A program made the position numbers and the translations under genes. This document shows, piece after piece, positions 1 to 64,000 of a stretch of DNA of 64,000 bases; the stretch's first letter is position 1; each line of letters opens with the position of its first letter. The notes under the pieces were generated by a model that saw only the letters and a list, made by a program, of their open reading frames with translations, had not been told where the DNA came from and searched no databases. Origin of the DNA: Crocinitomix sp. (GTDB taxonomy: Bacteria; Bacteroidota; Bacteroidia; Flavobacteriales_D; Crocinitomicaceae); contig WTCE01000098.1 of NCBI GenBank assembly GCA_013138735.1, positions 1 to 64,000 of the forward strand. The letters are read 5' to 3'.

Positions 1-92
1 CTGAAAGGCTAATTGCAAAATACGTAAAGGAGCAAGGAATTGAACAAGAGTATAAAAAGCTAAAAGAAAATCATCAATTGAAGCTATTTTAA
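1..92 (+). CDS. 3' end of an unidentified gene (partial)
   Basis: The frame starting at base 3 is open from the window edge to a TAA at 90-92 and gives about 29 residues ending in QLKLF. The segment is rich in Lys, Glu and Gln and looks like the helical end of a cytoplasmic protein. Too little is present to name it. It is in the same frame as the downstream 7TM regulator but does not look like the extracellular domain that usually precedes such a membrane module, so it is probably a separate gene. Confidence 0.5.
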   Translation, partial: ERLIAKYVKEQGIEQEYKKLKENHQLKLF

Positions 93-94
93 TG

Positions 95-115
95 CCTCGC
101 GGGCTTGCCCCGAGG
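95..115. repeat. GC-rich hairpin directly after a stop codon
   Basis: CCTCG at 95-99 pairs with CGAGG at 111-115, and GGG at 101-103 pairs with CCC at 108-110, with C100 bulged and a CTTG loop. It is much more GC-rich than its surroundings and follows the TAA at 90-92 with two bases between. It has no T-run, so a simple intrinsic terminator is doubtful. It may be a REP-like palindrome or the end of a mobile element; that is inference. Confidence 0.6.
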
Positions 116-1157
116 ATTATTTACTGGAACAATATTTTTTCTTCTTATTCTCAATATGTATTTGTGGAATATCCATAAGGAAAAAATATACCTCAATTAC
201 ATCCTCTATATGTTTGCTACTTTATTAATGTATTTTGGTTTTGAAGGGTATTTGTACAAGTTTGGACTGAATAATGATTTAATTGATCACGTTATTTTCC
301 TATCCATCAGGTTGTGGGTTTTTTCTTTAATGTTATTCACAGCTAAGTTTTTGGGAGTGAGGAAAGTAAGTCCTAAATACTATAGGTTTTTGCTGTTTTT
401 ACTAGTTTTGATATTAGGTGGCAATACAATTTATCAGTTTATTTATATCGACTCATCAATAGGGCATTTACATTATTATGAAAATGTGCTTTCGGTTTTT
501 TGGTTATTCCTTATATTAATTACAATTCTAATTTCAGCGAAGTCTCGAAAATTGGAATTGAAATTTTATTTAATCCCATTATCTTGCTTTTTGCTCTTCA
601 TTGTGCTGGGGTTAATTGATGGTCACTTTCGTGTTCTTCCAGGCTCTCCCTTCGTTTACATAAAAATTGGGACACTAATTGAGTTTATCGGATTCACCTA
701 TTTTATGACAATTTTAATTAAAAGGAAAATTGATAAAGCGGATAATCTACAAATTGAATTACAGCAAAAAAGTGAAGAACTAATAGCTAAATCCAAAAAA
801 CTGGAAGAACTGAACAAACTTTTGGAAGCTAAATCAGGTGTTGAAAAAACCGATTTAATCAATATTTTTACTTTACTTGAGAGCTCCCTAAATAATGAAA
901 ATGACTGGGAATTCTTTAAACTAAAATTTCATCAATTAAACCCTAATTTCCTAAACTTGCTCTTAGCAAAGCATTCGGAATTGTCTAAGACTGAAATTAG
1001 GTTATTGACATTGATCAAAATAGGTTATTCTCAAAAAGAAATAGCTAATATTTTAAATATAGCTCCCGAGAGCGTAAAGAAAGCTAGAAGTAGAGTTAGA
1101 AGAAAACTGAATTTAAAAGCGTCAATTAAGTTGAATGATTATCTCAATGAATATTGA
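105..1157 (+). CDS. 7TM (DISM-type) membrane regulator with C-terminal HTH, probably N-terminally truncated
   Basis: About 200 N-terminal residues form hydrophobic helices with the look of the 7TMR-DISM membrane module (aromatic-rich first helix, LNYILY segment). A Lys/Glu-rich coiled coil follows around residues 210-245, then a LuxR/GerE-like helix-turn-helix around 295-345 (LSKTEIRLL, SQKEIANIL, SVKKARSRVRRKL). Such proteins usually pass an envelope signal to DNA-bound HTH output. The extracellular sensing domain that commonly precedes the 7TM module is absent. The TTG start at 105 lies in a hairpin loop, so ATG 156 is a reasonable alternative start. Confidence 0.7.
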   Translation: MPRGLFTGTIFFLLILNMYLWNIHKEKIYLNYILYMFATLLMYFGFEGYLYKFGLNNDLIDHVIFLSIRLWVFSLMLFTAKFLGVRKVSPKYYRFLLFLLVLILGGNTIYQFIYIDSSIGHLHYYENVLSVFWLFLILITILISAKSRKLELKFYLIPLSCFLLFIVLGLIDGHFRVLPGSPFVYIKIGTLIEFIGFTYFMTILIKRKIDKADNLQIELQQKSEELIAKSKKLEELNKLLEAKSGVEKTDLINIFTLLESSLNNENDWEFFKLKFHQLNPNFLNLLLAKHSELSKTEIRLLTLIKIGYSQKEIANILNIAPESVKKARSRVRRKLNLKASIKLNDYLNEY

Positions 1158-1186
1158 TTAACAGTTTGATTAATAGTTCTTTACAA

Positions 1187-1246
1187 TTTTGTCCCAAATT
1201 TTGTCCCAAATTTCGTCCCTAATTCCGTACCCTACTTTGTCCCCTC
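1187..1246. repeat. five tandem 12-bp GTCCC-centred repeats
   Basis: Five consecutive 12-bp units begin at 1187, 1199, 1211, 1223 and 1235. The first two are identical (TTTTGTCCCAAA) and the later ones diverge but keep the GT(A)CCC core at the same phase. A 12-bp period is close to one helical turn, as expected for an array of binding sites on one face of DNA. The function is unknown. Confidence 0.7.
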
Positions 1247-1500
1247 TATAAATTCAACATGCAGGATTTTTATCTGTAGATTTGAGTAGCTAGGAATCAT
1301 GAATGAATACAGTATTGTTCATAGAAAAAACGGCATTGCTTGTTCTACACTTTACAATCATTTTTGGATGATTTTGTGATGATTCAGGAGCCTGTAAAAA
1401 TAGAAAATAAACATGTTAAGAGAACAATGATAAAATCAAAAATAGGTTTTTATCATGCTTGTAATTCAATAGAATTTGTGCCACTTCCCAATTCGAAAAA
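1247..1500. other. non-coding gap before the sensor kinase
   Basis: No ORF with a plausible start, no hairpin with a T-run and no consensus promoter stands out here. It presumably holds the promoter of the sensor kinase gene at 1501. Confidence 0.4.
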
Positions 1501-4404
1501 ATGCGCTTAATATTTATTCACTTCTTACTGCTATTAACTACTCAGGCATTCGCTTACGAATTAAAGCCACAACACCGTAATTATAGTGTGAATGATGGGT
1601 TACCCAGTTCACAAGTTTATGAAATTATTCAAGATTCCAAAGGTTACATTTGGTTTGGAACAGATAGAGGATTAGTACGCTATAATGGCTATGAATTCAA
1701 AACGTTTACTGTTCAGGATGGGCTGACGAGTAATGTTATTTTCCATGTAGATGAAGGACCTGGTGGAACTATTTATGCCTATGGCAAAGACAGACAAATC
1801 AGTTGCTATCGGGATAATAAATTTTACGAATTTAAATTTAACGATAGTCTTATGGTTTATCAAACACATAGGGTGAATCTGCTTGAATTTGATTTTTCGA
1901 GGTATGGCTTTTCGTATAGTGCCTCCGACAATTATCAAGGTTCAGTTCCTCATGTATTTCTATCAAATCAAAATAAGCTACAAAAAATAACGAACTGGCA
2001 ATACGGCATTATCGATAATGAAAGGGGTACCAACATATTTGGAAAAACAAACGATTCATTAAGAGGAATGTTTATTAATGGTACTTTTTTGCCATTAATA
2101 AACCCACTAAATGGAGTTATCCGCGCTGCTGCTGTAAAATATGAAAATGTGATCTATTTTACTTTAGACAAAATATTGTATCAATTTGATTACAAACAGC
2201 CGGACAGAATTGATGAGATAAAAACGTTTGACAATTATGTGTTGGATTTAAAAGTTGATGAGAATGGGAATTTATACATAGGTTTTTTTATTAAGGGACT
2301 TCTGAAGATTAACGTAGATAATCTTTTATCAGAAGAGTACCTTATCAAAGATGTAAGCATAAGTAGTGTGCTGATTGATGAGAATAAAGGCATTTGGGCG
2401 TCAAGTTTGTATAGTGGGCTATATTATTTCGAAGACCAAGAAAAATATAAAGTGGAACTTTCTACAGGTCAACAGCTAGACCAATTGGAGACCTTGGACC
2501 GAAAAATTTATGGGATATCGGATGATGCGCAGTTCTTTAAATTCGAATTTGGTGAGGATTCACTATTTGAAATGGGCATTGCAAATCCGCTTCAAATAAG
2601 ATCTAAGCCGCATGCTACAATTGTGTTTGATGATGGTAATATGTATGGTAAAATTGTAGCTGATTTAGAAAATGAAACGCTACTTGTATTAACAGGTGCC
2701 AATCAAATAATCTTAGGTGATAGTACTTTTTTCACGTTAATAACGAATTCAATTGATTTTTGGAATTTAACCTTAAAATCCAATGAACGATACAATATGG
2801 ATCTGTTTTTGAATTGCGGAATGTTGGATGATCAAGATCGAGTGATTCTTGGCACCGACGAAGGAGTAAAAGTGCTTCAATATGAAATGTCGTTTCTCAG
2901 CAGAACCTATTATAGTTTGGGCTACGATAGACATGTTTATCAAGCTGCTGTTTCTGATTTTATGCCGAATAACGTTTTTTTTAGAAATAAAATTCGCAGT
3001 ATGAAAAATGTCGGTGATAGTTTATATATTTTCGGTTCATCCGAAAAAGGCGTTTACATTGAGCAAACATCAGGTGAAAATTATTGGTTAAAAAAGGCAA
3101 ATGGTTTAGTTAGTGATGCGATAGATCAAGTTCACTACACTGGTGAATATATTGTTGCTATTTCTAAACAAGGATTTAGTGTAATTAGTAAACAATATGG
3201 AATTGTAAATTACACACGGCGTAATGGTCTATTGTCAAATGAGGCTAATGACGTACTTATTCAAAACGACTCTATTTGGACAGTAACGAAGAATGGTACG
3301 TCGTTATTTTTGTTGAATAGAGAGATCAATTCTACAATGCCAATCAACTTAACTTCAATTTATGTTAATGAAAATAATAAACCGATCCAAACATCCTATC
3401 AGTTACAACATCAAGACAGAACACTAGAGGTTTCGTATGAAGCACTCTCCTATATCCAAGAAGGAGATGTTAACTATAAATACCAATTAAAAGGGGTGGA
3501 TAATAATTGGATTTCGACTCAAAATAGAACGGTACGTTACTCCAATTTACCCGCAGGTAAATTTTCGTTTTGGTTGATGGTCGAAAATTCTGAAAATTCA
3601 TGGACCAATCCTATTTGTTTGTTCGAGGTTTCAAAACCAAAGCCTTTTTGGTTAACAATTTATTTTATTGGATTTGTATTGCTATTATTTGTTGGGTTAA
3701 CGTGGTTATTTCTTAGGTGGAGATATCGACGATTTCAACGTAAAGAAAGTGCTAAATTACAAGTGCTTAATTTGGAGCGTAAGACCTTGCAAGCACAAAT
3801 GAATCCCCATTTTATCTTTAATTCATTAACATCATTGCAAAATTTAATCATCAAAAATGATCCGGACTTAGCCAATGAGTATTTAGGGAAATTTGCGCGA
3901 TTAACCAGAATAGCCTTACTCCAGTCCACACAAAATTGGGTGAAACTAAAAGATGAAATAACCCTCTTAGAACATTATATTGAATTGGAACAAATTCGTT
4001 TTCCAGATCATTTTCAATACAGCATTAATATTAAAATAGAAGACCAAATAATTTTTATTCCGCCCTTTTTAATTCAACCTTTTGTTGAAAATGCCATCTT
4101 ACACGGTTTGTCTAAAAAGCGAAACGGCGGCATGATCAAAATTAGTGTTGAAGCAAACAATGAGCAAATGATTCAATTTACAATCATAGATAATGGCATA
4201 GGCAGGAATGAGGCCTCTGATACAAATAAAAAAAGACATAAATCACTTGGGATCCGATTGATCAAAGAACGATTGCAAATCTTGCTAAAAATGAATGCCG
4301 TTGAAATTGTTGATTTGTTTGATGATAAGCAAAATGCAATTGGAACGAAAGTTGTGGTCTACGTACCCTTTAAAAATAAAATAGATGAAAGCGTTAATAA
4401 TTGA
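1501..4404 (+). CDS. propeller-type sensor histidine kinase (LytS-like output)
   Basis: Residues 1-18 form a signal peptide. A long periplasmic part carries two-component propeller repeats (GLPSSQVYEIIQDSKGYIWFGT near the N-terminus, ILGTDEGV later) and ends in a Y_Y_Y-like module (YKYQLKGVDNNW, then YSNLPAGKF). One membrane helix lies at about 718-740. The His-kinase domain has QMNPHFIFNSL with the likely phospho-acceptor His770, followed by an ATPase domain (PFVENAILHGL; DNGIGRNEA). It overlaps the LytTR regulator gene by 20 bp, so the two form a two-component pair. The ligand is unknown. Confidence 0.93.
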   Translation: MRLIFIHFLLLLTTQAFAYELKPQHRNYSVNDGLPSSQVYEIIQDSKGYIWFGTDRGLVRYNGYEFKTFTVQDGLTSNVIFHVDEGPGGTIYAYGKDRQISCYRDNKFYEFKFNDSLMVYQTHRVNLLEFDFSRYGFSYSASDNYQGSVPHVFLSNQNKLQKITNWQYGIIDNERGTNIFGKTNDSLRGMFINGTFLPLINPLNGVIRAAAVKYENVIYFTLDKILYQFDYKQPDRIDEIKTFDNYVLDLKVDENGNLYIGFFIKGLLKINVDNLLSEEYLIKDVSISSVLIDENKGIWASSLYSGLYYFEDQEKYKVELSTGQQLDQLETLDRKIYGISDDAQFFKFEFGEDSLFEMGIANPLQIRSKPHATIVFDDGNMYGKIVADLENETLLVLTGANQIILGDSTFFTLITNSIDFWNLTLKSNERYNMDLFLNCGMLDDQDRVILGTDEGVKVLQYEMSFLSRTYYSLGYDRHVYQAAVSDFMPNNVFFRNKIRSMKNVGDSLYIFGSSEKGVYIEQTSGENYWLKKANGLVSDAIDQVHYTGEYIVAISKQGFSVISKQYGIVNYTRRNGLLSNEANDVLIQNDSIWTVTKNGTSLFLLNREINSTMPINLTSIYVNENNKPIQTSYQLQHQDRTLEVSYEALSYIQEGDVNYKYQLKGVDNNWISTQNRTVRYSNLPAGKFSFWLMVENSENSWTNPICLFEVSKPKPFWLTIYFIGFVLLLFVGLTWLFLRWRYRRFQRKESAKLQVLNLERKTLQAQMNPHFIFNSLTSLQNLIIKNDPDLANEYLGKFARLTRIALLQSTQNWVKLKDEITLLEHYIELEQIRFPDHFQYSINIKIEDQIIFIPPFLIQPFVENAILHGLSKKRNGGMIKISVEANNEQMIQFTIIDNGIGRNEASDTNKKRHKSLGIRLIKERLQILLKMNAVEIVDLFDDKQNAIGTKVVVYVPFKNKIDESVNN

Positions 4405-5089
4405 GGATGAATTCAACTGTAGTGAAGTGTTGCAGAGTATGTTAATGCGACATGTTCCGGCTATTAAAACATATAAAATTGCAGAAACTGTTGCTGATGG
4501 TTTGAAGCAAATAGCAGCATTAGAGCCAGATATTGTTTTTTTAGACATTCAATTAGGAGATCAAACCTGTTTTGAATTATTGGATGAGTTAAAAGAAATA
4601 AATTTTCAACTCATTTTCACAACAGCATATGATCAATATGCGATTAAAGCATTTGAATATGCTGCTGTCCATTATTTATTGAAGCCAGTTATCTTAAGCG
4701 ATTTGATTGAAGCAGTGAAAAGATGCGAAACCAATCAACTCAATACAATAAATGAAGACATAGAAAAGGTCAAGAGTTTGTATTTGCGCACAGCCTTAAG
4801 AGATTATCATGTAACCCATGATAATATTATTTACATAGAAGCAGACGGGAGTTATGCTACCGTCCATACAAATGACGGGCAACGAATATTTACCTCTAAA
4901 AAATTGGTGGATTATGAGCGTGTCTTACCTGAAGGTTTTTACCGCATTCATCATTCAATCATAGTCAATCTAAAATGGGTCAGTCATATAGATAAAGCAA
5001 ATAACATGGTGATACTCACAAATGACTTGTCTTTACCTATTTCTCGTCGAAAAAAATCAGATTTTAAAAAATTAATGTTGAATAAATAA
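4385..5089 (+). CDS. LytTR-family response regulator
   Basis: The N-terminal receiver domain has acidic residues at 7-9, the phospho-acceptor Asp54 in VFLDIQLGD, and a conserved Lys in HYLLKPV. The C-terminal LytTR DNA-binding domain spans about residues 130-230 (IIYIEADGSYATVHTNDG; HHSIIVNLKWVSHID). The start codon lies inside the end of the sensor kinase gene, giving a 20-bp overlap and implying translational coupling. It is the cognate transcription factor of that kinase. No target is visible. Confidence 0.94.
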   Translation: MKALIIEDEFNCSEVLQSMLMRHVPAIKTYKIAETVADGLKQIAALEPDIVFLDIQLGDQTCFELLDELKEINFQLIFTTAYDQYAIKAFEYAAVHYLLKPVILSDLIEAVKRCETNQLNTINEDIEKVKSLYLRTALRDYHVTHDNIIYIEADGSYATVHTNDGQRIFTSKKLVDYERVLPEGFYRIHHSIIVNLKWVSHIDKANNMVILTNDLSLPISRRKKSDFKKLMLNK

Positions 5090-5127
5090 CCCTCATTTAA
5101 CACATTTTCCTTTTTCCTTTACCACTT

Positions 5128-5220
5128 ATGAATTGGAACATACCAGTTCTGAAGAATCTCTTTTGTTTAGCAAGTACGTTGTCTATACTTGTGTCAGTTA
5201 TGTGCACAATAGCTAAATAG
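5128..5220 (+). CDS. possible 30-residue hydrophobic peptide
   Basis: ATG 5128 opens a 30-codon frame ending with TAG at 5218-5220. After a polar start (MNWNIPVLKN) the peptide is one hydrophobic stretch (LASTLSILVSVMCTIA) ending in Lys, like a single membrane-spanning small protein. It stands alone between the LytTR regulator and the glycine-zipper lipoprotein. No clear ribosome binding site is seen, so it may be a chance ORF. Confidence 0.3.
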   Translation: MNWNIPVLKNLFCLASTLSILVSVMCTIAK

Positions 5221-5228
5221 ATAGCGAA

Positions 5229-5248
5229 CCCAAAACGCTTTTTTTGGG
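5229..5248 (+). terminator. short A/T stem-loop before the glycine-zipper lipoprotein
   Basis: CCCAAAA at 5229-5235 pairs with TTTTGGG at 5242-5248 around a short loop that includes part of a T-run. It could end transcription from upstream or act in the leader of the gene at 5270. The stem is only seven base pairs. Confidence 0.35.
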
Positions 5249-5269
5249 ATGTCAAAATAAAATATTAAA

Positions 5270-6163
5270 ATGAAAAAGAAAGTATTAAGTATTCTAATGA
5301 TCAGCGCAATGATTGTAGCTTGTCAGAAGACCGAATTAAAAGAAGCAGTATCAGAGGACTCTTCATTAAATCAATTAAACGCACTCTCACAAGACTATAT
5401 GAATGATCATAGAGTTGCAGGAGACCAGGATAGAGCTGATGGCAAATGGAGAAGAATTATAGCGGCTGATTTAACAGGAGCTTTAGCAGGTGGCGCTACT
5501 GGAGGCGCGGTTGGAGCATTAGCTGGTCCTGGAGGTGTAGGTGTTGGTGCATTGATTGGTGGCGTATTAGGGGGAGCGGCGGCTTCATTAAATGCTGCTG
5601 ATGATGAAGGTGGAATGGCGCCTGGTGGCCTAGCAGGATTTTATGAACCAATTTATGAAATTGATTTAGGAGGTTTAACTGGCAACACTGATAATCCTTT
5701 TAACCATATTGGGTATCATCACTATTTGTCAATAACTAATCATGTGATCACTGTTGAAGGAGAAGTTTCTACAGATATGAGTGCGTTTTATGCAGAGACG
5801 TCAGATCATATTGTCGAAGAGTTTTCACCAGAATACGAAATTGAATCAATCTATACTCTAGCAGATTGTGAAGCTACAGTTGAAGGTACAGTAGGTCTCG
5901 AGAATTTTGCGACTGAAGTGCAAGAACTTTATGATGCCGAAGAAATTTCTTCTACTGTTCATACGATTCTAACAACGTATGCTGAGGTATTTGATGCGAC
6001 GGAACAAGAAGATCTTGAGGATTTCGTTGTTTATTCAGTAAGCGCAGAAAATATTGTAAATTCTGACAGAAGAATAAACGATTTGGATAAACAATTAATT
6101 TTAGGTACTATGGCCACTTCTAGATACGGTGCACAGTTTTGGGATTTTTTCATTACTGAATAG
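5270..6163 (+). CDS. lipoprotein with a glycine-zipper membrane segment
   Basis: The signal peptide ends in a lipobox (MIVACQK) with Cys19 as the lipidation site. Around residues 65-110 there is a long run of GxxxG-type repeats (GALAGGATGGAVGALAG and onward) with Ala and Val, typical of glycine-zipper segments that pack in membranes. The remaining C-terminal part (about 110-297) is acidic, with no recognised domain. It is transcribed alone, with a stem-loop before it and a terminator at 6185-6223. It is not recognised; a bacteriocin-like or structural role is only a possibility. Confidence 0.75.
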   Translation: MKKKVLSILMISAMIVACQKTELKEAVSEDSSLNQLNALSQDYMNDHRVAGDQDRADGKWRRIIAADLTGALAGGATGGAVGALAGPGGVGVGALIGGVLGGAAASLNAADDEGGMAPGGLAGFYEPIYEIDLGGLTGNTDNPFNHIGYHHYLSITNHVITVEGEVSTDMSAFYAETSDHIVEEFSPEYEIESIYTLADCEATVEGTVGLENFATEVQELYDAEEISSTVHTILTTYAEVFDATEQEDLEDFVVYSVSAENIVNSDRRINDLDKQLILGTMATSRYGAQFWDFFITE

Positions 6164-6184
6164 TAGACTTTAGTAATTAATTTG

Positions 6185-6223
6185 AATTGGTTCAATCTAT
6201 AATTTTAGGTTGAACCAATTTTT
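6185..6223 (+). terminator. intrinsic terminator after the glycine-zipper lipoprotein gene
   Basis: AATTGGTTCAA at 6185-6195 pairs perfectly with TTGAACCAATT at 6210-6220, followed by T residues to 6223. It lies 21 bp after the stop of the upstream gene. Confidence 0.8.
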
Positions 6224-6305
6224 ATTTTCATACCCCTTTTACGGTATTTTTTTACCTCAAATTCATCTTGCCACTTCTCACTAACTTATCCTATTCCAAT
6301 TTATT

Positions 6306-6313
6306 TATATTTG
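6306..6313 (+). promoter_or_regulatory. TAnnTTTG -7 element before feoA
   Basis: TATATTTG matches the Bacteroidota -7 consensus TAnnTTTG and lies 15 bp before the feoA start. No convincing -33 TTTG is seen at the usual spacing, and no Fur-like palindrome was recognised by eye. Confidence 0.45.
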
Positions 6314-6328
6314 TTCTAAATAAGGAAT

Positions 6329-6550
6329 ATGGAACTCCGGCTTTGTGATTTGAAGGTAAAAAAAATGGGTGTAATAAAATACATTCAAGAAAATCCAGTT
6401 GCAGCAAAATTAGCCGAGTTCGGATTATTACCTGGAACAAAAATTTCAATCTTAAATAAGGCCCCTTTTGAAGGGCCAATTTTTATTTTGGTTGATAATA
6501 ATCGCATTGCATTGAGAAAAAAAGAAGCCGCTTTCATTATTATTGAATGA
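6329..6550 (+). CDS. feoA: FeoA, ferrous iron transport accessory protein
   Basis: A 73-residue SH3-like protein of the usual FeoA length. It shows the typical pattern LCDLKVKKMGVI near the N-terminus, LAEFGLLPGTKISIL in the middle, and PIFILVDNNRIALRKKEA at the end. FeoA is a cytoplasmic partner that supports FeoB-mediated Fe(II) uptake. Its stop overlaps the feoB start in an ATGA at 6547-6550, so translation is coupled. Confidence 0.93.
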   Translation: MELRLCDLKVKKMGVIKYIQENPVAAKLAEFGLLPGTKISILNKAPFEGPIFILVDNNRIALRKKEAAFIIIE

Positions 6551-8631
6551 GTTCTCAAAAACCCCTAAAAATAGCATTGGTTGGAAATCCCAACTTGGGT
6601 AAAACTACCTTGTTTAATCGCCTTTGTGGCTTAAAACAGCACACTGGTAACTATCCAGGAGTAACAATTGACAAAAAGAAAGGAAATCATAAAGCTGGGC
6701 AAGAAATCATTGAAATTATTGACTTGCCAGGTATCAATAGCCTCTTTCCAAGCTCAAAAGATGAAGAGTTGGTAGTTGATTATTTACTCGATTCTGAAAG
6801 TGCCGATTATCCTGATAAAATTGTCTTAATAGCTTCTGCTTTAAACCTAAAACGCAACCTTTATTTATTAGAGCAAATTCGCGATTTAAATGTGCCGCTT
6901 GTATTAGCCATTAATATGGTTGATTTGGCAGAAAAACGAGGGATTTTTATTTCTGAGGAAGCCTTGGAAAAAGAGTTAGGCATTCCTGTAGTTTGCATTT
7001 CTGCTAAAAAAGGAACAGGTGTCGATAAATTGATTAACCGCTGTCTTGAACCGCTTAATATTGAAGCAAGAACACCTTCTTATATTCAAGCAGAGGAACT
7101 TGAGTTATTGCAAAAATACAGTACTCAAAATGGCAGCTCTAATGATTATGTGAGCTTTTTAGAACTCACTTCAAAAACAAAAGCTGAAGCGGATTCGACT
7201 GCACAAAGTTTTATTGATGAACATGGAATAAATACCCGAAAATGGAAGACTAATGCTTCTATTTTAAGGTATAAACGCATTAATTCTTATTTAGAGAAGG
7301 TACAGACCGTTGATAAAACGAAGGCGTCTGATTTAACCTCAAAATTGGATCGCATTTTATTGCACCGCATTTTTGGATACCTCATATTTTTGGGCGTCTT
7401 CTTGTTTATTTTTCAAGCAATTTTTTGGTTGGCAGATTTCCCAATGGGATGGATCGAAAGCAGCTTTGAATGGTTGGGGAATGTTGCTAGTAATGGCTTG
7501 CCTGAAGGATATTTCTCGCGTTTAATTACGGAGGGATTAATTCCTGGAATAGGTGGCGTAGTGATTTTTGTGCCTCAAATAACCATCCTGTTTTTACTCT
7601 TTTCACTCTTAGAAGAAAGTGGCTATATGTCGCGCATTATATACCTCACCGACCGAATGATGCAACGCTTTGGAATGAGCGGAAAAAGTATGGTCCCAAT
7701 GATTTCTGGATTGGCCTGTGCTATTCCGGCAATTATGGCGGCGCGAACAATTGAAAATAGCCGCGAACGCTTAATTACAATTTTAGTAACGCCTTTGTTG
7801 ACATGTTCCGCTCGCTTGCCCGTGTATATTGTTGTTATTGCCATAATTATTCCAGATGACACAACTGTGTTTGGCATTTTTAACGCGCAAGGAATCGCAT
7901 TAATGGGCATGTATTTACTAGGCGTTGTCATGACTTTTATTGTGGCTTTTGTACTGAAGTATATCTTGAAACCTGACTATAAGAGTTACCTAATAATGGA
8001 AGTTCCTGAGTATTTATTGCCCAGTATAAAAAACGTGATGTATCGGGTATGGTCAAACGTAAAATCTTTCATTTGGAATGCTGGTAAAATAATTGTTGCC
8101 ACAGCGATAATCTTGTTCGTTTTAGTAACCAATGGAGGTCAGGATTTCAACAATGCTCAGGTGCATATCACAACTAATTATCCAAGTGCAACAGCAGATG
8201 AAACAAAGAATTTAGTCGCATCTTATCAAACCGAGAATTCCTATTTAGGAATGATTGGTAAGTCTATTGAACCTGTAATTGAACCGTTGGGTTATGATTG
8301 GAAAATTGGCATTGCTCTAATTTCTTCCTTGGCAGCACGCGAGGTTTTTGTGGGAACAATGTCCGTAATTTACGCCGTTGGATCAGATGATGAAATGAAA
8401 ATTCGAGATCGCCTTAAAAGTGAGGTGAATCCAAATACTGGAATGCCTGTTTTTGGAATCGCTACGAGTATTTCATTATTACTGTTTTATGCCTTTTCTT
8501 TGCAATGTATGAGCACAGTTGCCGTTACTTATAAAGAAACCAAATCTATAAAATGGACAGCCATTCAATTTGGCTATATGACTGTTTTGGCGTATTTTTC
8601 AGCTTTAATTGCCTTTCAATTATTAAAATGA
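6547..8631 (+). CDS. feoB: FeoB, ferrous iron transporter with N-terminal GTPase
   Basis: The 694-residue length fits FeoB. The GTPase domain has G1 GNPNLGKT at 13-20, switch region NYPGVTIDKK, G3 DLPG and G4 NMVD. The membrane part includes a gate-like segment with LTCSARLPVYIV and a second conserved region near LQCMSTVAV. It imports Fe(II) across the inner membrane. G1 has Leu where many FeoB proteins have Ser or Cys. It overlaps both feoA and the downstream Cys-rich gene by ATGA junctions. Confidence 0.96.
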   Translation: MSSQKPLKIALVGNPNLGKTTLFNRLCGLKQHTGNYPGVTIDKKKGNHKAGQEIIEIIDLPGINSLFPSSKDEELVVDYLLDSESADYPDKIVLIASALNLKRNLYLLEQIRDLNVPLVLAINMVDLAEKRGIFISEEALEKELGIPVVCISAKKGTGVDKLINRCLEPLNIEARTPSYIQAEELELLQKYSTQNGSSNDYVSFLELTSKTKAEADSTAQSFIDEHGINTRKWKTNASILRYKRINSYLEKVQTVDKTKASDLTSKLDRILLHRIFGYLIFLGVFLFIFQAIFWLADFPMGWIESSFEWLGNVASNGLPEGYFSRLITEGLIPGIGGVVIFVPQITILFLLFSLLEESGYMSRIIYLTDRMMQRFGMSGKSMVPMISGLACAIPAIMAARTIENSRERLITILVTPLLTCSARLPVYIVVIAIIIPDDTTVFGIFNAQGIALMGMYLLGVVMTFIVAFVLKYILKPDYKSYLIMEVPEYLLPSIKNVMYRVWSNVKSFIWNAGKIIVATAIILFVLVTNGGQDFNNAQVHITTNYPSATADETKNLVASYQTENSYLGMIGKSIEPVIEPLGYDWKIGIALISSLAAREVFVGTMSVIYAVGSDDEMKIRDRLKSEVNPNTGMPVFGIATSISLLLFYAFSLQCMSTVAVTYKETKSIKWTAIQFGYMTVLAYFSALIAFQLLK

Positions 8632-8783
8632 CAACAGGAATTCAAGACATATTGGTTTATTCGCTCTTTGCAATAGCAATTGGATATTTTGCATTCCGTT
8701 TTTATCGTGCCAATTTTAAAAAGAAACCTGCGGGTAATGGAATTGACAAATCTTGCAGTTCTGGTAACTGTGGATGTGATTAG
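8628..8783 (+). CDS. FeoB-associated Cys-rich membrane protein (51 aa)
   Basis: Starting at the ATG that overlaps the feoB stop (ATGA at 8628-8631), this 51-residue protein has one membrane helix (about residues 8-27), a basic stretch (FKKKPAG) and a C-terminal Cys cluster CSSGNCGCD. This matches the small FeoB-associated Cys-rich proteins encoded directly after feoB in many bacteria. The Cys residues could bind Fe(II) or an iron-sulfur cluster; that is inference. A start further upstream inside feoB is less likely. Confidence 0.85.
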   Translation: MTTGIQDILVYSLFAIAIGYFAFRFYRANFKKKPAGNGIDKSCSSGNCGCD

Positions 8784-8801
8784 AATTTGCTACATTTAAT
8801 C

Positions 8802-9425
8802 ATGCGGTTTTTATTTCCTTTTTTACTTTTATTTCTAATCGTTTCATGTGATGATTCTCAAGAACCGAGTCTTCCAGATTCCTTCCATGTCCCTGATAAT
8901 AATACCGATTTAAGTGACACAACGAGTGATAGTGTTTTAGACGATAATGTTTTGGTCTCTCCTGAAGAAATCACCTACCCAACACAAGATACTTTCTATT
9001 ATAAAACAGGGGAGATTAATCGAATCATTTATTATCCGGAAGTAGGGGACGAATACACGTATACTTATTATTATAAAAGTGGCGGTATTAAACAGACAGG
9101 TAAGCAAGGAGATCTTTTTGCGTGCGGTGGAGCAGTTGATACTTCTCGTTTTTACGACTTGGAAGGGGACTTGGAAAGTGAAACAGTTTTCACCAATTGG
9201 CTAGCTGATGATGAAGGAGGTTGTCATGCAACGCGCATAGTTATGTCAAATATTAACTATTACAAAAGCGGCAAAATTAAGTCAACAGGGCAGATCGAAA
9301 CCTGTTATGAATGTGACGAATGCCCTTGTGGCAAATGGGAGTTTTTTGACGAGTCAGGTAACCTCACAAAAACGGAAGACCATGGCGATTGCTTTGATAG
9401 TAAATTAGGTTGTTTGGAAGATTAA
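8802..9425 (+). CDS. lipoprotein with MORN-like (YwqK-type) repeats
   Basis: ATG 8802 gives a clean signal peptide with lipobox FLIVSC (Cys16); a TTG at 8787 is also in frame but less likely. After a linker rich in Asp, Ser and Pro come repeats of the MORN_2 type: FYYKTGEINRIIY, YYYKSGGIKQTGK, NYYKSGKIKSTGQ and KWEFFDESGNLTK. Six Cys residues lie in the second half, including CYECDECPC. It lies 18 bp after the feo operon and may be co-transcribed with it. Function is unknown. Confidence 0.75.
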   Translation: MRFLFPFLLLFLIVSCDDSQEPSLPDSFHVPDNNTDLSDTTSDSVLDDNVLVSPEEITYPTQDTFYYKTGEINRIIYYPEVGDEYTYTYYYKSGGIKQTGKQGDLFACGGAVDTSRFYDLEGDLESETVFTNWLADDEGGCHATRIVMSNINYYKSGKIKSTGQIETCYECDECPCGKWEFFDESGNLTKTEDHGDCFDSKLGCLED

Positions 9426-9469
9426 TTTTTTTGGATAATAGTACCTATAAAAGTTACTGACTTTGCTCA

Positions 9470-9500
9470 TTGTTCCCTCATTCATATTTCATTACTTTTG
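9470..9500 (+). promoter_or_regulatory. -33/-7 promoter before the gene at 9525
   Basis: TTG at 9470-9472 and TACTTTTG at 9493-9500 are 20 bp apart, matching the Bacteroidota pattern of a -33 TTG-type box and a -7 TAnnTTTG box. Initiation a few bases later leaves a short leader before ATG 9525. Confidence 0.55.
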
Positions 9501-9524
9501 ATCTAAATAACTTAACTTATCATT

Positions 9525-9878
9525 ATGAAAAAATTTTTAATACTCCCTGTACTCTTAATCGTGTTGGCCTCTTGTAAGCCTACTAGATATGTTGGAAATT
9601 TTGGACAAATCAGTCAAACACAAGTCGTGTTATCAGAAGCCAACTTTAATAACTTAGGAAACTTCACTGGGATGGCTACAGAAAAAACCAATAAAGCTAA
9701 CATTAGAGATCAGCAAGGATTGGTTGCTTTGGCAAGACAAGATTTTCTTAAAAAGGCCAACGCCGCTGGAGTAACATTAAATGGAAGCAGAACACTTATC
9801 AATGTGAGTGTTGATGTTGTTAAAAACATGAAACGTGTAACAGTTAGTTTCACAGCTGACATCATTGAATTCAAATAA
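9525..9878 (+). CDS. small lipoprotein, DUF6567-like
   Basis: A 117-residue lipoprotein with lipobox IVLASC (Cys17). It continues with QTQVVLSEANFNNLGNFTG and ends with TLINVSVDVVKNMKRVTVSFTADIIEF. This layout (short lipoprotein, VxLsxxNF motif, ending in a beta hairpin) resembles the Bacteroidota family DUF6567 as remembered; the assignment was not tested. It has its own promoter and a strong terminator. Confidence 0.7.
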   Translation: MKKFLILPVLLIVLASCKPTRYVGNFGQISQTQVVLSEANFNNLGNFTGMATEKTNKANIRDQQGLVALARQDFLKKANAAGVTLNGSRTLINVSVDVVKNMKRVTVSFTADIIEFK

Positions 9879-9888
9879 ATAATTGCGA

Positions 9889-9929
9889 TTTAGATGATAG
9901 GTATTCCAATACTTATCATCTAATTTTTT
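9889..9929. terminator. terminator between convergent genes
   Basis: TTAGATGATAGGTATT pairs with AATACTTATCATCTAA with one G-T pair and a two-base loop, followed by TTTTTTT. It lies 11 bp after the plus-strand gene and may also serve the minus-strand gene ending at 9955. Confidence 0.85.
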
Positions 9930-9954
9930 TAGAAATTATTGATTCTTTAACGGG

Positions 9955-10308
9955 TTAAGCCTTACGGTAATTCCTTGCAATATGTACCATCCGTTTTTTT
10001 GCGTCTGGATCACTTGCGTCTCCATTATAATTTTCACCGTGATAAGTTTTTTCAATCAGGGATGAATCCACTCCATGTTTTATCAAATATTCAGCAGCTG
10101 CATTAACTCTTCTTTTAGACAAGTTTTGATTGTAGTTTTTATCTCCTTTTGGATCGGTAAACCCGCTTAAAGAAACAATTTGTTCAATTTTTTCTTGCCG
10201 CCCATTTGCGCCTATGACATCATCAATTACATCATCTAAAATTTCTAAGGCGGCAGGCGTCAATTCATAACTGTCAAAAGCAAAATAAATGGATTCATTT
10301 CGAACCAC
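9955..10308 (-). pseudogene. OmpA-like C-terminal domain, cut off from its N-terminal part by a stop codon
   Basis: The product carries an OmpA/MotB-type peptidoglycan-binding domain: YFAFDSYELTP, then SGFTDPKGDKNYNQNLSKRR and AAEYLIKHGV. It is in the same frame as the gene ending at 10342. Eleven codons reading PIETAPNNKPF join the TAA at 10342-10344 to the GTG at 10308, with no other stop. It has no signal peptide of its own, so it can only be exported as part of the upstream protein. It is probably the second half of one gene broken by a nonsense change. Confidence 0.75.
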
Positions 10309-10341
10309 AAAAGGTTTGTTATTTGGTGCTGTTTCGATAGG

Positions 10342-11181
10342 TTAGTTGCGTTGAGCGTCCATTGCTTTTGCTGGCTTATCGTTTATATGTGCCACTGCAA
10401 CATCCGTTTGTTCACCGCTCATGTATGGCGGAATATAAGGTGCCTGTTCTACAGAGATCGGACTGTAATTGTCCAGCGCAAAACCAAATTCATTGCGCAC
10501 ATCATTGCCACCACTTACTTGTTGTATTGGTCTAATTTCGATTAGGGTAAATCCAACCACAAAGTCGATATTAAAAGGCATTACTCCGCCATTATCTCCC
10601 AATATTCCAGCCCCGTATGTTTTGCCAATTGATCGAATTTCAATGGGGTCATTATTTATGGGGTTTAAAGGATAATCACTGGCTTTGGAATAACAATAAA
10701 TGTCATAGGCTTCAATGGTGTTTTCATGCCCATCTACATCCAATAAATCGGCACTGCAACCCATAACAGGCTTATTATAAAAGATGAATATAGAGGGCAA
10801 TACCTCACCCAATAAAATACCGGAGATAAAATGGCAGCCAACCCGTTCACGATTTGTCAATTCGGGATTGAGTGAAAATTTGGAATCGTTAATTTGATTA
10901 ATGCGCTCCGTTTCAATCGTTCGCCCTTCACAATCTAAATGCGATTCTGGCCCATAAAATCCACCTGTTAAAGAATTGTGCGCCACCTTTTGAATCCGCA
11001 AAGGAACCGTGTCATTAATGTCATGACCAATGTAAAACTGAATGCTATAGTCAGATTCTTCCAAAGTAATTTCTCCAACAGGATCTCCCGGTTTTAGGTT
11101 ATCCAAATTTTCGAAATCTACAACTTGGCTAAATACCAAGCCAGGAATGAAACAAAGAATAATTTTAAATAAATGGGTCAT
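10342..11181 (-). CDS. secreted protein, N-terminal part of a broken OmpA-family gene
   Basis: It has a signal peptide (cleavage near VFSQ, residue 19) and about 260 exported residues with no recognised domain, then ends at TAA 10342-10344. Reading past that stop in the same frame leads directly into an OmpA-like domain. An ancestral Gln codon CAA would give TAA by one C-to-T change and would restore a protein of about 407 residues. The truncated product would lack the peptidoglycan anchor. It lies 3 bp after crcB and is probably co-transcribed with it. Confidence 0.75.
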   Translation of the reverse strand: MTHLFKIILCFIPGLVFSQVVDFENLDNLKPGDPVGEITLEESDYSIQFYIGHDINDTVPLRIQKVAHNSLTGGFYGPESHLDCEGRTIETERINQINDSKFSLNPELTNRERVGCHFISGILLGEVLPSIFIFYNKPVMGCSADLLDVDGHENTIEAYDIYCYSKASDYPLNPINNDPIEIRSIGKTYGAGILGDNGGVMPFNIDFVVGFTLIEIRPIQQVSGGNDVRNEFGFALDNYSPISVEQAPYIPPYMSGEQTDVAVAHINDKPAKAMDAQRN

Positions 11182-11184
11182 AAT

Positions 11185-11559
11185 TTATACTTTAACCAAT
11201 ACCCACAGTATTGAAATCCCCAATATCACACTAATTAAGATATTGAATACGCCAAGCGCGAAAAGCCCGTCAGAAAATAGTTTAACCGTATCTAAACTAA
11301 AAGTTGAAAAGGTGGAGAATCCGCCACAAAAACCAATAATTATAAAGTATTTAATCCATTCGTTTTCTAACAAGCGATCCTTAAACACATAGAGTGTTAC
11401 ACCAAGAATAATACAGGCCAATGTATTCGCAATTAAGGTTCCCATTGGAAATTCACCGTCCGCATAATAATGCAAAGCCATTTTGCCAACACCATAACGC
11501 GCCAAACTACCGAGGCCGCCACCCATAAAAATTAACGCTATAACTGAAATACTACTCAT
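11185..11559 (-). CDS. crcB: CrcB/Fluc fluoride channel
   Basis: At 124 residues it has the standard Fluc length, with four hydrophobic helices. Signature motifs are present: GGGLGSLARYG near the N-terminus, GTLIANTLAC in helix 2, and GFCGGFSTFSTF in helix 3. The family forms dual-topology dimers that export fluoride. Its start overlaps the end of the PAP2 gene by 8 bp. No fluoride riboswitch was recognised upstream. Confidence 0.95.
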   Translation of the reverse strand: MSSISVIALIFMGGGLGSLARYGVGKMALHYYADGEFPMGTLIANTLACIILGVTLYVFKDRLLENEWIKYFIIIGFCGGFSTFSTFSLDTVKLFSDGLFALGVFNILISVILGISILWVLVKV

Positions 11560-12157
11560 TGATTTTTACGGTATTTAAGTTTTTGTAAGGATCGAACTTT
11601 AGGCTAATCCAATAAACAATGCCTGCAAATAACGAACCTAGCATAGCTCCACAAACTAAATCAGAAGGATAATGTACGCCTAAATAAATCCGTGTATAAG
11701 AAACAATAATGACCCATAAAAAGAGCAAGGACCATTTTTTATTAAAACGCCTTAAATGCAAATATGAAAATAGTGCTATGGACATGGCATTGGTCGCGTG
11801 CGAACTCACAAAACTGAACATTCCACCCCGGTATTCTTCTCCGTTAGGTTTAATAACCGTATGTACTAAATCTCCAATTTCAGTGTTATGCGTTGGTCTA
11901 TAGCGTTGAAATACTTCTTTAAATAATTCAACTGAAATGCGATCCGAAAGTAGGATGCATAAACCAATTCCGCCTAGCATAATCAAAGCCAAGCGCAATT
12001 TACCTTTTTTATAGGCGTAGTAAAGCACAAATGCAAATACAGGAATCATGAAAACAATTGAACTAAGCCACCACATCACAGGGTCTAACCAATCAGCATG
12101 CAAACCGTTTAAGGCTAAAAATAAATAACGATCAAATTGCTCGATTTGTTCAATCAT
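11552..12157 (-). CDS. PAP2-family membrane phosphatase
   Basis: A 201-residue integral membrane protein with the three PAP2 signature blocks: KEVFQRYRPTHN, FVSSHATNAMS (catalytic His), and GVHYPSDLVCG (second His). Such enzymes remove phosphate from lipid or undecaprenyl pyrophosphate at the outer face of the inner membrane. It is the first gene of the minus-strand group that includes crcB. The substrate cannot be told from sequence. Confidence 0.9.
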   Translation of the reverse strand: MIEQIEQFDRYLFLALNGLHADWLDPVMWWLSSIVFMIPVFAFVLYYAYKKGKLRLALIMLGGIGLCILLSDRISVELFKEVFQRYRPTHNTEIGDLVHTVIKPNGEEYRGGMFSFVSSHATNAMSIALFSYLHLRRFNKKWSLLFLWVIIVSYTRIYLGVHYPSDLVCGAMLGSLFAGIVYWISLKFDPYKNLNTVKINE

Positions 12158-12208
12158 AAAACGAAAGTAGTGAAAAACTTTGGCTTAGGACATTCTCAAT
12201 CAAATGGC

Positions 12209-12216
12209 TATTTTTG
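12209..12216 (+). promoter_or_regulatory. TAnnTTTG -7 element before the gene at 12246
   Basis: TATTTTTG matches the -7 consensus and lies downstream of an in-frame ATG at 12204. This supports ATG 12246, 30 bp downstream, as the true start of the next gene. A TTTG at 12179-12182 is 26 bp upstream, more than the usual spacing. Confidence 0.45.
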
Positions 12217-12245
12217 TTATATTCAAACATCCTAATCATAAGTGT

Positions 12246-13337
12246 ATGAAACACCTCTTTCTGGTTTTATTACTTGCATTGCAAGGTTCCTTATTCGCTA
12301 ATATGCGCGAACCCGTGGATCATGGTACAGTTGGGTCGCGTCCCTTCACGAGTAAATATGTCGATATTTTGCATGAAGAATTGAATATCGTAATTGATTC
12401 AAATTTCAAAACGGCTAGCTTTGAAGTGATTTATACCGTAAGTTCTGCCAAGGCTGGATCACAAATTCCATTACTGTTTTATGCCTCTGAATATTTAGAT
12501 GATTTTAAAGTTTTTTTAGATGGAAAAGCAGTTAACAATGTTGTGATCCCTAACTATGATGGAGAGCAGTCAGAGGCTTTTTTTGTTGACTACCCTTACT
12601 TTTTTGAGGAATATGGCGGCTCTTCGGGACCTTTAGATTTTAACAAAACAAGTCAGTATGAAACGTCCGTCACATTGAGTGATTTAATCTATTTTGAAGT
12701 AGCACTTTCAGAAGGGGAACATCAATTTAAGGTTACCTATTCAGCGCACAATTGGACCGATTTTTCTAATTCAATCAAGGCATATGACTTTCGATATTCT
12801 CTTTCTCCAGCCAATTATTGGAAATCATTTGGTGTATTGGATTTAACGATTGATGCATCTGCTTTTGATCAAACAATTGAAACCAATTTGGGCGAGCCAC
12901 AATCGGGTGATATTAATAATGTGGGATATTGGTCATTTGAAGGGATTCCCGTTTCGGTAATCGAAATTTCATTTCGCCCTGAAATTGGTTCAACAGCGCA
13001 ATTCTTTTTGAATTTAGGAGGTCTAAATTTAGCCTTAATCATAGGTTTTATATTTGCCGTATTTCACCTGGTTTGGATGCACAGTTACCGAAGAAATCAT
13101 CCTGATGCTAAATACTCAGTAGCTGTAATTGTAGGAGTGATTTTAGTGCCATTGATTTTTATTTTAACATGGATCTTTAGCTTTGATTTCTTTGCCTATT
13201 TAATTGGGCCAGATGCAAGTGATATCTCAGGTTACCGTTTCATGTCAATAATCGGTTATCCTATATTAATAATTCCTTACTTTTTAATTGCCTGGGGATT
13301 TGACAAAATCGATAAACGAAAATTGGCAAAGAAGTGA
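12246..13337 (+). CDS. secreted/membrane protein with three C-terminal helices
   Basis: ATG 12246 gives a signal peptide ending near GSLFA; an in-frame ATG at 12204 lies upstream of the likely promoter box. Residues 20-255 are a periplasmic beta-rich region (SFEVIYTV; YWSFEGIPVSVIEISF). Three membrane helices follow: LGGLNLALIIGFIFAVFHL, VAVIVGVILVPLIFILTWIF and IIGYPILIIPYFLIAWGF, ending in a basic tail. The family is not recognised. A large exported domain on a C-terminal helix bundle suggests an inner-membrane protein. Confidence 0.75.
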   Translation: MKHLFLVLLLALQGSLFANMREPVDHGTVGSRPFTSKYVDILHEELNIVIDSNFKTASFEVIYTVSSAKAGSQIPLLFYASEYLDDFKVFLDGKAVNNVVIPNYDGEQSEAFFVDYPYFFEEYGGSSGPLDFNKTSQYETSVTLSDLIYFEVALSEGEHQFKVTYSAHNWTDFSNSIKAYDFRYSLSPANYWKSFGVLDLTIDASAFDQTIETNLGEPQSGDINNVGYWSFEGIPVSVIEISFRPEIGSTAQFFLNLGGLNLALIIGFIFAVFHLVWMHSYRRNHPDAKYSVAVIVGVILVPLIFILTWIFSFDFFAYLIGPDASDISGYRFMSIIGYPILIIPYFLIAWGFDKIDKRKLAKK

Positions 13338-13460
13338 TAAAGTGATTCCTAAGAAAAATTGGATCAAATACGCTCAGCATCTAGCTTATTCAACAAAAAA
13401 TCAATAACTTGGTGTAGGAATAAGATGGATTCAATGATGAAATCTTGTATCAAATTTAAA

Positions 13461-14363
13461 ATGACTATTATGCATAAATTAATTATAGGATTATTAGGAT
13501 TGACTTTATTAGTTGCTTGTAAAAAGGATGAACCTGTTGAACCAGATCCACCAAAACTAAAGTTTTCAGTAGAATTTGATGAAACATTACCGCGCTTAGG
13601 AAACTTCGGCGAAGCGGTAACTGTTGCTCCTGGAAACGCCGCACAAAGTCCTAACATGAATGGTGTGAGCTTACATTATATTGAATTAGCTCCAAGCGGA
13701 TTGACTCCATTAACTGAAGGCGCAATTGTTTATGAAGGAGAGGAAACCCTTTTAGGAGGAGCTAAAGCTGTGGATTTTGATAAAGCAGGAACGTTTGCAC
13801 ATGGCGAAACAGTTCTTACCGTTGATCTTTCTACATTGCCTCCTGGAACTTATAAATGGATTAGAGCGTCATTGACCTATCAGAATTACGAAATAGATTA
13901 CCGTTACAATAATCCACCTTATGCAGATAATTTAGACTTAAAGGGGACCTTAGCTTCGTTTGTTGGCTATAATACATACATTTCTTCACATAAAGTGAAA
14001 GATTCAACTATTGTAGTCAATGATGATATGTTACAAGGTTATTGGGCTTTTGAAACAGGAGGAACAATCGGTGGCTTTACTTTTGGTGATGTGTTTGAAG
14101 GAGAAGGAGCTGGTGTAACCGTTGTAAATCCAATTAGTGATACAAGTCCAATTCCACCAGGATCTTGCGTTATTACAGGTGAGCTTGAAGCACCTTTGGT
14201 GATTACAGGAAACGAAACAGAGGATGTTGAAATTGTATTAGCGCTTTCAACGAATCAATCATTTGAGTGGGAAGAAGTTGTGGAAGACGGTAAATTTGAA
14301 CCCGGCGTTGGCGAAACTGTTGTCGACATGGGTTTAAGAGGTTTGCATCCGCGTAAGAAGTAA
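13461..14363 (+). CDS. lipoprotein of unknown function
   Basis: ATG 13461 or 13470 gives a signal peptide with lipobox LLVACKK (Cys20 from 13461). The frame is open further upstream, but that extension has no signal-like character. The mature protein is about 280 residues, beta-rich and acidic, with MNGVSLHYIELAPSGLTPL, then LPPGTYKWIRASLTY, a motif seen in DUF4382-like surface lipoproteins. Many Gly, Thr and Val residues suggest a beta-sandwich. It is likely at the outer membrane. Function unknown. Confidence 0.75.
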   Translation: MTIMHKLIIGLLGLTLLVACKKDEPVEPDPPKLKFSVEFDETLPRLGNFGEAVTVAPGNAAQSPNMNGVSLHYIELAPSGLTPLTEGAIVYEGEETLLGGAKAVDFDKAGTFAHGETVLTVDLSTLPPGTYKWIRASLTYQNYEIDYRYNNPPYADNLDLKGTLASFVGYNTYISSHKVKDSTIVVNDDMLQGYWAFETGGTIGGFTFGDVFEGEGAGVTVVNPISDTSPIPPGSCVITGELEAPLVITGNETEDVEIVLALSTNQSFEWEEVVEDGKFEPGVGETVVDMGLRGLHPRKK

Positions 14364-14628
14364 ACGCTAAGTTCTTTTAAAATCACTTCTGTATATTAAT
14401 TGAAGGAAACTTCTACTTCTTAATTCGACATTCCTTGTTCGAAATTCGATATTTTTTCGACGGAGTAACTCCCTCAAGGAAGTTGAGTTTAGATTTGCCG
14501 TAATTTACGGTAAATCAAAGGATTTGCATATTTGTTTTATGGAATAGTGATTGTGTATGCATCACTATGATTGAGGTTAATAATGAACCTTTTAAAGGTT
14601 GTATTGTACAGCTTAAAAACAAACAATT

Positions 14629-15549
14629 ATGATTTCCATTCCAGAACCGTGTAACGAAGATTTTACAAAAATGACACCCACTGAGCGTGGTGCTTTTTGT
14701 GGGAAATGTCAAATTGATACCTTCGATTTTCGCGATTTGTCAACTGCCGACATCAATAAGGCAATCTTGCAAAACAAAGGCCAACACTTATGTGGTCAGT
14801 TTAAAGGTTCACAGATTGACACTATGAATCAAGGATTCATGAACTGGAAAAATCAAAAGAAACAAACGTTTAGAAGTAAATTCGTTTTGGCTTTAGTCAT
14901 GGTTTTTGGTTTGACATTATTCAGTTGTAATTCGCAAGAGGAAAAAGCAATTGTTGAATTGCAAACTATGGAGTTATTCGCGAATCCAATAGATAAAGTA
15001 GCCTATATAAACGCCGTTCAAAATGAACAAGATTTAGATCTAGTTGATTTTGTGGATGAAATTGAAGTAATCGGATGTGAAGCGGCAATCCCAGGAAAGA
15101 TGGTGATGGAAGTGTTTAGTGAACCATTAGATCCTGAACTTTTTTATGAAGGAGAAGTTACTGCTGGAGTACCAGATTATCAGATAGCTGGTGGAATGGT
15201 AGCCCCTAATTACTGGGATTATTTGGAGGATACTCTTGTGGATTCCACCGAAGAATCGAATTTACCAGAAGTTACTGAAATTGATCCAGATTATTTTGAG
15301 GCCAAAGCTTATCCAAACCCAACGACAAGTGATGCAACAATTGCGCTAGATATTCACAAAGCAGGACAGTTTGAGGTCGTTTTATACGATATGTCTGGTC
15401 GTGAAGTGCAAACTATTTATTCGGGTGAATTGGTAGAAGGGCGCCAAAATTTTCAAGTCGAATTGGCGAAAGAAAATTCCGGAATGTATATCGTTAAAGT
15501 ATTGTCAAATGGACAAAATGAAACAGTTAAGATTCAGAAAGTAAACTAA
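14629..15549 (+). CDS. four-Cys N-terminal domain protein with internal lipobox and T9SS type A tail
   Basis: Residues 1-56 form a Cys domain with C8, C22, C25 and CG at 53-54 (PEPCNEDFTKM; GAFCGKC; DTFDFRDL; LCGQF). A hydrophobic segment follows at 83-97 and ends in a lipobox-like LFSC (Cys98). The last ~80 residues are a T9SS sorting domain (AYPNPTTSDATI; VLYDMSGREV; GMYIVKVLSNG). An export-like segment after a cytosolic-type domain is unusual. Two relatives lie at 61011 and 61660. The Cys domain may bind metal; that is inference. Confidence 0.8.
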   Translation: MISIPEPCNEDFTKMTPTERGAFCGKCQIDTFDFRDLSTADINKAILQNKGQHLCGQFKGSQIDTMNQGFMNWKNQKKQTFRSKFVLALVMVFGLTLFSCNSQEEKAIVELQTMELFANPIDKVAYINAVQNEQDLDLVDFVDEIEVIGCEAAIPGKMVMEVFSEPLDPELFYEGEVTAGVPDYQIAGGMVAPNYWDYLEDTLVDSTEESNLPEVTEIDPDYFEAKAYPNPTTSDATIALDIHKAGQFEVVLYDMSGREVQTIYSGELVEGRQNFQVELAKENSGMYIVKVLSNGQNETVKIQKVN

Positions 15550-15852
15550 AATCAAAGCTAAACTTGAGAGGTCATTCAATCTAGCGATAATAACTGTCGC
15601 TTCAACGAAGCACTGTAGCGTAACTCTTCGAGCTTCGCAGTAATTGGTTCCCAATAATTATAAGGATCGACAACTGGCTTTTATATTTTATCAGGTAAAA
15701 AGATCAGCGTTTATCTGCTTCATCAGCGTCATCCGTGTTCTATTGATTAAGCTTCACTTTATAGCTCGGCAAGTTTTGAACGCTTAAAGCTGTAAATCGG
15801 CTAATTGCAATTAATTCTTTAATTTAGTGGCATAATCTAAATTAATGCGAAA
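15550..15852. repeat. intergenic region with dispersed-repeat fragments
   Basis: From about 15697 to 15752 there is a copy of a repeat that starts AGATCAGCG and ends near GTGTTCTATTGATTAAGC; variants occur near 16681 and 31690. A weaker copy of a second repeat (CTTCGCAGTAATTGG) lies near 15632. No coding frame is seen. The promoter of the gene at 15853 should lie at the right end, but no consensus box is clear. Confidence 0.55.
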
Positions 15853-16572
15853 ATGCGAAGTTTAATATTGTTCATAGCTTTTCTGGGTTTCCAAAATGTT
15901 TGGTCGCAAGAATTGGTCGTTTCTGAAGAAATTTTAAGCGAATTAGAAACCGTACAAATTAAGTCAGACACAACAACATATACCTTTCGTGTTGCTTATC
16001 CTGATAATTATAATCCGGATAAAGAATATAAATGCTTTCTTGGATTATCTGGAGGTGACCAATCCATGAAGATTGTTAATTATTGTTACGCAGCATGGTT
16101 CAGAAGTGGTTATTTTAAAGAATACATCACTATTTTACCAGTTGTTGTTCCTGCTAACGATACCACCAACTTAAGAGATTATGGTACCCCCAAAATAGAA
16201 AATTTGTTAGATGTTATTAACGAAAATTTCCGATTAAAACCGCAATGGTTAATCGCCGGAACGTCTAACGGAGGAAATGCTGCGTTCAATTTTGTGGCCG
16301 GTTTCCCTAGTCATTTTGAAGGCGTTATTGTCGCCCCAGGAGAGGTTACAGCTGCAATGGAGCCTGGTGAGTTATGGAGTCATTTAAAAGTTATTATTGC
16401 CTACGGAACAGAAGATTCTAAATATTGGATTAAAGCGTCAAAGCGCTCTGCTAAACTGCTCAAAAAAGTCGTGAAATCTGTTCAACTTATTCCACTCAAA
16501 GGGCAAGGTCATATTTTACCTGTTGCCTTTAATGTCGATAAAATGTATGACCCGTATTTTTTGGGGAAGTAG
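15853..16572 (+). CDS. secreted alpha/beta-hydrolase (esterase-like)
   Basis: It has a signal peptide cleaved near VWSQ (residue 19) and a mature domain of about 220 residues. The nucleophile elbow is AGTSNGGNAA (GxSxGG), a likely acid lies in YGTEDSKYW, and the likely catalytic His is in KGQGHILP near the C-terminus. This layout is like PHB-depolymerase or enterochelin-esterase type hydrolases. The substrate is unknown. It stands alone between repeat-bearing gaps. Confidence 0.85.
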   Translation: MRSLILFIAFLGFQNVWSQELVVSEEILSELETVQIKSDTTTYTFRVAYPDNYNPDKEYKCFLGLSGGDQSMKIVNYCYAAWFRSGYFKEYITILPVVVPANDTTNLRDYGTPKIENLLDVINENFRLKPQWLIAGTSNGGNAAFNFVAGFPSHFEGVIVAPGEVTAAMEPGELWSHLKVIIAYGTEDSKYWIKASKRSAKLLKKVVKSVQLIPLKGQGHILPVAFNVDKMYDPYFLGK

Positions 16573-16740
16573 TCATTCATGAGTCACAATCCGCGTTCTA
16601 TTAACTAAACTTAATTCACATCCGCAAGCTCGGCTTCGCAGTGATTTGTAATCCTGCGACAACTAAGTTTTCATACCTTGCAAAAATCAGCGAATATCAG
16701 TCTTATCTGTGTCATCTACGTGCCATAAACTAACCCATGA
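16573..16740. repeat. intergenic composite repeat block
   Basis: The block holds TTCGCAGTGATTTGTAATCC (from 16635), shared with copies near 25864 and 31800, and then AAAAATCAGCGAATATCAG (from 16683) followed by GTCATCTACGTGCC, shared with 15697 and 31690. The two elements keep their order in some other blocks, so they may move or amplify as units. No coding frame is seen. Confidence 0.6.
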
Positions 16741-16790
16741 AATAAATTACCTCCAATTTTTCTTGCTATTTCGTTTAATTATATTTAATA

Positions 16791-16817
16791 TTGAAACATC
16801 AATAATTGATATATCAA
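16791..16817. promoter_or_regulatory. operator-like double 12-mer before marR
   Basis: TTGAAACATCAA (16791-16802), a TAA spacer and TTGATATATCAA (16806-16817) make a 27-bp motif ending 4 bp before the MarR start. The second box is a perfect palindrome. A near-identical arrangement precedes the next gene at 17271-17297. This suggests autoregulation by the MarR protein. Confidence 0.65.
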
Positions 16818-16821
16818 TCAA

Positions 16822-17250
16822 ATGAAGCGAATCGAAGAAGTCATATTATTCCAAATTGAACAAACAAGCAAAGCTTCTAAACAATATTCGCAACGTGAAT
16901 TTGATCGCTTAGGTATCTCAATTACAGTAGAACAATGGATTCTATTAAAAATTATTTCAGAATCCACAGATCTTACACAGAAAGAATTGGCACTAAAATC
17001 TTCACGTGATCCAGCTTCAATCACAAGAACCCTGGATTTATTACAAAAGAAGGAATACATCACCCGTGAAAAAGTACCGAATAATCGCCGGAGTTATTTT
17101 ATCTGTTTAACAAAAAAAGGTGCGAAATTCATCAATGAACACATGGGGGTAGTAAGTGCACAAAGAGAAAAAAGTGTGGAGGGCTTCACCCAAGAACAGC
17201 TAATTATACTAAGTAATATGCTCACACGAATTAGGCAAAACATGGAGTAG
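16822..17250 (+). CDS. MarR-family transcriptional regulator
   Basis: The 142-residue protein has the MarR winged-helix layout: an N-terminal helix, VEQWILLKII, TQKELALKS, the recognition helix DPASITRTLDLLQKKEYI, and the wing with REKVPNNRRSYFICLTKKG. It most likely binds as a dimer to the TTGA-N4-TCAA boxes found 4 bp before its own start and before the DOMON gene. Ligand unknown; this type often senses phenolics or oxidants. Confidence 0.94.
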   Translation: MKRIEEVILFQIEQTSKASKQYSQREFDRLGISITVEQWILLKIISESTDLTQKELALKSSRDPASITRTLDLLQKKEYITREKVPNNRRSYFICLTKKGAKFINEHMGVVSAQREKSVEGFTQEQLIILSNMLTRIRQNME

Positions 17251-17270
17251 AAAAAAATTTAGCTCTATTG

Positions 17271-17297
17271 TTGATATGTCAATAATTACAACATCAA
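17271..17297. promoter_or_regulatory. operator-like double 12-mer between marR and the DOMON gene
   Basis: TTGATATGTCAA (17271-17282), TAA, then TTACAACATCAA (17286-17297). It repeats the layout of the motif before marR with the same 3-bp spacer. It lies 14 bp before the DOMON gene, so the MarR protein probably controls both. Confidence 0.6.
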
Positions 17298-17311
17298 TTA
17301 AGTGAGGCGTT

Positions 17312-17803
17312 ATGAAAACATTATTTATCATCTTGAGTTTAATCGGCTATTCCAATCAGGAGAAAAGCGAAAAGGAAGTTTCTAAAAACGAAATGAGCGT
17401 TTCTTGGGAACATAAAGACGCGCGCGTTTACTTTAAAATGGCGGCACCAACAACAGGTTGGATCACCATTGGATTTAATACAACTTCAGGAATGTCTAAA
17501 GCTTATCTATTAATGGGTAGAGTAATTAATGGTAATGCTGAAGTTGTGGAGCACTATACGAGTAGCCCAGGGAACTATAAAACACTCATAGCATTAGGTG
17601 TCCAAATCTCAGTCTATAATATTGCAGGAACAGAAGCTAATAATCAAACAACCCTTGAATTTTCAATCCCTATTCAAGCGAAAAATAAATTTGCACGCGA
17701 TCTAACAAAAGGCAGTGAATATGTGATGACACTAGCGTATAGCCAAGAAGACGATTTTCAGCACCATTCAACAATGCGAACAAGTATAAATGTCAAAATT
17801 TAA
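17312..17803 (+). CDS. DOMON-domain protein
   Basis: A short hydrophobic N-terminus (MKTLFIILSLIGYS) suggests export, though without a clear cleavage site. Residues ~25-163 match the DOMON fold as found in dopamine-hydroxylase-like proteins: VSWEHKDARVYFKM, TGWITIGFN, AYLLMGRVING, TTLEFSIPI and YVMTLAYSQEDDFQHHS. DOMON domains bind haem or sugars. The neighbouring MarR gene and shared operator suggest ligand-controlled expression. Confidence 0.85.
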   Translation: MKTLFIILSLIGYSNQEKSEKEVSKNEMSVSWEHKDARVYFKMAAPTTGWITIGFNTTSGMSKAYLLMGRVINGNAEVVEHYTSSPGNYKTLIALGVQISVYNIAGTEANNQTTLEFSIPIQAKNKFARDLTKGSEYVMTLAYSQEDDFQHHSTMRTSINVKI

Positions 17804-17989
17804 AAGGGATTAGGCATGAAGCAATAGTTATTAGGAATTAGTCAAGAGTGAATAGTCATTAGGCAAAAGACACAGGTTAAAATCATATAAAACCATGAAA
17901 AAAAGCTATTGGATCGCTATGCTGTTAGATATGCATTCAACCGGATTCAAATCGCATCAAACCATCAAATAAATCAAATAAATACAAAT

Positions 17990-18412
17990 ATGAAAAAGTC
18001 AATTTTAATACTAATGATAGCAATGTTAGGAACAGCTACCAATGCTCAAGAAAACGAAGAAAAATCTATTAAAGAAGTCATCACAAACTTTGCAAAAGCC
18101 GCAGATGAGAGTAATGCTGAAATGCTAGCTACTTATTTAGATGAGAATTACAGAATAGTGATGAACCGCCTTTTCGGTAGTGAAACTGTCAGCATAATCA
18201 ATAAAACAGATTACTTGGCTAAAATCGAAACGAAAGAGTGGGGTGGAGACAAACGCACAGTTGAGGTTCATAGCATAGTCATCAATGGTGCAACGGCATC
18301 AGCCCATGTTACTTTAAAAGGTGAAAAGTCAACCTTTATTTCAATTTTCACTTTAATCAAAAATGCGGCAGGTGAATGGCGACTTTTAAGTGATACGCCA
18401 ACAATTGCATAG
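17990..18412 (+). CDS. secreted SnoaL/lumazine-binding-like protein (NTF2 fold)
   Basis: ATG 17990 gives a signal peptide cleaved near TNAQ (residue ~19); the longer frame upstream looks non-coding. The mature 120 residues have an NTF2-like pattern: IKEVITNFAKAADESNAEML, LDENYRIVM, SIINKTDYLAKIE, and ATASAHVTLKG with FTLIKNAAGEWRLLSD. This fits the putative lumazine-binding or DUF4440-like families. Ligand and role are unknown. A strong terminator follows at 18532. Confidence 0.8.
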   Translation: MKKSILILMIAMLGTATNAQENEEKSIKEVITNFAKAADESNAEMLATYLDENYRIVMNRLFGSETVSIINKTDYLAKIETKEWGGDKRTVEVHSIVINGATASAHVTLKGEKSTFISIFTLIKNAAGEWRLLSDTPTIA

Positions 18413-18746
18413 TTGATTGTCGCAAACAACTTTGTTAAATAATTCTTAATTTTTAATAATGAGGATGTTTTGGCACGGAAATAGCAATTACCATAATTGA
18501 ATTAGACTAAATGATTCATGGGTTTTGGGTTAAGGCCGCACTTTCTGAAAGTGCGGTCTTATTAATTTTATACTTCGTAGCTTTCGCGTAGTAGTATTAG
18601 TTCTTCGAAATTTTAATGAAAGTAAGAAGGCACTTTTATTGCGCATTTACTATGAAATGTTGTGGTCAGTTCGAGTTCAACAACACTGAGGCTCTTGGAT
18701 TGTATCGAGATCCCATCAAATCATCAAATCATCAACCAATCAAACC
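18413..18746. other. intergenic region between convergent genes
   Basis: Besides the terminator at 18532-18570 it holds a short run of ATCAAATC repeats near 18713-18741. No coding frame or RNA gene is seen. Confidence 0.5.
18532..18570. terminator. strong intrinsic terminator
   Basis: CCGCACTTT (18536-18544) pairs with AAAGTGCGG (18548-18556), extended by G-T, G-C and two A-T pairs, with a CTG loop. A T-rich stretch follows. It lies between the NTF2-like gene and the convergent helicase gene. Confidence 0.8.
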
Positions 18747-19874
18747 CTAACTCTTCATTCTCCTAATCTGACTAAAACTAACGCCCAATTTCTTTTCTAA
18801 AATCCGAACTTGTTTCGTTTCCTTTGTTGTAACCAAGGCTATTGATACCCCCGATTTACCACCACGGCCAGTTCTACCACTTCGGTGCGTATAATATTCA
18901 TCAGAACTTGGCATTTCATAATGCACGACATAAGCCAAATCTGGAATGTCGATTCCTCTTGCGGCAATATCAGTTGCAACAAGTACCTGTAAGTTGTTTT
19001 TGGTGAAATTACGCATGGCCTTATCACGTTCTTTTTGCAAAAGATCACCGTGTAATGTATCTGCCGAAATATTTTTAGCAATCAATTGTTTTACCAACGT
19101 TTTTGCTGTGTTTTTGGTCTTGCAAAATACAATCCCTTGGCTTTTTTGTTGCGTTTTTAAAAATTGAAGGAGAATTGGTAACTTCTCTGGTACATCACAG
19201 ATTAAAAATTGGTGATCCACATTTTTATTTACACCACTTTTGCCTTTAATAGCAATGCGTGATGCATTAGGGGCAAGATGCGTATTGATAATTTGATTTA
19301 ATGTATGCGGCATAGTCGCAGAAAAAAGCCATTTATTTTCAACCGCACGACAAAGACTTAGAATTTCATCCAATTCCTTTTTAAATCCCATGCTTAGCAT
19401 TTCATCTGCTTCGTCCAAAATAACGGTATGTACCTGTGATAATTTTATGGCTTTGCGTTCAACCAAATCTAGCAATCTACCTGGGGTAGCAACAATGATA
19501 TGTGTCGGGCGTTTTAATGCACGTAATTGTTCGTCCAATCTAGCGCCGCCGTAAACACATTCAGTAAATACATTTTCCGTGTATTTGGTGAATTTAAAAA
19601 GCTGCTTGGCAATCTGCTGTCCTAATTCACGGGTAGGGCAAAGAATAAGTCCTTGAACAACTTTGTTTTTTGTATCTATTTTTTGCAATAAGGGTAAACA
19701 ATACGCGGCGGTTTTACCCGTTCCGGTTTGTGCTTTTGCAACTAATTCTGTCCTGTCATTTAATAAAAGAGGAATTGCTTCAACTTGAATTTCTGTGGGA
19801 GTTATTATAGAGAGTTCGGTCAAACCTTTGACTAAGTCTTTGTTGATTCCGAGTTGCTTAAAATTATTGACCAT
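18747..19874 (-). CDS. DEAD-box ATP-dependent RNA helicase
   Basis: All core motifs are visible: Q motif (TPTEIQVEAIP), motif I AQTGTGKT, Ia PTRELGQQ, TPGR, II DEAD, III SAT, then VATDIAARGIDIPD and HRSGRTGRGGKSG. At 375 residues it is a minimal helicase core with a very short tail (VSFSQIRRMKS), unlike longer RhlE-type proteins. It unwinds RNA duplexes, likely in ribosome assembly or mRNA turnover. The gene is monocistronic. Confidence 0.95.
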   Translation of the reverse strand: MVNNFKQLGINKDLVKGLTELSIITPTEIQVEAIPLLLNDRTELVAKAQTGTGKTAAYCLPLLQKIDTKNKVVQGLILCPTRELGQQIAKQLFKFTKYTENVFTECVYGGARLDEQLRALKRPTHIIVATPGRLLDLVERKAIKLSQVHTVILDEADEMLSMGFKKELDEILSLCRAVENKWLFSATMPHTLNQIINTHLAPNASRIAIKGKSGVNKNVDHQFLICDVPEKLPILLQFLKTQQKSQGIVFCKTKNTAKTLVKQLIAKNISADTLHGDLLQKERDKAMRNFTKNNLQVLVATDIAARGIDIPDLAYVVHYEMPSSDEYYTHRSGRTGRGGKSGVSIALVTTKETKQVRILEKKLGVSFSQIRRMKS

Positions 19875-19923
19875 ACTGCTAATTATTTTGCAAAGTTACG
19901 CTAAAATTATTGGTGTACGTCAC

Positions 19924-22392
19924 TTATTTTAAACCAGTACCAGAGAACATTTCACGATCTCTTCCTTTGTCTTTTATATAAGGATAAATGAGGTAGCAAA
20001 TACTCTTCAATTTTTTGAGTTCATTTTTTTCTGCGGCAACTTCTCCCTGATCTAATAATTTCTTCACTTTTGAATAATTATTGAATTCTTCAGGATCCAT
20101 TAAACGCAACATAAAGAAAATGTGCTCGTAAGAATCGTCTGAATTAAAATAGAGCGTTTGCGCTAATTTTTCTAAAGCTTTGCGTTTCCTGCGAATTAAA
20201 AATTTATCTCCCGATTGCAAAAACAACTTTTCGTCCTTAACAATGGTGTTAAACTCATTACGCATTGTTGGTGAAAATTCACTCTCTTGTATTAATAAGG
20301 CTTCTTTTTGGTGGGTATATTCATCCATTTCAAAAGATACATCTCTCAAAAACACCAGGCGATCGACTTCATATAATAAGCGCCTTTTCCGCTCTAATAA
20401 TTGAAATTTATTCACGGTTAAAATCTCATCTACAGCAAGCATAACTGAACCTTTTACATCTTCTAATTCCGATTTTATTTTGCTTAGTTTTCCTAGCAAT
20501 ACATAATCTTCGCTATCATTATTTAAGGCTAGTTGTTCTCGAATGACATCCAAACCTTGGTTCAATTCATTTAAGATTTTACGATTATCCACATCACCTT
20601 GGTATTGTGGATTGAAAGTTTTTGTAATCTCATGATCCGCACTTGGAACATAAATTTCTACCGTTAAATCACGCGATTCTGATATTTTAAAGTTCATTTC
20701 AATATCCGTTCCGCGAATAAGGTCATCATTCAAATCTTCCCCCTTAATTTCCACATAACCTATGTTAAGGTTTGCGCCGGGCATAGTTCCTACCTTTCCT
20801 TCTACAATATTGATGATAATTTTATCATCACTGCCTTTGGCTATACTTCTTGAAAAGGTTTTGTAAACCGATTTCTTCAGAGGTAAAATGGTGTTCTTTT
20901 TAAATATGACTTCCAAATAAGTTTCGTCATCCGCATCCAATTCTATGCAAATGTCATTTGGTAAGGGTTGCCCATCTACATTATAAAATCCATGCGAAAT
21001 GGCAATATTATCCTTGGTATAAAGTCTGTTTCTTTTAAGGTCCAAAATTGTTATGGTAAAGTAATTGACCTGTTTAGCCAAGAGTGTTACAAATTCACTA
21101 GCTTGGTTTTTAAAGGCTACTTCACCCGAATCAAAACCACCATCATTTCTAGTGACGCGGAAATAACCTTCTTCCAAAGCTGGCGTTTTGAATGCAATTA
21201 GCTCTTCTAAATCTTGCGTTTGACTTTCAACTGAAAGCGTAATATCAAAAGCCTTTTCAGTTTCGTTGGCTTCTGTTTCTTCGTTGGCATCTAGTCCGCT
21301 CATTTTGTTGCCCGCGTAATAGGTAGCACCAATAATTACGGCAGTGGTAGGATCAATGGTACTGTCAATTACCAGTTGCGTACGTTTTTTTAATTCCGCC
21401 CTAATGTATGGAATGTAAGTTGTGCCCCCCACTAAAATAATGCGTTCAAAATCGCTAAAGTCAAAGTGATTCTCTTTAACTAAGCCTTCCAATAACTCAA
21501 AGGAATCTTCAAAAATGGGCGCAATAATTTCATTTATTTCATGGCGCGAAATTTTTAGTTCAAGATCTAAATCAAATTCACTAAAACTCAGTTCTAACCA
21601 CGCTTCCTCCTTTAATGAAAGTTCTTTTTTTACTTCCTCTGTTTGGTATAATAGATATTTACCAAGTTTTTGGTAAGGGATATTATTGGGATCATTAATT
21701 TGATTCCAAATATCAGTTAAATTGGTTTTTTCGGTCAGTTTTGGAATCACAACTTTTGCCAAGAGCTGCAAATCAAGATCAACTCCACCTAAAAAATTAT
21801 TGCCTTTATTATCAATGACTTTTAACTCACGTTCATTAATGTTGACAATGGCTGCATCAAACGTTCCGCCACCAAAATCATAGACCAACCATTTTTTTTG
21901 CTCCGTAATATTCAAGTCATTTTCATTTGAATAAGCCAAGCACGCGGCAATTGGTTCTTGTAATAAAACAACCTCTCTTAGTCCTGATCGATAACCTGCT
22001 TCCTTAGTAGCATTGGATTGGATCGTGTCAAAAGAAGCTGGTATCGTAATGACCGCACTTGTCACTTTTTCGTTCAATGAAAAATTAAAAAGTTCCTTTA
22101 ATACCAAGGCTGAGAGTTCCACAGGATGCGTTTCTTTTTCACCATTTACAGTATACAACTCTGAAGTACCCATTTTTCTTTTGAACGAAGAAAAAACAGA
22201 AGCTGGATTGGAGACTAATTGTTCATTGGCTTTGTCCCCAATAATGATGCGCTCATTTTTATAAGCTACTACCGAAGGCAAGGTTTCCTTAAAACCAACC
22301 GGGTTTTTCAAAAGCATCACTTTACCATTTTCATAATGCCCAATCCCTGAATTGGTCGTGCCTAAATCGATTCCAAAATTTATATTCCCCAT
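19924..22392 (-). CDS. atypical Hsp70-family chaperone (822 aa)
   Basis: The N-terminal ATPase (about 1-370) has GIDLGTTNSGI, VITIPASF, QEPIAACLAY, VYDFGGGTFD and ILVGGTTYIPY, so it should bind and hydrolyse ATP. A weak substrate-binding-like beta region follows (INIVEGKVGTMPGANL; LIRGTDIEMNFKISESRDLTVE). Residues ~600-822 are helical and rich in Lys, Glu and Leu. It is longer than DnaK and has no EEVD-type tail. A GrpE-like gene ends 1 bp before its start codon, and membrane paralogs lie divergently. It is likely a specialised chaperone. Confidence 0.9.
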   Translation of the reverse strand: MGNINFGIDLGTTNSGIGHYENGKVMLLKNPVGFKETLPSVVAYKNERIIIGDKANEQLVSNPASVFSSFKRKMGTSELYTVNGEKETHPVELSALVLKELFNFSLNEKVTSAVITIPASFDTIQSNATKEAGYRSGLREVVLLQEPIAACLAYSNENDLNITEQKKWLVYDFGGGTFDAAIVNINERELKVIDNKGNNFLGGVDLDLQLLAKVVIPKLTEKTNLTDIWNQINDPNNIPYQKLGKYLLYQTEEVKKELSLKEEAWLELSFSEFDLDLELKISRHEINEIIAPIFEDSFELLEGLVKENHFDFSDFERIILVGGTTYIPYIRAELKKRTQLVIDSTIDPTTAVIIGATYYAGNKMSGLDANEETEANETEKAFDITLSVESQTQDLEELIAFKTPALEEGYFRVTRNDGGFDSGEVAFKNQASEFVTLLAKQVNYFTITILDLKRNRLYTKDNIAISHGFYNVDGQPLPNDICIELDADDETYLEVIFKKNTILPLKKSVYKTFSRSIAKGSDDKIIINIVEGKVGTMPGANLNIGYVEIKGEDLNDDLIRGTDIEMNFKISESRDLTVEIYVPSADHEITKTFNPQYQGDVDNRKILNELNQGLDVIREQLALNNDSEDYVLLGKLSKIKSELEDVKGSVMLAVDEILTVNKFQLLERKRRLLYEVDRLVFLRDVSFEMDEYTHQKEALLIQESEFSPTMRNEFNTIVKDEKLFLQSGDKFLIRRKRKALEKLAQTLYFNSDDSYEHIFFMLRLMDPEEFNNYSKVKKLLDQGEVAAEKNELKKLKSICYLIYPYIKDKGRDREMFSGTGLK

Positions 22393-22393
22393 C

Positions 22394-22687
22394 CTATTCT
22401 ACAATTACAATTCCTTTTTGCGCCAATTGGTTTTGACCATTTTCATTTTGATAGATGATTGGCTTGAGCACCTTTACAATTTTTGATTTAGAATGTATTG
22501 TCGTGGCAATATTTGCCTCAATATCTGCGTCTGTTTCTTTATAAGGTCTGTTCAAAGGATCAATGACCGTATATCCCATTTCCTCAATCTCAGTATTTAC
22601 GCGACGTAAATTCCGCGCAATAGCATCATATGAGTTGGATTCGGCTTTGTTGGATATTTCCCAAATTTGGTTAATGATTGTGAGCAT
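22394..22687 (-). CDS. GrpE-like nucleotide exchange factor (short)
   Basis: ATG 22687 gives 97 residues; a TTG at 22705 is also in frame. The second half resembles the GrpE beta-wing head: EEMGYTVIDPLNRPYKET, then IVKVLKPIIYQNENG and a final KGIVIVE, which parallels the end of E. coli GrpE as remembered. The long coiled coil of true GrpE is reduced to a short helix. It stops 1 bp before the Hsp70 start codon, so it probably releases ADP from that Hsp70. The assignment is by pattern only. Confidence 0.6.
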   Translation of the reverse strand: MLTIINQIWEISNKAESNSYDAIARNLRRVNTEIEEMGYTVIDPLNRPYKETDADIEANIATTIHSKSKIVKVLKPIIYQNENGQNQLAQKGIVIVE

Positions 22688-22702
22688 ATTGACTATTTTA
22701 AA

Positions 22703-22710
22703 CAAATATA
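22703..22710 (-). promoter_or_regulatory. possible -7 element for the GrpE-like/Hsp70 operon
   Basis: On the minus strand the bases read TATATTTG, a match to TAnnTTTG, 15 bp before ATG 22687. The space between the divergent genes is short, so promoters for both directions must lie within about 64 bp. Confidence 0.35.
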
Positions 22711-22751
22711 TTCAAACTTCTTATTTTAGCGGATTAGAATTGAACCTATAA

Positions 22752-24311
22752 ATGGCCTTAATCCAACAATTGCAAAATTTTAATCTTGATCTGACTAAGC
22801 TTCATGAGCTTTCTGAGCAGGATTTGATCCGCATTGAAAAAAAGTTTAAGGCAGAAATTAGGCTGAATGATAGTTTGGATATGAATGATTTGGAGCAAGT
22901 CATTTACGTCTTAAAACACCATCAACAAGATATGATTTGGCTCATGACGGATGAGTTAAAACTATTAAAATCCATTCTAACAAATCCACAAAAATTTATA
23001 GTTAAAAAAGGAGAAGTTAGTATAAGTACCGAAATTGATAGAACGGCATTTAGTTTGTTTTTAGAGAATTATTTCGATAAAGAACTGCGGCAATATGTTG
23101 ATAAATGTATTAAAAACGATTTTTACAACGCAATACATTCCTTGCTCAAGTTCCAAGCACTTTTAACACCACAATTGTTAAATGAACTCCAAAACAAATT
23201 AGCGAATAAACTAAACTATGCGGTTGAGTGCATTGATATTTCGGCATCCGACATTTCGCGTAAAGTTAGTTATTGCACCAATCCTTTTTTCTATCGTGTG
23301 CTCTCTCAATTGGGTTCAGGACAATATGAAAGTGATATTGTTGATTTATTGAACACGACAATCAGCAAATTAAAGACCAAAGAATTGCATTGGGCAATTG
23401 TTTTTGCAATGGGGAGTTTCGCTGCGCAAGGCGAAGGTTTAAAAGATACGTTGAGAGGGAATAAGTCGACCGCCTTTCAACGAGGAGTGCGTGAGACAAA
23501 GGTAAATCGTATTACAGGTAGAGCAACTGGTGGCGCAACAAGTTCTGGCGAACCATTGCCACGTGATCCAAAAGCGAAAGCTAGCAAATCGGGCAATTAC
23601 GTCATTCTTTTTGTAATTGCGATTATCATTAGTATCGTGTTCAGTATTAGCAAATGTCAACGCAAAAATCGAATTAGTGATAATTTCATAGAAAATAGAT
23701 GGGCACCCGTTTATGAATCTGATCCAGGCTTATATGAAGAAGATCGCGTAGTAATAGAAGATAATCAAAATGATTTACGGCAAAAAGTTCTAAGTGAATT
23801 GGACCAAAAGGAGGTCACAACCGACCTATCACGAGAAGCAAATAGCTTTGAGGCAATTATTAATTATTTGCATAGTAATGATGCGCAAATAACTGAAGTG
23901 CGAGAAATTCCATTTAACATAGATTCTACCGAATTAAATAAAGGGCCAAATTATAATTCGCCGCTAAAAAATATTAAGTTAGTCAACCTTTTAGGTGAGC
24001 GTTTAGTCGTGCAATCACGCACGTTGCATTGGAATCGTTATCATATAATGGAACCAAATGCCACGATAACAATTTCTCATAAATTAAAAGGCTTAAAGTT
24101 TTATGTTGGAAACGATCCTGTGTTGGTTGATTATATAGATGAATATGGTCAATCTCAAAGTCATTTTATGTTCGATCAAGTAACAGAAGAACAATTGGAT
24201 GATTTCAATAATTTTCATAATCTGAGTCAGTATTTTGATGACAAGGAACAATATGAAATTTTGTTAACCTATATGAATAGTGAAATTGAATTGGAGGTAA
24301 GTCAAAAATAG
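22752..24311 (+). CDS. membrane protein of the Hsp70 locus, paralog 1 (519 aa)
   Basis: No known domain is recognised. Residues 1-270 look cytoplasmic and helical, with LHELSEQDLIRIEKKFKAE near the start and NPFFYRVLSQLGSGQYESDI in the middle. A basic, Gly-rich linker precedes one membrane helix at about 282-300 (YVILFVIAIIISIVFSI), and ~200 residues lie beyond it. The downstream gene has the same layout and matching motifs. It is transcribed divergently from the GrpE-like/Hsp70 pair, and contains no J-domain HPD motif. Confidence 0.8.
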   Translation: MALIQQLQNFNLDLTKLHELSEQDLIRIEKKFKAEIRLNDSLDMNDLEQVIYVLKHHQQDMIWLMTDELKLLKSILTNPQKFIVKKGEVSISTEIDRTAFSLFLENYFDKELRQYVDKCIKNDFYNAIHSLLKFQALLTPQLLNELQNKLANKLNYAVECIDISASDISRKVSYCTNPFFYRVLSQLGSGQYESDIVDLLNTTISKLKTKELHWAIVFAMGSFAAQGEGLKDTLRGNKSTAFQRGVRETKVNRITGRATGGATSSGEPLPRDPKAKASKSGNYVILFVIAIIISIVFSISKCQRKNRISDNFIENRWAPVYESDPGLYEEDRVVIEDNQNDLRQKVLSELDQKEVTTDLSREANSFEAIINYLHSNDAQITEVREIPFNIDSTELNKGPNYNSPLKNIKLVNLLGERLVVQSRTLHWNRYHIMEPNATITISHKLKGLKFYVGNDPVLVDYIDEYGQSQSHFMFDQVTEEQLDDFNNFHNLSQYFDDKEQYEILLTYMNSEIELEVSQK

Positions 24312-25787
24312 ATGTCACTCTTTAAACAAATAGAAAATTTAGGAATTCCAATAAAGGAATTGGCTGAGCTCACCGAGCAGGACATTATTCGCATTGAGAA
24401 AAAACTGAAAGCGCAAGTGCGTTTGGATAATACCCTTGATACAAATGATGTAGTTAAAATTGTCCATGCCTTAAGAAAAGAAAAGGTCAATATTGCGACC
24501 TTATTTCAAGGCGGTTTTAAAGGCTTACTTGATATTTTACAAAGCGAAAATGAATTTGTTTATAAAGTGAATAGCCGCTTTACTCAACTTAAATTTGAAC
24601 CCGATTTTATTCGCTTTTTGGCCAGCAATTTTGAGGATGAATTAAAGAATTATGTTGAGCGTTGTATTAGAGTAGATCACTATTACGGTCTTCATTCTTT
24701 ACTCTATTATACACCCGTTATTAGCTCAGAATTATTGCAGCTAATTTCGCGAAGATTGGAGCAGAAATTGGATTTTATGATTGAATCCATGCGTATTGGG
24801 TCAGAGCAAATTGAAATTAAAACGCAAGCCGCCGCGAATCCATTTTTCTATCGCTGTTTAAATCGATTGGGAGGCATTCAGTTTGAAAGTGACATCTCCA
24901 CGCTCTTGAACACAACACTTGAGCACATTAAGACTAAAAAGTGGAATTTTAGAATTCTATTTGCCCAAGGCGCATTTAGGGCAATTAGTGATAACCTGAA
25001 AGAGGCATTAGCACAAAATAAGACAATAGCATTCAATGCAGGAACTCGTGAAAAAACATATCCTGCAGGTAAACCAAAAGGGAAAGGTGGAACAACAATT
25101 AGCCGTTTCAATTCTGGCCGAAAAAGGCGACCAGAAAATAAAGCCTCTGGTGGAAGCTACCATTATTTCATTTGGCCAATAATAGTGGCTGGTATGCTTT
25201 TATTACGAATGATTACTGCGGATCATAACGACAGAAAGATTGAATTTCCAAGTAATTTTCAGGAGACAATTACGCTTGAAGATGTATTACATCTCGGTAC
25301 AACAAAGGGAGGCTTTGTAGATCTCATGAAGTATTTGCATTCAGATACAGTTGAGATTATTGCCCAAAGAGACATTGCATTTAATCTTAAGAACACGAAC
25401 CTTGCACCAGGGCAAACTAGCGTTATTAGTGCTAGCTCACTCTATATCAAAAACGATACTGAACGTTCAATTGTAGTAATTGCAGAAAGACATGGGCTCG
25501 CAAATTCTTTGTACTACTGTTTAAATCCAAATCAACAAATTGCCGTATTGCCACAATTGTCAAGCATCCGAATCTATAGTGGAAATGAACCACAAATCAT
25601 AGATTATATGGATGATAAAGGAGATATATTAAGTCATTTCCGATTCAATGAATTTACGCAGCTAGATCTATGGAACCTTGAGGCAAAGCACAGTGTTAAC
25701 GCTGTCTTTAATACGGGTGGTAAGCAGTTAATCACTATAACCTTATCTCAAAGCGCTTACAGAGTGAAGGTTGGCTTGCTTGATTGA
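24312..25787 (+). CDS. membrane protein of the Hsp70 locus, paralog 2 (491 aa)
   Basis: It starts on the base after the stop of paralog 1. Shared motifs include ELTEQDIIRIEKKLKAQVRLDNTLD, given here in part as LTEQDIIRIEKKL, and AANPFFYRCLNRLGGIQFES. A Gly/Lys/Arg linker (PAGKPKGKGGTTISRF) precedes one membrane helix at about 283-302, then ~190 residues. Late motifs (SSIRIYSGNEPQIIDYMDD) match KFYVGNDPVLVDYIDE of paralog 1. The pair arose by duplication. Role unknown; perhaps clients or adaptors of the Hsp70. Confidence 0.8.
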   Translation: MSLFKQIENLGIPIKELAELTEQDIIRIEKKLKAQVRLDNTLDTNDVVKIVHALRKEKVNIATLFQGGFKGLLDILQSENEFVYKVNSRFTQLKFEPDFIRFLASNFEDELKNYVERCIRVDHYYGLHSLLYYTPVISSELLQLISRRLEQKLDFMIESMRIGSEQIEIKTQAAANPFFYRCLNRLGGIQFESDISTLLNTTLEHIKTKKWNFRILFAQGAFRAISDNLKEALAQNKTIAFNAGTREKTYPAGKPKGKGGTTISRFNSGRKRRPENKASGGSYHYFIWPIIVAGMLLLRMITADHNDRKIEFPSNFQETITLEDVLHLGTTKGGFVDLMKYLHSDTVEIIAQRDIAFNLKNTNLAPGQTSVISASSLYIKNDTERSIVVIAERHGLANSLYYCLNPNQQIAVLPQLSSIRIYSGNEPQIIDYMDDKGDILSHFRFNEFTQLDLWNLEAKHSVNAVFNTGGKQLITITLSQSAYRVKVGLLD

Positions 25788-25839
25788 TTTTGTTAACTGT
25801 TGAAAGTGCGTACAATTGATTATTTCAGTTTAAAAAAAA

Positions 25840-25960
25840 ATCAGTGACCTCTAGCACATCTGCTTCGCTGGATTTGTAATCCTGCGATTGCACAAAGGTC
25901 CATCAAAACTTCACCAAGCTCCTTCACCATAGACTACGGCCGACGGTGAAAGTCTTTTGT
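25840..25960. repeat. intergenic composite repeat block
   Basis: Contains TTCGCTGGATTTGTAATCC from 25864 (compare 16635 and 31800) and ACTACGGCCGACGGTGAA from 25933 (compare GGCTACGGCCGACAGCC near 31901). No coding frame is seen. Confidence 0.6.
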
Positions 25961-25971
25961 CTTTTATCTAG

Positions 25972-25979
25972 TATCTTTG
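25972..25979 (+). promoter_or_regulatory. TAnnTTTG -7 element before the gene at 26008
   Basis: TATCTTTG matches the -7 consensus 28 bp before ATG 26008. No clear -33 box is seen, since the dispersed repeat ends about there. Confidence 0.4.
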
Positions 25980-26007
25980 ATCTTTAAACAAAATCTTAAT
26001 TTCTAAA

Positions 26008-26286
26008 ATGGATCTGCATAAAAAATCGTTCTTAAATAGCCAATGGGTCGGCATCATTTGCATATTAGTAGCAAGCCTATTCGGTGGGTTATGGTATAAC
26101 GCCTCCTACAAATCAAACGTCTTAGAACAATATCTCGACAATCCGTTTTCTGGTGGTTTTAATCGCGCTGCCCAACAAGATTACCAGTTCTACTCAAAAC
26201 TTTATTTAATTGCAGGTATTCTTCTGCTCGCACTTGGACTGTACATTATTCGAAATTACTATCTTCGAACCAAAGCAACAATTTGA
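26008..26286 (+). CDS. small two-helix membrane protein
   Basis: The 92-residue protein has two membrane helices (QWVGIICILVASLFGGLWY and LYLIAGILLLALGLYIIR) joined by a polar loop containing NPFSGGFNRAAQQD. It is not recognised. Its stop overlaps the TTG start of the next gene (26283-26286), so it is translated with the secreted hydrolase and may support it. Confidence 0.6.
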   Translation: MDLHKKSFLNSQWVGIICILVASLFGGLWYNASYKSNVLEQYLDNPFSGGFNRAAQQDYQFYSKLYLIAGILLLALGLYIIRNYYLRTKATI

Positions 26287-27221
26287 AACCAATAATTACA
26301 CATCTTCTTTTATTCAGCCTCCTGTTTGTAGCAAGTAATTCTAGTGTTGCACAGACGTCTGATGCTGAAATTTTATATGCCGACTTTACGGCCAAACAGC
26401 AATGTTATAATTCCTCAGATGGCCCAATAAAATTTATTGATGAAGGAGAAGGAATTCCAATCGTTTTATTGCACGGTGTGCCAACTTCAGGTTGGCTTTA
26501 TCGCAAAATGATTCCTCAATTATCAGCAAATGGATACCGCGTTATTGTGCCAGACATGTTGGGGTTTGGCAATAGCGATTGCCCAAATGGTAAAGGTCTT
26601 TATTCACCTCAAAATCATGCAAAGCGCTTGTTAGAATTAATGGATCATCTTGAAATTACTTCGTGGACGCAAGTTGTTCATGACGCCTCAAGTTTATGGA
26701 CAGCAGAAATGTTGCGGCAGAATCCCAATGCCATTAATCGCCTTGTTTTAATGAATACCGTCTTAAATCCAAATGGCGTCAATTGGAAAAATCAAATTGA
26801 AATTGGTTTAACAGCAAAATTGGGTTTAGCCATGCAAAGGTTAGGCTTACAAAAAGGATCATTTGTTACAAAATTTATTAAAGACAATTTGGTGGATACA
26901 CGACTAAGTCAGGCAGAATTAGATGGCTATGAGTTGGCAGTTATCTTGGGCAAAACCGAAGCCATTTTCGCACATTATATTCATATGTTTGAAATGTCGA
27001 TTGTCGAAAAAAATCATTTACCAGAGTTTAACGGACCAGTTGCTGTAATTTGGGGTGAGCTTGATAAAGGATTGAAATGGGCGCCCCAAGCGGCAAAAAT
27101 TATGGCGCACTTTCAAATCAAACCAGAAGACTTGCATTTGTTGCCTACCGGGCATTTAGTTCCAGAGGAAAAAGCGAATGAGGCTGCGGAATTAATTATG
27201 AATTTTATCAATCCAAAGTAA
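26283..27221 (+). CDS. secreted alpha/beta-hydrolase, haloalkane-dehalogenase-like with Asp at the nucleophile site
   Basis: It starts with TTG overlapping the previous stop and has a signal peptide cleaved near SVAQ. The oxyanion region reads VLLHGVPTSGWLYR. The elbow reads VVHDASSLW, with Asp where most family members have Ser, as in haloalkane dehalogenases. A likely acid is in IWGELDKG, and the likely His is in PTGHLVPEEKA. The Trp that follows the nucleophile in classic dehalogenases is missing. It may be a dehalogenase or a hydrolase of another substrate. Confidence 0.8.
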   Translation: MKPIITHLLLFSLLFVASNSSVAQTSDAEILYADFTAKQQCYNSSDGPIKFIDEGEGIPIVLLHGVPTSGWLYRKMIPQLSANGYRVIVPDMLGFGNSDCPNGKGLYSPQNHAKRLLELMDHLEITSWTQVVHDASSLWTAEMLRQNPNAINRLVLMNTVLNPNGVNWKNQIEIGLTAKLGLAMQRLGLQKGSFVTKFIKDNLVDTRLSQAELDGYELAVILGKTEAIFAHYIHMFEMSIVEKNHLPEFNGPVAVIWGELDKGLKWAPQAAKIMAHFQIKPEDLHLLPTGHLVPEEKANEAAELIMNFINPK

Positions 27222-27233
27222 ATCAATAGGATA

Positions 27234-27893
27234 ATGAAAACATACTTGAATTATTTTTTTTACTGTGGGCTGCTAATGGCTGTTACAGCCTGCGATTATG
27301 GAATCGAACATGAAAGTGAATTAGTGGGGGCTGATAGCATAACTTGGACACCAGATGAGGATCCGATAGATCCTGAAATTGAAGCTGATGAGGAACCTCA
27401 AATAACAGATGGAGTAATGGATCTGGAAAGTTTTCAGAATGAGTTTGACGTTTATCTTGATCATAAATTTGATTTTGGATGGCGCTATATTACGGCGAAC
27501 TATGATGAGTATCCTGAGGATGAATCATTGGAACACACTGAAGTGAAAAAGGATCTTGATTTATCCAAAGTCAAAGCAGTATCTATGGAAGGAGATCCTT
27601 ATCCGATTGATTTTAAGGGGTACGCTCAAGCTTATGATTATATGAATGGTTACCATTTTTACATTACATATATTCAAGGGGAAATAAGTGAAGAATTGCA
27701 TTATTACTACGTAAATGCGGCATTCGAAATAATTCATGAAGGAACATTAGCTTCTACAGGAGGAGACGAAGGGTCATGGTCTTATAGTTATGGCGAATTT
27801 TCTAAAGACTTTTCAGTTTATCATATTTACTATGCAGATGGCGAGGGGAAAGATACAAGTGACTATGGTTCTGATATTATCTATTTTGAATAA
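27234..27893 (+). CDS. lipoprotein of unknown function
   Basis: The signal peptide has a lipobox MAVTAC (Cys20). The mature part is very acidic (DEDPIDPEIEADEEPQ) with aromatic-rich beta segments such as YAQAYDYMNGYHFYITY and GSWSYSYGEFSKDFSVYHI. It follows the hydrolase gene by 12 bp and may share its transcript. Not recognised. Confidence 0.7.
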   Translation: MKTYLNYFFYCGLLMAVTACDYGIEHESELVGADSITWTPDEDPIDPEIEADEEPQITDGVMDLESFQNEFDVYLDHKFDFGWRYITANYDEYPEDESLEHTEVKKDLDLSKVKAVSMEGDPYPIDFKGYAQAYDYMNGYHFYITYIQGEISEELHYYYVNAAFEIIHEGTLASTGGDEGSWSYSYGEFSKDFSVYHIYYADGEGKDTSDYGSDIIYFE

Positions 27894-27905
27894 GCATCAA
27901 TAACT

Positions 27906-28118
27906 ATGAGCGAGCAAGAATTAGACGGTAGAGTGCGTAAAAACATTCAAATAGGAACATTTGTTGAAGTTGTACTCAAAGCCGATCAACGAACAGGCGA
28001 ACTCACAGAGGGAGCGGTTAAAAGAATATTGACCAATTCACCCAAACATCCGCATGGAATTAAGGTGCTGTTAGACACAGGTGAGGTTGGCCGCGTTAAA
28101 GTCATTCACGAAGATTAG
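27906..28118 (+). CDS. YwbE-family protein
   Basis: A 70-residue protein that fits the YwbE (DUF2196) family over its length: GRVRKNIQIGTFVEVVLKA, DQRTGELTEG, ILTNSPKHPHGIKVLLDTG and VGRVKVI. The compact beta-rich layout suggests a small nucleic-acid-binding or SH3-like fold, but its role is unknown. It follows the lipoprotein gene by 12 bp. Confidence 0.9.
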   Translation: MSEQELDGRVRKNIQIGTFVEVVLKADQRTGELTEGAVKRILTNSPKHPHGIKVLLDTGEVGRVKVIHED

Positions 28119-28191
28119 TAAGGCCTTTTTTTTGTTGCCCAAAAGGAACCTCCTTATCAAATTGAGCGTCTTTGATTCAAAGAGACCAATT

Positions 28192-29598
28192 ATGAAATCC
28201 ATATTATTAGCCCTAATATTACTTTTCAATTTTTCGATATTTGCCCAAATTGACTGTATTCCTTTCAGCGACTATTCAGACGATTATGTGAACGAAGTTG
28301 GTTGGAATGATGTCGATTATCCTCCAGGAACAACCTTTATGGAAGAAGGTGCTTTGAAAATTGTAAAAGCAGAAGGTGAAACCAATTATTTGTCAACCGG
28401 TTCAGACGAATTTACATTCATGGGGAATGTTGATATTGATGTTAGTGAATTAGATTGCCCTCACAAAACACTGACTTTTTCTATGGTTGCTGTAGGTTCA
28501 TCTTGGGTAGATGTGGATGGTGAAGTTGTGGGGGATATGGCCGAACCTTTTCCATTGTCATACAGTGGTGATGGCTGGATTTGTGAATATGATGGTGAAA
28601 TAAGTTTGACGATTACAGGAGATTTTGATTTGGTCAATATCTATGGTTCAACCAATATTCTGTCGGATTGTTGCTTAGAATGTGTTGACGGACCAGAAGA
28701 GAATTGCCTTAATTTTGGTGATTATACAACACCCTTTGGCGATACAGTTGGATGGGATGATGAGACATACCCAAGTGGCTCCGTATTTATGGAAACAGGG
28801 GACATTAAATTAATTAAACCAGATGGCGAGACCAATTATCTTTCTGTAGATGATGAAAGTTTTTTCTTTGTGGGGAATGTCACGATTGATGTGGCAAGTT
28901 TTGATTGTCTAAATCGTGTGCTAACTTTCGATATAGTTCCTGATCCGTCAAACGGTATTTCTGTAGATGGTAATATAATTTCAGATGAATTTGAGGATTG
29001 GCCTGCTGATTATGACGGAGATGATTTTACGTATAATTTGGTTGATCAAACGGTAACCATTTCAGGTTTTTTTAATCAAGTAATGCTTTTTGGTTCTACC
29101 AATATCCTTTCCAATGTTTGTGTAGAATGCGATTCAGCTGCATTTGATACGAACTGCATTCCTTTTAACGACTATGGAGATGATTATGTAAATGAAGTCG
29201 GTTGGAATGATGACGATTATCCAGCAGGGTCTGTATTCATGGAGAATGGCGATTTAAAGTTGGTAAAACCTGAAGGCGAAACAAATTATTTGTCAGTTAC
29301 AGAAGAGGGAATGTTCTTTGTTGGTAATATTGATATAGATGTTGCTGATTCAGATTGTGACGAGAAGGTTTTGACTTTCACACTTATTCCTGATATCTCT
29401 AACGCTCTTTCGGTTGACGGCGAAATCGTTTCAGATGAATTTGAGGCTTGGCCAAGTACTTATGATGGAGATGGATTTACCTTTGAAATGGATGACGACG
29501 GAAATTGCACCATCACTGGGAATTTTGACATAGTGAGTTTATTCGGATCAACTAATATTTTGTCATACGTTTGTTTGTTTGGACTGTGCAGATATTGA
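28192..29598 (+). CDS. secreted protein with three tandem ~150-residue repeats, severed from its T9SS tail
   Basis: ATG 28192 gives a signal peptide cleaved near IFAQ. Three repeats follow, each starting with a Cys and an acidic segment (CIPFSDYSDDYVNEVGWND; NFGDYTTPFGDTVGWDD; CIPFNDYGDDYVNEVGWND) and ending GSTNILS. The first two repeats end with C-x-x-C. The third ends in a frameshift at a (TTTG)3 tract, so the frame stops at 29598 with FGLCRY. Removing one TTTG would join it to the sorting domain at 29579. Confidence 0.8.
   Translation: MKSILLALILLFNFSIFAQIDCIPFSDYSDDYVNEVGWNDVDYPPGTTFMEEGALKIVKAEGETNYLSTGSDEFTFMGNVDIDVSELDCPHKTLTFSMVAVGSSWVDVDGEVVGDMAEPFPLSYSGDGWICEYDGEISLTITGDFDLVNIYGSTNILSDCCLECVDGPEENCLNFGDYTTPFGDTVGWDDETYPSGSVFMETGDIKLIKPDGETNYLSVDDESFFFVGNVTIDVASFDCLNRVLTFDIVPDPSNGISVDGNIISDEFEDWPADYDGDDFTYNLVDQTVTISGFFNQVMLFGSTNILSNVCVECDSAAFDTNCIPFNDYGDDYVNEVGWNDDDYPAGSVFMENGDLKLVKPEGETNYLSVTEEGMFFVGNIDIDVADSDCDEKVLTFTLIPDISNALSVDGEIVSDEFEAWPSTYDGDGFTFEMDDDGNCTITGNFDIVSLFGSTNILSYVCLFGLCRY
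29570..29581. repeat. (TTTG)3 tract at a frameshift
   Basis: Three TTTG units lie at the break between the repeat protein and its T9SS tail. Two units instead of three would give Val-Cys-Leu-Asp-Cys and a continuous frame. This is the signature of slipped-strand mispairing, though a fixed mutation or a sequencing error is also possible. Confidence 0.75.
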
Positions 29599-29881
29599 TA
29601 CCGACGGACTAATTGAATTGACAAACCAAAATACATTCAGCATTTATCCGAACCCTAGTTTCAACAACGCAACAATAAAATTCAACAACGCAAATGAAGA
29701 TAATTATCAATTGCTAATCACCAATCTTTCAGGACAACAATTATATTCTGAAAAAGTGAGTGGAACAAATCTATCTACAGGTTATAAATTGGATTTACAA
29801 AACTTTGAACAAGGCGTTTATTTTGTGTCTATTCAAAATGGAAGTGAAGTGAGAGTGGTGAAGTTGGTTAAAGGCAATTAG
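29579..29881 (+). pseudogene. T9SS type A sorting domain, out-of-frame tail of the preceding gene
   Basis: The frame carries a complete type A sorting domain: FSIYPNPSFNNATIKF, YQLLITNLSGQQLY and GVYFVSIQNGSEVRVVKLVKG. It starts with DCADIDTDG, which matches the C-x-x-C linker ending the earlier repeats of the upstream frame. Without the upstream signal peptide it cannot be secreted, so the unit is probably one gene broken by a frameshift. If the tract is unstable, the full-length protein may be made in part of a population. Confidence 0.75.
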
Positions 29882-30012
29882 CAATTAACAATGTTCAATT
29901 GGGTGAAAAATCTTGATTAACGCATAATACTTGCCGAATTTCATATTGTAGTACAACACATTTATTTCGAGTCAAATCGTATTGAACATAACACATTGAA
30001 CATTGCACATTG
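29882..30012. other. AT-rich intergenic segment
   Basis: Contains runs such as ACATTGAACATTGCACATTG that lead into the tandem repeats. No coding frame or hairpin with a T-run is seen. Confidence 0.4.
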
Positions 30013-30280
30013 AAAAACCCCGTCAAACCGCATTATATCATTCAAACATTAAACCATTAAAAACTCCGTCAAACCGCCTTATATCATTCAAACATTATCG
30101 CATTAAACCATTAAAAACCCATCAAACCGCATTATATCATTCAAACATTATCGCATTAAACCATTAAAAACCCCGTCAAACCGCCTTATATCATTCAAAC
30201 ATTATCGCATTAAACCATTAAAAACCCCGTCAAACCGCCTTATATCATTCAAACATTAAAAACCCGAGTCAAACCGCATT
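30013..30280. repeat. 54-bp tandem repeats, four to five near-identical units
   Basis: Units start at about 30013, 30059, 30113, 30166, 30220 and 30258. Full units are 53-54 bp and read AAAAACCCCGTCAAACCGC then MTTATATCATTCAAACATT and ATCGCATTAAACCATT. The first unit lacks 8 bp (ATCGCATT) and the last two are partial. Copies differ by few bases, so they are recent duplications. They are not a CRISPR array, since no variable spacers are present. Confidence 0.85.
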
Positions 30281-30290
30281 GATAATTGCA

Positions 30291-30995
30291 CTACATCTTA
30301 TCCCACCTAGCCCTATGCCCACGACAATCAAAATGAACAGTCATTGATCCCGGATATCTTCCAAGTCCACCTTTATTGCCAACAATTTCTTCCATAATAT
30401 CCAAAACTATGGTTTTGTCAGCTTGCGTTTTTTCGCCATCATTATTAATGTCTTCTATAACAATATCCACTGCTTTGCCCCAAATATGTTGACTTGAACT
30501 TGCGCCGCCTTTCTTTTCATTATAAGTTGGGTGGCGGTGACTTTCACGGACGACAAATCCGTATTTATTATAACCGTCTTCATCTAATCTAAGGACTAAA
30601 TCAAGCATCATGTAGAGCATTTTTTTATCGACTAGCCAAAATTGTTCGATATTCTTAGCGTAATCTTCTTCGTTTTTTGAATAGTAAGCATCCGTAGTTA
30701 CAAAGTTTCGAATTCGATATTCGCCCACAATATATTTTAGAACATCATCTCCTTGCAGGACATAGAAACTTTCTTTTTTCAGACTGCTTTTAAACTTTCC
30801 GTTAGAATTGGTGTATTCTTTATAATCGTCATCCAAATCGGCAAAGTCAACCTGTTCAAATTCCGCCAAGACACTGTCAATTCCGGCATGGGTTAAAACG
30901 GGTTCTTGTGGATTTTCTACATCAAATTTTTCAATGGGATCGGTTTTACACGAAAGTAGAATTAAAGCTAAAACTATGGCTGCGTATTTTTTCAT
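30291..30995 (-). CDS. lipoprotein with a D,D-carboxypeptidase-like peptidase domain (M15/DUF882 type)
   Basis: It has a lipobox LLSCKT (Cys16). The C-terminal domain has SSQHIWGKAVDIVIED (His-x6-Asp zinc ligands) and VHFDCRGHRARW (third ligand and catalytic region), preceded by VRESHRHPTYNEKKG. This matches the M15 or DUF882 family of peptidoglycan peptidases. The N-terminal 100 residues are unique. It likely trims cell wall cross-links at the outer membrane. It overlaps the next gene upstream (30992) by 4 bp. Confidence 0.82.
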   Translation of the reverse strand: MKKYAAIVLALILLSCKTDPIEKFDVENPQEPVLTHAGIDSVLAEFEQVDFADLDDDYKEYTNSNGKFKSSLKKESFYVLQGDDVLKYIVGEYRIRNFVTTDAYYSKNEEDYAKNIEQFWLVDKKMLYMMLDLVLRLDEDGYNKYGFVVRESHRHPTYNEKKGGASSSQHIWGKAVDIVIEDINNDGEKTQADKTIVLDIMEEIVGNKGGLGRYPGSMTVHFDCRGHRARWDKM

Positions 30996-31285
30996 GGTCG
31001 TTTTGGTTTTTTGCGAATGAAAAATATCATGCCAATCAATAACAACACAAATCCTCCACCCAAGTAATAAACTAATCCTTTAATTATTTTTTTCTTCTTC
31101 TTTGGTTTTTCTGCAATTTCTGGTTCAACTACGTTCTGCTCAGTTTGAAAAACACTCAATATCGTTGAAGAGTTTAGGTTAATTCCAATTACTTCTTCAA
31201 GATTTATAGTTGTTCCCGATACATTAATGGAAGCGAATCCGTTGAATACGAAAAGAGTAGACAGTGTGAAAAGTAAATGTTTCAT
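30992..31285 (-). CDS. small secreted/membrane protein, unknown
   Basis: ATG 31285 gives 97 residues (a TTG at 31294 is also in frame). A signal peptide (MKHLLFTLSTLFVFNGFAS) precedes a short linker, a Lys-rich stretch (EKPKKKKKIIKG) and one helix (YYLGGGFVLLLIGMIFFI) with a basic tail. It is translated with the peptidase gene by a 4-bp overlap. It may anchor or guide that peptidase; this is inference. Confidence 0.6.
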   Translation of the reverse strand: MKHLLFTLSTLFVFNGFASINVSGTTINLEEVIGINLNSSTILSVFQTEQNVVEPEIAEKPKKKKKIIKGLVYYLGGGFVLLLIGMIFFIRKKPKRP

Positions 31286-31491
31286 AAAAGGCAAATTGGT
31301 ATAATTTTTAACGAGTCAAATAATAATAGTTACAAAAATGCTTTTTATTTAATGATTTACTATCGCCGCCAAGCCTTTATTTTAACGTCTTTTAAACATA
31401 ATTTAATTTTTTTTTGAAAAAACTTCAAAACTGAAGTAGCGAATTGGATGTTTCTGTATCAGTAAGGTAAAGAATAGAAAAAAATAACCTT

Positions 31492-31677
31492 ATGAAAACC
31501 TCAAATTTAAAATTTATAACCTTGTTTTGAATGGCGATTATATTTGCTGTTTCAATGACGTCTAAATTCCAGTTATTATCATCAGCTAGTGATTATGAAT
31601 TTTATGCATGAGCTGTAAGGGAGTGGATTGCGAATATTGGGCTGATATATAGGTTTAAGAGGGCTATATCTTATTGA
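31492..31677 (+). pseudogene. degraded small exported protein with two internal TGA codons
   Basis: From ATG 31492 one frame gives MKTSNLKFITLF, a TGA at 31528, then MAIIFAVSMTSKFQLLSS, a second TGA at 31609 and more residues until TGA 31675. The start has a signal-peptide look. Reading each TGA as Trp would give a continuous 61-residue protein, but no other gene here uses that code. It is most likely a decayed gene or chance frame. Confidence 0.35.
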
Positions 31678-31689
31678 TTAACGCCATCA

Positions 31690-31951
31690 CAAAAAAATCA
31701 GCGAATATCTGCTTTAGCTGCATCATCTGTGTTCCATTGACTGAACTTTATTAAAGAATCCTCGGGTTTTACATTTTGCATGGGTGAAAAAATCTACGTT
31801 TCGCAGTGATTTATAATCCTTTGATAACTCTGGCATTACATTTTTCAAGAGAAAAGAAATGCATAAATCTGCCTTAGACCTTCGCTAGAATTCTTCGCCA
31901 AAGGCTACGGCCGACAGCCAAATTTGCGTCATCTATGTGCCATCAACTAAT
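31690..31951. repeat. intergenic composite repeat block, largest in the window
   Basis: From left to right: AAAAAATCAGCGAATATCTG to GTGTTCCATTGACTG (31690-31745), TTCGCAGTGATTTATAATCC (from 31800), ACCTTCGCTAGAATTC through GGCTACGGCCGACAGCC (31879-31917), and TGCGTCATCTATGTGCC (from 31925). All four pieces have relatives in the gaps at 15.7, 16.6 and 25.9 kb. No coding frame is seen. Confidence 0.6.
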
Positions 31952-32014
31952 CTTCGTTAAACAGATCTTGTAGGTTTGCCTTTATTTTGATTAATTTTCA
32001 GAAAAACTATTACT

Positions 32015-32575
32015 GTGAGCGATTATAATCAATATTATTTATCAAAAAATTTATTTGGCGCTCCATATCCAGAGTTAGTTTCATATTTCGACACCTGTAA
32101 AACCGGAAGCGTTTTAGATTTAGGATGCGGGCAAGGCAGGGATGCGTTGTTTTTAGCTGATTTAGGATTTAAAGTTACGGCGGTTGACAATTCTAAATTA
32201 GGTATTGCACAAATGTTAGATGAATCAAAAAGGCAAGGTCTTGAACTTAAAGGATTGGTAGCAGATATTTATGAATGGGATGATTTTAATTCATTTGATT
32301 ACGTTTTATTAGATAGTATGTTCCATTTTTTAAAGGAGGATAGAGCGAAAGAATTGGCATTTATTCATAAAATTTTTGATGGCCTAAAGACAAATGCTGC
32401 TGTTGTGTTTTGTATCCCAGATAATGGAGATAAAGTGTCGATTTTAGAAAATGCTATTGCTGAAAATCAAAAATTAGTAACCATTGCGAAAGTTCCATTT
32501 ATATATACGTTTAATGATGATGAAACGGGACAATCTACTGAAATGGATTATAACTTAATAAGTGTACAAAAGTGA
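32015..32575 (+). CDS. SAM-dependent methyltransferase (TehB-like)
   Basis: A Rossmann methyltransferase of 186 residues starting with GTG 32015. Motif I is LDLGCGQGRDALFLADLG, followed by VTAVDNSKLGIAQM, VADIYEW and DYVLLDSMFHFLKED. This small form resembles TehB-type or class I methyltransferases that act on small molecules. The target is unknown. It overlaps the downstream gene by 4 bp (GTGA). Confidence 0.88.
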   Translation: MSDYNQYYLSKNLFGAPYPELVSYFDTCKTGSVLDLGCGQGRDALFLADLGFKVTAVDNSKLGIAQMLDESKRQGLELKGLVADIYEWDDFNSFDYVLLDSMFHFLKEDRAKELAFIHKIFDGLKTNAAVVFCIPDNGDKVSILENAIAENQKLVTIAKVPFIYTFNDDETGQSTEMDYNLISVQK

Positions 32576-33306
32576 AAAGCAACCTACTAATTATTGCATT
32601 ATTCCTCAGCATTGTTGGGGACAGTCAAACAGTTCATAATTGGGTCAATGTGCAATACGATCCTAGTGAAGCTTCAGAAGTTTCTTTTGTTGATTTTTTG
32701 GTGCTCAACGGTTCCGTTCAGTCCTTTCATGAAATACAAGAAATAATAGGTGCAGCAAAGGAAAAAAGTATCGTTCATGTTGCCGTTGAATTGCAGAGAA
32801 ACGGATTTTTAAAGCGCGTACATAAAACTCTAGCCGATAGTAGTGAATCAATTAACGAATTTACTTATCTCGGCGCAGCAGGCTCTTATCAGCAGCATTG
32901 GATATCCATTTTTAATTTTGGTGTTAGAAAGGATACCGTTCAAGATGCATTTTATTCAGGCGATCAAAAAGACTGGCAAATTCGTGCAGATACCTTGGCC
33001 TACGATTCGGAAGAAAACATCATTTATTTCCGCAATAAAAGAGATGAGGTTTACACAACTTTTGATCAATACGGAAGAAAAGTCAAGGATTCTATTCCTT
33101 CGCACCCCAAATTAATGGCGCACGAAATTTCTTATAAATACAGCAAAAAGAAAATTGTAAAACTCGAATCATATCCCAACCAAAAAATTGAGATTAAAAC
33201 AACCTATTGGTTAGATAAACAAGGGAACTGGACCAAATGTATGATTCAAAGCAATGGGCGAATTAAAAACGCAATGCTAAGAAGAGAGCTAAGCTATTTC
33301 GATTGA
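32572..33306 (+). CDS. secreted protein of unknown function
   Basis: Starts with GTG overlapping the methyltransferase stop. A signal peptide (MKSNLLIIALFLSIVGDSQ) is followed by ~225 residues with beta-hairpin repeats such as FQ-type segments ENIIYFRNKRDEVYTTFDQYGRKV and TTYWLDKQGNWTKC. These resemble RHS/YD-like or YwqK-like hairpin repeats. It ends 1 bp before the convergent gene at 33308. Confidence 0.65.
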   Translation: MKSNLLIIALFLSIVGDSQTVHNWVNVQYDPSEASEVSFVDFLVLNGSVQSFHEIQEIIGAAKEKSIVHVAVELQRNGFLKRVHKTLADSSESINEFTYLGAAGSYQQHWISIFNFGVRKDTVQDAFYSGDQKDWQIRADTLAYDSEENIIYFRNKRDEVYTTFDQYGRKVKDSIPSHPKLMAHEISYKYSKKKIVKLESYPNQKIEIKTTYWLDKQGNWTKCMIQSNGRIKNAMLRRELSYFD

Positions 33307-33307
33307 T

Positions 33308-34057
33308 CTAGTTATAGATTTGAATCTCATCCGCCGTAACAATAGTTTTTTTGTCCGTAATGGTAACCGAATTTGAAACAGTGATCGTAGAACCTGTACT
33401 GATGTCCTTTGAAGCACAATAGACCGTATAATTTCCGTCCGTTAGATTGTTGAAAATATATTCACCATTCCCGCCAGTTCGTTCTAATTCTCCAAATACT
33501 TCATTTTCGCCATATACCAAATAAACCTTTTCATCAACAGCAGGTTGAATTGATTCCAATAACTCGCTTTTCCCAGATTGTGTGGTGCTAATTTCAAAAG
33601 GCGAAGTCACTTTATCTGCATTTGCCGTTTCACCAACCGCTTTATTAGTAATATATACAATGTCTACATTACGCGAAAGTGTGTAATGATCCGAAGCTTC
33701 AGTTTCAATTTCAGCCATAGTATTTGCGGCAATTTCTACATTAGAATCTGAATAATTAAATGAAACTTCTATTCCTGTTCGCCCTGCTAAACTTGGATTT
33801 GATTCACTTGGCCAAGTAGGATTGTCGTAATAAATATAAAACTGTTCTGCACCAATCGGATTATTAAGAACCCAGTAATCACCATGCTCAACACTTAAGC
33901 CCTGCGAAAAAAGGACCTCACTAATTTCTACTTGTGCCGATTGATGGTTCTGACTTTTTACAAAACCTGTAATGGAAGATGTTCCGCCTGGGCCTTCTGT
34001 TTTATTGCAAGATATTAAAAGGACTGCTGCAATGCAGCTAAGAATTATTTTGGTCAT
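33308..34057 (-). CDS. lipoprotein with carboxypeptidase-regulatory-like repeats
   Basis: It has a lipobox VLLISCNK (Cys17). The mature part includes beta segments SSITGFVKSQNHQ, EVFGELERTGGNGEYIFNNL and DGNYTVYCASKD that look like two carboxypeptidase regulatory-type beta sandwiches. It follows the CotH-like gene by 11 bp, so the two probably share a transcript. It may be an outer-membrane partner of the secreted CotH-like protein. Not assigned to a named family. Confidence 0.65.
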   Translation of the reverse strand: MTKIILSCIAAVLLISCNKTEGPGGTSSITGFVKSQNHQSAQVEISEVLFSQGLSVEHGDYWVLNNPIGAEQFYIYYDNPTWPSESNPSLAGRTGIEVSFNYSDSNVEIAANTMAEIETEASDHYTLSRNVDIVYITNKAVGETANADKVTSPFEISTTQSGKSELLESIQPAVDEKVYLVYGENEVFGELERTGGNGEYIFNNLTDGNYTVYCASKDISTGSTITVSNSVTITDKKTIVTADEIQIYN

Positions 34058-34068
34058 ACTAAATTAAT

Positions 34069-36285
34069 TTATTGTCGAATGATTTTAAGATTTGAAATCA
34101 ACGTTTCGTTATTGTAGATTTGAATAATGTATAAGGCAGGTTCAAATATTGAAAGATCCAATTGATATGAGTTTACTTGACTCAAAGCAATAGTTGACAA
34201 GGTTTGCCCTGTCGCGCTTTTAATAATTAGTTGTCCGTTTTCAATTGTTTCTCCAAAAATGATTTCACTTTCTCCAGCAGTTGGATTCGGATAGACTTTT
34301 ACAATTTGAAGATCATTGTTTGCTATACTTAAATCTTCACAACTCCCAAACATATTATCATCCATCCAAGCTAAGCGCTCGGTCGTCCAATCGCGCAAAT
34401 ATCCCATCTCTTCAGCATAGGTGTCTCCAACAAAATTATTGGGCCATACATAGTTGCCTAGTATAGGCCAACGTTGAAAGTTACGTTCCGCTGCGTCTGC
34501 TAAATATGTTTCCATTTCTGTCACAAAAGCAAGTATTGTATCTGTGTGCAATGTTGTCATGCGCAGTTCTTGCCAACGACAGTTCAGCTCATGTGTGTAG
34601 CTTTCATCTTCTACAAGACGATTCCACCAAAATGGATTGTTCAAATCTCCGCCGCCGCCGCAAACGTCATTAAAATAGATTTCCCAACCATACGTTTCTC
34701 CACCTTGACAATAATTTGCATTACCCCAAGCCAAGTTAAAATCCCAAAGCGGTCCTGCATTTAATTTCCCGCCTTCACTTTCTCGTTCTTTATGTAAAAA
34801 TGTGCTAATCCGATAACCGTCTACATTTTTGCCTATCTCATTGACGATCATAAAATCTATAAAAGAGCGCACATTAACGTAAGGACGGTAACCATCTACT
34901 GGGTCATCAAAATCAGGTCCGTCTAAAGCGGTTTCAAAATCCGTTATGTACTCCTCAATATAGTCTAATTGGTCGGGGTGCATTTCGTCTATTTCTGGAT
35001 CATGCATTTGGTATCGAATATTCCCCCACGCTGGTGCCGCTTGCGCAAATGGAGAAGTCCATGCAACGATTCCACCGCCTGTAGTTTTATCTACTTTTAC
35101 AATATAGCCTCCAGTTAAGTCATTCCCCGTAATATCAGTTGGCTCCATTGGATCAATATTAACGCGTCCAGGATTTTCCTTAATTCTTTCCATGAAAACA
35201 TACACACCTATATAATCGCCATTCAAAACAACTTCAACCATTTCAGTTCTTGGAGCATATTCTCCCATTTGATTTCCTAATTTATAAGTCAATACATTTC
35301 TGATTAAAGATTTATCTGAATAGGGCGCGTAAAGAATCCAATCATTATCAATTGGCCAGTCAAAAATAGAGACATTATAATTGCTTGAATCGGGTGCTCT
35401 TGTTTCTAAACCATAAGCCTTCTTTGGGAAAGTTCCAGATGATGATCCTCTGCGTTCAATGCCAATTAGACCATAAAATTCGTTAAAAGGATCAGCCACA
35501 TTATTTAAACCAGATTCATTGTTAATGATTCCCATAAGCGCCGAAACTTTTGGATCATCTACAATTGAAGCGCCATCAGTTGTATTGATAATGACGATTG
35601 GTAAATTACTTGTTTCAAGAATTACCGGAGGTACAAACCAATCTGGTGCTGGATCGTAATCACTTGAAGCGCTATTGATCCCTAAAAATAAATAAGGACG
35701 CGAGCTTAAATCACTTGAGGTAATAGATTCGTTATGGGTTTGGACACAAAGCACGTTTGCCCCCATGTTGAGGTTTGCACTTAGAAATAATTTTGATAAA
35801 GTGAATTGTGCCGGATATTCTCCGTCATAAATTTGTGCCTCGTGTAAACCTGAGGCCAATTGGTCAAAATCAGGCTGTCCAGCTCCATCCAATAAAGCTC
35901 TGCTAATTTCAACGCCATTTAAATAGGCTACAAATCCATCATCATAATCCAACATTAAAGCTGCCGCGCTAATTTCAGAAGTGTCTACAATATCAAATTC
36001 AATGCGTTGGTAAACTGAAATTGTTCCGCTTGGTACACCTGTATTGTCATCTCCATCTCCATAACCAAAACCTCCACTGGCAGTTGGCCATGGACCCGCA
36101 TCAAAACTTAGCGTATTCCAATCGGCGTCAACAGGCGCATCTGGAACCATATAAGACCATAAATCTGTTTCATAAACAACGGTCTCCCAATGGTCGATTT
36201 GTGAATAAGCAGTGCTTTGAAAAGTAAACGCAATTCCGAATAGAAATGCGAATGGTAAAAAAATGGTGCGGTAGTGCGATAACAT
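34069..36285 (-). CDS. CotH-like secreted protein with T9SS type A tail
   Basis: ATG 36285 gives a signal peptide cleaved near AYSQ; the frame is open upstream to 36333. A CotH-kinase-like domain spans about 235-620: PIVIINTTDG, GIERRGSSSGTFPKKAYGLE, DWILYAPYSDKSLIRNVL, GVYVFMERIKENPGRVNI and GPLWDFNLAWGN. The C-terminal 80 residues are a sorting domain (YPNPTAGESEIIF; LSIFEPALYIIQIYNNE). CotH proteins can phosphorylate secreted proteins. A carbohydrate-binding-like region lies in between (SGGFGYGDGDD). Confidence 0.88.
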   Translation of the reverse strand: MLSHYRTIFLPFAFLFGIAFTFQSTAYSQIDHWETVVYETDLWSYMVPDAPVDADWNTLSFDAGPWPTASGGFGYGDGDDNTGVPSGTISVYQRIEFDIVDTSEISAAALMLDYDDGFVAYLNGVEISRALLDGAGQPDFDQLASGLHEAQIYDGEYPAQFTLSKLFLSANLNMGANVLCVQTHNESITSSDLSSRPYLFLGINSASSDYDPAPDWFVPPVILETSNLPIVIINTTDGASIVDDPKVSALMGIINNESGLNNVADPFNEFYGLIGIERRGSSSGTFPKKAYGLETRAPDSSNYNVSIFDWPIDNDWILYAPYSDKSLIRNVLTYKLGNQMGEYAPRTEMVEVVLNGDYIGVYVFMERIKENPGRVNIDPMEPTDITGNDLTGGYIVKVDKTTGGGIVAWTSPFAQAAPAWGNIRYQMHDPEIDEMHPDQLDYIEEYITDFETALDGPDFDDPVDGYRPYVNVRSFIDFMIVNEIGKNVDGYRISTFLHKERESEGGKLNAGPLWDFNLAWGNANYCQGGETYGWEIYFNDVCGGGGDLNNPFWWNRLVEDESYTHELNCRWQELRMTTLHTDTILAFVTEMETYLADAAERNFQRWPILGNYVWPNNFVGDTYAEEMGYLRDWTTERLAWMDDNMFGSCEDLSIANNDLQIVKVYPNPTAGESEIIFGETIENGQLIIKSATGQTLSTIALSQVNSYQLDLSIFEPALYIIQIYNNETLISNLKIIRQ

Positions 36286-36393
36286 ATCGTTAACTTTAAG
36301 GAAACAATATAAGAATTTTGCGCGGAATGCCACTGAAAAGAAAAGGTTCTATGTACTTGGCAAAAAAAAATAGTTTCTGAACGAGCTAACTGC

Positions 36394-36401
36394 TATCTTT
36401 G
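36394..36401 (+). promoter_or_regulatory. TAnnTTTG -7 element before the S41 peptidase gene
   Basis: TATCTTTG matches the -7 consensus and lies 19 bp before ATG 36421. No TTTG at the usual -33 spacing was found. Confidence 0.45.
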
Positions 36402-36420
36402 AATTGGTGTCATTAGAAAG

Positions 36421-37830
36421 ATGAAGTATCTTAATAAATATCTTATTCGTGCGGTTGCATTTATATGTTTAGTTGCTAGCAGCAATTTAATGTATGCCCA
36501 AAAAATTTCCAAAAAAGATGCAATCACAGATTTTGAATTTTTAAACGAGGCAGTTGTAAATGCACACGGCGCAAATTATCATTCTAATTTATCTGTGAAT
36601 ATTGATTCATTGCTGGGCACGGTTCGCGCACTTAAATCAGACAGTATTTCAATTCCAGATTTCCGGTATTATTTAGGAGTCGCCTTAAGTGAAATAGGTT
36701 GTTTGCATACCAGCGTTAAAGAATTTCCATTGGATGTTGAATTGCCAAAAGAACGCTTTTTCCCAATCCCAGTTTTATTGGTTGATCAATCCTTATATAT
36801 AGACAATCATAAATCCAAAACCACCCAAAAATATGTGGGGCAAAAAATAGAAAAAATCAACAGCCATTCTTCGGTTCATATTGTCGATCGGCTTTTGAAT
36901 TATTTGGGCGGAGATGGAAGAGGTTCTCAAGATTCTTATGCCGAAGAAATTGCCTCACTTTATGCACCCAAATTAATTTCATATTATTTAAATCAACCTT
37001 CAAAATTTAAAATCAAAACAAGCCTTGGAACATTTACTGTTTCATCCTCCAATAAAGCAAATTACCGTTATCGTACTATCGTTTCAATGCAAAAACAAGA
37101 GCGAATTTTGGAAGCTGAGCGTGCTTTTTATCAGAAAAGAGACAATATTCCAGTGTTGCGAATAGAAAAATTCAAAAAAAAAGATCCGAAATTTTGGGAC
37201 CTAGTTTTTGAAGAATTATTCACCGAAAACCCACCTTTTTTTGTGATAGATTTAAGAGGGAATACAGGAGGCAATCGAGAAGCCGGAGCAGCGCTAATGC
37301 AATATTTAACGAATGAAAATTTTGGTTATGCCATTTTGCAGCCCAAGCGGAAGCCAAAACCATACCTCAATAAACAAGGGAAACGCTATTATCGCTTTTC
37401 TAAATTAAAATATAATGTGGGTGAATTCTCACATAAAAATAACACCGAATTGGGAAATTCTTTTCGTTTCAATTTTAAACCAAACAAATCCACCTATAAA
37501 GGTCAGCTAATTGTTTTGACGGACGGGTTTACAGCATCAACTTCAACTATGTTGACCACTTGGCTCGACAAACATTCGAACGCAATATTTATAGGAAGAA
37601 CAAGCGGCGGAGGTTATAATGGCAACAACGGAGGCGTCTTCCCAAAAATCACTTTACCCTGCTCTAAAACAATGCTTCGGTTTCCTTTATATCGAATTGT
37701 TTTAGATGATGATTACAAAAAGGAAAATGGCCTAAAACCAGATATTGAAGTCGACTACAGCGTCAATGATTGGTTGGAAAAGAAAGATAGAGATTGGGAA
37801 GCGGTCTTAGACTTTATTCAAGCTCGCTGA
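36421..37830 (+). CDS. S41-family peptidase, secreted
   Basis: A signal peptide cleaved near MYAQ is followed by an N-terminal helical part and a C-terminal S41 domain. Signature segments are FFVIDLRGNTGGNREAG, LIVLTDGFTASTSTML (catalytic Ser in TAST) and FIGRTSGGGYNGNNGG. The Lys that pairs with this Ser in CtpA is not obvious, so it may belong to the tricorn-like subgroup. No PDZ domain is clear. It has its own promoter. Confidence 0.88.
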   Translation: MKYLNKYLIRAVAFICLVASSNLMYAQKISKKDAITDFEFLNEAVVNAHGANYHSNLSVNIDSLLGTVRALKSDSISIPDFRYYLGVALSEIGCLHTSVKEFPLDVELPKERFFPIPVLLVDQSLYIDNHKSKTTQKYVGQKIEKINSHSSVHIVDRLLNYLGGDGRGSQDSYAEEIASLYAPKLISYYLNQPSKFKIKTSLGTFTVSSSNKANYRYRTIVSMQKQERILEAERAFYQKRDNIPVLRIEKFKKKDPKFWDLVFEELFTENPPFFVIDLRGNTGGNREAGAALMQYLTNENFGYAILQPKRKPKPYLNKQGKRYYRFSKLKYNVGEFSHKNNTELGNSFRFNFKPNKSTYKGQLIVLTDGFTASTSTMLTTWLDKHSNAIFIGRTSGGGYNGNNGGVFPKITLPCSKTMLRFPLYRIVLDDDYKKENGLKPDIEVDYSVNDWLEKKDRDWEAVLDFIQAR

Positions 37831-37989
37831 TCAGATTGCCTTCTTTTTAAATGTTTGTTAATCGCGACCAAAAAAAAGGTTGAGTTAATTTTTTACTTAA
37901 TCTGTGAATTACTTGTTGCTTCCGGTAAATTATAATCAAACATTTCGTATTTTTACTTGCTTATTCAATCACTCAATTGTTAGTAAAGT

Positions 37990-38427
37990 ATGCTGTTGTT
38001 TCCCATTGTTATAGGGTTGTTTATAATCCTTGAAGGCTCAAATATTTTTCTTTTATATTTCTTTCCAAAATCTAAAAAAGGGAATGCGATTGGCATGTTT
38101 AACGCATACGAAAAATCGAAATCCGATCCTGAAATCCATACATTTATAAGATATTTGATTAATTGGATTGCGGGTTCAAAACTTATTTTTGTTGCCTTAT
38201 TATTGGTCTTAGTATTTACAGGAGATGAAGCCATCCAACTCTATAGTTTAATTGCTTTAATTCTCTCTGTAGCTACATTTTTTTGGAGACTTTATCCGAT
38301 TATGAAATCAATGGATCAGCAAGGGCAAATTACGCCTAAAGGTTATTCAAAAACGTTAGCAATCATGATTTTAAGCTTTTTATTGGCGTTTATTTCTGTT
38401 GTCGTTTATTATTTTTTCTTCACTTAA
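37990..38427 (+). CDS. membrane protein with four helices, unknown
   Basis: The 145-residue protein has helices at about 2-22 (LFPIVIGLFIILEGSNIFLL), 55-75 (GSKLIFVALLLVLVFTG), 80-98 (LYSLIALILSVATFFWRLY) and 123-143 (LAIMILSFLLAFISVVVYYF). Charged loops include FPKSKKGNA and MDQQGQITPKGYSK. The family is not recognised. The region before it is AT-rich and shares a 40-bp segment with 38561-38600. Confidence 0.65.
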   Translation: MLLFPIVIGLFIILEGSNIFLLYFFPKSKKGNAIGMFNAYEKSKSDPEIHTFIRYLINWIAGSKLIFVALLLVLVFTGDEAIQLYSLIALILSVATFFWRLYPIMKSMDQQGQITPKGYSKTLAIMILSFLLAFISVVVYYFFFT

Positions 38428-38722
38428 ATTATTTGAACTACGTTTAATAATAGCGTCTTTTCAGCATCAGAATTTAGTTCATTTAAAAATGAACAAAAAG
38501 TGGCAATTCCATTGGTTTTCTATCAAATTGGTAGATTATTTAAATGAAATTCATAAAATAAATCAAATTATTCGTATTTTTATTCGCTTAATCATTCAAG
38601 ATAAGGAGATTACAAGTGTTTTGCGTTTGAGAAAGAAACAGTCCAGTTTTGGCAACTCTCATAGCGTCTTAAACGTCTAGAGTGCGTAAGCAGATAGAAT
38701 ACAATAACCAACACGCTAACAA
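38428..38722. other. gap with a second copy of the segment found before 37990
   Basis: AATCAAATTATTCGTATTTT from 38561 and TATTCGCTTAATCATTCAAG resemble AATCAAACATTTCGTATTTT from 37934. A frame at 38399-38680 (TTG start) overlaps the previous gene end and has no signal or domain, so it is not called. The promoter of the gene at 38723 probably lies in the last 100 bp. Confidence 0.4.
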
Positions 38723-41188
38723 ATGAAAATCCTAATTCAAAAAATTACATTGTGTTTATTTTTCGCAATGTTCATAAATACCCAACAAGCTTCGGCTCAA
38801 GATTGGACATTTCCATATCCAACAACAGGTACTCCATGTTCATCATGCGCACCTCCCGGTTGGACAATGATTTCAGGATCGCCAGACCTTTCAAGTTTAG
38901 TGAATTGGATTGGATATCCACATCACGAATCTACGGGTGTAATTAGTCCAGTTCCAGAACCAACACCAGGTATTACATCTTTTATGTCAGCAATGGCTTA
39001 TGGCGGTGGAACAGAGGTTGTAACAACAACGTTTACGATTCCTGCACCAAGAGTTTTAACCGTTTATTTTGGCGGATTTGGAACTAGTATTTCAGGTGGT
39101 GGACCATCTGGAGCAGAACCTGGGGATACAGAGAACTTACTTGTGAATGGAGCAACTGTTTCAGTTCCAATTCCATGGGATGGCGGATGGCTTGCAGTAA
39201 CTTATGATTTGCCTGCAGGTGTAAATACAATTACATTAAATCCAGGACTTACAGATGATGATACACGTCACGTAGTGCATATTTCAATTCCTGCTGAACA
39301 AATTTCACCATGCGATAATGACTTATTGACGACGGTTTCAGATACTGAAATTTGTATAGGAGAGGAATTGACATTAACGGCAGAATCTATTTCTGGAGCT
39401 GTAGTAACATGGGATTTAGGAGCTCCAAACGGAATTCCTTTTACACCAGTAGATGAAGGCGTAATAACATATACAGCAACAAGTGAAGACGAGACGGATT
39501 GCCCTTATTCAGTGGCTATAACGGTACTTCCTTTACCTCTCATTTATGCAGGACTTGACTTTGAAATTTGTGAAGGAGAAGAAGCTATACTTGAAGGTGC
39601 AGGTGCAGGTTTAGGAACTTACGATTGGACCGACGGTGTGATTGATGGTGATCCATTTATACCAGCAGCTACGGGAACTTATACGGTTACAGGAACCAAT
39701 CTTGCGGGTTGTTCAAATACAGATGATGTTTTAGTGACTGTAAATCTTTTACCTCCAGTTGACGCAGGTTTAGATTTAATCGCTTGTATCGGTTATGATA
39801 TAACATTGACTGGTACAGGAGCAGGAGTAGGAGGCATTTACGATTGGTCAGGTGGTGTTGTTGATGGAGTAGCATTTTCTCCAGGAGCAACAGCTACTTA
39901 TACCTTAACAGGAACAGATGAATTTGGTTGTGTGAATACAGATGATGTTGAGGTGATTGTTCATGATTTACCAATAATAGATGCTGGAGCTGATCAAGAG
40001 GTTTGTGAAGGATTTGAAGTGACTTTAGCTGGTTCAGGCGCAGGTGGCGGATCATATGATTGGACTGGCGGAGTAACAGATGGTGTAGCATTTTCACCTG
40101 CTGTAACAAGTGTTTATACCTTAACAGGAACAGATGATAATGGCTGTGTCAATACAGATGATGTAACAGTAACGGTGAATCCATCTCCATCAGTTGATGC
40201 TGGTCCAGATATTTCAATCTGTAACGGAGACGCATTGATCTTAGCCGGAACTGGTGCAGGTGTTGGTGGAACTTATGATTGGACAGGTGGCGTAGTTGAC
40301 GGTGTTTCTTTTGTACCAGTTGTTACAACAACTTATACACTAACTGGAACGGGTGATAATGGATGTGTCAATACAGATGATATTACGGTAACAGTTAATG
40401 GTTTACCAGAAGTTATTTTCTCCACAGATGATTTATTAGGCTGTGCACCTTATAAAGTTCAATTTAATACGGTTAGCCCAGGTGCTTCATTCGAATGGCA
40501 TTTTGGTGACGGAACTATGAGCACAGTTGAAAATCCAACGCATGTCTATTTAACAGAAGGTTTATTTGATGTGACATTGACAATTACTTCAGCTGAAGGT
40601 TGTGTAACAACAGTAATGTATGGTGATTATGTAGAAGTTTATCCAGCGCCAGTAGCTTCGTTCAATTTCATTTCGCGAGAAGTGGATTTAGGAACGTCAA
40701 CTGCCGATTTTGAAAACACATCATTGTTTAGTGATACATATACTTGGAATTTCGGTGATGGTTCACCATATTCAAATGTCTTTAGCCCAAGTCATACTTA
40801 CCCAAGTATTGACAATGGCGCTTATACTGTGACGCTTATTGCTGAAAACAGCATTGGTTGTGCAGATACGGTGACAAGAATTGTTCAAATGGAAGGTTTA
40901 ACAATTTATTATATTCCAAATACTTTCACACCAGATGGTGATAACTTCAATGAAACATTCCAACCGGTATTCTCATCTGGGTTTGATATCTATGATTTCC
41001 ACATGGCTATTTATAATCGTTGGGGAGAAATGGTTTTCGAAACGTATAATGCGGCTTATGGATGGAATGGTGCTTTTGGAAATGAAGGTTTAGTCCAAGA
41101 TGGAGTTTATATCTGGAGAATTGATTTTGGAGATTCTGGAAGTGATGCACGTTATACTAGAGAAGGACACGTAACTGTTATTAAGTAA
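38723..41188 (+). CDS. large secreted repeat protein with gliding-motility-type C-terminal domain
   Basis: It has a signal peptide cleaved near ASAQ. Residues ~20-200 form a unique N-terminal domain. Four to five repeats of ~80 residues follow, each with VDAGPDISICNGDALIL-like and YDWTGGVVDGVSF and TYTLTGTGDNGCVNTDD-like segments. Two PKD-type domains (FEWHFGDGTMSTVENPTHVY; YTWNFGDGSPYSNVFSPSHTY, cited in part) precede a type B sorting domain (YIPNTFTPDGDNFNETF; IYNRWGEMVFE). It is a likely surface adhesin exported by T9SS. Confidence 0.93.
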   Translation: MKILIQKITLCLFFAMFINTQQASAQDWTFPYPTTGTPCSSCAPPGWTMISGSPDLSSLVNWIGYPHHESTGVISPVPEPTPGITSFMSAMAYGGGTEVVTTTFTIPAPRVLTVYFGGFGTSISGGGPSGAEPGDTENLLVNGATVSVPIPWDGGWLAVTYDLPAGVNTITLNPGLTDDDTRHVVHISIPAEQISPCDNDLLTTVSDTEICIGEELTLTAESISGAVVTWDLGAPNGIPFTPVDEGVITYTATSEDETDCPYSVAITVLPLPLIYAGLDFEICEGEEAILEGAGAGLGTYDWTDGVIDGDPFIPAATGTYTVTGTNLAGCSNTDDVLVTVNLLPPVDAGLDLIACIGYDITLTGTGAGVGGIYDWSGGVVDGVAFSPGATATYTLTGTDEFGCVNTDDVEVIVHDLPIIDAGADQEVCEGFEVTLAGSGAGGGSYDWTGGVTDGVAFSPAVTSVYTLTGTDDNGCVNTDDVTVTVNPSPSVDAGPDISICNGDALILAGTGAGVGGTYDWTGGVVDGVSFVPVVTTTYTLTGTGDNGCVNTDDITVTVNGLPEVIFSTDDLLGCAPYKVQFNTVSPGASFEWHFGDGTMSTVENPTHVYLTEGLFDVTLTITSAEGCVTTVMYGDYVEVYPAPVASFNFISREVDLGTSTADFENTSLFSDTYTWNFGDGSPYSNVFSPSHTYPSIDNGAYTVTLIAENSIGCADTVTRIVQMEGLTIYYIPNTFTPDGDNFNETFQPVFSSGFDIYDFHMAIYNRWGEMVFETYNAAYGWNGAFGNEGLVQDGVYIWRIDFGDSGSDARYTREGHVTVIK

Positions 41189-41197
41189 ACTTGGTTC

Positions 41198-41830
41198 TTA
41201 AGGAACGATTACTGAAAGGATTAAGAATAAACCGATAATTGATGCAACAAGCATTATTAAAATGGCACCAATTGCAGCGAATACGAAGGCCAATTGACTG
41301 AAAATTGATCCATCAGGTTTGTTGGATTGTAAAATGTGAATTCCCCACAGTATTCCCGCAGTTGTGATAATTATGCCTGCGATTAACCGCAAAATCATCC
41401 ATATAATGCGTTTAGGGTTCTTTGTGCGGTCTGCCTTTTTCTCTTCCTTCTGAGCTTTTTTATTGACATCAGTTGAATCAACTATTATTGGATTAACTTC
41501 TGGTAGCGATAATGTCATCTCTTCAAAAAGACGCAATTCAATCGACTGATTAGAACTGACTTTTTTACCATAATCATTAACAGAACTATCCTTTCTAAAA
41601 GAGTCGATTTCTGGCAAAACGCGGTTATCATTTTTCAGTTTCGTGCTGTCAAGAAAAAATGTAGCAACGTTTAAAACACTATTCGTATTGGGTACCGATT
41701 TTTCAGAGGACAGGATCTCTTTAGCTTTGAGGTCAAGGTATTTCCGTTTTGAGAAGTCTTTATTGACAGTGCATGAAACAAGCAATAATGTATTAAGAGA
41801 CAAGAGTAATATGTAACGAAAAATCTTCAT
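41198..41830 (-). CDS. lipoprotein with two C-terminal membrane helices
   Basis: Lipobox LLLVSC (Cys20) is followed by a polar, Ser/Lys-rich region of about 120 residues, then two helices (ILRLIAGIIITTAGILWGIHIL and LAFVFAAIGAILIMLVASIIGLFLIL, cited in part). A lipidated N-terminus with C-terminal helices would place the linker in the periplasm. No family is recognised. It ends 10 bp after the convergent adhesin gene. Confidence 0.6.
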   Translation of the reverse strand: MKIFRYILLLSLNTLLLVSCTVNKDFSKRKYLDLKAKEILSSEKSVPNTNSVLNVATFFLDSTKLKNDNRVLPEIDSFRKDSSVNDYGKKVSSNQSIELRLFEEMTLSLPEVNPIIVDSTDVNKKAQKEEKKADRTKNPKRIIWMILRLIAGIIITTAGILWGIHILQSNKPDGSIFSQLAFVFAAIGAILIMLVASIIGLFLILSVIVP

Positions 41831-41923
41831 TTTGCTCCAATATAGACTAATTGTTATAAAAACAAAAGTGATTCAATTGCTATAAGAGTAGAAATTGATA
41901 AGAATCATAAGTTAATGTTTGTG

Positions 41924-42748
41924 TCAAAACGTAAATTCATGTCTGGCTAAAATGGCCGCTGCAATTCCACTAATTGATTCTGGCATTACCACGCAACCTT
42001 GGCATGCGAGGACAGTGCCTTCTTTTGCTTTAATAATTTGAATGATATTGTAGACGTAAGGCTCAAAGTAAACTCCTTGTTCTTTTAAAGTAAGAATTCC
42101 GTCAATGGCATAGAGTTGAAATACCGGTCTGGCGCAACTTAACCAATCTAAGATAGCAACTGTGTCTTTCGCTTCCACAAAACCATTTACTTGCTTTCTA
42201 AGGGACATTAGTCCTCCACCAAGTCCACAGGCAAAGCCATATTTAATTCCAATATCTTCAATAAATAAATCCGTTTTGTCAAAATGAGTATGAAATATTT
42301 CTTCGTAATTAAGCGTGAATTTTTTATAGCGTTTTAAGTCAGTTTGTGTAGCTACTTCTATCATTTCAGCTTGAATCCAATACCCATTTTCATCCTTTTG
42401 AGATTCTTGGCGAGATATTTCATAAAACAGAATGGTGTCGCAATGACTAATTATTTTGAGATTAAATAAATTTAGGCCGTGCTTAGCATCAATGCTGTCT
42501 ATCAAATAACTCTCTTGGATTTGGACATAAGTTTCATGATATTGATCAAAAATATCGCGATTAATAAGGTAGGATTCTTGGGCGAAATATTCATCCTTGA
42601 CATAAGAGTCTTGTACTTGCTCGGCGTATGCCTCAAATTTAGAATAATCTAGTGCAGATAATACCGCTTTTAATTCTTGCGATACCCGTTGCGAAAACCC
42701 ATGAGTAATTGTGAAAAAGCAAAGTAAAAGAATCGTTTTATTAAGCAT
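41924..42748 (-). CDS. secreted protein of unknown family, copy 1 of a pair
   Basis: Signal peptide cleaved near GFSQ. A 255-residue mature part shares motifs with its neighbour: IKYGFACGLGG, then WLSCARPVFQLYAIDGILTL and KEGTVLACQGC. The Cys in both YGFACG and ACQGC are conserved across the pair and may form disulfides. No known domain is recognised. It is separated from the copy at 42817 by 68 bp. Confidence 0.7.
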   Translation of the reverse strand: MLNKTILLLCFFTITHGFSQRVSQELKAVLSALDYSKFEAYAEQVQDSYVKDEYFAQESYLINRDIFDQYHETYVQIQESYLIDSIDAKHGLNLFNLKIISHCDTILFYEISRQESQKDENGYWIQAEMIEVATQTDLKRYKKFTLNYEEIFHTHFDKTDLFIEDIGIKYGFACGLGGGLMSLRKQVNGFVEAKDTVAILDWLSCARPVFQLYAIDGILTLKEQGVYFEPYVYNIIQIIKAKEGTVLACQGCVVMPESISGIAAAILARHEFTF

Positions 42749-42816
42749 GAACTAAAGTATCGGTTTAAAGTATAATGCCATATTTAAGAAGGTTACCATC
42801 TCGAATTCAATTTGTT

Positions 42817-43665
42817 TTAATTCCTTTGAAAAGTCGCCTTACGAATGGATGTCTGATCACTAAGATCATGCTTTTTTAGAAGAATTTCCACTTCACTTTT
42901 TATTGTTGTCTTCCAATGAGTACAACCTGAACATGTATTTACATTACCTTCCTTATTCGCAATAACTTCAATTAGTGCGTAGGTTTCATCCTTGAAGCGT
43001 ACCCCTTTTTTACTCAAGGTCAAAATTCCATCAATGGCATATAATTGTAATTCAGGGGTAGCAGAAACCAACCAGTTTTGCAAATCTTTTTTGGCCTTAT
43101 TCTGGATGAAATAGTTTAACTGTTCCCTGTAAACAGGATCTTGCCCACCAAAACCGCAATGCGATCCGTATAAAACGTTGTCCACAAAAATATCTCCAAA
43201 TCTAAGTTTAGCACCATAAATTTCTAGGTAAGAATTTTCTAAATCGCTATAAGCAGAAGAGTCCGTTTTTTCTTTGATTAATTTAAATTTTTCAATCCAT
43301 TTTTCAGATAGATTTTGTTCGTAGATCTTCTCTTCAATGCGATAGTGAATGATCTTATTCTCAAAACGAAGGATGCTTACAAAATAACGATCAACACTGG
43401 AGATATTTGTATTTGTTTCGTCACGTGTGTTTTGTTCAATTTCAACTTTGAATTCATAATATCCATCAATAATTTCACGATCTATTATATTCATTGAACT
43501 ATAATGCAGGTCCTTGGTCGAATTGTCCCTTAGGCCATCTAAATAATTTGTTAAATCCGAATATTTTTTTGATTGATAGGATTTCTCTAAACTATTCAAT
43601 ATAGGATATGCCTGCACAAAAATCGAGCAGAATAATAAAAGAAAAAAAGTCAAATATTTTGACAT
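42817..43665 (-). CDS. secreted protein of unknown family, copy 2 of a pair
   Basis: ATG 43665 gives a signal peptide (MSKYLTFFLLLFCSIFVQA). Shared motifs with its downstream copy are LYGSHCGFGG, WLVSATPELQLYAIDGILTL and KEGNVNTCSGC. The spacing between them is also kept. The N-terminal 150 residues are more variable and helical. The two genes look like a tandem duplication of a family not identified here. Confidence 0.7.
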   Translation of the reverse strand: MSKYLTFFLLLFCSIFVQAYPILNSLEKSYQSKKYSDLTNYLDGLRDNSTKDLHYSSMNIIDREIIDGYYEFKVEIEQNTRDETNTNISSVDRYFVSILRFENKIIHYRIEEKIYEQNLSEKWIEKFKLIKEKTDSSAYSDLENSYLEIYGAKLRFGDIFVDNVLYGSHCGFGGQDPVYREQLNYFIQNKAKKDLQNWLVSATPELQLYAIDGILTLSKKGVRFKDETYALIEVIANKEGNVNTCSGCTHWKTTIKSEVEILLKKHDLSDQTSIRKATFQRN

Positions 43666-43775
43666 GGATACGTTTAAGTTAATCACTTAAAGATAGGGCT
43701 AAAATTTGAAAATTAGACAAAAGAGTGCAACCTTATGGATTTGAAATTGGTCTATTAGTTAGAACAAACACTGCT

Positions 43776-44579
43776 ATGAAAAATTCCCTTTTAATTATTT
43801 GTTTCGCATTATTTGCAAACCTAAGTTGGTCACAATGCGACGGATTTGAAATGACCGTTATATTCCAAAACCCAACATGTCATTATTTTACAGATGGTAG
43901 CATTACAATTACGGCGAGCGGTGGAACTGCCCCTTTGGTTTTTGCGGTTCAAGATTCACTCGGTAATGAGTTATTTCCTGGTCCAAGCGGAACGGGGAAT
44001 TGTTTGGCTTCAGGTTGCTATTCTGTTATGGTTACTGATGCTATAGGATGTGTTTTAACAGATACCGTTTGCTTAATAAATCCAGATCCAATCACAGTTG
44101 ATTTAATAATCACAGACCCAACATATCCTGGTGCTTGTGATGGAATCGTCATTGCCGACACGGTTTATGGTTATCAAGGTGCTTATGAATCCATTGGTTA
44201 TTATTGGACAATACCTGGTGCAACCATTACCAGCGAAGTAACGGATGTTTGCGCAGGTGAATACAATGTAACTATTAATGATGAAATTGGCTGCTCTGGT
44301 GTTTTCGATTTTGCTTTAGGATCCTTAGCCGAAATTCCTATGAATGCTATTCCCGATATTGAGGTATTTACGAATCGAAAAAAAGGAGAATTAATCGTCC
44401 AAGATAATTATTTAAATGATCTGAATATTAAGTTGTTAAATCTTGCAGGTCATGTTGTTTTTGATGCAGAAATTAATTCGCAAAATGCTGTTTATTCTCC
44501 AGATCTTAAACCAGGGGTTTACATCTATACTGTTGCGTCTAATCAAGCGATTGTTAAAACAGGAAAGCTGGTTTTTTAA
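43776..44579 (+). CDS. secreted SprB-repeat protein with T9SS type A tail
   Basis: ATG 43776 gives a signal peptide cleaved near SWSQ. Residues ~25-110 hold a SprB-type repeat (CHYFTDGSITITASGGTAP; GCYSVMVTDAIGC), and a second one follows (CDGIVIADTVYGYQGAYE; GEYNVTINDEIGC). The C-terminal region is a sorting domain (LNIKLLNLAGHVVFDAE; GVYIYTVASNQ). SprB-like proteins take part in surface gliding or adhesion. It is short for the family. Confidence 0.82.
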   Translation: MKNSLLIICFALFANLSWSQCDGFEMTVIFQNPTCHYFTDGSITITASGGTAPLVFAVQDSLGNELFPGPSGTGNCLASGCYSVMVTDAIGCVLTDTVCLINPDPITVDLIITDPTYPGACDGIVIADTVYGYQGAYESIGYYWTIPGATITSEVTDVCAGEYNVTINDEIGCSGVFDFALGSLAEIPMNAIPDIEVFTNRKKGELIVQDNYLNDLNIKLLNLAGHVVFDAEINSQNAVYSPDLKPGVYIYTVASNQAIVKTGKLVF

Positions 44580-44607
44580 AATGTCAATGTGCAATGAGCA
44601 AATTCTA

Positions 44608-44692
44608 AAAACTCAAACCCCAAGTACCTAATACAAAACCCCAAGTACTAACAACGAGTAACACGAGTGGTCTAAATACTAAGTACTAACAG
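44608..44692. repeat. short degenerate tandem repeats
   Basis: Variants of CCCCAAGTACTAA and AAGTACTAACA recur several times in this AT-rich gap. They are low in sequence complexity and non-coding. Confidence 0.5.
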
Positions 44693-44717
44693 CCATTCGA
44701 CTCAGTCTGAGAACGAT

Positions 44718-44960
44718 CTAATCACTAGCCGAAACCATCTCAATATAAAGTGCTTCAACCTTATTTCGAGCCCATGGTGTACGCCGTAAAAACTTCAAAC
44801 TTGAATTGATACTTGGGTTACTATTAAAGCAATTAATCTTAATTCGATATCCCAGTTCTGGCCATCCGTATTCTTCAACCAAATGGTTTAACATATGCTC
44901 CAGCTTAACGCCGTGCAATTTGTTATTCGTTTGATCTCCCGGATCATTGTTCTTTTCCAT
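44718..44960 (-). CDS. VF530-family (DUF2132) small protein
   Basis: ATG 44960 gives 80 residues; a TTG at 44981 is in frame upstream. The family pattern is clear: LHGVKLEHMLNHLVEEYGW, INCFNSNPSINSSLKFLRRTPWAR and VEALYIEM. VF530 proteins bind DNA in vitro and are often single-gene units; their cell role is unclear. Confidence 0.92.
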   Translation of the reverse strand: MEKNNDPGDQTNNKLHGVKLEHMLNHLVEEYGWPELGYRIKINCFNSNPSINSSLKFLRRTPWARNKVEALYIEMVSASD

Positions 44961-45116
44961 TATCGCATTTGCTTTGTGCAAAGTTATAAAAAAATATGTA
45001 CGCTCAAACCCTTGTGAAACCTGCGAAATAAAAATTAATTTAAAAAAAAGCTTGGAGATTAAATTAATTCTAACATACCTTTACGGCGTCGATTACAGTT
45101 CTTGTAACAGTGATTG

Positions 45117-45235
45117 ATTTATAAAGAAGAGGTTAGAGACAGGCTCATTGATCCTCTGGCAACCCTCACACCGAAAGGATGTTGAAAGGTGCCAATTCCT
45201 GCTTCAAGTGGATAATCCGCTGAAGAGATATAAAT
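45117..45235 (+). promoter_or_regulatory. SAM-I (S-box) riboswitch
   Basis: The core hallmarks are present: GAGGTTAGAGACAGGCTC, CTCTGGCAACCCTC and AAGGTGCCAATTCCTGC. ATTTATA at 45117-45123 and TATAAAT at 45229-45235 can close helix P1. It lies 192 bp before metX, with further sequence that includes AAAACC/GGTTTT stems near 45291-45309. When SAM is high, it should shut off methionine genes; the expression platform is not clear. Confidence 0.85.
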
Positions 45236-45426
45236 AATTACGGAAAATGACACGATCAAAAAAATGCGTACGGAGTAGTGAATTTAGAATAAAACCTTCA
45301 ACTGGTTTTACCATGTTGTTTCTTATGATTTGCAGATTCTGCAGATAAATTCAATACAAAATTTATTTAAATAACTCTCCGCTTGGCGTTTTCAAGCAAG
45401 ATATTCATTCGGTTTTACATTCAAAA

Positions 45427-46458
45427 ATGACACAATATTTTCACTACCCATATCAATTGCAATTGGAATCTGGCGAACAATTGAACCAGATTAAAGTGGC
45501 TTATCAACAATTCGGTAATCCAGGCGCGAATAAAACAATTTGGGTCTGCCATGCCTTAACAGGAAACACGCAATTAAACGAATGGTGGCCAGGTTTATTT
45601 GCAGAAAACGGCTTATTCAACACGACAGAATATCGGATTATTTGTGCCAATGTTTTGGGTTCCTGCTATGGTACTACTGGACCAAACGATTTGCCTGTAC
45701 CGCTCGACTTTCCTTTAATTACAATTCGAGATATGGTAGAAGTGCATGACCTTTTGCTCCAGCATTTAAAAATCACTAAAATTGACATTTTAATCGGCGC
45801 TTCCTTGGGTGGACAGCAGGCCTTAGAATGGGCGGTTTCAAAACCTAAATTAATAGTGAATCTTATTTTAATTGCAAGTAATGCCGAGCATTCTGCCTAT
45901 GGAAAAGCCTGCAATGAGGCGCAACGTTTGGCATTGCTTGCGGACGAAACGTTTGGAAGAAAAGGAGGCGGGAAAGCGGGTTTAAAAACGGCACGTGCAG
46001 TCGCCATGTTATCCTATCGTTCTTACGCGGATTTTAAAATTAAACAGGAAGATGTTGATACGCGAATTGCAGATTACAAAGCAGCATCTTACGTGGCTTA
46101 TCAGGGCGATAAGTTTACGAAAAGGTTTGATCCATACGCCTATTACACGTTGACAAAATCAATGGATAGTCATTGTATTGGACGCGGCAGAAATGGGAAT
46201 GTCAATGCACTTGAAAGTGTAAAGGCAAATAGCTTGGTAGTTGGTATCGAATCTGATGTCTTATTCCCCATAGAAGAACAACAGTATTTGGCAAAACACA
46301 TCCCCAATGCTGACTTTGGAATAATCAATTCAGTGCACGGACATGATGGCTTTTTAATAGAATACGATCAACTAAATCAACTCATAAATGAATTTTTATA
46401 TCACGGATTTAAATCTTATAAACCCACAACTTTAAAACATAAAACAAATGTCAACTAA
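45427..46458 (+). CDS. metX: homoserine O-acetyltransferase
   Basis: An alpha/beta-fold MetX of 343 residues. It has WVCHALTGNTQLNEWWPGL, NVLGSCYGTTGPND, the nucleophile elbow IGASLGGQQALEWAV, an Asp in ESDVLFPIEEQ and a His in VHGHDGFLIEYDQL. It activates homoserine with acetyl-CoA for methionine synthesis. It overlaps the next gene by 11 bp and follows the SAM riboswitch, so it is likely to be SAM-repressed. Confidence 0.92.
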   Translation: MTQYFHYPYQLQLESGEQLNQIKVAYQQFGNPGANKTIWVCHALTGNTQLNEWWPGLFAENGLFNTTEYRIICANVLGSCYGTTGPNDLPVPLDFPLITIRDMVEVHDLLLQHLKITKIDILIGASLGGQQALEWAVSKPKLIVNLILIASNAEHSAYGKACNEAQRLALLADETFGRKGGGKAGLKTARAVAMLSYRSYADFKIKQEDVDTRIADYKAASYVAYQGDKFTKRFDPYAYYTLTKSMDSHCIGRGRNGNVNALESVKANSLVVGIESDVLFPIEEQQYLAKHIPNADFGIINSVHGHDGFLIEYDQLNQLINEFLYHGFKSYKPTTLKHKTNVN

Positions 46459-47686
46459 ATTAAAAATTGGTCTTTTTGGCTTCGGATGCGTAGGATCGGG
46501 CCTCTATGAAGTATTAAATCAAAGTAAATTACTCAACGCAAGTATTGAAAAAATCGTTGTAAAAGATCTTACAAAAAAGCGGAGTATTCCAGCGTCAAAC
46601 TTCAGTTATGATCCTGCTTCAATTTTGGATGATCCAACAATTAATTTGGTTGTAGAATTGATTGATGACGCTGAAGCTGCGCATGAAATTGTAACTACAG
46701 CAATTCGCAAGGGGAAAAATGTCATTTCTGCCAATAAGAAATTAATTGCCGAACATTTGGCTGAGTTACTCATGCTTAAGGATCAGTATGGCGTTTCATT
46801 TTTGTACGAAGCCGCGGTTTGTGCGAGTATTCCTGTCATTCGAAATCTGGAGGAATATTATAATAACGACAGTCTTACAGGAATTGAAGGCATCTGCAAT
46901 GGAACTAGTAATTATATCTTAACGCGGTTGAATAATGAATTGAAATCATTGCCTGTTGGCAATCAAGCTTTCGAACTCATTTTAGAGGACGCTAAGAAAG
47001 CTGGATTTGCAGAGACGGATCCAACATTAGATATTGATGGATTTGACAGCAAATACAAATTGCAGATTTTGATTCTTCACACGTTCGGTTTAAAGACAAT
47101 TCCAGAAGATGTGCTGAATCTAGGCATTCGTCATATTAAAACGGCGGATGTTTTATTCGCGCAGGAAAAAGGACTAAAGCTGCGCCTAGTATCATTCGCC
47201 CGTAAAATTGAGGGTAAAGTAGTGGCATTTGTTGCACCACTTTTTGTAAAGGAAGACAGTTTTGCCTATGACATTAATTATGAATTTAATAGTGTCTCTA
47301 TCGAAGCTCATTTTTCTGACAAACAAGTGTTTATAGGCAAAGGAGCGGGGAGTTTTCCTACGGCCTCCGCTGTGCTGTCAGACATTTCGGCATTGCAATA
47401 TGATTATAAATATGAGTATAAGAAATTATTTAATTCTACTAGTGACTTAGCGCAAGATTTTGATATAAAGGTCTTTGTATCTGCAGAAAATTTAGCCGCA
47501 TTAGCTAAAATCAAATTAATGGAGGTGGAGGAAGAATTTACCTCTCTAAAGTATGCGTATAAGGTGGGGCGCATAAATATCTCTCAACTCACACACAATT
47601 TCTATCGCAATAATCCAGACTTGTTCTTAGCCTTTTATGGTGAATCTGAAATTAAACTTCAAATAAGTAATGAATTAAACCATTAA
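46448..47686 (+). CDS. hom: homoserine dehydrogenase
   Basis: A 412-residue dehydrogenase with NAD(P)-binding motif GLFGFGCVGSGL, SANKKLIA, catalytic region EAAVCASIPVIR, GICNGTSNYIL and DPTLDIDGFDSKYKLQIL (Lys). It makes homoserine for MetX. A C-terminal ~70 residues is not a clear ACT domain, so feedback control may differ. The start overlaps the end of metX by 11 bp, so the two are coupled. Confidence 0.9.
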   Translation: MSTKLKIGLFGFGCVGSGLYEVLNQSKLLNASIEKIVVKDLTKKRSIPASNFSYDPASILDDPTINLVVELIDDAEAAHEIVTTAIRKGKNVISANKKLIAEHLAELLMLKDQYGVSFLYEAAVCASIPVIRNLEEYYNNDSLTGIEGICNGTSNYILTRLNNELKSLPVGNQAFELILEDAKKAGFAETDPTLDIDGFDSKYKLQILILHTFGLKTIPEDVLNLGIRHIKTADVLFAQEKGLKLRLVSFARKIEGKVVAFVAPLFVKEDSFAYDINYEFNSVSIEAHFSDKQVFIGKGAGSFPTASAVLSDISALQYDYKYEYKKLFNSTSDLAQDFDIKVFVSAENLAALAKIKLMEVEEEFTSLKYAYKVGRINISQLTHNFYRNNPDLFLAFYGESEIKLQISNELNH

Positions 47687-47850
47687 ACCATTAAAACATT
47701 GAACCATTAAAACATTGAACCATTGAACCATTCAACCATTAAAACATTGAACCATTCACGCATTCAACCATTCACGCATTAAACCATTAAATCATTCCAA
47801 CCTTAAATCATTCCAACCTTAAACCATTCCAACCTTAAACCATTCCAATA
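47687..47850. repeat. short tandem ACCATT/AACATT repeats inside the methionine cluster
   Basis: About a dozen variants of ATTAAACCATT, ATTGAACCATT, ATTCACGC and ATTCCAACCTTAA follow one another between hom and the sulfhydrylase gene. Similar units lie at 30.0-30.3 kb. The block adds about 160 bp of low-complexity sequence to the cluster and may affect read-through. Confidence 0.75.
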
Positions 47851-47856
47851 TTAAAA

Positions 47857-49014
47857 ATGAAAAAAGAAACACAACTAATCCGAACGCAAATTCCCCGATC
47901 TGAAAACAGAGAACACTCCGTTCCTTTATACCTAACTTCTAGTTATACGTTTGAAGATGCCGATCAAATGGCCGCTTGTTTTAATGAGGAACAAGAAGGT
48001 TATGTATATAGTCGATATTCCAATCCTAATGTCACGGAATTTGGACAAAAAGTGGCTGATCTAGAAGGAGCTGAAGCAAGTTGGGTAACTGCATCTGGTA
48101 TGGCAGCCATTTTTTCGACCTTTGGGGCGCTTTTAGAAATGGGAGATGAAATTCTTTCTGTTCAATCAATCTTTGGATCTACCCACCGTCTGTTTACTGA
48201 AATTTTACCGAAGTGGGGAATAAAGACAACTTATGTGGCTTTTGATCAATTAGAAACTTGGGAAGCCGCAATAACTCCTCAATGTAAAATTCTTTATTTA
48301 GAAACGCCTACAAACCCTGGAGTCGACATTATAGATTTGGCAGCTGCTAATGCAATTGCGAAAAAACACAACTTAATTTTTATTGTAGACAATTGTTTTG
48401 CAACTCCGGTTAACCAGCGTCCTGCGGATTTTGGTGCTGATCTAGTAATTCATTCAGCTACCAAGTATTTTGACGGGCAAGGTCGTGTAATGGGCGGAGT
48501 GATATTAGGATCACATGAATTAATTCATGAAATTCAGGGATTCGCCCGTCACACGGGACCAGCCATTTCTCCTTTTAACGCCTGGGTTTTATCAAAATCT
48601 TTGGAAACGTTAGTGATTCGAATAGAGCGACACAATTCAAATGCCTTGGAAATCGCAAAGCGTTTGGAAAAACACATTCATGTTAAATCCGTAAAATATC
48701 CTTTCCTCAAATCTCATCCGCAATATGATATTGCAAAACGACAAATGAGCGGAGGTGGTGGGGTAGTGACATTTGAAATTGAAGGAGGCCTAGATCAAGG
48801 TAAGACTTTTTTGAATCAATTGGAAATATTAAGCTTAACTGCAAACCTGGGAGATACCCGCTCTATTGCAACGCATCCTGCTAGTACAACTCACTCGAAA
48901 TTAACAAATGAAGATCGTTTAAAAGTAGGGATTACTCCCGGGCTAATTCGAATTTCAGTTGGCTTAGAAAACGTTGAAGATATTTGGGAGGATATTACCC
49001 AAGCTTTGGATTGA
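47857..49014 (+). CDS. O-acylhomoserine sulfhydrylase / PLP trans-sulfuration enzyme
   Basis: A 385-residue Cys/Met-metabolism PLP enzyme. PLP Lys is in HSATKYFDGQGRVMGG, with LYLETPTNPGVDI, VDNCFATPVNQRP and SLTANLGDTRSIATHPAST nearby. With MetX upstream, acetylhomoserine is the likely substrate and direct sulfhydrylation the likely reaction, as in MetY/MetZ-type proteins. Cystathionine synthase activity is possible too. Confidence 0.9.
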   Translation: MKKETQLIRTQIPRSENREHSVPLYLTSSYTFEDADQMAACFNEEQEGYVYSRYSNPNVTEFGQKVADLEGAEASWVTASGMAAIFSTFGALLEMGDEILSVQSIFGSTHRLFTEILPKWGIKTTYVAFDQLETWEAAITPQCKILYLETPTNPGVDIIDLAAANAIAKKHNLIFIVDNCFATPVNQRPADFGADLVIHSATKYFDGQGRVMGGVILGSHELIHEIQGFARHTGPAISPFNAWVLSKSLETLVIRIERHNSNALEIAKRLEKHIHVKSVKYPFLKSHPQYDIAKRQMSGGGGVVTFEIEGGLDQGKTFLNQLEILSLTANLGDTRSIATHPASTTHSKLTNEDRLKVGITPGLIRISVGLENVEDIWEDITQALD

Positions 49015-49039
49015 TTAAGGCTCCTTTTGCGGAATCGAA

Positions 49040-49552
49040 TCAAAAACGATAACTGATTTTTAAATTTCCATAAATAGAAATCTGAGCATTGGGAAAAGTC
49101 GCAGCCGTTTCTTCAGTGACTTTACCGAAAGGAGAAAAATTGGTTTGATAAGAAGGACCAAAATCAATACCAAAGGCCATTTTTTTATCTGTGAAATAGG
49201 TGATTCCAATTGGAATATAAGTCATGTTTTTCTCTCCGCCAGAACCCATTGTATTAAAGGTGGTTTTTATTCCAATATAGGGAGATATACCTCCATACGG
49301 ATCAATGCCAAAAGGATAAATCGTGACACCTGCACCAACTCCTACTAATCCAAAACCAACTTCAAGATTTAGGCGTTGTTTGATTAAACGTTCATATGAA
49401 AAACCAATATAGGATCCAGTACCTAAAATATTAAAAGAGAAACTATTTTTGAGTGGTGGCCCTAATGGACGATAGCATCCTTCAGATTCTTCTGCAAAGC
49501 TTTGATTGCTTACTAGGCTGAATAAAAAGAGAATACAAATTATATTTTTCAT
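49040..49552 (-). CDS. secreted beta-barrel-like protein
   Basis: Signal peptide cleaved near SFAEE (residue ~21). The mature protein (about 150 residues) has alternating beta-strand segments with small residues (YIGFSYERLIKQRLNLEVGFG; GGISPYIGIKTTFN, TYIPIGITYFTD; ISIYGNLKISYRF) and ends in Phe, as outer membrane barrels do. Likely an eight-stranded outer membrane protein; no family is recognised. Confidence 0.7.
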   Translation of the reverse strand: MKNIICILFLFSLVSNQSFAEESEGCYRPLGPPLKNSFSFNILGTGSYIGFSYERLIKQRLNLEVGFGLVGVGAGVTIYPFGIDPYGGISPYIGIKTTFNTMGSGGEKNMTYIPIGITYFTDKKMAFGIDFGPSYQTNFSPFGKVTEETAATFPNAQISIYGNLKISYRF

Positions 49553-49598
49553 AAGGACTTATAGCTAAGATACATATTAACTACGGAAGTTGATTCGG

Positions 49599-49614
49599 TT
49601 TAGTTGGCTGAGGG
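49599..49614. repeat. 16-bp direct repeat, copy at 3' side
   Basis: TTTAGTTGGCTGAGGG; the same 16 bases recur at 51458-51473, and the two copies enclose the gene at 49660-51411. Confidence 0.6.
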
Positions 49615-49659
49615 GGTTACCAATATTTAAGTTATACAATTTTGACTTTGGGCAAAAGT

Positions 49660-51411
49660 TTAGTCCTCACTCAATACATTCAATAAAAATTCTAAAGATG
49701 GATGTTTACCAACAAAAGAGACTACTTGCTTAGTTTCAATCGAGAATACTTCACTTGCAATGGCTATTATTTTTTTTCTATTTTCACGATCCAATTCAAA
49801 CCCCTTCGTTCTTTCTTGAAGCAGTAATAATTGATCGATATCATAGACTGAGAATTGCTTAACGAGCTTGTTTTTAAAGGCGGTCATGGTCATTTCATCT
49901 GAAAATAAACTGTATGATTCTTCTTTCAAGGAATCGTGATGAGGAGATATTATTTTGCCGCTTTCTAACATGAGGTAAAAATAACTGCCTGAAGATTCAC
50001 TGCCGAGAAATATGGCTGGAAACAATAAGTCGTCACTTCCTTCGCTTAATATTTCATGATAAGTTAAGCTTGTTTCCAATGCTTTTTTTGCGCCCGAAAG
50101 ATTCAGGAAACCGTCGATATTGTCGGTGAAGAAATGGTTTTCTATATAGGTTATAACCTTTGCATTGATCTTTTTGATTTTATAAATTCCCTTTAATTCT
50201 GAATGAAATGCCTCAAAATCAGCTGCATTATTCACTTTGATTAGTGCATTTTTCAATTGTTCTTTTTTCGTAACTTTCTTTGGTGGCTCAAAATCAATCA
50301 AGTCTTTTATATTCTGCAATTCACACGCGATCGAAGCCATAGAAATTTCAGATTCCTCTGCTTTATCCTTCCAAACATAAATAGCCAATTCTTGTTCCGC
50401 AAATGAGCCTGCCTTAGAAACATTTGTCACTATATAATTCCCCGAGCTAAAATATTGCGACTTGAAAGCAATGCCGGAATCTGTTAAAACACCCTCATCT
50501 TTGGACAATGATAGGATATTGTCATCAAAACATTCAGAAGTTAATAAACCGTTTTTTGTATGAATCAGAGTATCTTTAGCCTCCTCGTTTTTCCAGTTCT
50601 TTTCAGGCCGATTCAGATCAATTAATTGTAAGGGTATTCCATCTCCATAGAGAATTACAACTCCATTTTCAATTGCAAGCATTTGCGCTCCTCGATATTT
50701 CCCGTTTTTATCAAGATCATAGGTTCGCAGAACCTCATAGGAATCATTATCCAGTTCGAGAATTTTATATTGTTTTTCTTCCTGCTCCTTTGGTCGACCA
50801 AATAAATATAATTTATCGTTTAAAGTGTATGCATTCGAGATATAATGATCTTCCAATATTTTTTCGCTTTTGCTTATCGCGGTGACCTTTTTAGGATGCT
50901 TGTATAACTGCGCAGATACATGATGCAAAAACAGGATGTCATTTCCAGATTCAAAGATTTTATTGAAACCAATTGCTTCTTTTACAAAGAGTGTTTCACC
51001 TGTCCGACTATCAATAATATAATTGGCCTTAGTGCCAGATCTATCCTGAGAAAACAAGAAGTTTTCATTCGAAAAAAAATAACCTGGTTGGCTACTATTT
51101 CCTGAAACACAAGATTTATCGATTTTTTTAGACCAAACTATTTTCCCAGTTAATGGCGCTAGTGCAAAAAACCAAACCTTATTTGATTTTTTATCTGCAA
51201 AGTAAGATCCAATGACATAATCCCCGGCCTTTAATATTTCTTTGTTGACATTCGAACTGGAATCGTTCACTTCAATCTGCCAAACTATTTTGTTAGCGGC
51301 ATAATCAAATCCATAAATCAATTTGTTCATACGCATGACCCAAACGTCAAAATCAGTTACAATTGAAATTACTTTTCCAAAAGGAATCATTCTCTCTTTT
51401 TCCCAGGCCAT
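49660..51411 (-). CDS. large protein with PQQ-like propeller and SMI1/KNR4-like C-terminal part
   Basis: No signal peptide is seen, so it should be cytoplasmic. Residues ~20-360 contain PQQ-like propeller blades (ANKIVWQIEV; LTGKIVWSKKI; SRTGETLFVKE). The C-terminal half, about 370-583, includes FPAIFLGSESSGSYFYLMLESGKIISPHH, similar to the SMI1/KNR4 (SUKH) immunity-domain pattern of a beta hairpin after FLGS. The fusion is unusual. The gene is enclosed by a 16-bp direct repeat. It may be an immunity-type protein, but this is weak. Confidence 0.6.
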   Translation of the reverse strand: MAWEKERMIPFGKVISIVTDFDVWVMRMNKLIYGFDYAANKIVWQIEVNDSSSNVNKEILKAGDYVIGSYFADKKSNKVWFFALAPLTGKIVWSKKIDKSCVSGNSSQPGYFFSNENFLFSQDRSGTKANYIIDSRTGETLFVKEAIGFNKIFESGNDILFLHHVSAQLYKHPKKVTAISKSEKILEDHYISNAYTLNDKLYLFGRPKEQEEKQYKILELDNDSYEVLRTYDLDKNGKYRGAQMLAIENGVVILYGDGIPLQLIDLNRPEKNWKNEEAKDTLIHTKNGLLTSECFDDNILSLSKDEGVLTDSGIAFKSQYFSSGNYIVTNVSKAGSFAEQELAIYVWKDKAEESEISMASIACELQNIKDLIDFEPPKKVTKKEQLKNALIKVNNAADFEAFHSELKGIYKIKKINAKVITYIENHFFTDNIDGFLNLSGAKKALETSLTYHEILSEGSDDLLFPAIFLGSESSGSYFYLMLESGKIISPHHDSLKEESYSLFSDEMTMTAFKNKLVKQFSVYDIDQLLLLQERTKGFELDRENRKKIIAIASEVFSIETKQVVSFVGKHPSLEFLLNVLSED

Positions 51412-51457
51412 GTTTTTGTGATTAGCTTGTAATGTTAATAATAACCTCCCAATTTTT

Positions 51458-51473
51458 TTTAGTTGGCTGAGGG
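51458..51473. repeat. 16-bp direct repeat, copy at 5' side
   Basis: TTTAGTTGGCTGAGGG; identical to 49599-49614, 47 bp upstream of the start of the enclosed gene. Confidence 0.6.
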
Positions 51474-51481
51474 TGTCGTGC

Positions 51482-52024
51482 TTACTGATATTTCTTTTGA
51501 AACTCTATCTGTACTTTTTCATCTAGCTCTTTTTGAATCCGATTATATTCGTCAAATAGTGAGTCATTTAAGACCAGGTGAATTAATTGCATTTCACCAT
51601 TAGGTACGGTAATTGTTGTTTTTAAATCGTCCTCATAAAATCCATACTTATCGTTCGATATTTCTATTTCGTTCTCGAAATTGTCTAAAATTTCTTGGAG
51701 TTCAAACCGGAATTCAGGATTTTTTTTACCTTCAACTGTGATTTTAGCAATCTGGTCTTTCCAATAGTCGGCGGTTATAATAACATCATCTAAAAAGAGC
51801 GTTAAACCTGGGTTTTCAACTTGGTTATCTTCGTTTGGCGTCCAGCTATCTCGCTCTTCAAGAATGGTGAACTTTGAACCATAGGCAATTTTCTCAAATG
51901 CATTAATGGACATGCCAGCGTAAAAACCTTCGTACTTTTTTGGAAATGGTTCCGCATCCTTTTTAGGATCTCCATTACAAGAGAAAAGTAAAAAAGGTAA
52001 TATGATGCGCACGATATATTTCAT
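51482..52024 (-). CDS. lipoprotein of unknown function
   Basis: ATG 52024 gives a signal peptide with lipobox FLLFSC (Cys16). A mature part of about 165 residues starts GDPKKDAEPFP and has mostly beta strands (LTLFLDDVIITADYWKDQIAKITVEG) with a helical Glu/Lys-rich end. Asn- and Glu-rich. No family recognised. Confidence 0.65.
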   Translation of the reverse strand: MKYIVRIILPFLLFSCNGDPKKDAEPFPKKYEGFYAGMSINAFEKIAYGSKFTILEERDSWTPNEDNQVENPGLTLFLDDVIITADYWKDQIAKITVEGKKNPEFRFELQEILDNFENEIEISNDKYGFYEDDLKTTITVPNGEMQLIHLVLNDSLFDEYNRIQKELDEKVQIEFQKKYQ

Positions 52025-52166
52025 AGGGTCCAAGTTGAAATTGCAAAGCTATTATTCTCAATAAACCTAAATTTAATATTTTTCTTAAAGATTAAGAAAC
52101 TTAAGAGAGTACCTTTCTTCTTTTAAACGGAATTATTTTTATCTTCGAACCTATAAAATCATTCTT

Positions 52167-52622
52167 ATGAAATACGTATTCTCCTTATTGATTCTTTCTG
52201 TTTTTTTAATGTCTTGCGCCAAAAAGAAAGCTGAGAATCAAGCAATCGAAGATGCCGTAATTATACAGCAATATATCGCTGACAACGGATTAATGGCGAT
52301 CAAAAACACCTCTGGATTAAATTATGTTCGTAATGTTGTAGGTGGTGGAGCAAGTTGCAGCGCACTTTCAACTGTAACAGTAGCCTACAAAGGTTATTTT
52401 ACTGATGGAACTGTTTTTGACGAAAGTCCTGCTGAAGGAATTACGTTTAGTTTATCAGCTGTGATACCAGGTTGGACGGAAGGAATTCCTTATTTTAAAG
52501 AAGGCGGGAATGGTGTTTTACTCGTTCCTTCAGCATTAGGCTATGGACCAAAAGGTCGCGGATCAATTCCAGGAAATACAGTTTTGGTATTTGACGTACA
52601 CTTAATCGAAGTGGTCGAGTAG
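52167..52622 (+). CDS. FKBP-type peptidyl-prolyl isomerase lipoprotein
   Basis: Lipobox VFLMSC (Cys17) and a C-terminal FKBP domain: TVTVAYKGYFTDGTVFDES, GITFSLSAVIPGWTEGI, GGNGVLLVPSALGYGPKG and GSIPGNTVLVFDVHLIEV. These match the hydrophobic cleft residues of FKBPs, so isomerase activity is likely in the periplasm. The domain is minimal (about 105 residues). It stands alone. Confidence 0.93.
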   Translation: MKYVFSLLILSVFLMSCAKKKAENQAIEDAVIIQQYIADNGLMAIKNTSGLNYVRNVVGGGASCSALSTVTVAYKGYFTDGTVFDESPAEGITFSLSAVIPGWTEGIPYFKEGGNGVLLVPSALGYGPKGRGSIPGNTVLVFDVHLIEVVE

Positions 52623-52680
52623 TTTGTTTCTGTCAATTGTGTCAGGTGTTTGAACTAGAAATCAGATTTTATAGACAAAA

Positions 52681-53247
52681 TTAGGCCTCTCGCTTCAATT
52701 TATTTAAGCGTTTACTTGCCAAAGTTCGGATTCTTTTTCCGCATTCATTGGTTTCAAAATCCAATAAGATCTTTTCATCTTCTGTTTGAGCAATAATCGC
52801 AACTAATAAACGACTATCGTCAAACTTGTTTTTATACGCCAAACATTCTTGATAGAATTCAAAGGTTAATTCTTCCTTAGCCATTCGTTTCGTCAAATCT
52901 TCTCGAATGATGAGTTTTTTTGTCCAATCACCAAATTCAGCCAATTTTTCTTTGAGGTCTTCGTATTGTTCTTCTGTTAGAATGGGTGATAGAAATAAAC
53001 TTCGAACCGCAGAACCAGCCATTAATTGATCCTCATCTTCATGAGCCAACAACAAATAGTTTTCAATCTCTTTATTTGAAATTTCCTTTTTAGATTCTAA
53101 CCAATGGATAAAGGTATAATATCGGAAATGCTCAATGTTTTCGCTCTCCCCTTTTTCCAATTCTTCTATTTGTTCATTGAATATGGCTTCATTCAATAAT
53201 TTGAATTTAATCCATTTTGGGGTATATCCGAGTTTTTCTAATTTCAT
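52681..53247 (-). CDS. helical cytoplasmic protein, unknown
   Basis: The 188-residue protein has no signal peptide and is rich in Glu, Lys and Leu. Helix pairs such as NKEIENYLLLAHEDEDQLMA, SAVRSLFLSPILTEEQYEDL and KILLDFETNECGKRIRTLASKRL look like HEAT-type repeats. It is the last gene of a minus-strand series that starts at 58196, 44 bp after the radical SAM gene. No family recognised. Confidence 0.6.
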   Translation of the reverse strand: MKLEKLGYTPKWIKFKLLNEAIFNEQIEELEKGESENIEHFRYYTFIHWLESKKEISNKEIENYLLLAHEDEDQLMAGSAVRSLFLSPILTEEQYEDLKEKLAEFGDWTKKLIIREDLTKRMAKEELTFEFYQECLAYKNKFDDSRLLVAIIAQTEDEKILLDFETNECGKRIRTLASKRLNKLKREA

Positions 53248-53291
53248 TCCTTAATTCTTATTTCAGCTGCAAAGCTAGTAGTTTTTCAAGA

Positions 53292-55481
53292 TCAAATGGC
53301 CAAAAGTCCATTCTGCCTTAAAATGTTCATTGGTTTTGAGTACCAAAACAGTTCAAAATCTGGATTTTCTTTTTCGTAATCGGCTTTTAATTCTGAAAAA
53401 GAAAGGAGTTTTTTATTGCTGACAGAAAGGGTTGGGAGTGCTTGAATCAACCAATCCCCATTTGTTTTATCCAGATTAATCGTGATTGAATCGTCGTTTA
53501 AATGAAACGTTAATTTGAACATTTTCCAAGAGTCTCCTCTTTTAGATTTTGTGTAGGATTCTATCAGTGGATCAGTTCCTAACCATATAATTTTATTAGA
53601 CGGTTTTGCTGTGAATGGGGATGTTTTGGATAAACAATGCTCAATATAATCAGGTCTAACTTTCGGGTATGGAATTTTAAAATCGAACCAATCCTTTAAA
53701 GGCATTTCAAAACCGACATCATGCATAAAGTTATAGAGCGATTTTTTTAATCCATAGCTAAACTTACTGTGATCAATTCCTGTTTTATCTTTAAAATCAA
53801 TGTCATTATTGGCAAATGAAATGCTTTGATAATTTGGCTCAATTCCATATTCAGCTGGGTTTAATCCGATTGGGCTATGCGCCGTTAAAGCAAATTGATG
53901 CCAAAAGCCTGATTGTAAAATCCCAATTTCAAATAACTGCCGCACCATCTCTAAACTGTCCACCGTTTCTTGCACAGTTTGCGTGGGATAGCCGTACATT
54001 AAATAGGAGTGCACCATGATATTCGCCTCCGTAAAATTCCGCGTCACTTGGGCAACTTGTTCTACGCTTACACCTTTATCAATGAGTTTTAATAAACGAT
54101 CAGATGCTACTTCTAATCCTCCTGAAACAGCTATGCAGCCAGATGCTTTTAGTAAATAACACAGGTCTTGCGTAAAGTTTTTTTCAAAGCGAATGTTCGT
54201 CCACCAGGTTACCGTAATTCCCCTGCGAATAATTTCTAAAGCCATTGCTTTCATTAAGGCGGGAGGAGCCGCTTCGTCTACAAAATGGAAACCACTTTCG
54301 CCGGTTTGGGCAATCAATTCTTCAATTCTGTCTACCAATAAAGTGGCTGCTATGGGTTCATAGATTTTTATATAGTCTAATGATATATCGCAAAACGTAC
54401 ATTTTCCCCAATAACAACCGTGCGCCATTGTGAGTTTATTCCACCTGCCATCACTCCATAAACTGTGCATGGGGTTGGCAATCTCTATGACGGAAATATA
54501 ATTGTCAAGTTGTAAATCTGAATAATCTGGAGTTCCTACTTCACTTTGTTTATAATCGCTTTGGGTGGAATTGTTTTTATAAACGATCTCATTATTTTTC
54601 AATAAAAAGGTGCGCTTAAAATTATCCGTTTTTCCATTTAGGACATGTTCGGCTAATAATTCAATAGGTAATTCTCCATCATCCAAGGTGATAAAATCGA
54701 AGAATTCAAATACTCTTTTGTCCGTAACCGATCTTAACTCTGTATTTGGAAAACCACCGCCCATGGCAATTTTTATGTTGGGGTAGTTGGCTTTAATATA
54801 TTGTGCGCATCTAAAAGCACTGTACAAATTCCCTGGAAAAGGAACTGAAAAACAAACCAATTTAGGCTGATGCGTTTCGATCCGTTCGATTAGAGTTTCT
54901 AAGGTAATGTCATCAATTAGCGTTGGCGAATCATTTAATTCACCATACAATTCATCAAAAGAATTCGCGCTTTGTCCTAAACGTTCCGCATAGCGACTAA
55001 AACCAAAATTTTCATCAATGCATTCAATAATAAAGTCAGACAAATCTTCTAAATAAAGCGTAGCAATATGTTTTGCTTTATCCTGATTACCCATATTTCC
55101 GAAAGCCCAACCCAAATCATCCATCTGATCAAACCGTGAAGCTTGCGGTAAAAAATCACCTTGACAAATTTGCCTTGCTAACGTTTCATTCTTCCCTTGC
55201 AAAAAAGCAATCACAGCATCCAATGGCTGCAAATAGGCATTACGTAAGGCATAGATGCGTTTGCAATTATCCGAAACAATTAATTCTTGCTCGGCAGCTC
55301 TATCAAATAAGTCTGTAAATATTGCTTTTGAAAAGAGTTTGAGAATCACCTCAATCCCCAAGTCCATTTGAAACGCAGAGATCTCTTTTGTATTTAAAAA
55401 GCCTTTGAGATAAGCCGTAGCAGGGTAGGGCGTATTCAATTGTGTAAATGGTGGCGTTATTAATAAAAGGTCCTTCGACAT
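53292..55481 (-). CDS. radical SAM enzyme with B12-binding-like N-terminal region
   Basis: A 729-residue protein. Residues ~190-280 have a Rossmann-like part (ICFSVPFPGNLYSAFRCAQYI-like; IAMGGGFPNTELR) but no DxHxxG motif for B12. The cluster motif is CYWGKCTFC with Cys356, 361 and 364, that is C-x4-C-x2-C instead of the common C-x3-C-x2-C. GESGFHFVDEAAPPALMKAMA and GLEVASDRLLKLIDKG fit the radical SAM barrel. The substrate is unknown. Confidence 0.88.
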   Translation of the reverse strand: MSKDLLLITPPFTQLNTPYPATAYLKGFLNTKEISAFQMDLGIEVILKLFSKAIFTDLFDRAAEQELIVSDNCKRIYALRNAYLQPLDAVIAFLQGKNETLARQICQGDFLPQASRFDQMDDLGWAFGNMGNQDKAKHIATLYLEDLSDFIIECIDENFGFSRYAERLGQSANSFDELYGELNDSPTLIDDITLETLIERIETHQPKLVCFSVPFPGNLYSAFRCAQYIKANYPNIKIAMGGGFPNTELRSVTDKRVFEFFDFITLDDGELPIELLAEHVLNGKTDNFKRTFLLKNNEIVYKNNSTQSDYKQSEVGTPDYSDLQLDNYISVIEIANPMHSLWSDGRWNKLTMAHGCYWGKCTFCDISLDYIKIYEPIAATLLVDRIEELIAQTGESGFHFVDEAAPPALMKAMALEIIRRGITVTWWTNIRFEKNFTQDLCYLLKASGCIAVSGGLEVASDRLLKLIDKGVSVEQVAQVTRNFTEANIMVHSYLMYGYPTQTVQETVDSLEMVRQLFEIGILQSGFWHQFALTAHSPIGLNPAEYGIEPNYQSISFANNDIDFKDKTGIDHSKFSYGLKKSLYNFMHDVGFEMPLKDWFDFKIPYPKVRPDYIEHCLSKTSPFTAKPSNKIIWLGTDPLIESYTKSKRGDSWKMFKLTFHLNDDSITINLDKTNGDWLIQALPTLSVSNKKLLSFSELKADYEKENPDFELFWYSKPMNILRQNGLLAI

Positions 55482-55534
55482 TAATTCAAATAGTAATTTG
55501 TGTTGTCAAAGATAATTGAAAATTTGGGCAGGGC

Positions 55535-56023
55535 TCAATGTGTTGGAATAACAATAGAGGTATGGTTCTTGAATATGCTATCCAAATAATACTCGGCTTC
55601 CAATGAGTCTAATATTATGGTGGTCTCAATTAATTGATTAACGGTATTCAGCAACAGTGAGTCCATTAAATTTTCAAACGGATCAATATAAAATCCAACA
55701 ACGGTATCATTTGAATGATAGAATTCTGATTGGTTCGAATAAGTCACTTCGATCATTTTTGATCCTAAAACATCAATTGGTACAACCTCAAATTTAGAAT
55801 CAATGGGGATTTCAACAGCTGTATTTAATTTTGCTGACACCAAAATGGATTGTCCTTTATCGAATAGTTTTACGTCTGTAATTGTGCCTAATTGTTGACC
55901 TTCAGATTGAATTTGATTGTCTATTTGCAAGCCATAAGTTTCTGGTAACTTAATGTGGAGGATGTTTTCAGAAGAACAAGCTGTTACTATAAAAAGGAAA
56001 ATGAAAGGGATGATTTTTTTCAC
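55535..56023 (-). CDS. MCE/MlaD-like lipoprotein
   Basis: Lipobox FIVTAC (Cys16), followed by a segment resembling the MCE/MlaD domain: LPETYGLQIDNQIQSEGQQLGTITDVKL and EIPIDSKFEVVPIDVLGSKMIEVTY (cited in part). MCE proteins form rings that carry lipids between membranes. The mature protein of about 145 residues is short for MlaD. The gene starts in an ATGA overlap with the preceding one. Confidence 0.6.
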   Translation of the reverse strand: MKKIIPFIFLFIVTACSSENILHIKLPETYGLQIDNQIQSEGQQLGTITDVKLFDKGQSILVSAKLNTAVEIPIDSKFEVVPIDVLGSKMIEVTYSNQSEFYHSNDTVVGFYIDPFENLMDSLLLNTVNQLIETTIILDSLEAEYYLDSIFKNHTSIVIPTH

Positions 56024-57456
56024 GGATTGGCTTTTTTGTACTGTTTGAGAATTGATTTTACACTTCTCGTGTATTTTCGTTTTCCAGAACGTAGAATATC
56101 ATCATTGACATACACTATAATTAGACTGTCAGCAGGCGGAAGAATCACATTATAATAGTTTTTCGCATGATAAAGTTGTCTATCCCAAGTTGAGTTGAGG
56201 GTTCTTATGTATTCACTTTTATCAATGATTTCATTCTCAGCATTCACATAAATGATGTTTTCGTTCAAAATATCGCGCAATTTATTCCTCTCCCAACGCC
56301 TTGTAATTCGGAACAGCGGGTCATCATAGCCCAGGGAATAGGTGTCCCATTCCAAACCGTACCTATAATTGTCATTAACCATGCAATCATAGATTGTGGT
56401 ATCTCCATTTTCATTCATTCTTCCCTCAAACCTTACAATGGAATCTGGATAATGCGTTGTTTGAGAAAAAAAGAGAATATCCCCATTTGAACGATACTCA
56501 ACGGAATTCCTGGTTTTTATTCCATTTTCAAAGTAACTTTGTGCATATCCTACCGTATCTTTTTTCGAATTTAAGGCTAAATAATCATCTCCATTTAATT
56601 TATAGTATTTGTAAAGAATTGTGTCGCCTAAATGATTAAACTGAAAGAAGCAAGAGTCGAATATACTAACAGCACTCTTGTGAAAAATGTAAGATGAAGT
56701 TTGATTTGAGTTATAAATGAGAGCAAAGCTATAGCTATGAGAGGATTGACTTTCGATAAGTCCATTCTTTATTGTAGAAAACCCTTGGCCGGTTGTCTGG
56801 TTAGGGTAGGACGGTTTTTGACCTCTAAAACTTTCAAGATTTGCTCCCCTAACCAGCACACCATTGTATAATGAAGAGTCTCGTTTGTAAAACACGGTGT
56901 CTTGCTGTTGCATAAAATGTAATGCGCGTAGGCGATTGCTATGGATGTTGTAGGGTTGCAAGTAAATTTGGTCATTTATAAAAGGACTATTTTGATAAAC
57001 AGTATCCAGTGGGATTGACGAAATTTTCGAATCAATTCGAGCTCCTAATTCCGTAGGAATTGAATCGTAGTTTAGCGCGTCATCATAATAGGTTTTTGCA
57101 GAAGCGAGGTAGCTGTTTTTGAAGTATTGATCTTCCAAATTCCACCTTCTATTGTTAGCACTATCAAGGGAGTTTTGTGCCATTTCCATTCTGAATGCAT
57201 ATCTGGCACTATCACTAGTTTCATTTTCGACCAGAGCATTTATTTCATTTCCTTGAGAAAAACCAGGGTATGCACAAGTTGAACGCCCTTTAAACCAAAT
57301 AGCATAGTTCAATTCATATTGTGCTTTTTCGTATTGCCCAATTTCTTTCAACCGCTCATATTCCATATAATGCTCATGCGCAAGACGCGCATTTTCCATC
57401 TGAGCCGTCAGATTAAAAGAAAGGATAAAAAAGAAACAAAAAAACAGCAGTTTCAT
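56020..57456 (-). CDS. secreted protein with TPR-like start and hairpin repeats
   Basis: A signal peptide cleaved near LTAQ precedes a helical region (ARLAHEHYMEYERLKEIG; QYEKAQYELNYAIWFKG) that fits a TPR-like pair. A long beta-hairpin region follows with YwqK/MORN-type repeats (SYFENGIKTRNSVEYRSNGD; VRFEGRMNENGDTTIYD). It may be periplasmic. It overlaps the downstream MCE-like gene by 4 bp and lies 23 bp after the SGNH gene. Confidence 0.65.
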   Translation of the reverse strand: MKLLFFCFFFILSFNLTAQMENARLAHEHYMEYERLKEIGQYEKAQYELNYAIWFKGRSTCAYPGFSQGNEINALVENETSDSARYAFRMEMAQNSLDSANNRRWNLEDQYFKNSYLASAKTYYDDALNYDSIPTELGARIDSKISSIPLDTVYQNSPFINDQIYLQPYNIHSNRLRALHFMQQQDTVFYKRDSSLYNGVLVRGANLESFRGQKPSYPNQTTGQGFSTIKNGLIESQSSHSYSFALIYNSNQTSSYIFHKSAVSIFDSCFFQFNHLGDTILYKYYKLNGDDYLALNSKKDTVGYAQSYFENGIKTRNSVEYRSNGDILFFSQTTHYPDSIVRFEGRMNENGDTTIYDCMVNDNYRYGLEWDTYSLGYDDPLFRITRRWERNKLRDILNENIIYVNAENEIIDKSEYIRTLNSTWDRQLYHAKNYYNVILPPADSLIIVYVNDDILRSGKRKYTRSVKSILKQYKKANP

Positions 57457-57479
57457 AGGTCTATAACTAGACCACTAAT

Positions 57480-58196
57480 TTACGGATTAAACTGCTCAAA
57501 AACTTGATCTTGAAATTGATCCACCCATAAACCATATTGTTTGCCTGAAGGATGCAAACCGTCAGAGGCTACTAGATCTGCTTGATCCAGTCCATTGCGT
57601 GAGATGGGAGTGATATTATAAAACGGAACCTGATAATTATCGGCATTGCGCTCGCAAATCTCATTGTATTGGTCAATACGTGCGCTAATAGCTGCTTGGT
57701 TGCTCTCTCCATAAGGTGTAAATCCATAATCTGGAATACTGACAACAAAAACACCAGCTGCACCATTTTTGCAATGCGCAATTGCATAGGTTAAACATTC
57801 AATAAATTCTGGTTCAAAATCACTCGGGTCTTGCCCTTGAAATTCATTGTTTACTCCTATTAATAAAGAAACTTTTTCAAACTTTTTGTCGGCAATTTCA
57901 TCCTCTGCTGCAGCTAGCATTTGATCTGTTCGCCAACCTGTTTTTGCAATAATAGTTGTTGAATTGATCGTCATTTCTTTTTCAGATAGTGCATCAACTA
58001 ATAAATTTGGCCAAGTTTTGTTACTTGCTACAGATTCACCAATTGTATAGGAATCGCCTAATGCTAAATAATTAAATTCAGTATTTTCGGATTCAGTTAA
58101 ATCGGTTGGAGCGCACATAGCAAATATAGCAATGCACGTGAGCACGCATATTATTAAGCCTGATATTCTAAATAAAACTGAGCCATTCTTTTTCAT
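57480..58196 (-). CDS. SGNH/GDSL-family hydrolase, membrane-anchored or lipoprotein
   Basis: An N-terminal helix ends in AMCAP (possible lipobox, Cys28). The SGNH blocks are visible: I ALGDSYTIGES with catalytic Ser, III LLIGVNNEFQG (Asn) and V DGLHPSGKQYG (Asp and His). Block II (Gly) may be AKTGWRTDQM. It is a likely esterase or lipase at the periplasmic face. It is the first gene in the series ending at 52681. Confidence 0.9.
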   Translation of the reverse strand: MKKNGSVLFRISGLIICVLTCIAIFAMCAPTDLTESENTEFNYLALGDSYTIGESVASNKTWPNLLVDALSEKEMTINSTTIIAKTGWRTDQMLAAAEDEIADKKFEKVSLLIGVNNEFQGQDPSDFEPEFIECLTYAIAHCKNGAAGVFVVSIPDYGFTPYGESNQAAISARIDQYNEICERNADNYQVPFYNITPISRNGLDQADLVASDGLHPSGKQYGLWVDQFQDQVFEQFNP

Positions 58197-58291
58197 ATTG
58201 CTACAAGTTTGAAACGTAAATCAATTGCAACCACTATAAGTAATAATGGTAGCCACTAAAAATACCTACGTCAAATAATCAAAAAAAGATT

Positions 58292-58606
58292 TTATTTAGA
58301 TTTTCCACCAACATATTTGGCAGCCGCAGTAGTAAATTCATTCCATTGATCCAGATAATCAATTGGCACTTGCACCCATTCTTTCATAGGTCTATTTTTT
58401 CCTGATGGATCAAATAATTTACTTCCGTCTAAACTATAAGCTGCAGCATGTGCATCACTTGTTAGTTTAAATACCATTTCATCTTGGAAGAAACAACAAA
58501 AGGCTTTTCCGTTGATTTTATAGCAGGGTTTACCAAATAGTTGACTTTCAACTGCTTCGGTTATTTCCCCTGCTGCTGCGTGATATTCCTCGAGGTTCGT
58601 ATTCAT
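58292..58606 (-). CDS. TfoX N-terminal-like/DUF-type small protein
   Basis: ATG 58606 lies in an ATGA overlap with the upstream lipoprotein gene. At 104 residues it has VESQLFGKPCYKINGKAF, CCFFQDEMVFKL and KEWVQVPIDYLDQW, which fit the TfoX N-terminal or MmcQ/YjbR-type alpha-beta fold. Those are single-domain proteins of unclear function. A start at 58630 would extend it by 8 residues. Confidence 0.65.
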   Translation of the reverse strand: MNTNLEEYHAAAGEITEAVESQLFGKPCYKINGKAFCCFFQDEMVFKLTSDAHAAAYSLDGSKLFDPSGKNRPMKEWVQVPIDYLDQWNEFTTAAAKYVGGKSK

Positions 58607-59076
58607 TCTGGATTCTCTTCTTCGTGCCATTCCGTTTCCGGAATTAGTGCTACAATAATTAATTTTTTCTTAAATGTCCAAGCCAAAATATCATGGGTTT
58701 TTTCTAGTTCAAATCTCCACTCTGTGTCTTTATAATTGGGCGCGCCTAGTAATTTAACTGCTTCGGAATTCAACGTAGTCTCGTCGTTATATCCAATTAT
58801 TATCTCATAAAGTGGTTGATTGTTGTCTGCGTCAAAATAGTAGCCAAAATATTCGATTAAAGTGCCGCCAACTGATTCAAAAAACACTTTTCTAAAATCC
58901 ATTCCATCATCTTGGATCTCAGCTTTGCTTCCTTTTAAAGCCTTAAAATCGGCGAGTGGCATGTTAAAATAAACTGCTTTTTCGACTTCGTTTGGTAAGT
59001 ATCGTTTTTCGTTTTTCTGATTGACACAAGCGACAATTAGGAGTGATAGTGTACTAAATAGTAGGAGGCGTTTCAT
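58603..59076 (-). CDS. lipoprotein of unknown function
   Basis: Lipobox LLIVAC (Cys17), mature length about 140. Its second half has LYEIIIGYNDETTLNSEAVKLLG and DILAWTFKKKLIIVALIP, so it may be a small alpha/beta domain. It overlaps the TfoX-like gene by ATGA. No family recognised. Confidence 0.65.
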   Translation of the reverse strand: MKRLLLFSTLSLLIVACVNQKNEKRYLPNEVEKAVYFNMPLADFKALKGSKAEIQDDGMDFRKVFFESVGGTLIEYFGYYFDADNNQPLYEIIIGYNDETTLNSEAVKLLGAPNYKDTEWRFELEKTHDILAWTFKKKLIIVALIPETEWHEEENPE

Positions 59077-59118
59077 ATCGGTAAGATTAGATTGAATATT
59101 AAATATAAGGATATTCTT

Positions 59119-59490
59119 TTATTCAAATCGTTTTGTGGTTTTAGAATATTCTGCGGCTTTTTGAATAAGAGCAATTAATTCTGCATCCTTTGGAAGATCC
59201 GCCAGCGTTTTAATTCCTTTAAATCCTGTCATGTTTGACTTTTCTCCAATGCTTTCCAATCCAGCTAAAGTTGTATTCAAAAACTTGCCTTGCGTAATGA
59301 TAAAGTTGACATGTCCTTTAAATGCCATAACGGAGCAAACAATGTTGCCGTTTAATTCAAAACTTGGTGCATTCCATTTTATTTGTTCATCAATTGTTGG
59401 ACAGGCCGTTTTTATAAGCTGGTGTAAATGAATTACAATTGGCTGAGTAATTTGAGAAGCCTTGCTAATATAGGTGTCAATGTTGCTCAT
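59119..59490 (-). CDS. DUF1801/YdhG-family protein
   Basis: The 123-residue protein matches the DUF1801 layout: IVIHLHQLIKTACPTIDEQIKWNAPSFEL (cited in part), VCSVMAFKGHVNFIITQG and GIKTLADLPKDAELIALIQKA. This fold is shared with iron-chaperone-like YdhG proteins, and a role is not settled. It lies 9 bp after the lipoprotein gene at 59500 and 42 bp before the next. Confidence 0.85.
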   Translation of the reverse strand: MSNIDTYISKASQITQPIVIHLHQLIKTACPTIDEQIKWNAPSFELNGNIVCSVMAFKGHVNFIITQGKFLNTTLAGLESIGEKSNMTGFKGIKTLADLPKDAELIALIQKAAEYSKTTKRFE

Positions 59491-59499
59491 AACTTTATT

Positions 59500-60240
59500 T
59501 TAAGGCGTTGAATTTTCAATTTTATAGATGGCAACGAATTGTGCACATGTTGCATAGCTTATCACGTAAATCTCTTTTTCGCCGTCAGTATTTTGGTCGT
59601 ATTCAAATAATTTTAAATTTTTGAGTCTTCCAAAATCTAAAATGCCGTGCTCGTTTTTTATAATAGGTTGATTTATGCCAGTATCCATGCAGGATAATCC
59701 ATCATATCTTACAGAAAGTTCTCCTATTTCCATGGTGAAAACGCCTCCTTCATGAAAAGTTTCAAATTCAATAGTTGGAATAGTATCTTCGTCAAAATTG
59801 GAATAGCCATTGTGATCGCTTACTCTAGCATTTGAGTCGGTTATTTGTACGGTTCCTGAAAAATAAAGATGATCCCCAATATGTGTTACATTCGGTCGAT
59901 ATCTTAATGATTCACTAAAATCAAATGCAGGAATATCTTCTCTTTTCTCCTCTCTTGGTCCAAATTGTTCATCCGTTAAAAAGTAGTAGTTCTTTAGCAA
60001 TAAAGTAACCTTAAAATTTGCTGTGTTTATTTTGACATGACTAGTGTCGAAAGAGACATCAATTGGCGCTATACTCTCAAAGCTTGTCAGTGCCATATCT
60101 GCTTGTTGAGCAGCTCTGTCGATTGGGTTGCGTTCAAATTGCACTTCTTCTTTATTTAGCTCATCTTGCTTTTGCGAATTCTCACAGCAAGTAGTTCCTA
60201 TAGACAACAGAATGAATATATATAGAGTGCGCCAACTCAT
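59500..60240 (-). CDS. lipoprotein of unknown function
   Basis: The signal peptide ends SIGTTCCEN with Cys18 or Cys19 as the lipid site. The mature part, about 225 residues, has beta-rich segments (YLYFSGTVQITDS-like; GGVFTMEIGELSVRYDG) and an Asp-rich end YDQNTDGEKEIYVISYATC similar to FG-GAP or VCBS calcium loops. It starts in an ATGA overlap with the PPOX gene. No family recognised. Confidence 0.65.
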   Translation of the reverse strand: MSWRTLYIFILLSIGTTCCENSQKQDELNKEEVQFERNPIDRAAQQADMALTSFESIAPIDVSFDTSHVKINTANFKVTLLLKNYYFLTDEQFGPREEKREDIPAFDFSESLRYRPNVTHIGDHLYFSGTVQITDSNARVSDHNGYSNFDEDTIPTIEFETFHEGGVFTMEIGELSVRYDGLSCMDTGINQPIIKNEHGILDFGRLKNLKLFEYDQNTDGEKEIYVISYATCAQFVAIYKIENSTP

Positions 60241-60842
60241 AAATCTTTTTGATAACGATTCACCATAGCATCTTGTGATTCAGCAGGCTCTTTTGAGTTG
60301 AGATGATCCTTTAACATTTCTCCCATTGTAGGGAGATTGGATCGTTCTAATTGCGCTTCGACTGACCAAAATTTAGAACGCATGAGCGCTTTCGCGCAAT
60401 GCAGAAAAATTTCTTTGGGCTCTAAAATGATTGCAGTTTTCAGTGGGATTTTTTCAGTTGAAAATAAGTCTAAAACCGTAGCGTCTGATGTAATAAATGC
60501 ATTTCCATTTATGCGCAATAACTCATCCACTCCTGGAATAAAAAAGAGTGTAGCAATTTGTCCCGTTTCAGCAATATTGATCAAACTATCAATGCGGTTA
60601 TTGCCTTTCGCATCAGGTATAATGATGTTTCCATCCTCCGTAAACTTAACAAATCCTGCTTGCCCTCCGCGCGGAGAAGCATCCATGGCACCATTGGCAT
60701 CAATAGTTGATAAAACTACAAATGGAGATTGATTAATGAAGGCTTTCGCATGTTTATCTAATTGGGTTAACACTTTGTCTTTAGCACGGCCACTTGGATT
60801 TCCGTACAGTTCTCGTAATTGTTGTGGCGTAAGTTTATCCAT
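60237..60842 (-). CDS. PPOX-class FMN-binding protein, MSMEG_1061 type
   Basis: A 201-residue split-barrel flavoprotein. VVLSTIDANGAMDASPRGGQ, GNIIIPDAKGNNRIDSLIN and GQIATLFFIPGVDELLRING match the pyridoxamine-5'-phosphate-oxidase-like fold and the RGG pocket of the MSMEG_1061 subfamily. Such proteins use FMN or F420. It is the first gene of a five-gene series ending at 58292. Confidence 0.85.
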   Translation of the reverse strand: MDKLTPQQLRELYGNPSGRAKDKVLTQLDKHAKAFINQSPFVVLSTIDANGAMDASPRGGQAGFVKFTEDGNIIIPDAKGNNRIDSLINIAETGQIATLFFIPGVDELLRINGNAFITSDATVLDLFSTEKIPLKTAIILEPKEIFLHCAKALMRSKFWSVEAQLERSNLPTMGEMLKDHLNSKEPAESQDAMVNRYQKDL

Positions 60843-61010
60843 TGTTTATTTAGGATCTATTGAAAATGTATCTCTTTCAATATGAGTTTAAAAGCGGTAT
60901 TGTCTTAAAATCGAAGATACAAATTTTGATATACTTATTTTCATAGATATTGTTAATATTTTGCGAATCTCACGCTAAAGGCTTAAATTAGAAAAGCATA
61001 ATTTCTAACT

Positions 61011-61649
61011 ATGATCAAAATCAAATACGATTGCCCTGAGTCTGATGATGCCATGTCGAAAACCGATTGTGGTTTTTACTGCTCGTCGTGTAGTCAAGAA
61101 GTGTTTGATTTTAGAGAGAAATCGAGTGAGGAAATTGCATTAATTAAAGCTGAGAACCCTTCCGTATCATGTGGTATGTTTACCGCAGAACAGGCAGTAG
61201 TTGATAATCGAGCTCAAGTTCATAATGTTTTCAAAATGGCTTTTGCAGCTATTTTTCTGCTCGGCTTCAATGTGACAATGCTTTTTGGACAGTCTCATAA
61301 TTTAGAAAGCAATTTGATTGTGACGACAACTGAAGTGACGAGTTCAAGTATTTTTATTAGTGGCACACTTAAAAATGAAAAGGGAGATCAAATTGAAGGA
61401 TCGGTGACTTGCTATTATGGAAGCGAATCCATGGAGATCGAAACGGATGACGAAGGTAATTTTAAAGTTGAATTACCTCGGGAAGCGATTGGGGTAAAAG
61501 TTGAGCTTATTTTTGCCTCGCATGGTTATCTATTAAAAAGTATTACAATTGAACCCAAGGCGTCAAAATGCTATACCTATCAAATTGAATTAAAAAAGTA
61601 TAAAAGACCATTATTAAGGCGGAATCGAATGATTAGGGGAAGATTTTAA
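61011..61649 (+). CDS. four-Cys domain membrane protein with carboxypeptidase-regulatory-like domain, copy 1
   Basis: The N-terminal domain has C8, C20, C24, C27 and C54 (KYDCPES; CGFYCSSC; VFDFREKS; SCGMF). A hydrophobic segment follows at 76-93 ending FGQ (Gln94), which looks like an internal signal peptide. The rest (SIFISGTLKNEKGDQIEGSV; YYGSESMEIETDDEGNFKVEL) fits a carboxypeptidase-regulatory-like beta sandwich, with a basic tail. The same plan is found at 61660 and 14629. The Cys residues may bind a metal in the cytoplasm. Confidence 0.8.
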   Translation: MIKIKYDCPESDDAMSKTDCGFYCSSCSQEVFDFREKSSEEIALIKAENPSVSCGMFTAEQAVVDNRAQVHNVFKMAFAAIFLLGFNVTMLFGQSHNLESNLIVTTTEVTSSSIFISGTLKNEKGDQIEGSVTCYYGSESMEIETDDEGNFKVELPREAIGVKVELIFASHGYLLKSITIEPKASKCYTYQIELKKYKRPLLRRNRMIRGRF

Positions 61650-61659
61650 AAGCTCAGCT

Positions 61660-62295
61660 ATGATCAAAATTAAATACAACTGCCCTGAATCATCAGCCGA
61701 AATGACCGAGACGAACTGTGGTAAGTTTTGCAATTCTTGTCAACCAGAAGTTCACGATTTTAGAAAAAATTCAATTGAAGAAATCATTCAAATTAGGGCG
61801 GATAATCCGTCTGTTAAATGTGGTATGTTTACAAGCCAGCAGGCAGTCGTAGATTCTCGAACAGCCATTCAGAATGTTTTCAGAATGGCATTTGCAGCTA
61901 TTTTTATTTTAGGATTTAATACTACAATGCTTTTTGGTCAAATCAATACAGCTAGCGATTCGTTAAATACTATAACTGAAACTGTAACGAATAAAATAAT
62001 CATTTCAGGAGTCTTAACTGATCAAAATGGGGGAAAAATAACAGGCAAAATTAAGTACACGATTGGAGAAGAGGCCGTAACAGTTGAAACAAATGATCAA
62101 GGGCAATTTGAATTTGAATTGCGACATGATTTATTAGGAAAAAAAATAGTGCTTCGCTTTTATTCGCATGGATACGCAACTAAATACATCACAACAACAA
62201 CAGAACTTCAAGCCAAATGCCATACCTATCAAATTGAATTAGTCAAGAAAGCCGATCAAAATAGAGGGAATAACGTGCTATTGGGATTCTTCTAG
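61660..62295 (+). CDS. four-Cys domain membrane protein, copy 2 in tandem
   Basis: Starts 10 bp after copy 1 with the same MIKIKYNCPES opening. The Cys at 8, 20, 24, 27 and 54 are all conserved (CGKFCNSC; VHDFRKNS; KCGMF). A helix ending TMLFGQ at about 93-94 and a similar beta sandwich (SGVLTDQNGGKITGKIKY; VETNDQGQFEFELRHDL) follow. The duplication is recent enough that most of the first 95 residues match. It lies 10 bp from the IS4-family element. Confidence 0.8.
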   Translation: MIKIKYNCPESSAEMTETNCGKFCNSCQPEVHDFRKNSIEEIIQIRADNPSVKCGMFTSQQAVVDSRTAIQNVFRMAFAAIFILGFNTTMLFGQINTASDSLNTITETVTNKIIISGVLTDQNGGKITGKIKYTIGEEAVTVETNDQGQFEFELRHDLLGKKIVLRFYSHGYATKYITTTTELQAKCHTYQIELVKKADQNRGNNVLLGFF

Positions 62296-62305
62296 TTATA
62301 TTTGA

Positions 62306-62327
62306 TTTCACTACTGACCGACTAAAA
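62306..62327. repeat. left terminal inverted repeat of the IS
   Basis: TTTCACTACTGACCGACTAAAA, cited in part; matches the reverse complement of the right end in 17 of the first 17 bases. Confidence 0.85.
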
Positions 62328-62342
62328 AAAAGACACTAAAAA

Positions 62343-62364
62343 GGGGAACCTTTGAAAGCTCCCC
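62343..62364. terminator. hairpin inside the left end of the IS
   Basis: GGGGA (62343-62347) pairs with TCCCC (62360-62364) around a short stem of CTT/AAG. Such hairpins near IS ends can shield the transposase from outside transcripts. Confidence 0.5.
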
Positions 62365-62401
62365 TAAATTCATACCTTAAGGTTCTGAAATCTTATAACG
62401 T

Positions 62402-63623
62402 ATGCAAATCAAAAATAGCAAAAAGAATTTTGTCGGTCAGCCAATTTTCAAACAACTTCTTGAATTTATTCCCCGTAACAAGTTTGACCGCCTTGTTTCT
62501 AAACACCAATCAGATAGGTATTACAAGACCTTTGACTCTTGGACACAGCTTACCACACTGTTATTTGGAGCCTTTAGCAGGTGCGACTCTATGGTAGAAT
62601 TATGTGATGGGATGAAAGGTTTGGCAGGAAAGCTGAATCATTTAGGGCTTGATAGTGCACCAGCAAAGAGTACGGCTGGAGATGGACTTAGAGAACGGGA
62701 TAATGAATTTTTCAAAGAAATTTACTTTATGTTGCTCGAACATTTCAATCCGCTTTTGTCGGTCAGCCGAATTGACAATGTATCATTTGCTAAATTATTC
62801 ATCTTCGACTCGAGTACGATTGGGCTATTTTCTGACATTATGAAGGGAGTGGGTCGTAATCCTAAAAACGAAGGAAAGAAGAAAGGGGGACTTAAAGTTC
62901 ATATGATGATAGATGCTCATTCGGACACTCCAGCATTCGTAAAAATCAGTGAAGCTAAAAAGCATGATAAGAATTTCCTGCAATATCTACAGCTTCCAGC
63001 ACACAGTATGATCGTCTTTGACAGAGCATATAACCATTACCTGCAATTTGCTCAATGGACAGAGCAAAAAATTAATTTTGTTTGCCGATTAAAGAAAAAT
63101 GCCATTTATCAAGTAATCCAAGAATTAGAGAGTCAAGACCTAGAGCACGGTAAAGCTGGTGTTTTAAAAGAAGAACATATTCACATGAAATACAAAGAAG
63201 AAAAACAAGACACTATGCCTGCGAAAAGTAACATACAGAGATGAAAAGGGACGAACTTATATGTTTATCACCAACAATTTTGAAATAGAAAATCAAGAGG
63301 TGGCTTATCTCTACAAATTAAGATGGAACATAGAGTTGCTCTTTAAAAAACTAAAGCAAAACTTTCAACTACATTACTTCTATTCAGAAACTGAAAATGG
63401 TATTAGAACGCAAATTTGGTGCACGCTAATAGCACAGCTATTATTAATGGTACTCCGATTAAAATCCGAAAGTAAAAAAGCATTTTCAACCATAGCTGCA
63501 TTAGTGAGAATACATTTAATAAGCCACCTTGATGTTTTTTGGATGGTAGTAAATAGCCGAAGAACCTATTCCAAGCAAAAAAAACGTAACAAATCACCCT
63601 GTTTTCAAACACAATTATTCTGA
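62402..63623 (+). pseudogene. IS4-family transposase with a +1 frameshift
   Basis: Frame one (62402-63244) has the DUF4372-like opening FVGQPIFKQLLEFIPR, the first Asp in LFIFDSSTIGLF and the second Asp in MIVFDRAYNHY. Frame two (63261-63623) has the IS4 signature Y-(2)-R-(3)-E-(6)-K as YKLRWNIELLFKKLK with the catalytic Glu. Around 63195-63215 the frame must shift by +1: upstream it gives EEKQDTMPAK, and the next frame gives LRKVTYRDEKGR, which fits the family. No usual slippery site for -1 shifting applies. Confidence 0.85.
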
Positions 63624-63708
63624 AAAAGGGAGGGGGTAGGTTTTTGGTAGAGAATGAACTGCTCAATGTTTACAAAGCGTGTAGAACTCTTATGCACCTG
63701 TTTTTTAG

Positions 63709-63729
63709 TTTTGTCGGTCAGTAGTGAAA
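63709..63729. repeat. right terminal inverted repeat of the IS
   Basis: TTTTGTCGGTCAGTAGTGAAA; reverse complement matches the left end. It is followed by AAAAATAAAC without an obvious duplicated target. Confidence 0.8.
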
Positions 63730-63793
63730 AAAAATAAACAGTATTAAAACGACTTTTTAGCTGAACGTCAACAGCAATCAAAACTATCAAGTA

Positions 63794-64000
63794 ATGGGAA
63801 CACTTCATATCGTCTATCAACTAAAACCAAAAGTTATTTCTAAAGCAGCAATCCTATGCGTAAGAAAAGAAATGCAAAGTGCTTTTTTGGAAAAGTTTCG
63901 TCCCAATAAATCTAAAGACAAGAACGAATGGGGGATTTTTTCAAATACTGCAGGAATAATCTCGAATGATGGAAAAGTTGAAAGATATTCAATGTATTCA
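63794..64000 (+). CDS. 5' end of an unidentified gene (partial)
   Basis: ATG 63794 opens a frame that runs to the window edge (69 codons). The first residues, MGTLHIVYQLKPKVISK, are followed by RKEMQSAFLEKF and SKDKNEWGIFSNTAGIISNDG. No signal peptide or motif is recognised. It starts 65 bp after the IS right end. Confidence 0.5.
   Translation, partial: MGTLHIVYQLKPKVISKAAILCVRKEMQSAFLEKFRPNKSKDKNEWGIFSNTAGIISNDGKVERYSMYS

Follow-up and report, generated by a model that had tools for sequence, protein, structure and literature searches.

Among the described systems that come closest to the locus reported here, E. coli HscC is a specialised Hsp70 whose gene adjoins that of a J-protein with a single membrane helix, DjlC (helix at residues 458-476). 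To our knowledge, all characterised Hsp70 cycles depend on a J-domain whose HPD motif acts on the R167 network of the Hsp70. In mitochondria, mtHsp70 serves the translocon. The import motor (Tim44-Pam18-Pam16-mtHsp70-Mge1), as set out in part of one account, combines a membrane-tethered Hsp70 with an HPD-less J-like subunit, Pam16/Magmas, and a GrpE-type factor (PMC8605242). In Myxococcus xanthus, the Hsp70 paralog DnaK2 is encoded in a bicistronic operon with an upstream grpE and, according to sections of the report on it, has clients rich in membrane proteins (PMC11019930). Finally, passages on prokaryotic conflict systems describe predicted operons of GAP1-N2 GTPases with Hsp70, GrpE and a DnaJ-domain fusion (Kaur et al. 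2020; PMC7159879), and Hsp70-like CnuD proteins within the CoCoNuT defence systems (PMC11090510).

In these features the systems resemble a gene set that lies in a 64,000-nucleotide stretch of Crocinitomix DNA (the window) and encodes an Hsp70, a small GrpE relative and two membrane proteins. Each also differs from it. HscC is shorter (550-580 aa), without the insert of the window Hsp70, and in E. coli, unlike the window protein, it retains R167, N170, T173, E217, Q378 and D148; DjlC, unlike the window partners, has an HPD; and HscCs are thought to work without GrpE, according to portions of a review that also terms the HPD of J-domains invariant (PMC8215388). In the import motor it is a true J-protein, Pam18, that stimulates, and not the J-like subunit, whereas the window set encodes no HPD protein. 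M. xanthus DnaK2 is of DnaK type and has a full GrpE, and those sections report no membrane J-like partner (PMC11019930). The GAP1-N2 systems, as far as those passages go, are centred on a GTPase, carry a DnaJ-FNIII fusion and occur mainly in actinobacteria and firmicutes, whereas the window set has no GTPase. CnuD, according to the source on it, has a degenerate ATPase and is linked to McrBC (PMC11090510); the window Hsp70, in contrast, retains its catalytic residues and its set has no McrB. A search of the open-access PMC literature found no description of this gene set. We consider it reasonably probable that the set encodes a self-contained Hsp70-NEF-J-like machine at the inner membrane, orthogonal to the cell's DnaK-DnaJ-GrpE and occurring in three operon types.

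Results

Organization of the locus

Four open reading frames had been reported in an earlier note made from this DNA; all were borne out in position (Table 1), and the gene set recurs in other genomes. The mini-GrpE gene (ATG at 22687, TAG ending at 22394) is one base from the ATG of the Hsp70, and the two membrane-protein genes abut with zero bases between them. As the note had stated, the latter are divergently oriented and encode paralogs that each have a basic/Gly-rich linker and a single membrane helix, and no J-domain HPD is present in any of the four proteins. On the minus strand of the intergenic region, TATATTTG resembles what we take to be the Bacteroidota -7 box, TAnnTTTG. Flanking genes look ordinary when judged by eye. 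The same genome also encodes an ordinary DnaK (locus L003); grpE-dnaJ is likewise present in ordinary form (L011), and contig C183 carries a second Hsp70 locus, which is related. Pfam, NCBIfam and PADLOC gave a name to the Hsp70 alone among the window proteins; names below threshold, among them UPF0180, DUF5617 and Csm2, had E values of 0.01 or weaker and were dismissed as chance matches.

Table 1. Features of the locus, in coordinates of the window
Feature	Position	Strand	Remarks
Hsp70 (P0001), 822 aa	19924..22392	-	remodelled clade; C-terminal tail ending in FSGTGLK
Hsp70 NBD, residues 1-365	21298..22392	-	Pfam HSP70 6-361 and alignment
Hsp70 insert replacing VLLLD linker, ~residues 366-477	20962..21297	-	NBD match stops at 361, SBD-beta match starts at 478
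Hsp70 SBD-beta, ~residues 478-600	20593..20961	-	hhalign; end approximate
Hsp70 divergent helical lid and C-terminal tail, ~residues 601-822	19927..20592	-	boundary approximate
Mini-GrpE, putative nucleotide-exchange factor (P0002), 97 aa	22394..22687	-	profile comparisons; function predicted
Divergent intergenic region, 64 bp	22688..22751	.	TATATTTG on minus strand; putative promoter
Membrane partner 1 (P0003), 519 aa	22752..24311	+	J-like N-module ~1-80, helical domain, basic/Gly linker, TM 284-302, outer part
Membrane partner 2 (P0004), 491 aa	24312..25787	+	plan as partner 1; TM 285-303; outer beta-sandwich ~371-491

An Hsp70 without the DnaJ-contact residues

P0001 is an Hsp70 with ATPase motifs, as first described: DLGTTNS, FKRKMG, QEP and DFGGGTFD are all present. 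Its Pfam HSP70 match (E 2.4e-62) is confined to the NBD, and it falls below the curated DnaK cut-offs (213 bits vs 648 for NF001413; 211 vs 823 for TIGR02350). In a tree, 44 of 44 remodelled Hsp70s form one clade (support 0.82), which contains none of 29 DnaK proteins and none of E. coli DnaK, HscA and HscC. When clade members were aligned, the catalytic residues K70, E171, D194 and T199 were retained in 46/46, R167 in only one of the 46, and N170, T173, E217, Q378 and D148 each in none; these last six positions are present in 29/29 DnaK proteins and in all three E. coli Hsp70s. The J-contact motif reads VVLLQEPIAA in P0001, whereas it is KRIINEPTAA in DnaK. D35 of DnaJ bonds to R167 and Q378, according to a portion of the J-domain review (PMC8215388), and N170, T173, E217 and D148 are named in DnaJ binding or stimulation in part of another source (PMC4022485).

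The C-terminus had been called divergent, which does not hold for the whole of it. The hydrophobic VLLLD linker is absent from the aligned remodelled Hsp70s, and an insert of ~110 residues separates the NBD from a recognisable SBD-beta, which begins at residue 478 (36 C-terminal regions aligned with 27 DnaK SBDs by hhalign: prob 96.5, E 9.1e-10); the lid is indeed divergent. P0001 thus has both hallmarks of an Hsp70, an actin-like NBD with catalytic residues (PF00012) and an SBD-beta behind it, and lacks those of a canonical J-dependent Hsp70, the J-docking residues and the VLLLD linker. Judged by sequence comparison, its clade has had the HPD J-domain docking site replaced and a domain inserted between NBD and SBD.

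A shortened GrpE

The small protein P0002 had been read as a GrpE relative, and profile comparisons uphold this. When 23 mini-GrpE and nine membrane GrpE-like sequences were compared with 30 GrpE by hhalign, prob was 87.8 and E 3.3e-6; the reversed decoy scored 18 vs 42 for the real comparison, and shuffles gave 0/100. An earlier comparison with few sequences had given E 0.0016, and the value became stronger only with more relatives. The homology extends over helix and beta head, and the head alone gave E 3.6e-4 between profiles. The family profile matches two of 30 Bacteroidota GrpEs (2.1e-5 and 1.4e-4) and the canonical grpE of genome G486 (E 2.6e-6; the same gene matches PF01025 at 6.5e-42). 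G486, considered as a case of mini-GrpE without Hsp70, was rejected, its locus being a canonical grpE-dnaJ.

Other searches gave no such match. P0002 is absent from the Pfam GrpE (PF01025) matches up to E 10, phmmer of P0002 against PDB gave no match, and none of the 17 PDB matches of the NEF profile (best E 0.15) is a GrpE, which counts against the proposed machine. The AF2 model of P0002 is poor (mean pLDDT 65), with no structural match at E <=0.001; the matches listed for this low-confidence model are unrelated folds (Z <=3.7), with no GrpE or J-domain among them. On the profile comparisons, P0002 is a shortened GrpE.

Membrane partners with a J-like module

The two partners match each other at E 3.5e-56, with 37% identity over residues 1-293 (31% in alignment). 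No HPD occurs in any of 42 N-modules. The partner N-module matches the HPD-less module of sister operons (E 1.8e-6 to 1.4e-5), and a search of 177,635 PDB sequences with this sister module placed J-proteins in the best 8 rows and in 14 of 20 rows, the best E to a J-domain being weak (0.0057). Alignments of N-modules to J-domains by hhalign gave E 7e-4 to 0.0095 at a probability of 4-26%; the value of 7e-4 came from an alignment (J2N) that included a mis-started row, L172, and became 0.0032 without L172 and with type III added. The first profile of the partner N-domain (T1), from few sequences, had given E 0.58 to the J-domain and 0.039 to the sister module, and scores rose only once more relatives were included. 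The J-domain link suggested by these comparisons is statistically weak.

The modelled N-terminus of P0004 is of low confidence (pLDDT 50-71), with helices at 3-8, 14-17, 22-38, 44-64 and 67-77. Its outer part is predicted to form the beta-sandwich (structure match Z 8.9), and matches to this part dominated the structure search, so that the helical half was hardly probed; no GrpE or J fold was among the matches listed for the P0002 and P0004 models, which counts against the proposed machine. Among partners the outer parts vary, being beta-sandwich, TonB_C (E 2.6e-18 in one relative) or peptidoglycan-binding (locus L176). An N-in/C-out topology fits both the basic/Gly linker and the TonB_C outer half of that relative. 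The earlier note had taken the membrane proteins as J-protein replacements or as clients. Replacement is plausible, because the N-module is kin to J-like, HPD-less sister modules and the Hsp70 is without the canonical J-binding residues; the client reading is a rival.

Distribution and linkage of the genes

The suggestion of a self-contained Hsp70 module is supported, and the genes are found together far outside Crocinitomix. The set occurs at 87-91% identity in two Crocinitomix MAGs, with three membrane paralogs in one (L005) and at least two up to the contig end in the other (L006), and it is present in distant genomes as well; it is therefore not a chance arrangement. Three operon types (I, II and III) are seen, the window being type I. 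The gene set is rare among bacteria, and the remodelled Hsp70 is sporadic, in 12 of 296 phylum genomes and 26 of 395 class genomes. Of these 395 class genomes, 24 have the NEF profile and 22 have both; the two remaining NEF-profile genomes are G614, whose Hsp70 is cut at a contig end, and G486, so that all 23 apart from G486 carry the remodelled Hsp70. Co-occurrence across genomes, which the note had proposed to check, is thus found in many of them and is not universal (6/47 Hsp70s are without a detected NEF and 6/47 without a partner). Some profiles were trained on the same loci in which they were later counted; profiles built beforehand gave lower counts, T1 in 11 of 18 type I loci and mini-GrpE in 14 of them (15 when the minimum ORF size was lowered). 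Nor are the paralogs always without the Hsp70, since many genomes have both; among seven phylum-sample genomes with a plausible partner match, two (G002 and G226) have partners without the Hsp70, which counts against the proposed machine. By eye, two other matches were rejected, in G138 (E 0.005, histidine-kinase-like) and in G257 (E 3e-4, FtsX-like permease).

A search of plasmids with P0001 gave 33 records, five at >=80% coverage and most others covering the NBD only. Phage records gave 24 matches, none over 80% of P0001, and the matches listed span only the NBD. Nine plasmid loci were examined, and the neighbours of five were scanned with PADLOC.

Discussion

There are several possible scenarios for how such a machine might work and what it might serve. 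In the one that we favour, the membrane proteins would use their cytoplasmic half to bind the rebuilt face of the Hsp70 and control its ATPase without an HPD, the mini-GrpE would reset the Hsp70, and the outer half of the partners would sense or grip some envelope component. The Hsp70 cycle would thereby be tethered to the state of the envelope, and probably gated by it. Candidate roles are envelope proteostasis or stress, and defence against phages and plasmids.

With the mechanism unchanged, the role could be that of a defence or conflict system: anchored in the envelope, the Hsp70 machine would detect the entry of a phage or plasmid and then trigger an effector or fold one. Such a role deserves serious consideration because plasmid relatives adjoin Gabija, Zorya or BREX genes or sit in Tn7-like elements, and the sporadic presence of the Hsp70 points the same way. 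Four of the five PADLOC-scanned plasmid loci strongly match known systems, a raw count, uncorrected for the general frequency of defence genes on plasmids: GajA/GajB (5e-275/6e-241) with a type IIG RM at L214, ZorA/ZorB (2e-211/3e-99) at L177, BrxL/PglZ (1e-295/0) at L181 and GajA (2.7e-41) at L176. L178 and L180 are annotated within Tn7-like tns genes, and a partner without Hsp70 (L034) is close to a PLD protein matching PDC-M27B (1.8e-18). However, the fifth plasmid locus (L213) has no PADLOC match among its neighbours, and the four loci with defence genes nearby belong to type III (three) and type II (one), none sharing type I with the window set. There, the neighbours appear ordinary by eye, the set encodes neither toxin nor nuclease, and its proteins have no credible match in PADLOC 2.0.0, just P0003 to Csm2 at E 0.017; other matches of the set's proteins are to generic AAA and kinase domains only. 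We regard a defence role as a real possibility, though one that we lean against.

Alternatively, the membrane proteins could be clients dedicated to this Hsp70, which would fold or insert them, rather than co-chaperones. Variable outer domains, the number of paralogs (two here, three in L005) and the retained SBD-beta would fit a client set; however, the conserved part is the cytoplasmic N-module, common to type II and III partners, and clients would need no J-like module. With its housekeeping J-site lost, the Hsp70 would moreover need another activator, and we consider the client reading unlikely. An ordinary DnaK duplicate working with housekeeping DnaJ and GrpE, both encoded in the genome, would agree with the assignment of P0001 to Hsp70 by Pfam and NCBIfam, but is already disfavoured and very improbable, given a clade separate from DnaK, J-contact residues missing clade-wide and an NEF gene adjacent to the Hsp70.

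For the proposed machine, a bolder and rather doubtful extension is that this Hsp70 lineage gave up HPD-based activation, that a co-evolved, HPD-less J-like receptor in the inner membrane drives its cycle, and that the system, orthogonal and horizontally spreading, acts in defence, on plasmids at least, by sensing breach of the envelope.

Finally, we note that a clade with the ATPase residues of an Hsp70 and without the R167 network, with an exchange factor of its own and an HPD-less membrane partner, offers a natural test of alternative Hsp70 switching. If our interpretation is true, the locus would represent an orthogonal inner-membrane Hsp70, and a chaperone-based candidate for an envelope sensor in mobile defence islands.

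An additional Hsp70 set in the window's genome

When the window sequence was re-read, the four open reading frames were found where the earlier note had placed them. The genes for the Hsp70 (P0001) and the 97-residue mini-GrpE (P0002) form one operon with a 1-base spacer, and the two membrane paralogs (P0003 and P0004) lie on the opposite strand, 64 bases from that operon and with zero bases between them. Ordinary versions of DnaK and of the grpE-dnaJ operon are encoded at other places in the same genome, which measures 6.84 Mb in 188 contigs; the set is therefore additional to the housekeeping system. Its nearest named relatives are in two uncultured Crocinitomix MAGs and in Taibaiella koreensis, where mini-GrpE, Hsp70 and a single membrane partner follow one another on one strand. 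The paralog count at L005 indicates that the partner family expands inside the genus.

Coordinates of the features discussed
Feature	Locus	Positions
Window four-gene set	window	19924-25787
Hsp70 tail; clade tails are often (G/T)TG(I/L) plus one to two last residues	window	19924-19945
Three membrane paralogs where the window has two	L005	3115-7640
Type II operon of the window's own genome: TerB-like, kinase-AAA+ fusion, Hsp70, membrane GrpE-like, tail-anchored J-like protein	L038 (contig C183)	929-8264
Tandem of four J-domain proteins, about 285-301 aa, in the window's own genome	L072-L075 (contig C146)	22207-24990
Tandem pair of clade Hsp70 genes within a single type II operon	L171	6795-11783
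Mini-GrpE gene in two pieces about 1.3 kb apart, with two opposite-strand ORFs between them	L151 (genome G429)	5254-6866
Partner with a TonB outer half	L165	6842-8185
Partner-like protein; a PLD protein (match to PDC-M27B, 1.8e-18) and a large helicase lie downstream of it; no clade Hsp70 in genome-sample matches	L034 (genome G002)	9818-18893

A remodelled J-protein site

By profile score P0001 is not a DnaK (213 bits against a cut-off of 648). About 110 additional residues separate its nucleotide-binding domain (NBD) from an SBD-beta that looks normal (hhalign probability 96.5, E 9e-10), and the VLLLD linker is absent. Residues were counted, in E. coli numbering verified against the fetched E. 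coli sequence, in 46 relatives, made up of L006, 39 profile hits from fetched loci and 6 proteins from plasmids. Near-duplicates were kept in, and the broken L180 and fragment L174 were excluded. E. coli DnaK, HscA and HscC served as controls together with the 29 Bacteroidota DnaKs that passed a motif filter, out of 30 loci fetched.

The intact ATPase motifs described in the earlier note extend to the relatives: all catalytic residues tested are retained in P0001, and K70, E171, D194 and T199 in 46/46 clade Hsp70s. R167 is retained in 1/46, and N170, T173, E217, Q378 and D148 in 0/46; the replacements are Q at N170 (45/46), I/V at T173 (46/46), Y/F at Q378 (46/46) and K/R at E217 (32/46). Every catalytic and J-contact residue examined is retained in all controls. 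In the portions available of the respective papers, D35 of DnaJ makes bonds to R167 and Q378 (PMC8215388), R167 is the J-domain's allosteric perturbation site (PMC7289447), and D148, R167, N170, T173 and E217 are listed as DnaJ binding or stimulation residues (PMC4022485). In the NBD tree, 44/44 clade members group together (support 0.82) with zero controls among them. The (G/T)TG(I/L) end of these proteins is possibly a docking tail.

Operon types and distribution

Three operon types contain clade Hsp70s: type I, that of the window, with mini-GrpE, Hsp70 and a J-like membrane partner; type II, also present in the window's genome, with a J-like partner, membrane GrpE-like protein, Hsp70, kinase-AAA+ and TerB-like protein; and type III, with GrpE-like protein, Hsp70, AAA+ and J-like protein, often with a peptidoglycan-binding protein added.

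The Hsp70 C-terminal profile matched 12/296 genomes of the phylum sample and 26/395 of the class sample, 3 genomes being common to both. It matched none of ten other same-family genomes of the class sample; among eleven listed family relatives, one is of the window's genus. In the class sample, the profile for the nucleotide-exchange factor (NEF) matched 24 genomes, 22 of them with the Hsp70. The two NEF-only genomes are G614, whose Hsp70 is cut by a contig end, and G486, whose gene is canonical; the Hsp70 thus adjoins the NEF in 23/23 non-canonical NEF genomes. Of the four genomes with Hsp70 and no NEF match, G404 has a fragment located where a contig begins. The other three, G338, G458 and G504, form one subclade of the NBD tree and have a divergent partner, no NEF being found by profile search.

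The co-occurrence that the earlier note wished to see checked holds, though not universally: the 46 loci contain 47 Hsp70s, of which 41 are accompanied by a NEF match, 41 by a partner match and 35 by both. In the profile scan of these loci, the NEF match was missing at L093, L095 (contig end), L162, L166, L168 and L176, and the partner match at L173 and at L154, L156, L157, L159 and L160, the last five belonging to one family, f52. Some of the profiles were trained on those very loci, so the fairer counts are those from profiles predating L151-L173: mini-GrpE in 14/18 type I loci (15 at a smaller ORF limit), the type I partner in 11/18, and type II GrpE-like and J-like proteins in 5/5 and 4/5 loci.

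The GrpE-like protein and the membrane partners

That the small protein is GrpE-like, as first noticed from its head motifs, was borne out, and its homology to GrpE is taken as established from profile comparison. The mini-GrpE set alone matched GrpE at E 0.0011 (profile-profile), and with the type II membrane-anchored proteins at E 3.3e-6 over 103 columns, scoring 42.2, where reversal gave 18.1, 100 shuffles at most 19.2 and unrelated profiles 9-14; the beta head alone aligned in register (E 3.6e-4). Over the 395 genomes, a profile of 33 GrpE-like proteins matched one canonical grpE-dnaJ locus (G486, E 2.6e-6; PF01025, E 6.5e-42), and the GrpE-like profile matched 2/30 Bacteroidota GrpEs (E 2e-5 and 1e-4). 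Against this stand the PDB search with the NEF profile, which had zero GrpE among 17 matches, and the poor quality of the structure model of P0002. Nucleotide-exchange activity is predicted from the homology.

In the partners, a helical domain comes after an N-terminal module of about 80 residues, and a basic/Gly linker then leads to a single membrane helix. Their N-module profiles match the type II/III modules (1.8e-6 with 12 J-like members, 1.4e-5 with all 27), which by sequence resemble J-domains with the HPD loop swapped out: NPFxILG is present, the second helix is basic, and the third leads to a DPxxR-like terminal turn. Against 177,635 PDB sequences, a profile of 15 such modules had J-proteins in all of rows 1-8 (best E 0.0057) and in 14/20 rows, one of these, mKIAA0962, being assigned from its displayed HPD alignment. 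The lack of HPD seen earlier in the window set extends to all N-modules checked by sequence (HPD in 0/42); DPD is present in those of L094 and L177.

The predicted outer halves differ among relatives. That of P0004 is modelled as a beta-sandwich, for which the extracellular domain of PepT2 is the best match (Z 8.9, rmsd 2.7, 87 aligned), with Z about 6 to VHL and transthyretin; that of L165 is a TonB C-terminal domain (TonB_C, E 2.6e-18); L033 and L167 have a Cys-rich part with two helices; and L032, L153 and L158 have little sequence beyond the membrane helix. At L176, a peptidoglycan-binding domain and a J-like module share one chain.

Possible mechanism and role

The homologies, residue losses and linkage demonstrated by sequence comparison, with topology read from composition, suggest an Hsp70 cycle that is private to this set and proceeds at the inner membrane. 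The cytoplasmic J-like half of the partner would dock onto the rebuilt face of the Hsp70 and may control its ATPase, the mini-GrpE would reset the Hsp70, and the partner's outer half would couple the cycle to the envelope. Loss of the J-site from the Hsp70 together with loss of HPD from the partner is the expected trace of co-evolving faces.

The gene set was not found described in the open-access PMC literature searched. The pairing of HscC with the membrane-anchored DjlC is among the nearest systems in plan; however, HscC retains the canonical J-site and DjlC its HPD, whereas the window clade has lost the former and its partners are without the latter. The mitochondrial import motor is likewise near, and its Pam16 is HPD-less (PMC8605242, in part). 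The Hsp70-GrpE-DnaJ sets of GAP1-N2 conflict systems and CnuD of the CoCoNuTs have core partners unlike those of the window set, as far as the available portions of PMC7159879 and PMC11090510 describe them.

Nine plasmid loci were opened, from Pseudomonadota and one Saprospirales strain; pSDM007 of Pseudomonas hygromyciniae has a type I set (35% identity across 99% of P0001). Strong PADLOC matches to known anti-phage systems lie near 4/5 plasmid loci scanned, as a raw count. PADLOC neighbours are Gabija and a type IIG enzyme at L214, Zorya at L177, BREX at L181 and GajA at L176, with zero matches at L213, where one neighbour protein was scanned; L178 and L180 are annotated amid Tn7-like tns genes. 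Several plasmid relatives have defence neighbours; the window locus shows none. Phage sensing by bNACHT25 requires DnaJ (PMC12169576, in the portion available), which makes a chaperone route into defence plausible. Envelope proteostasis or stress on the one hand and defence on the other are about equal candidates for the role of the system.
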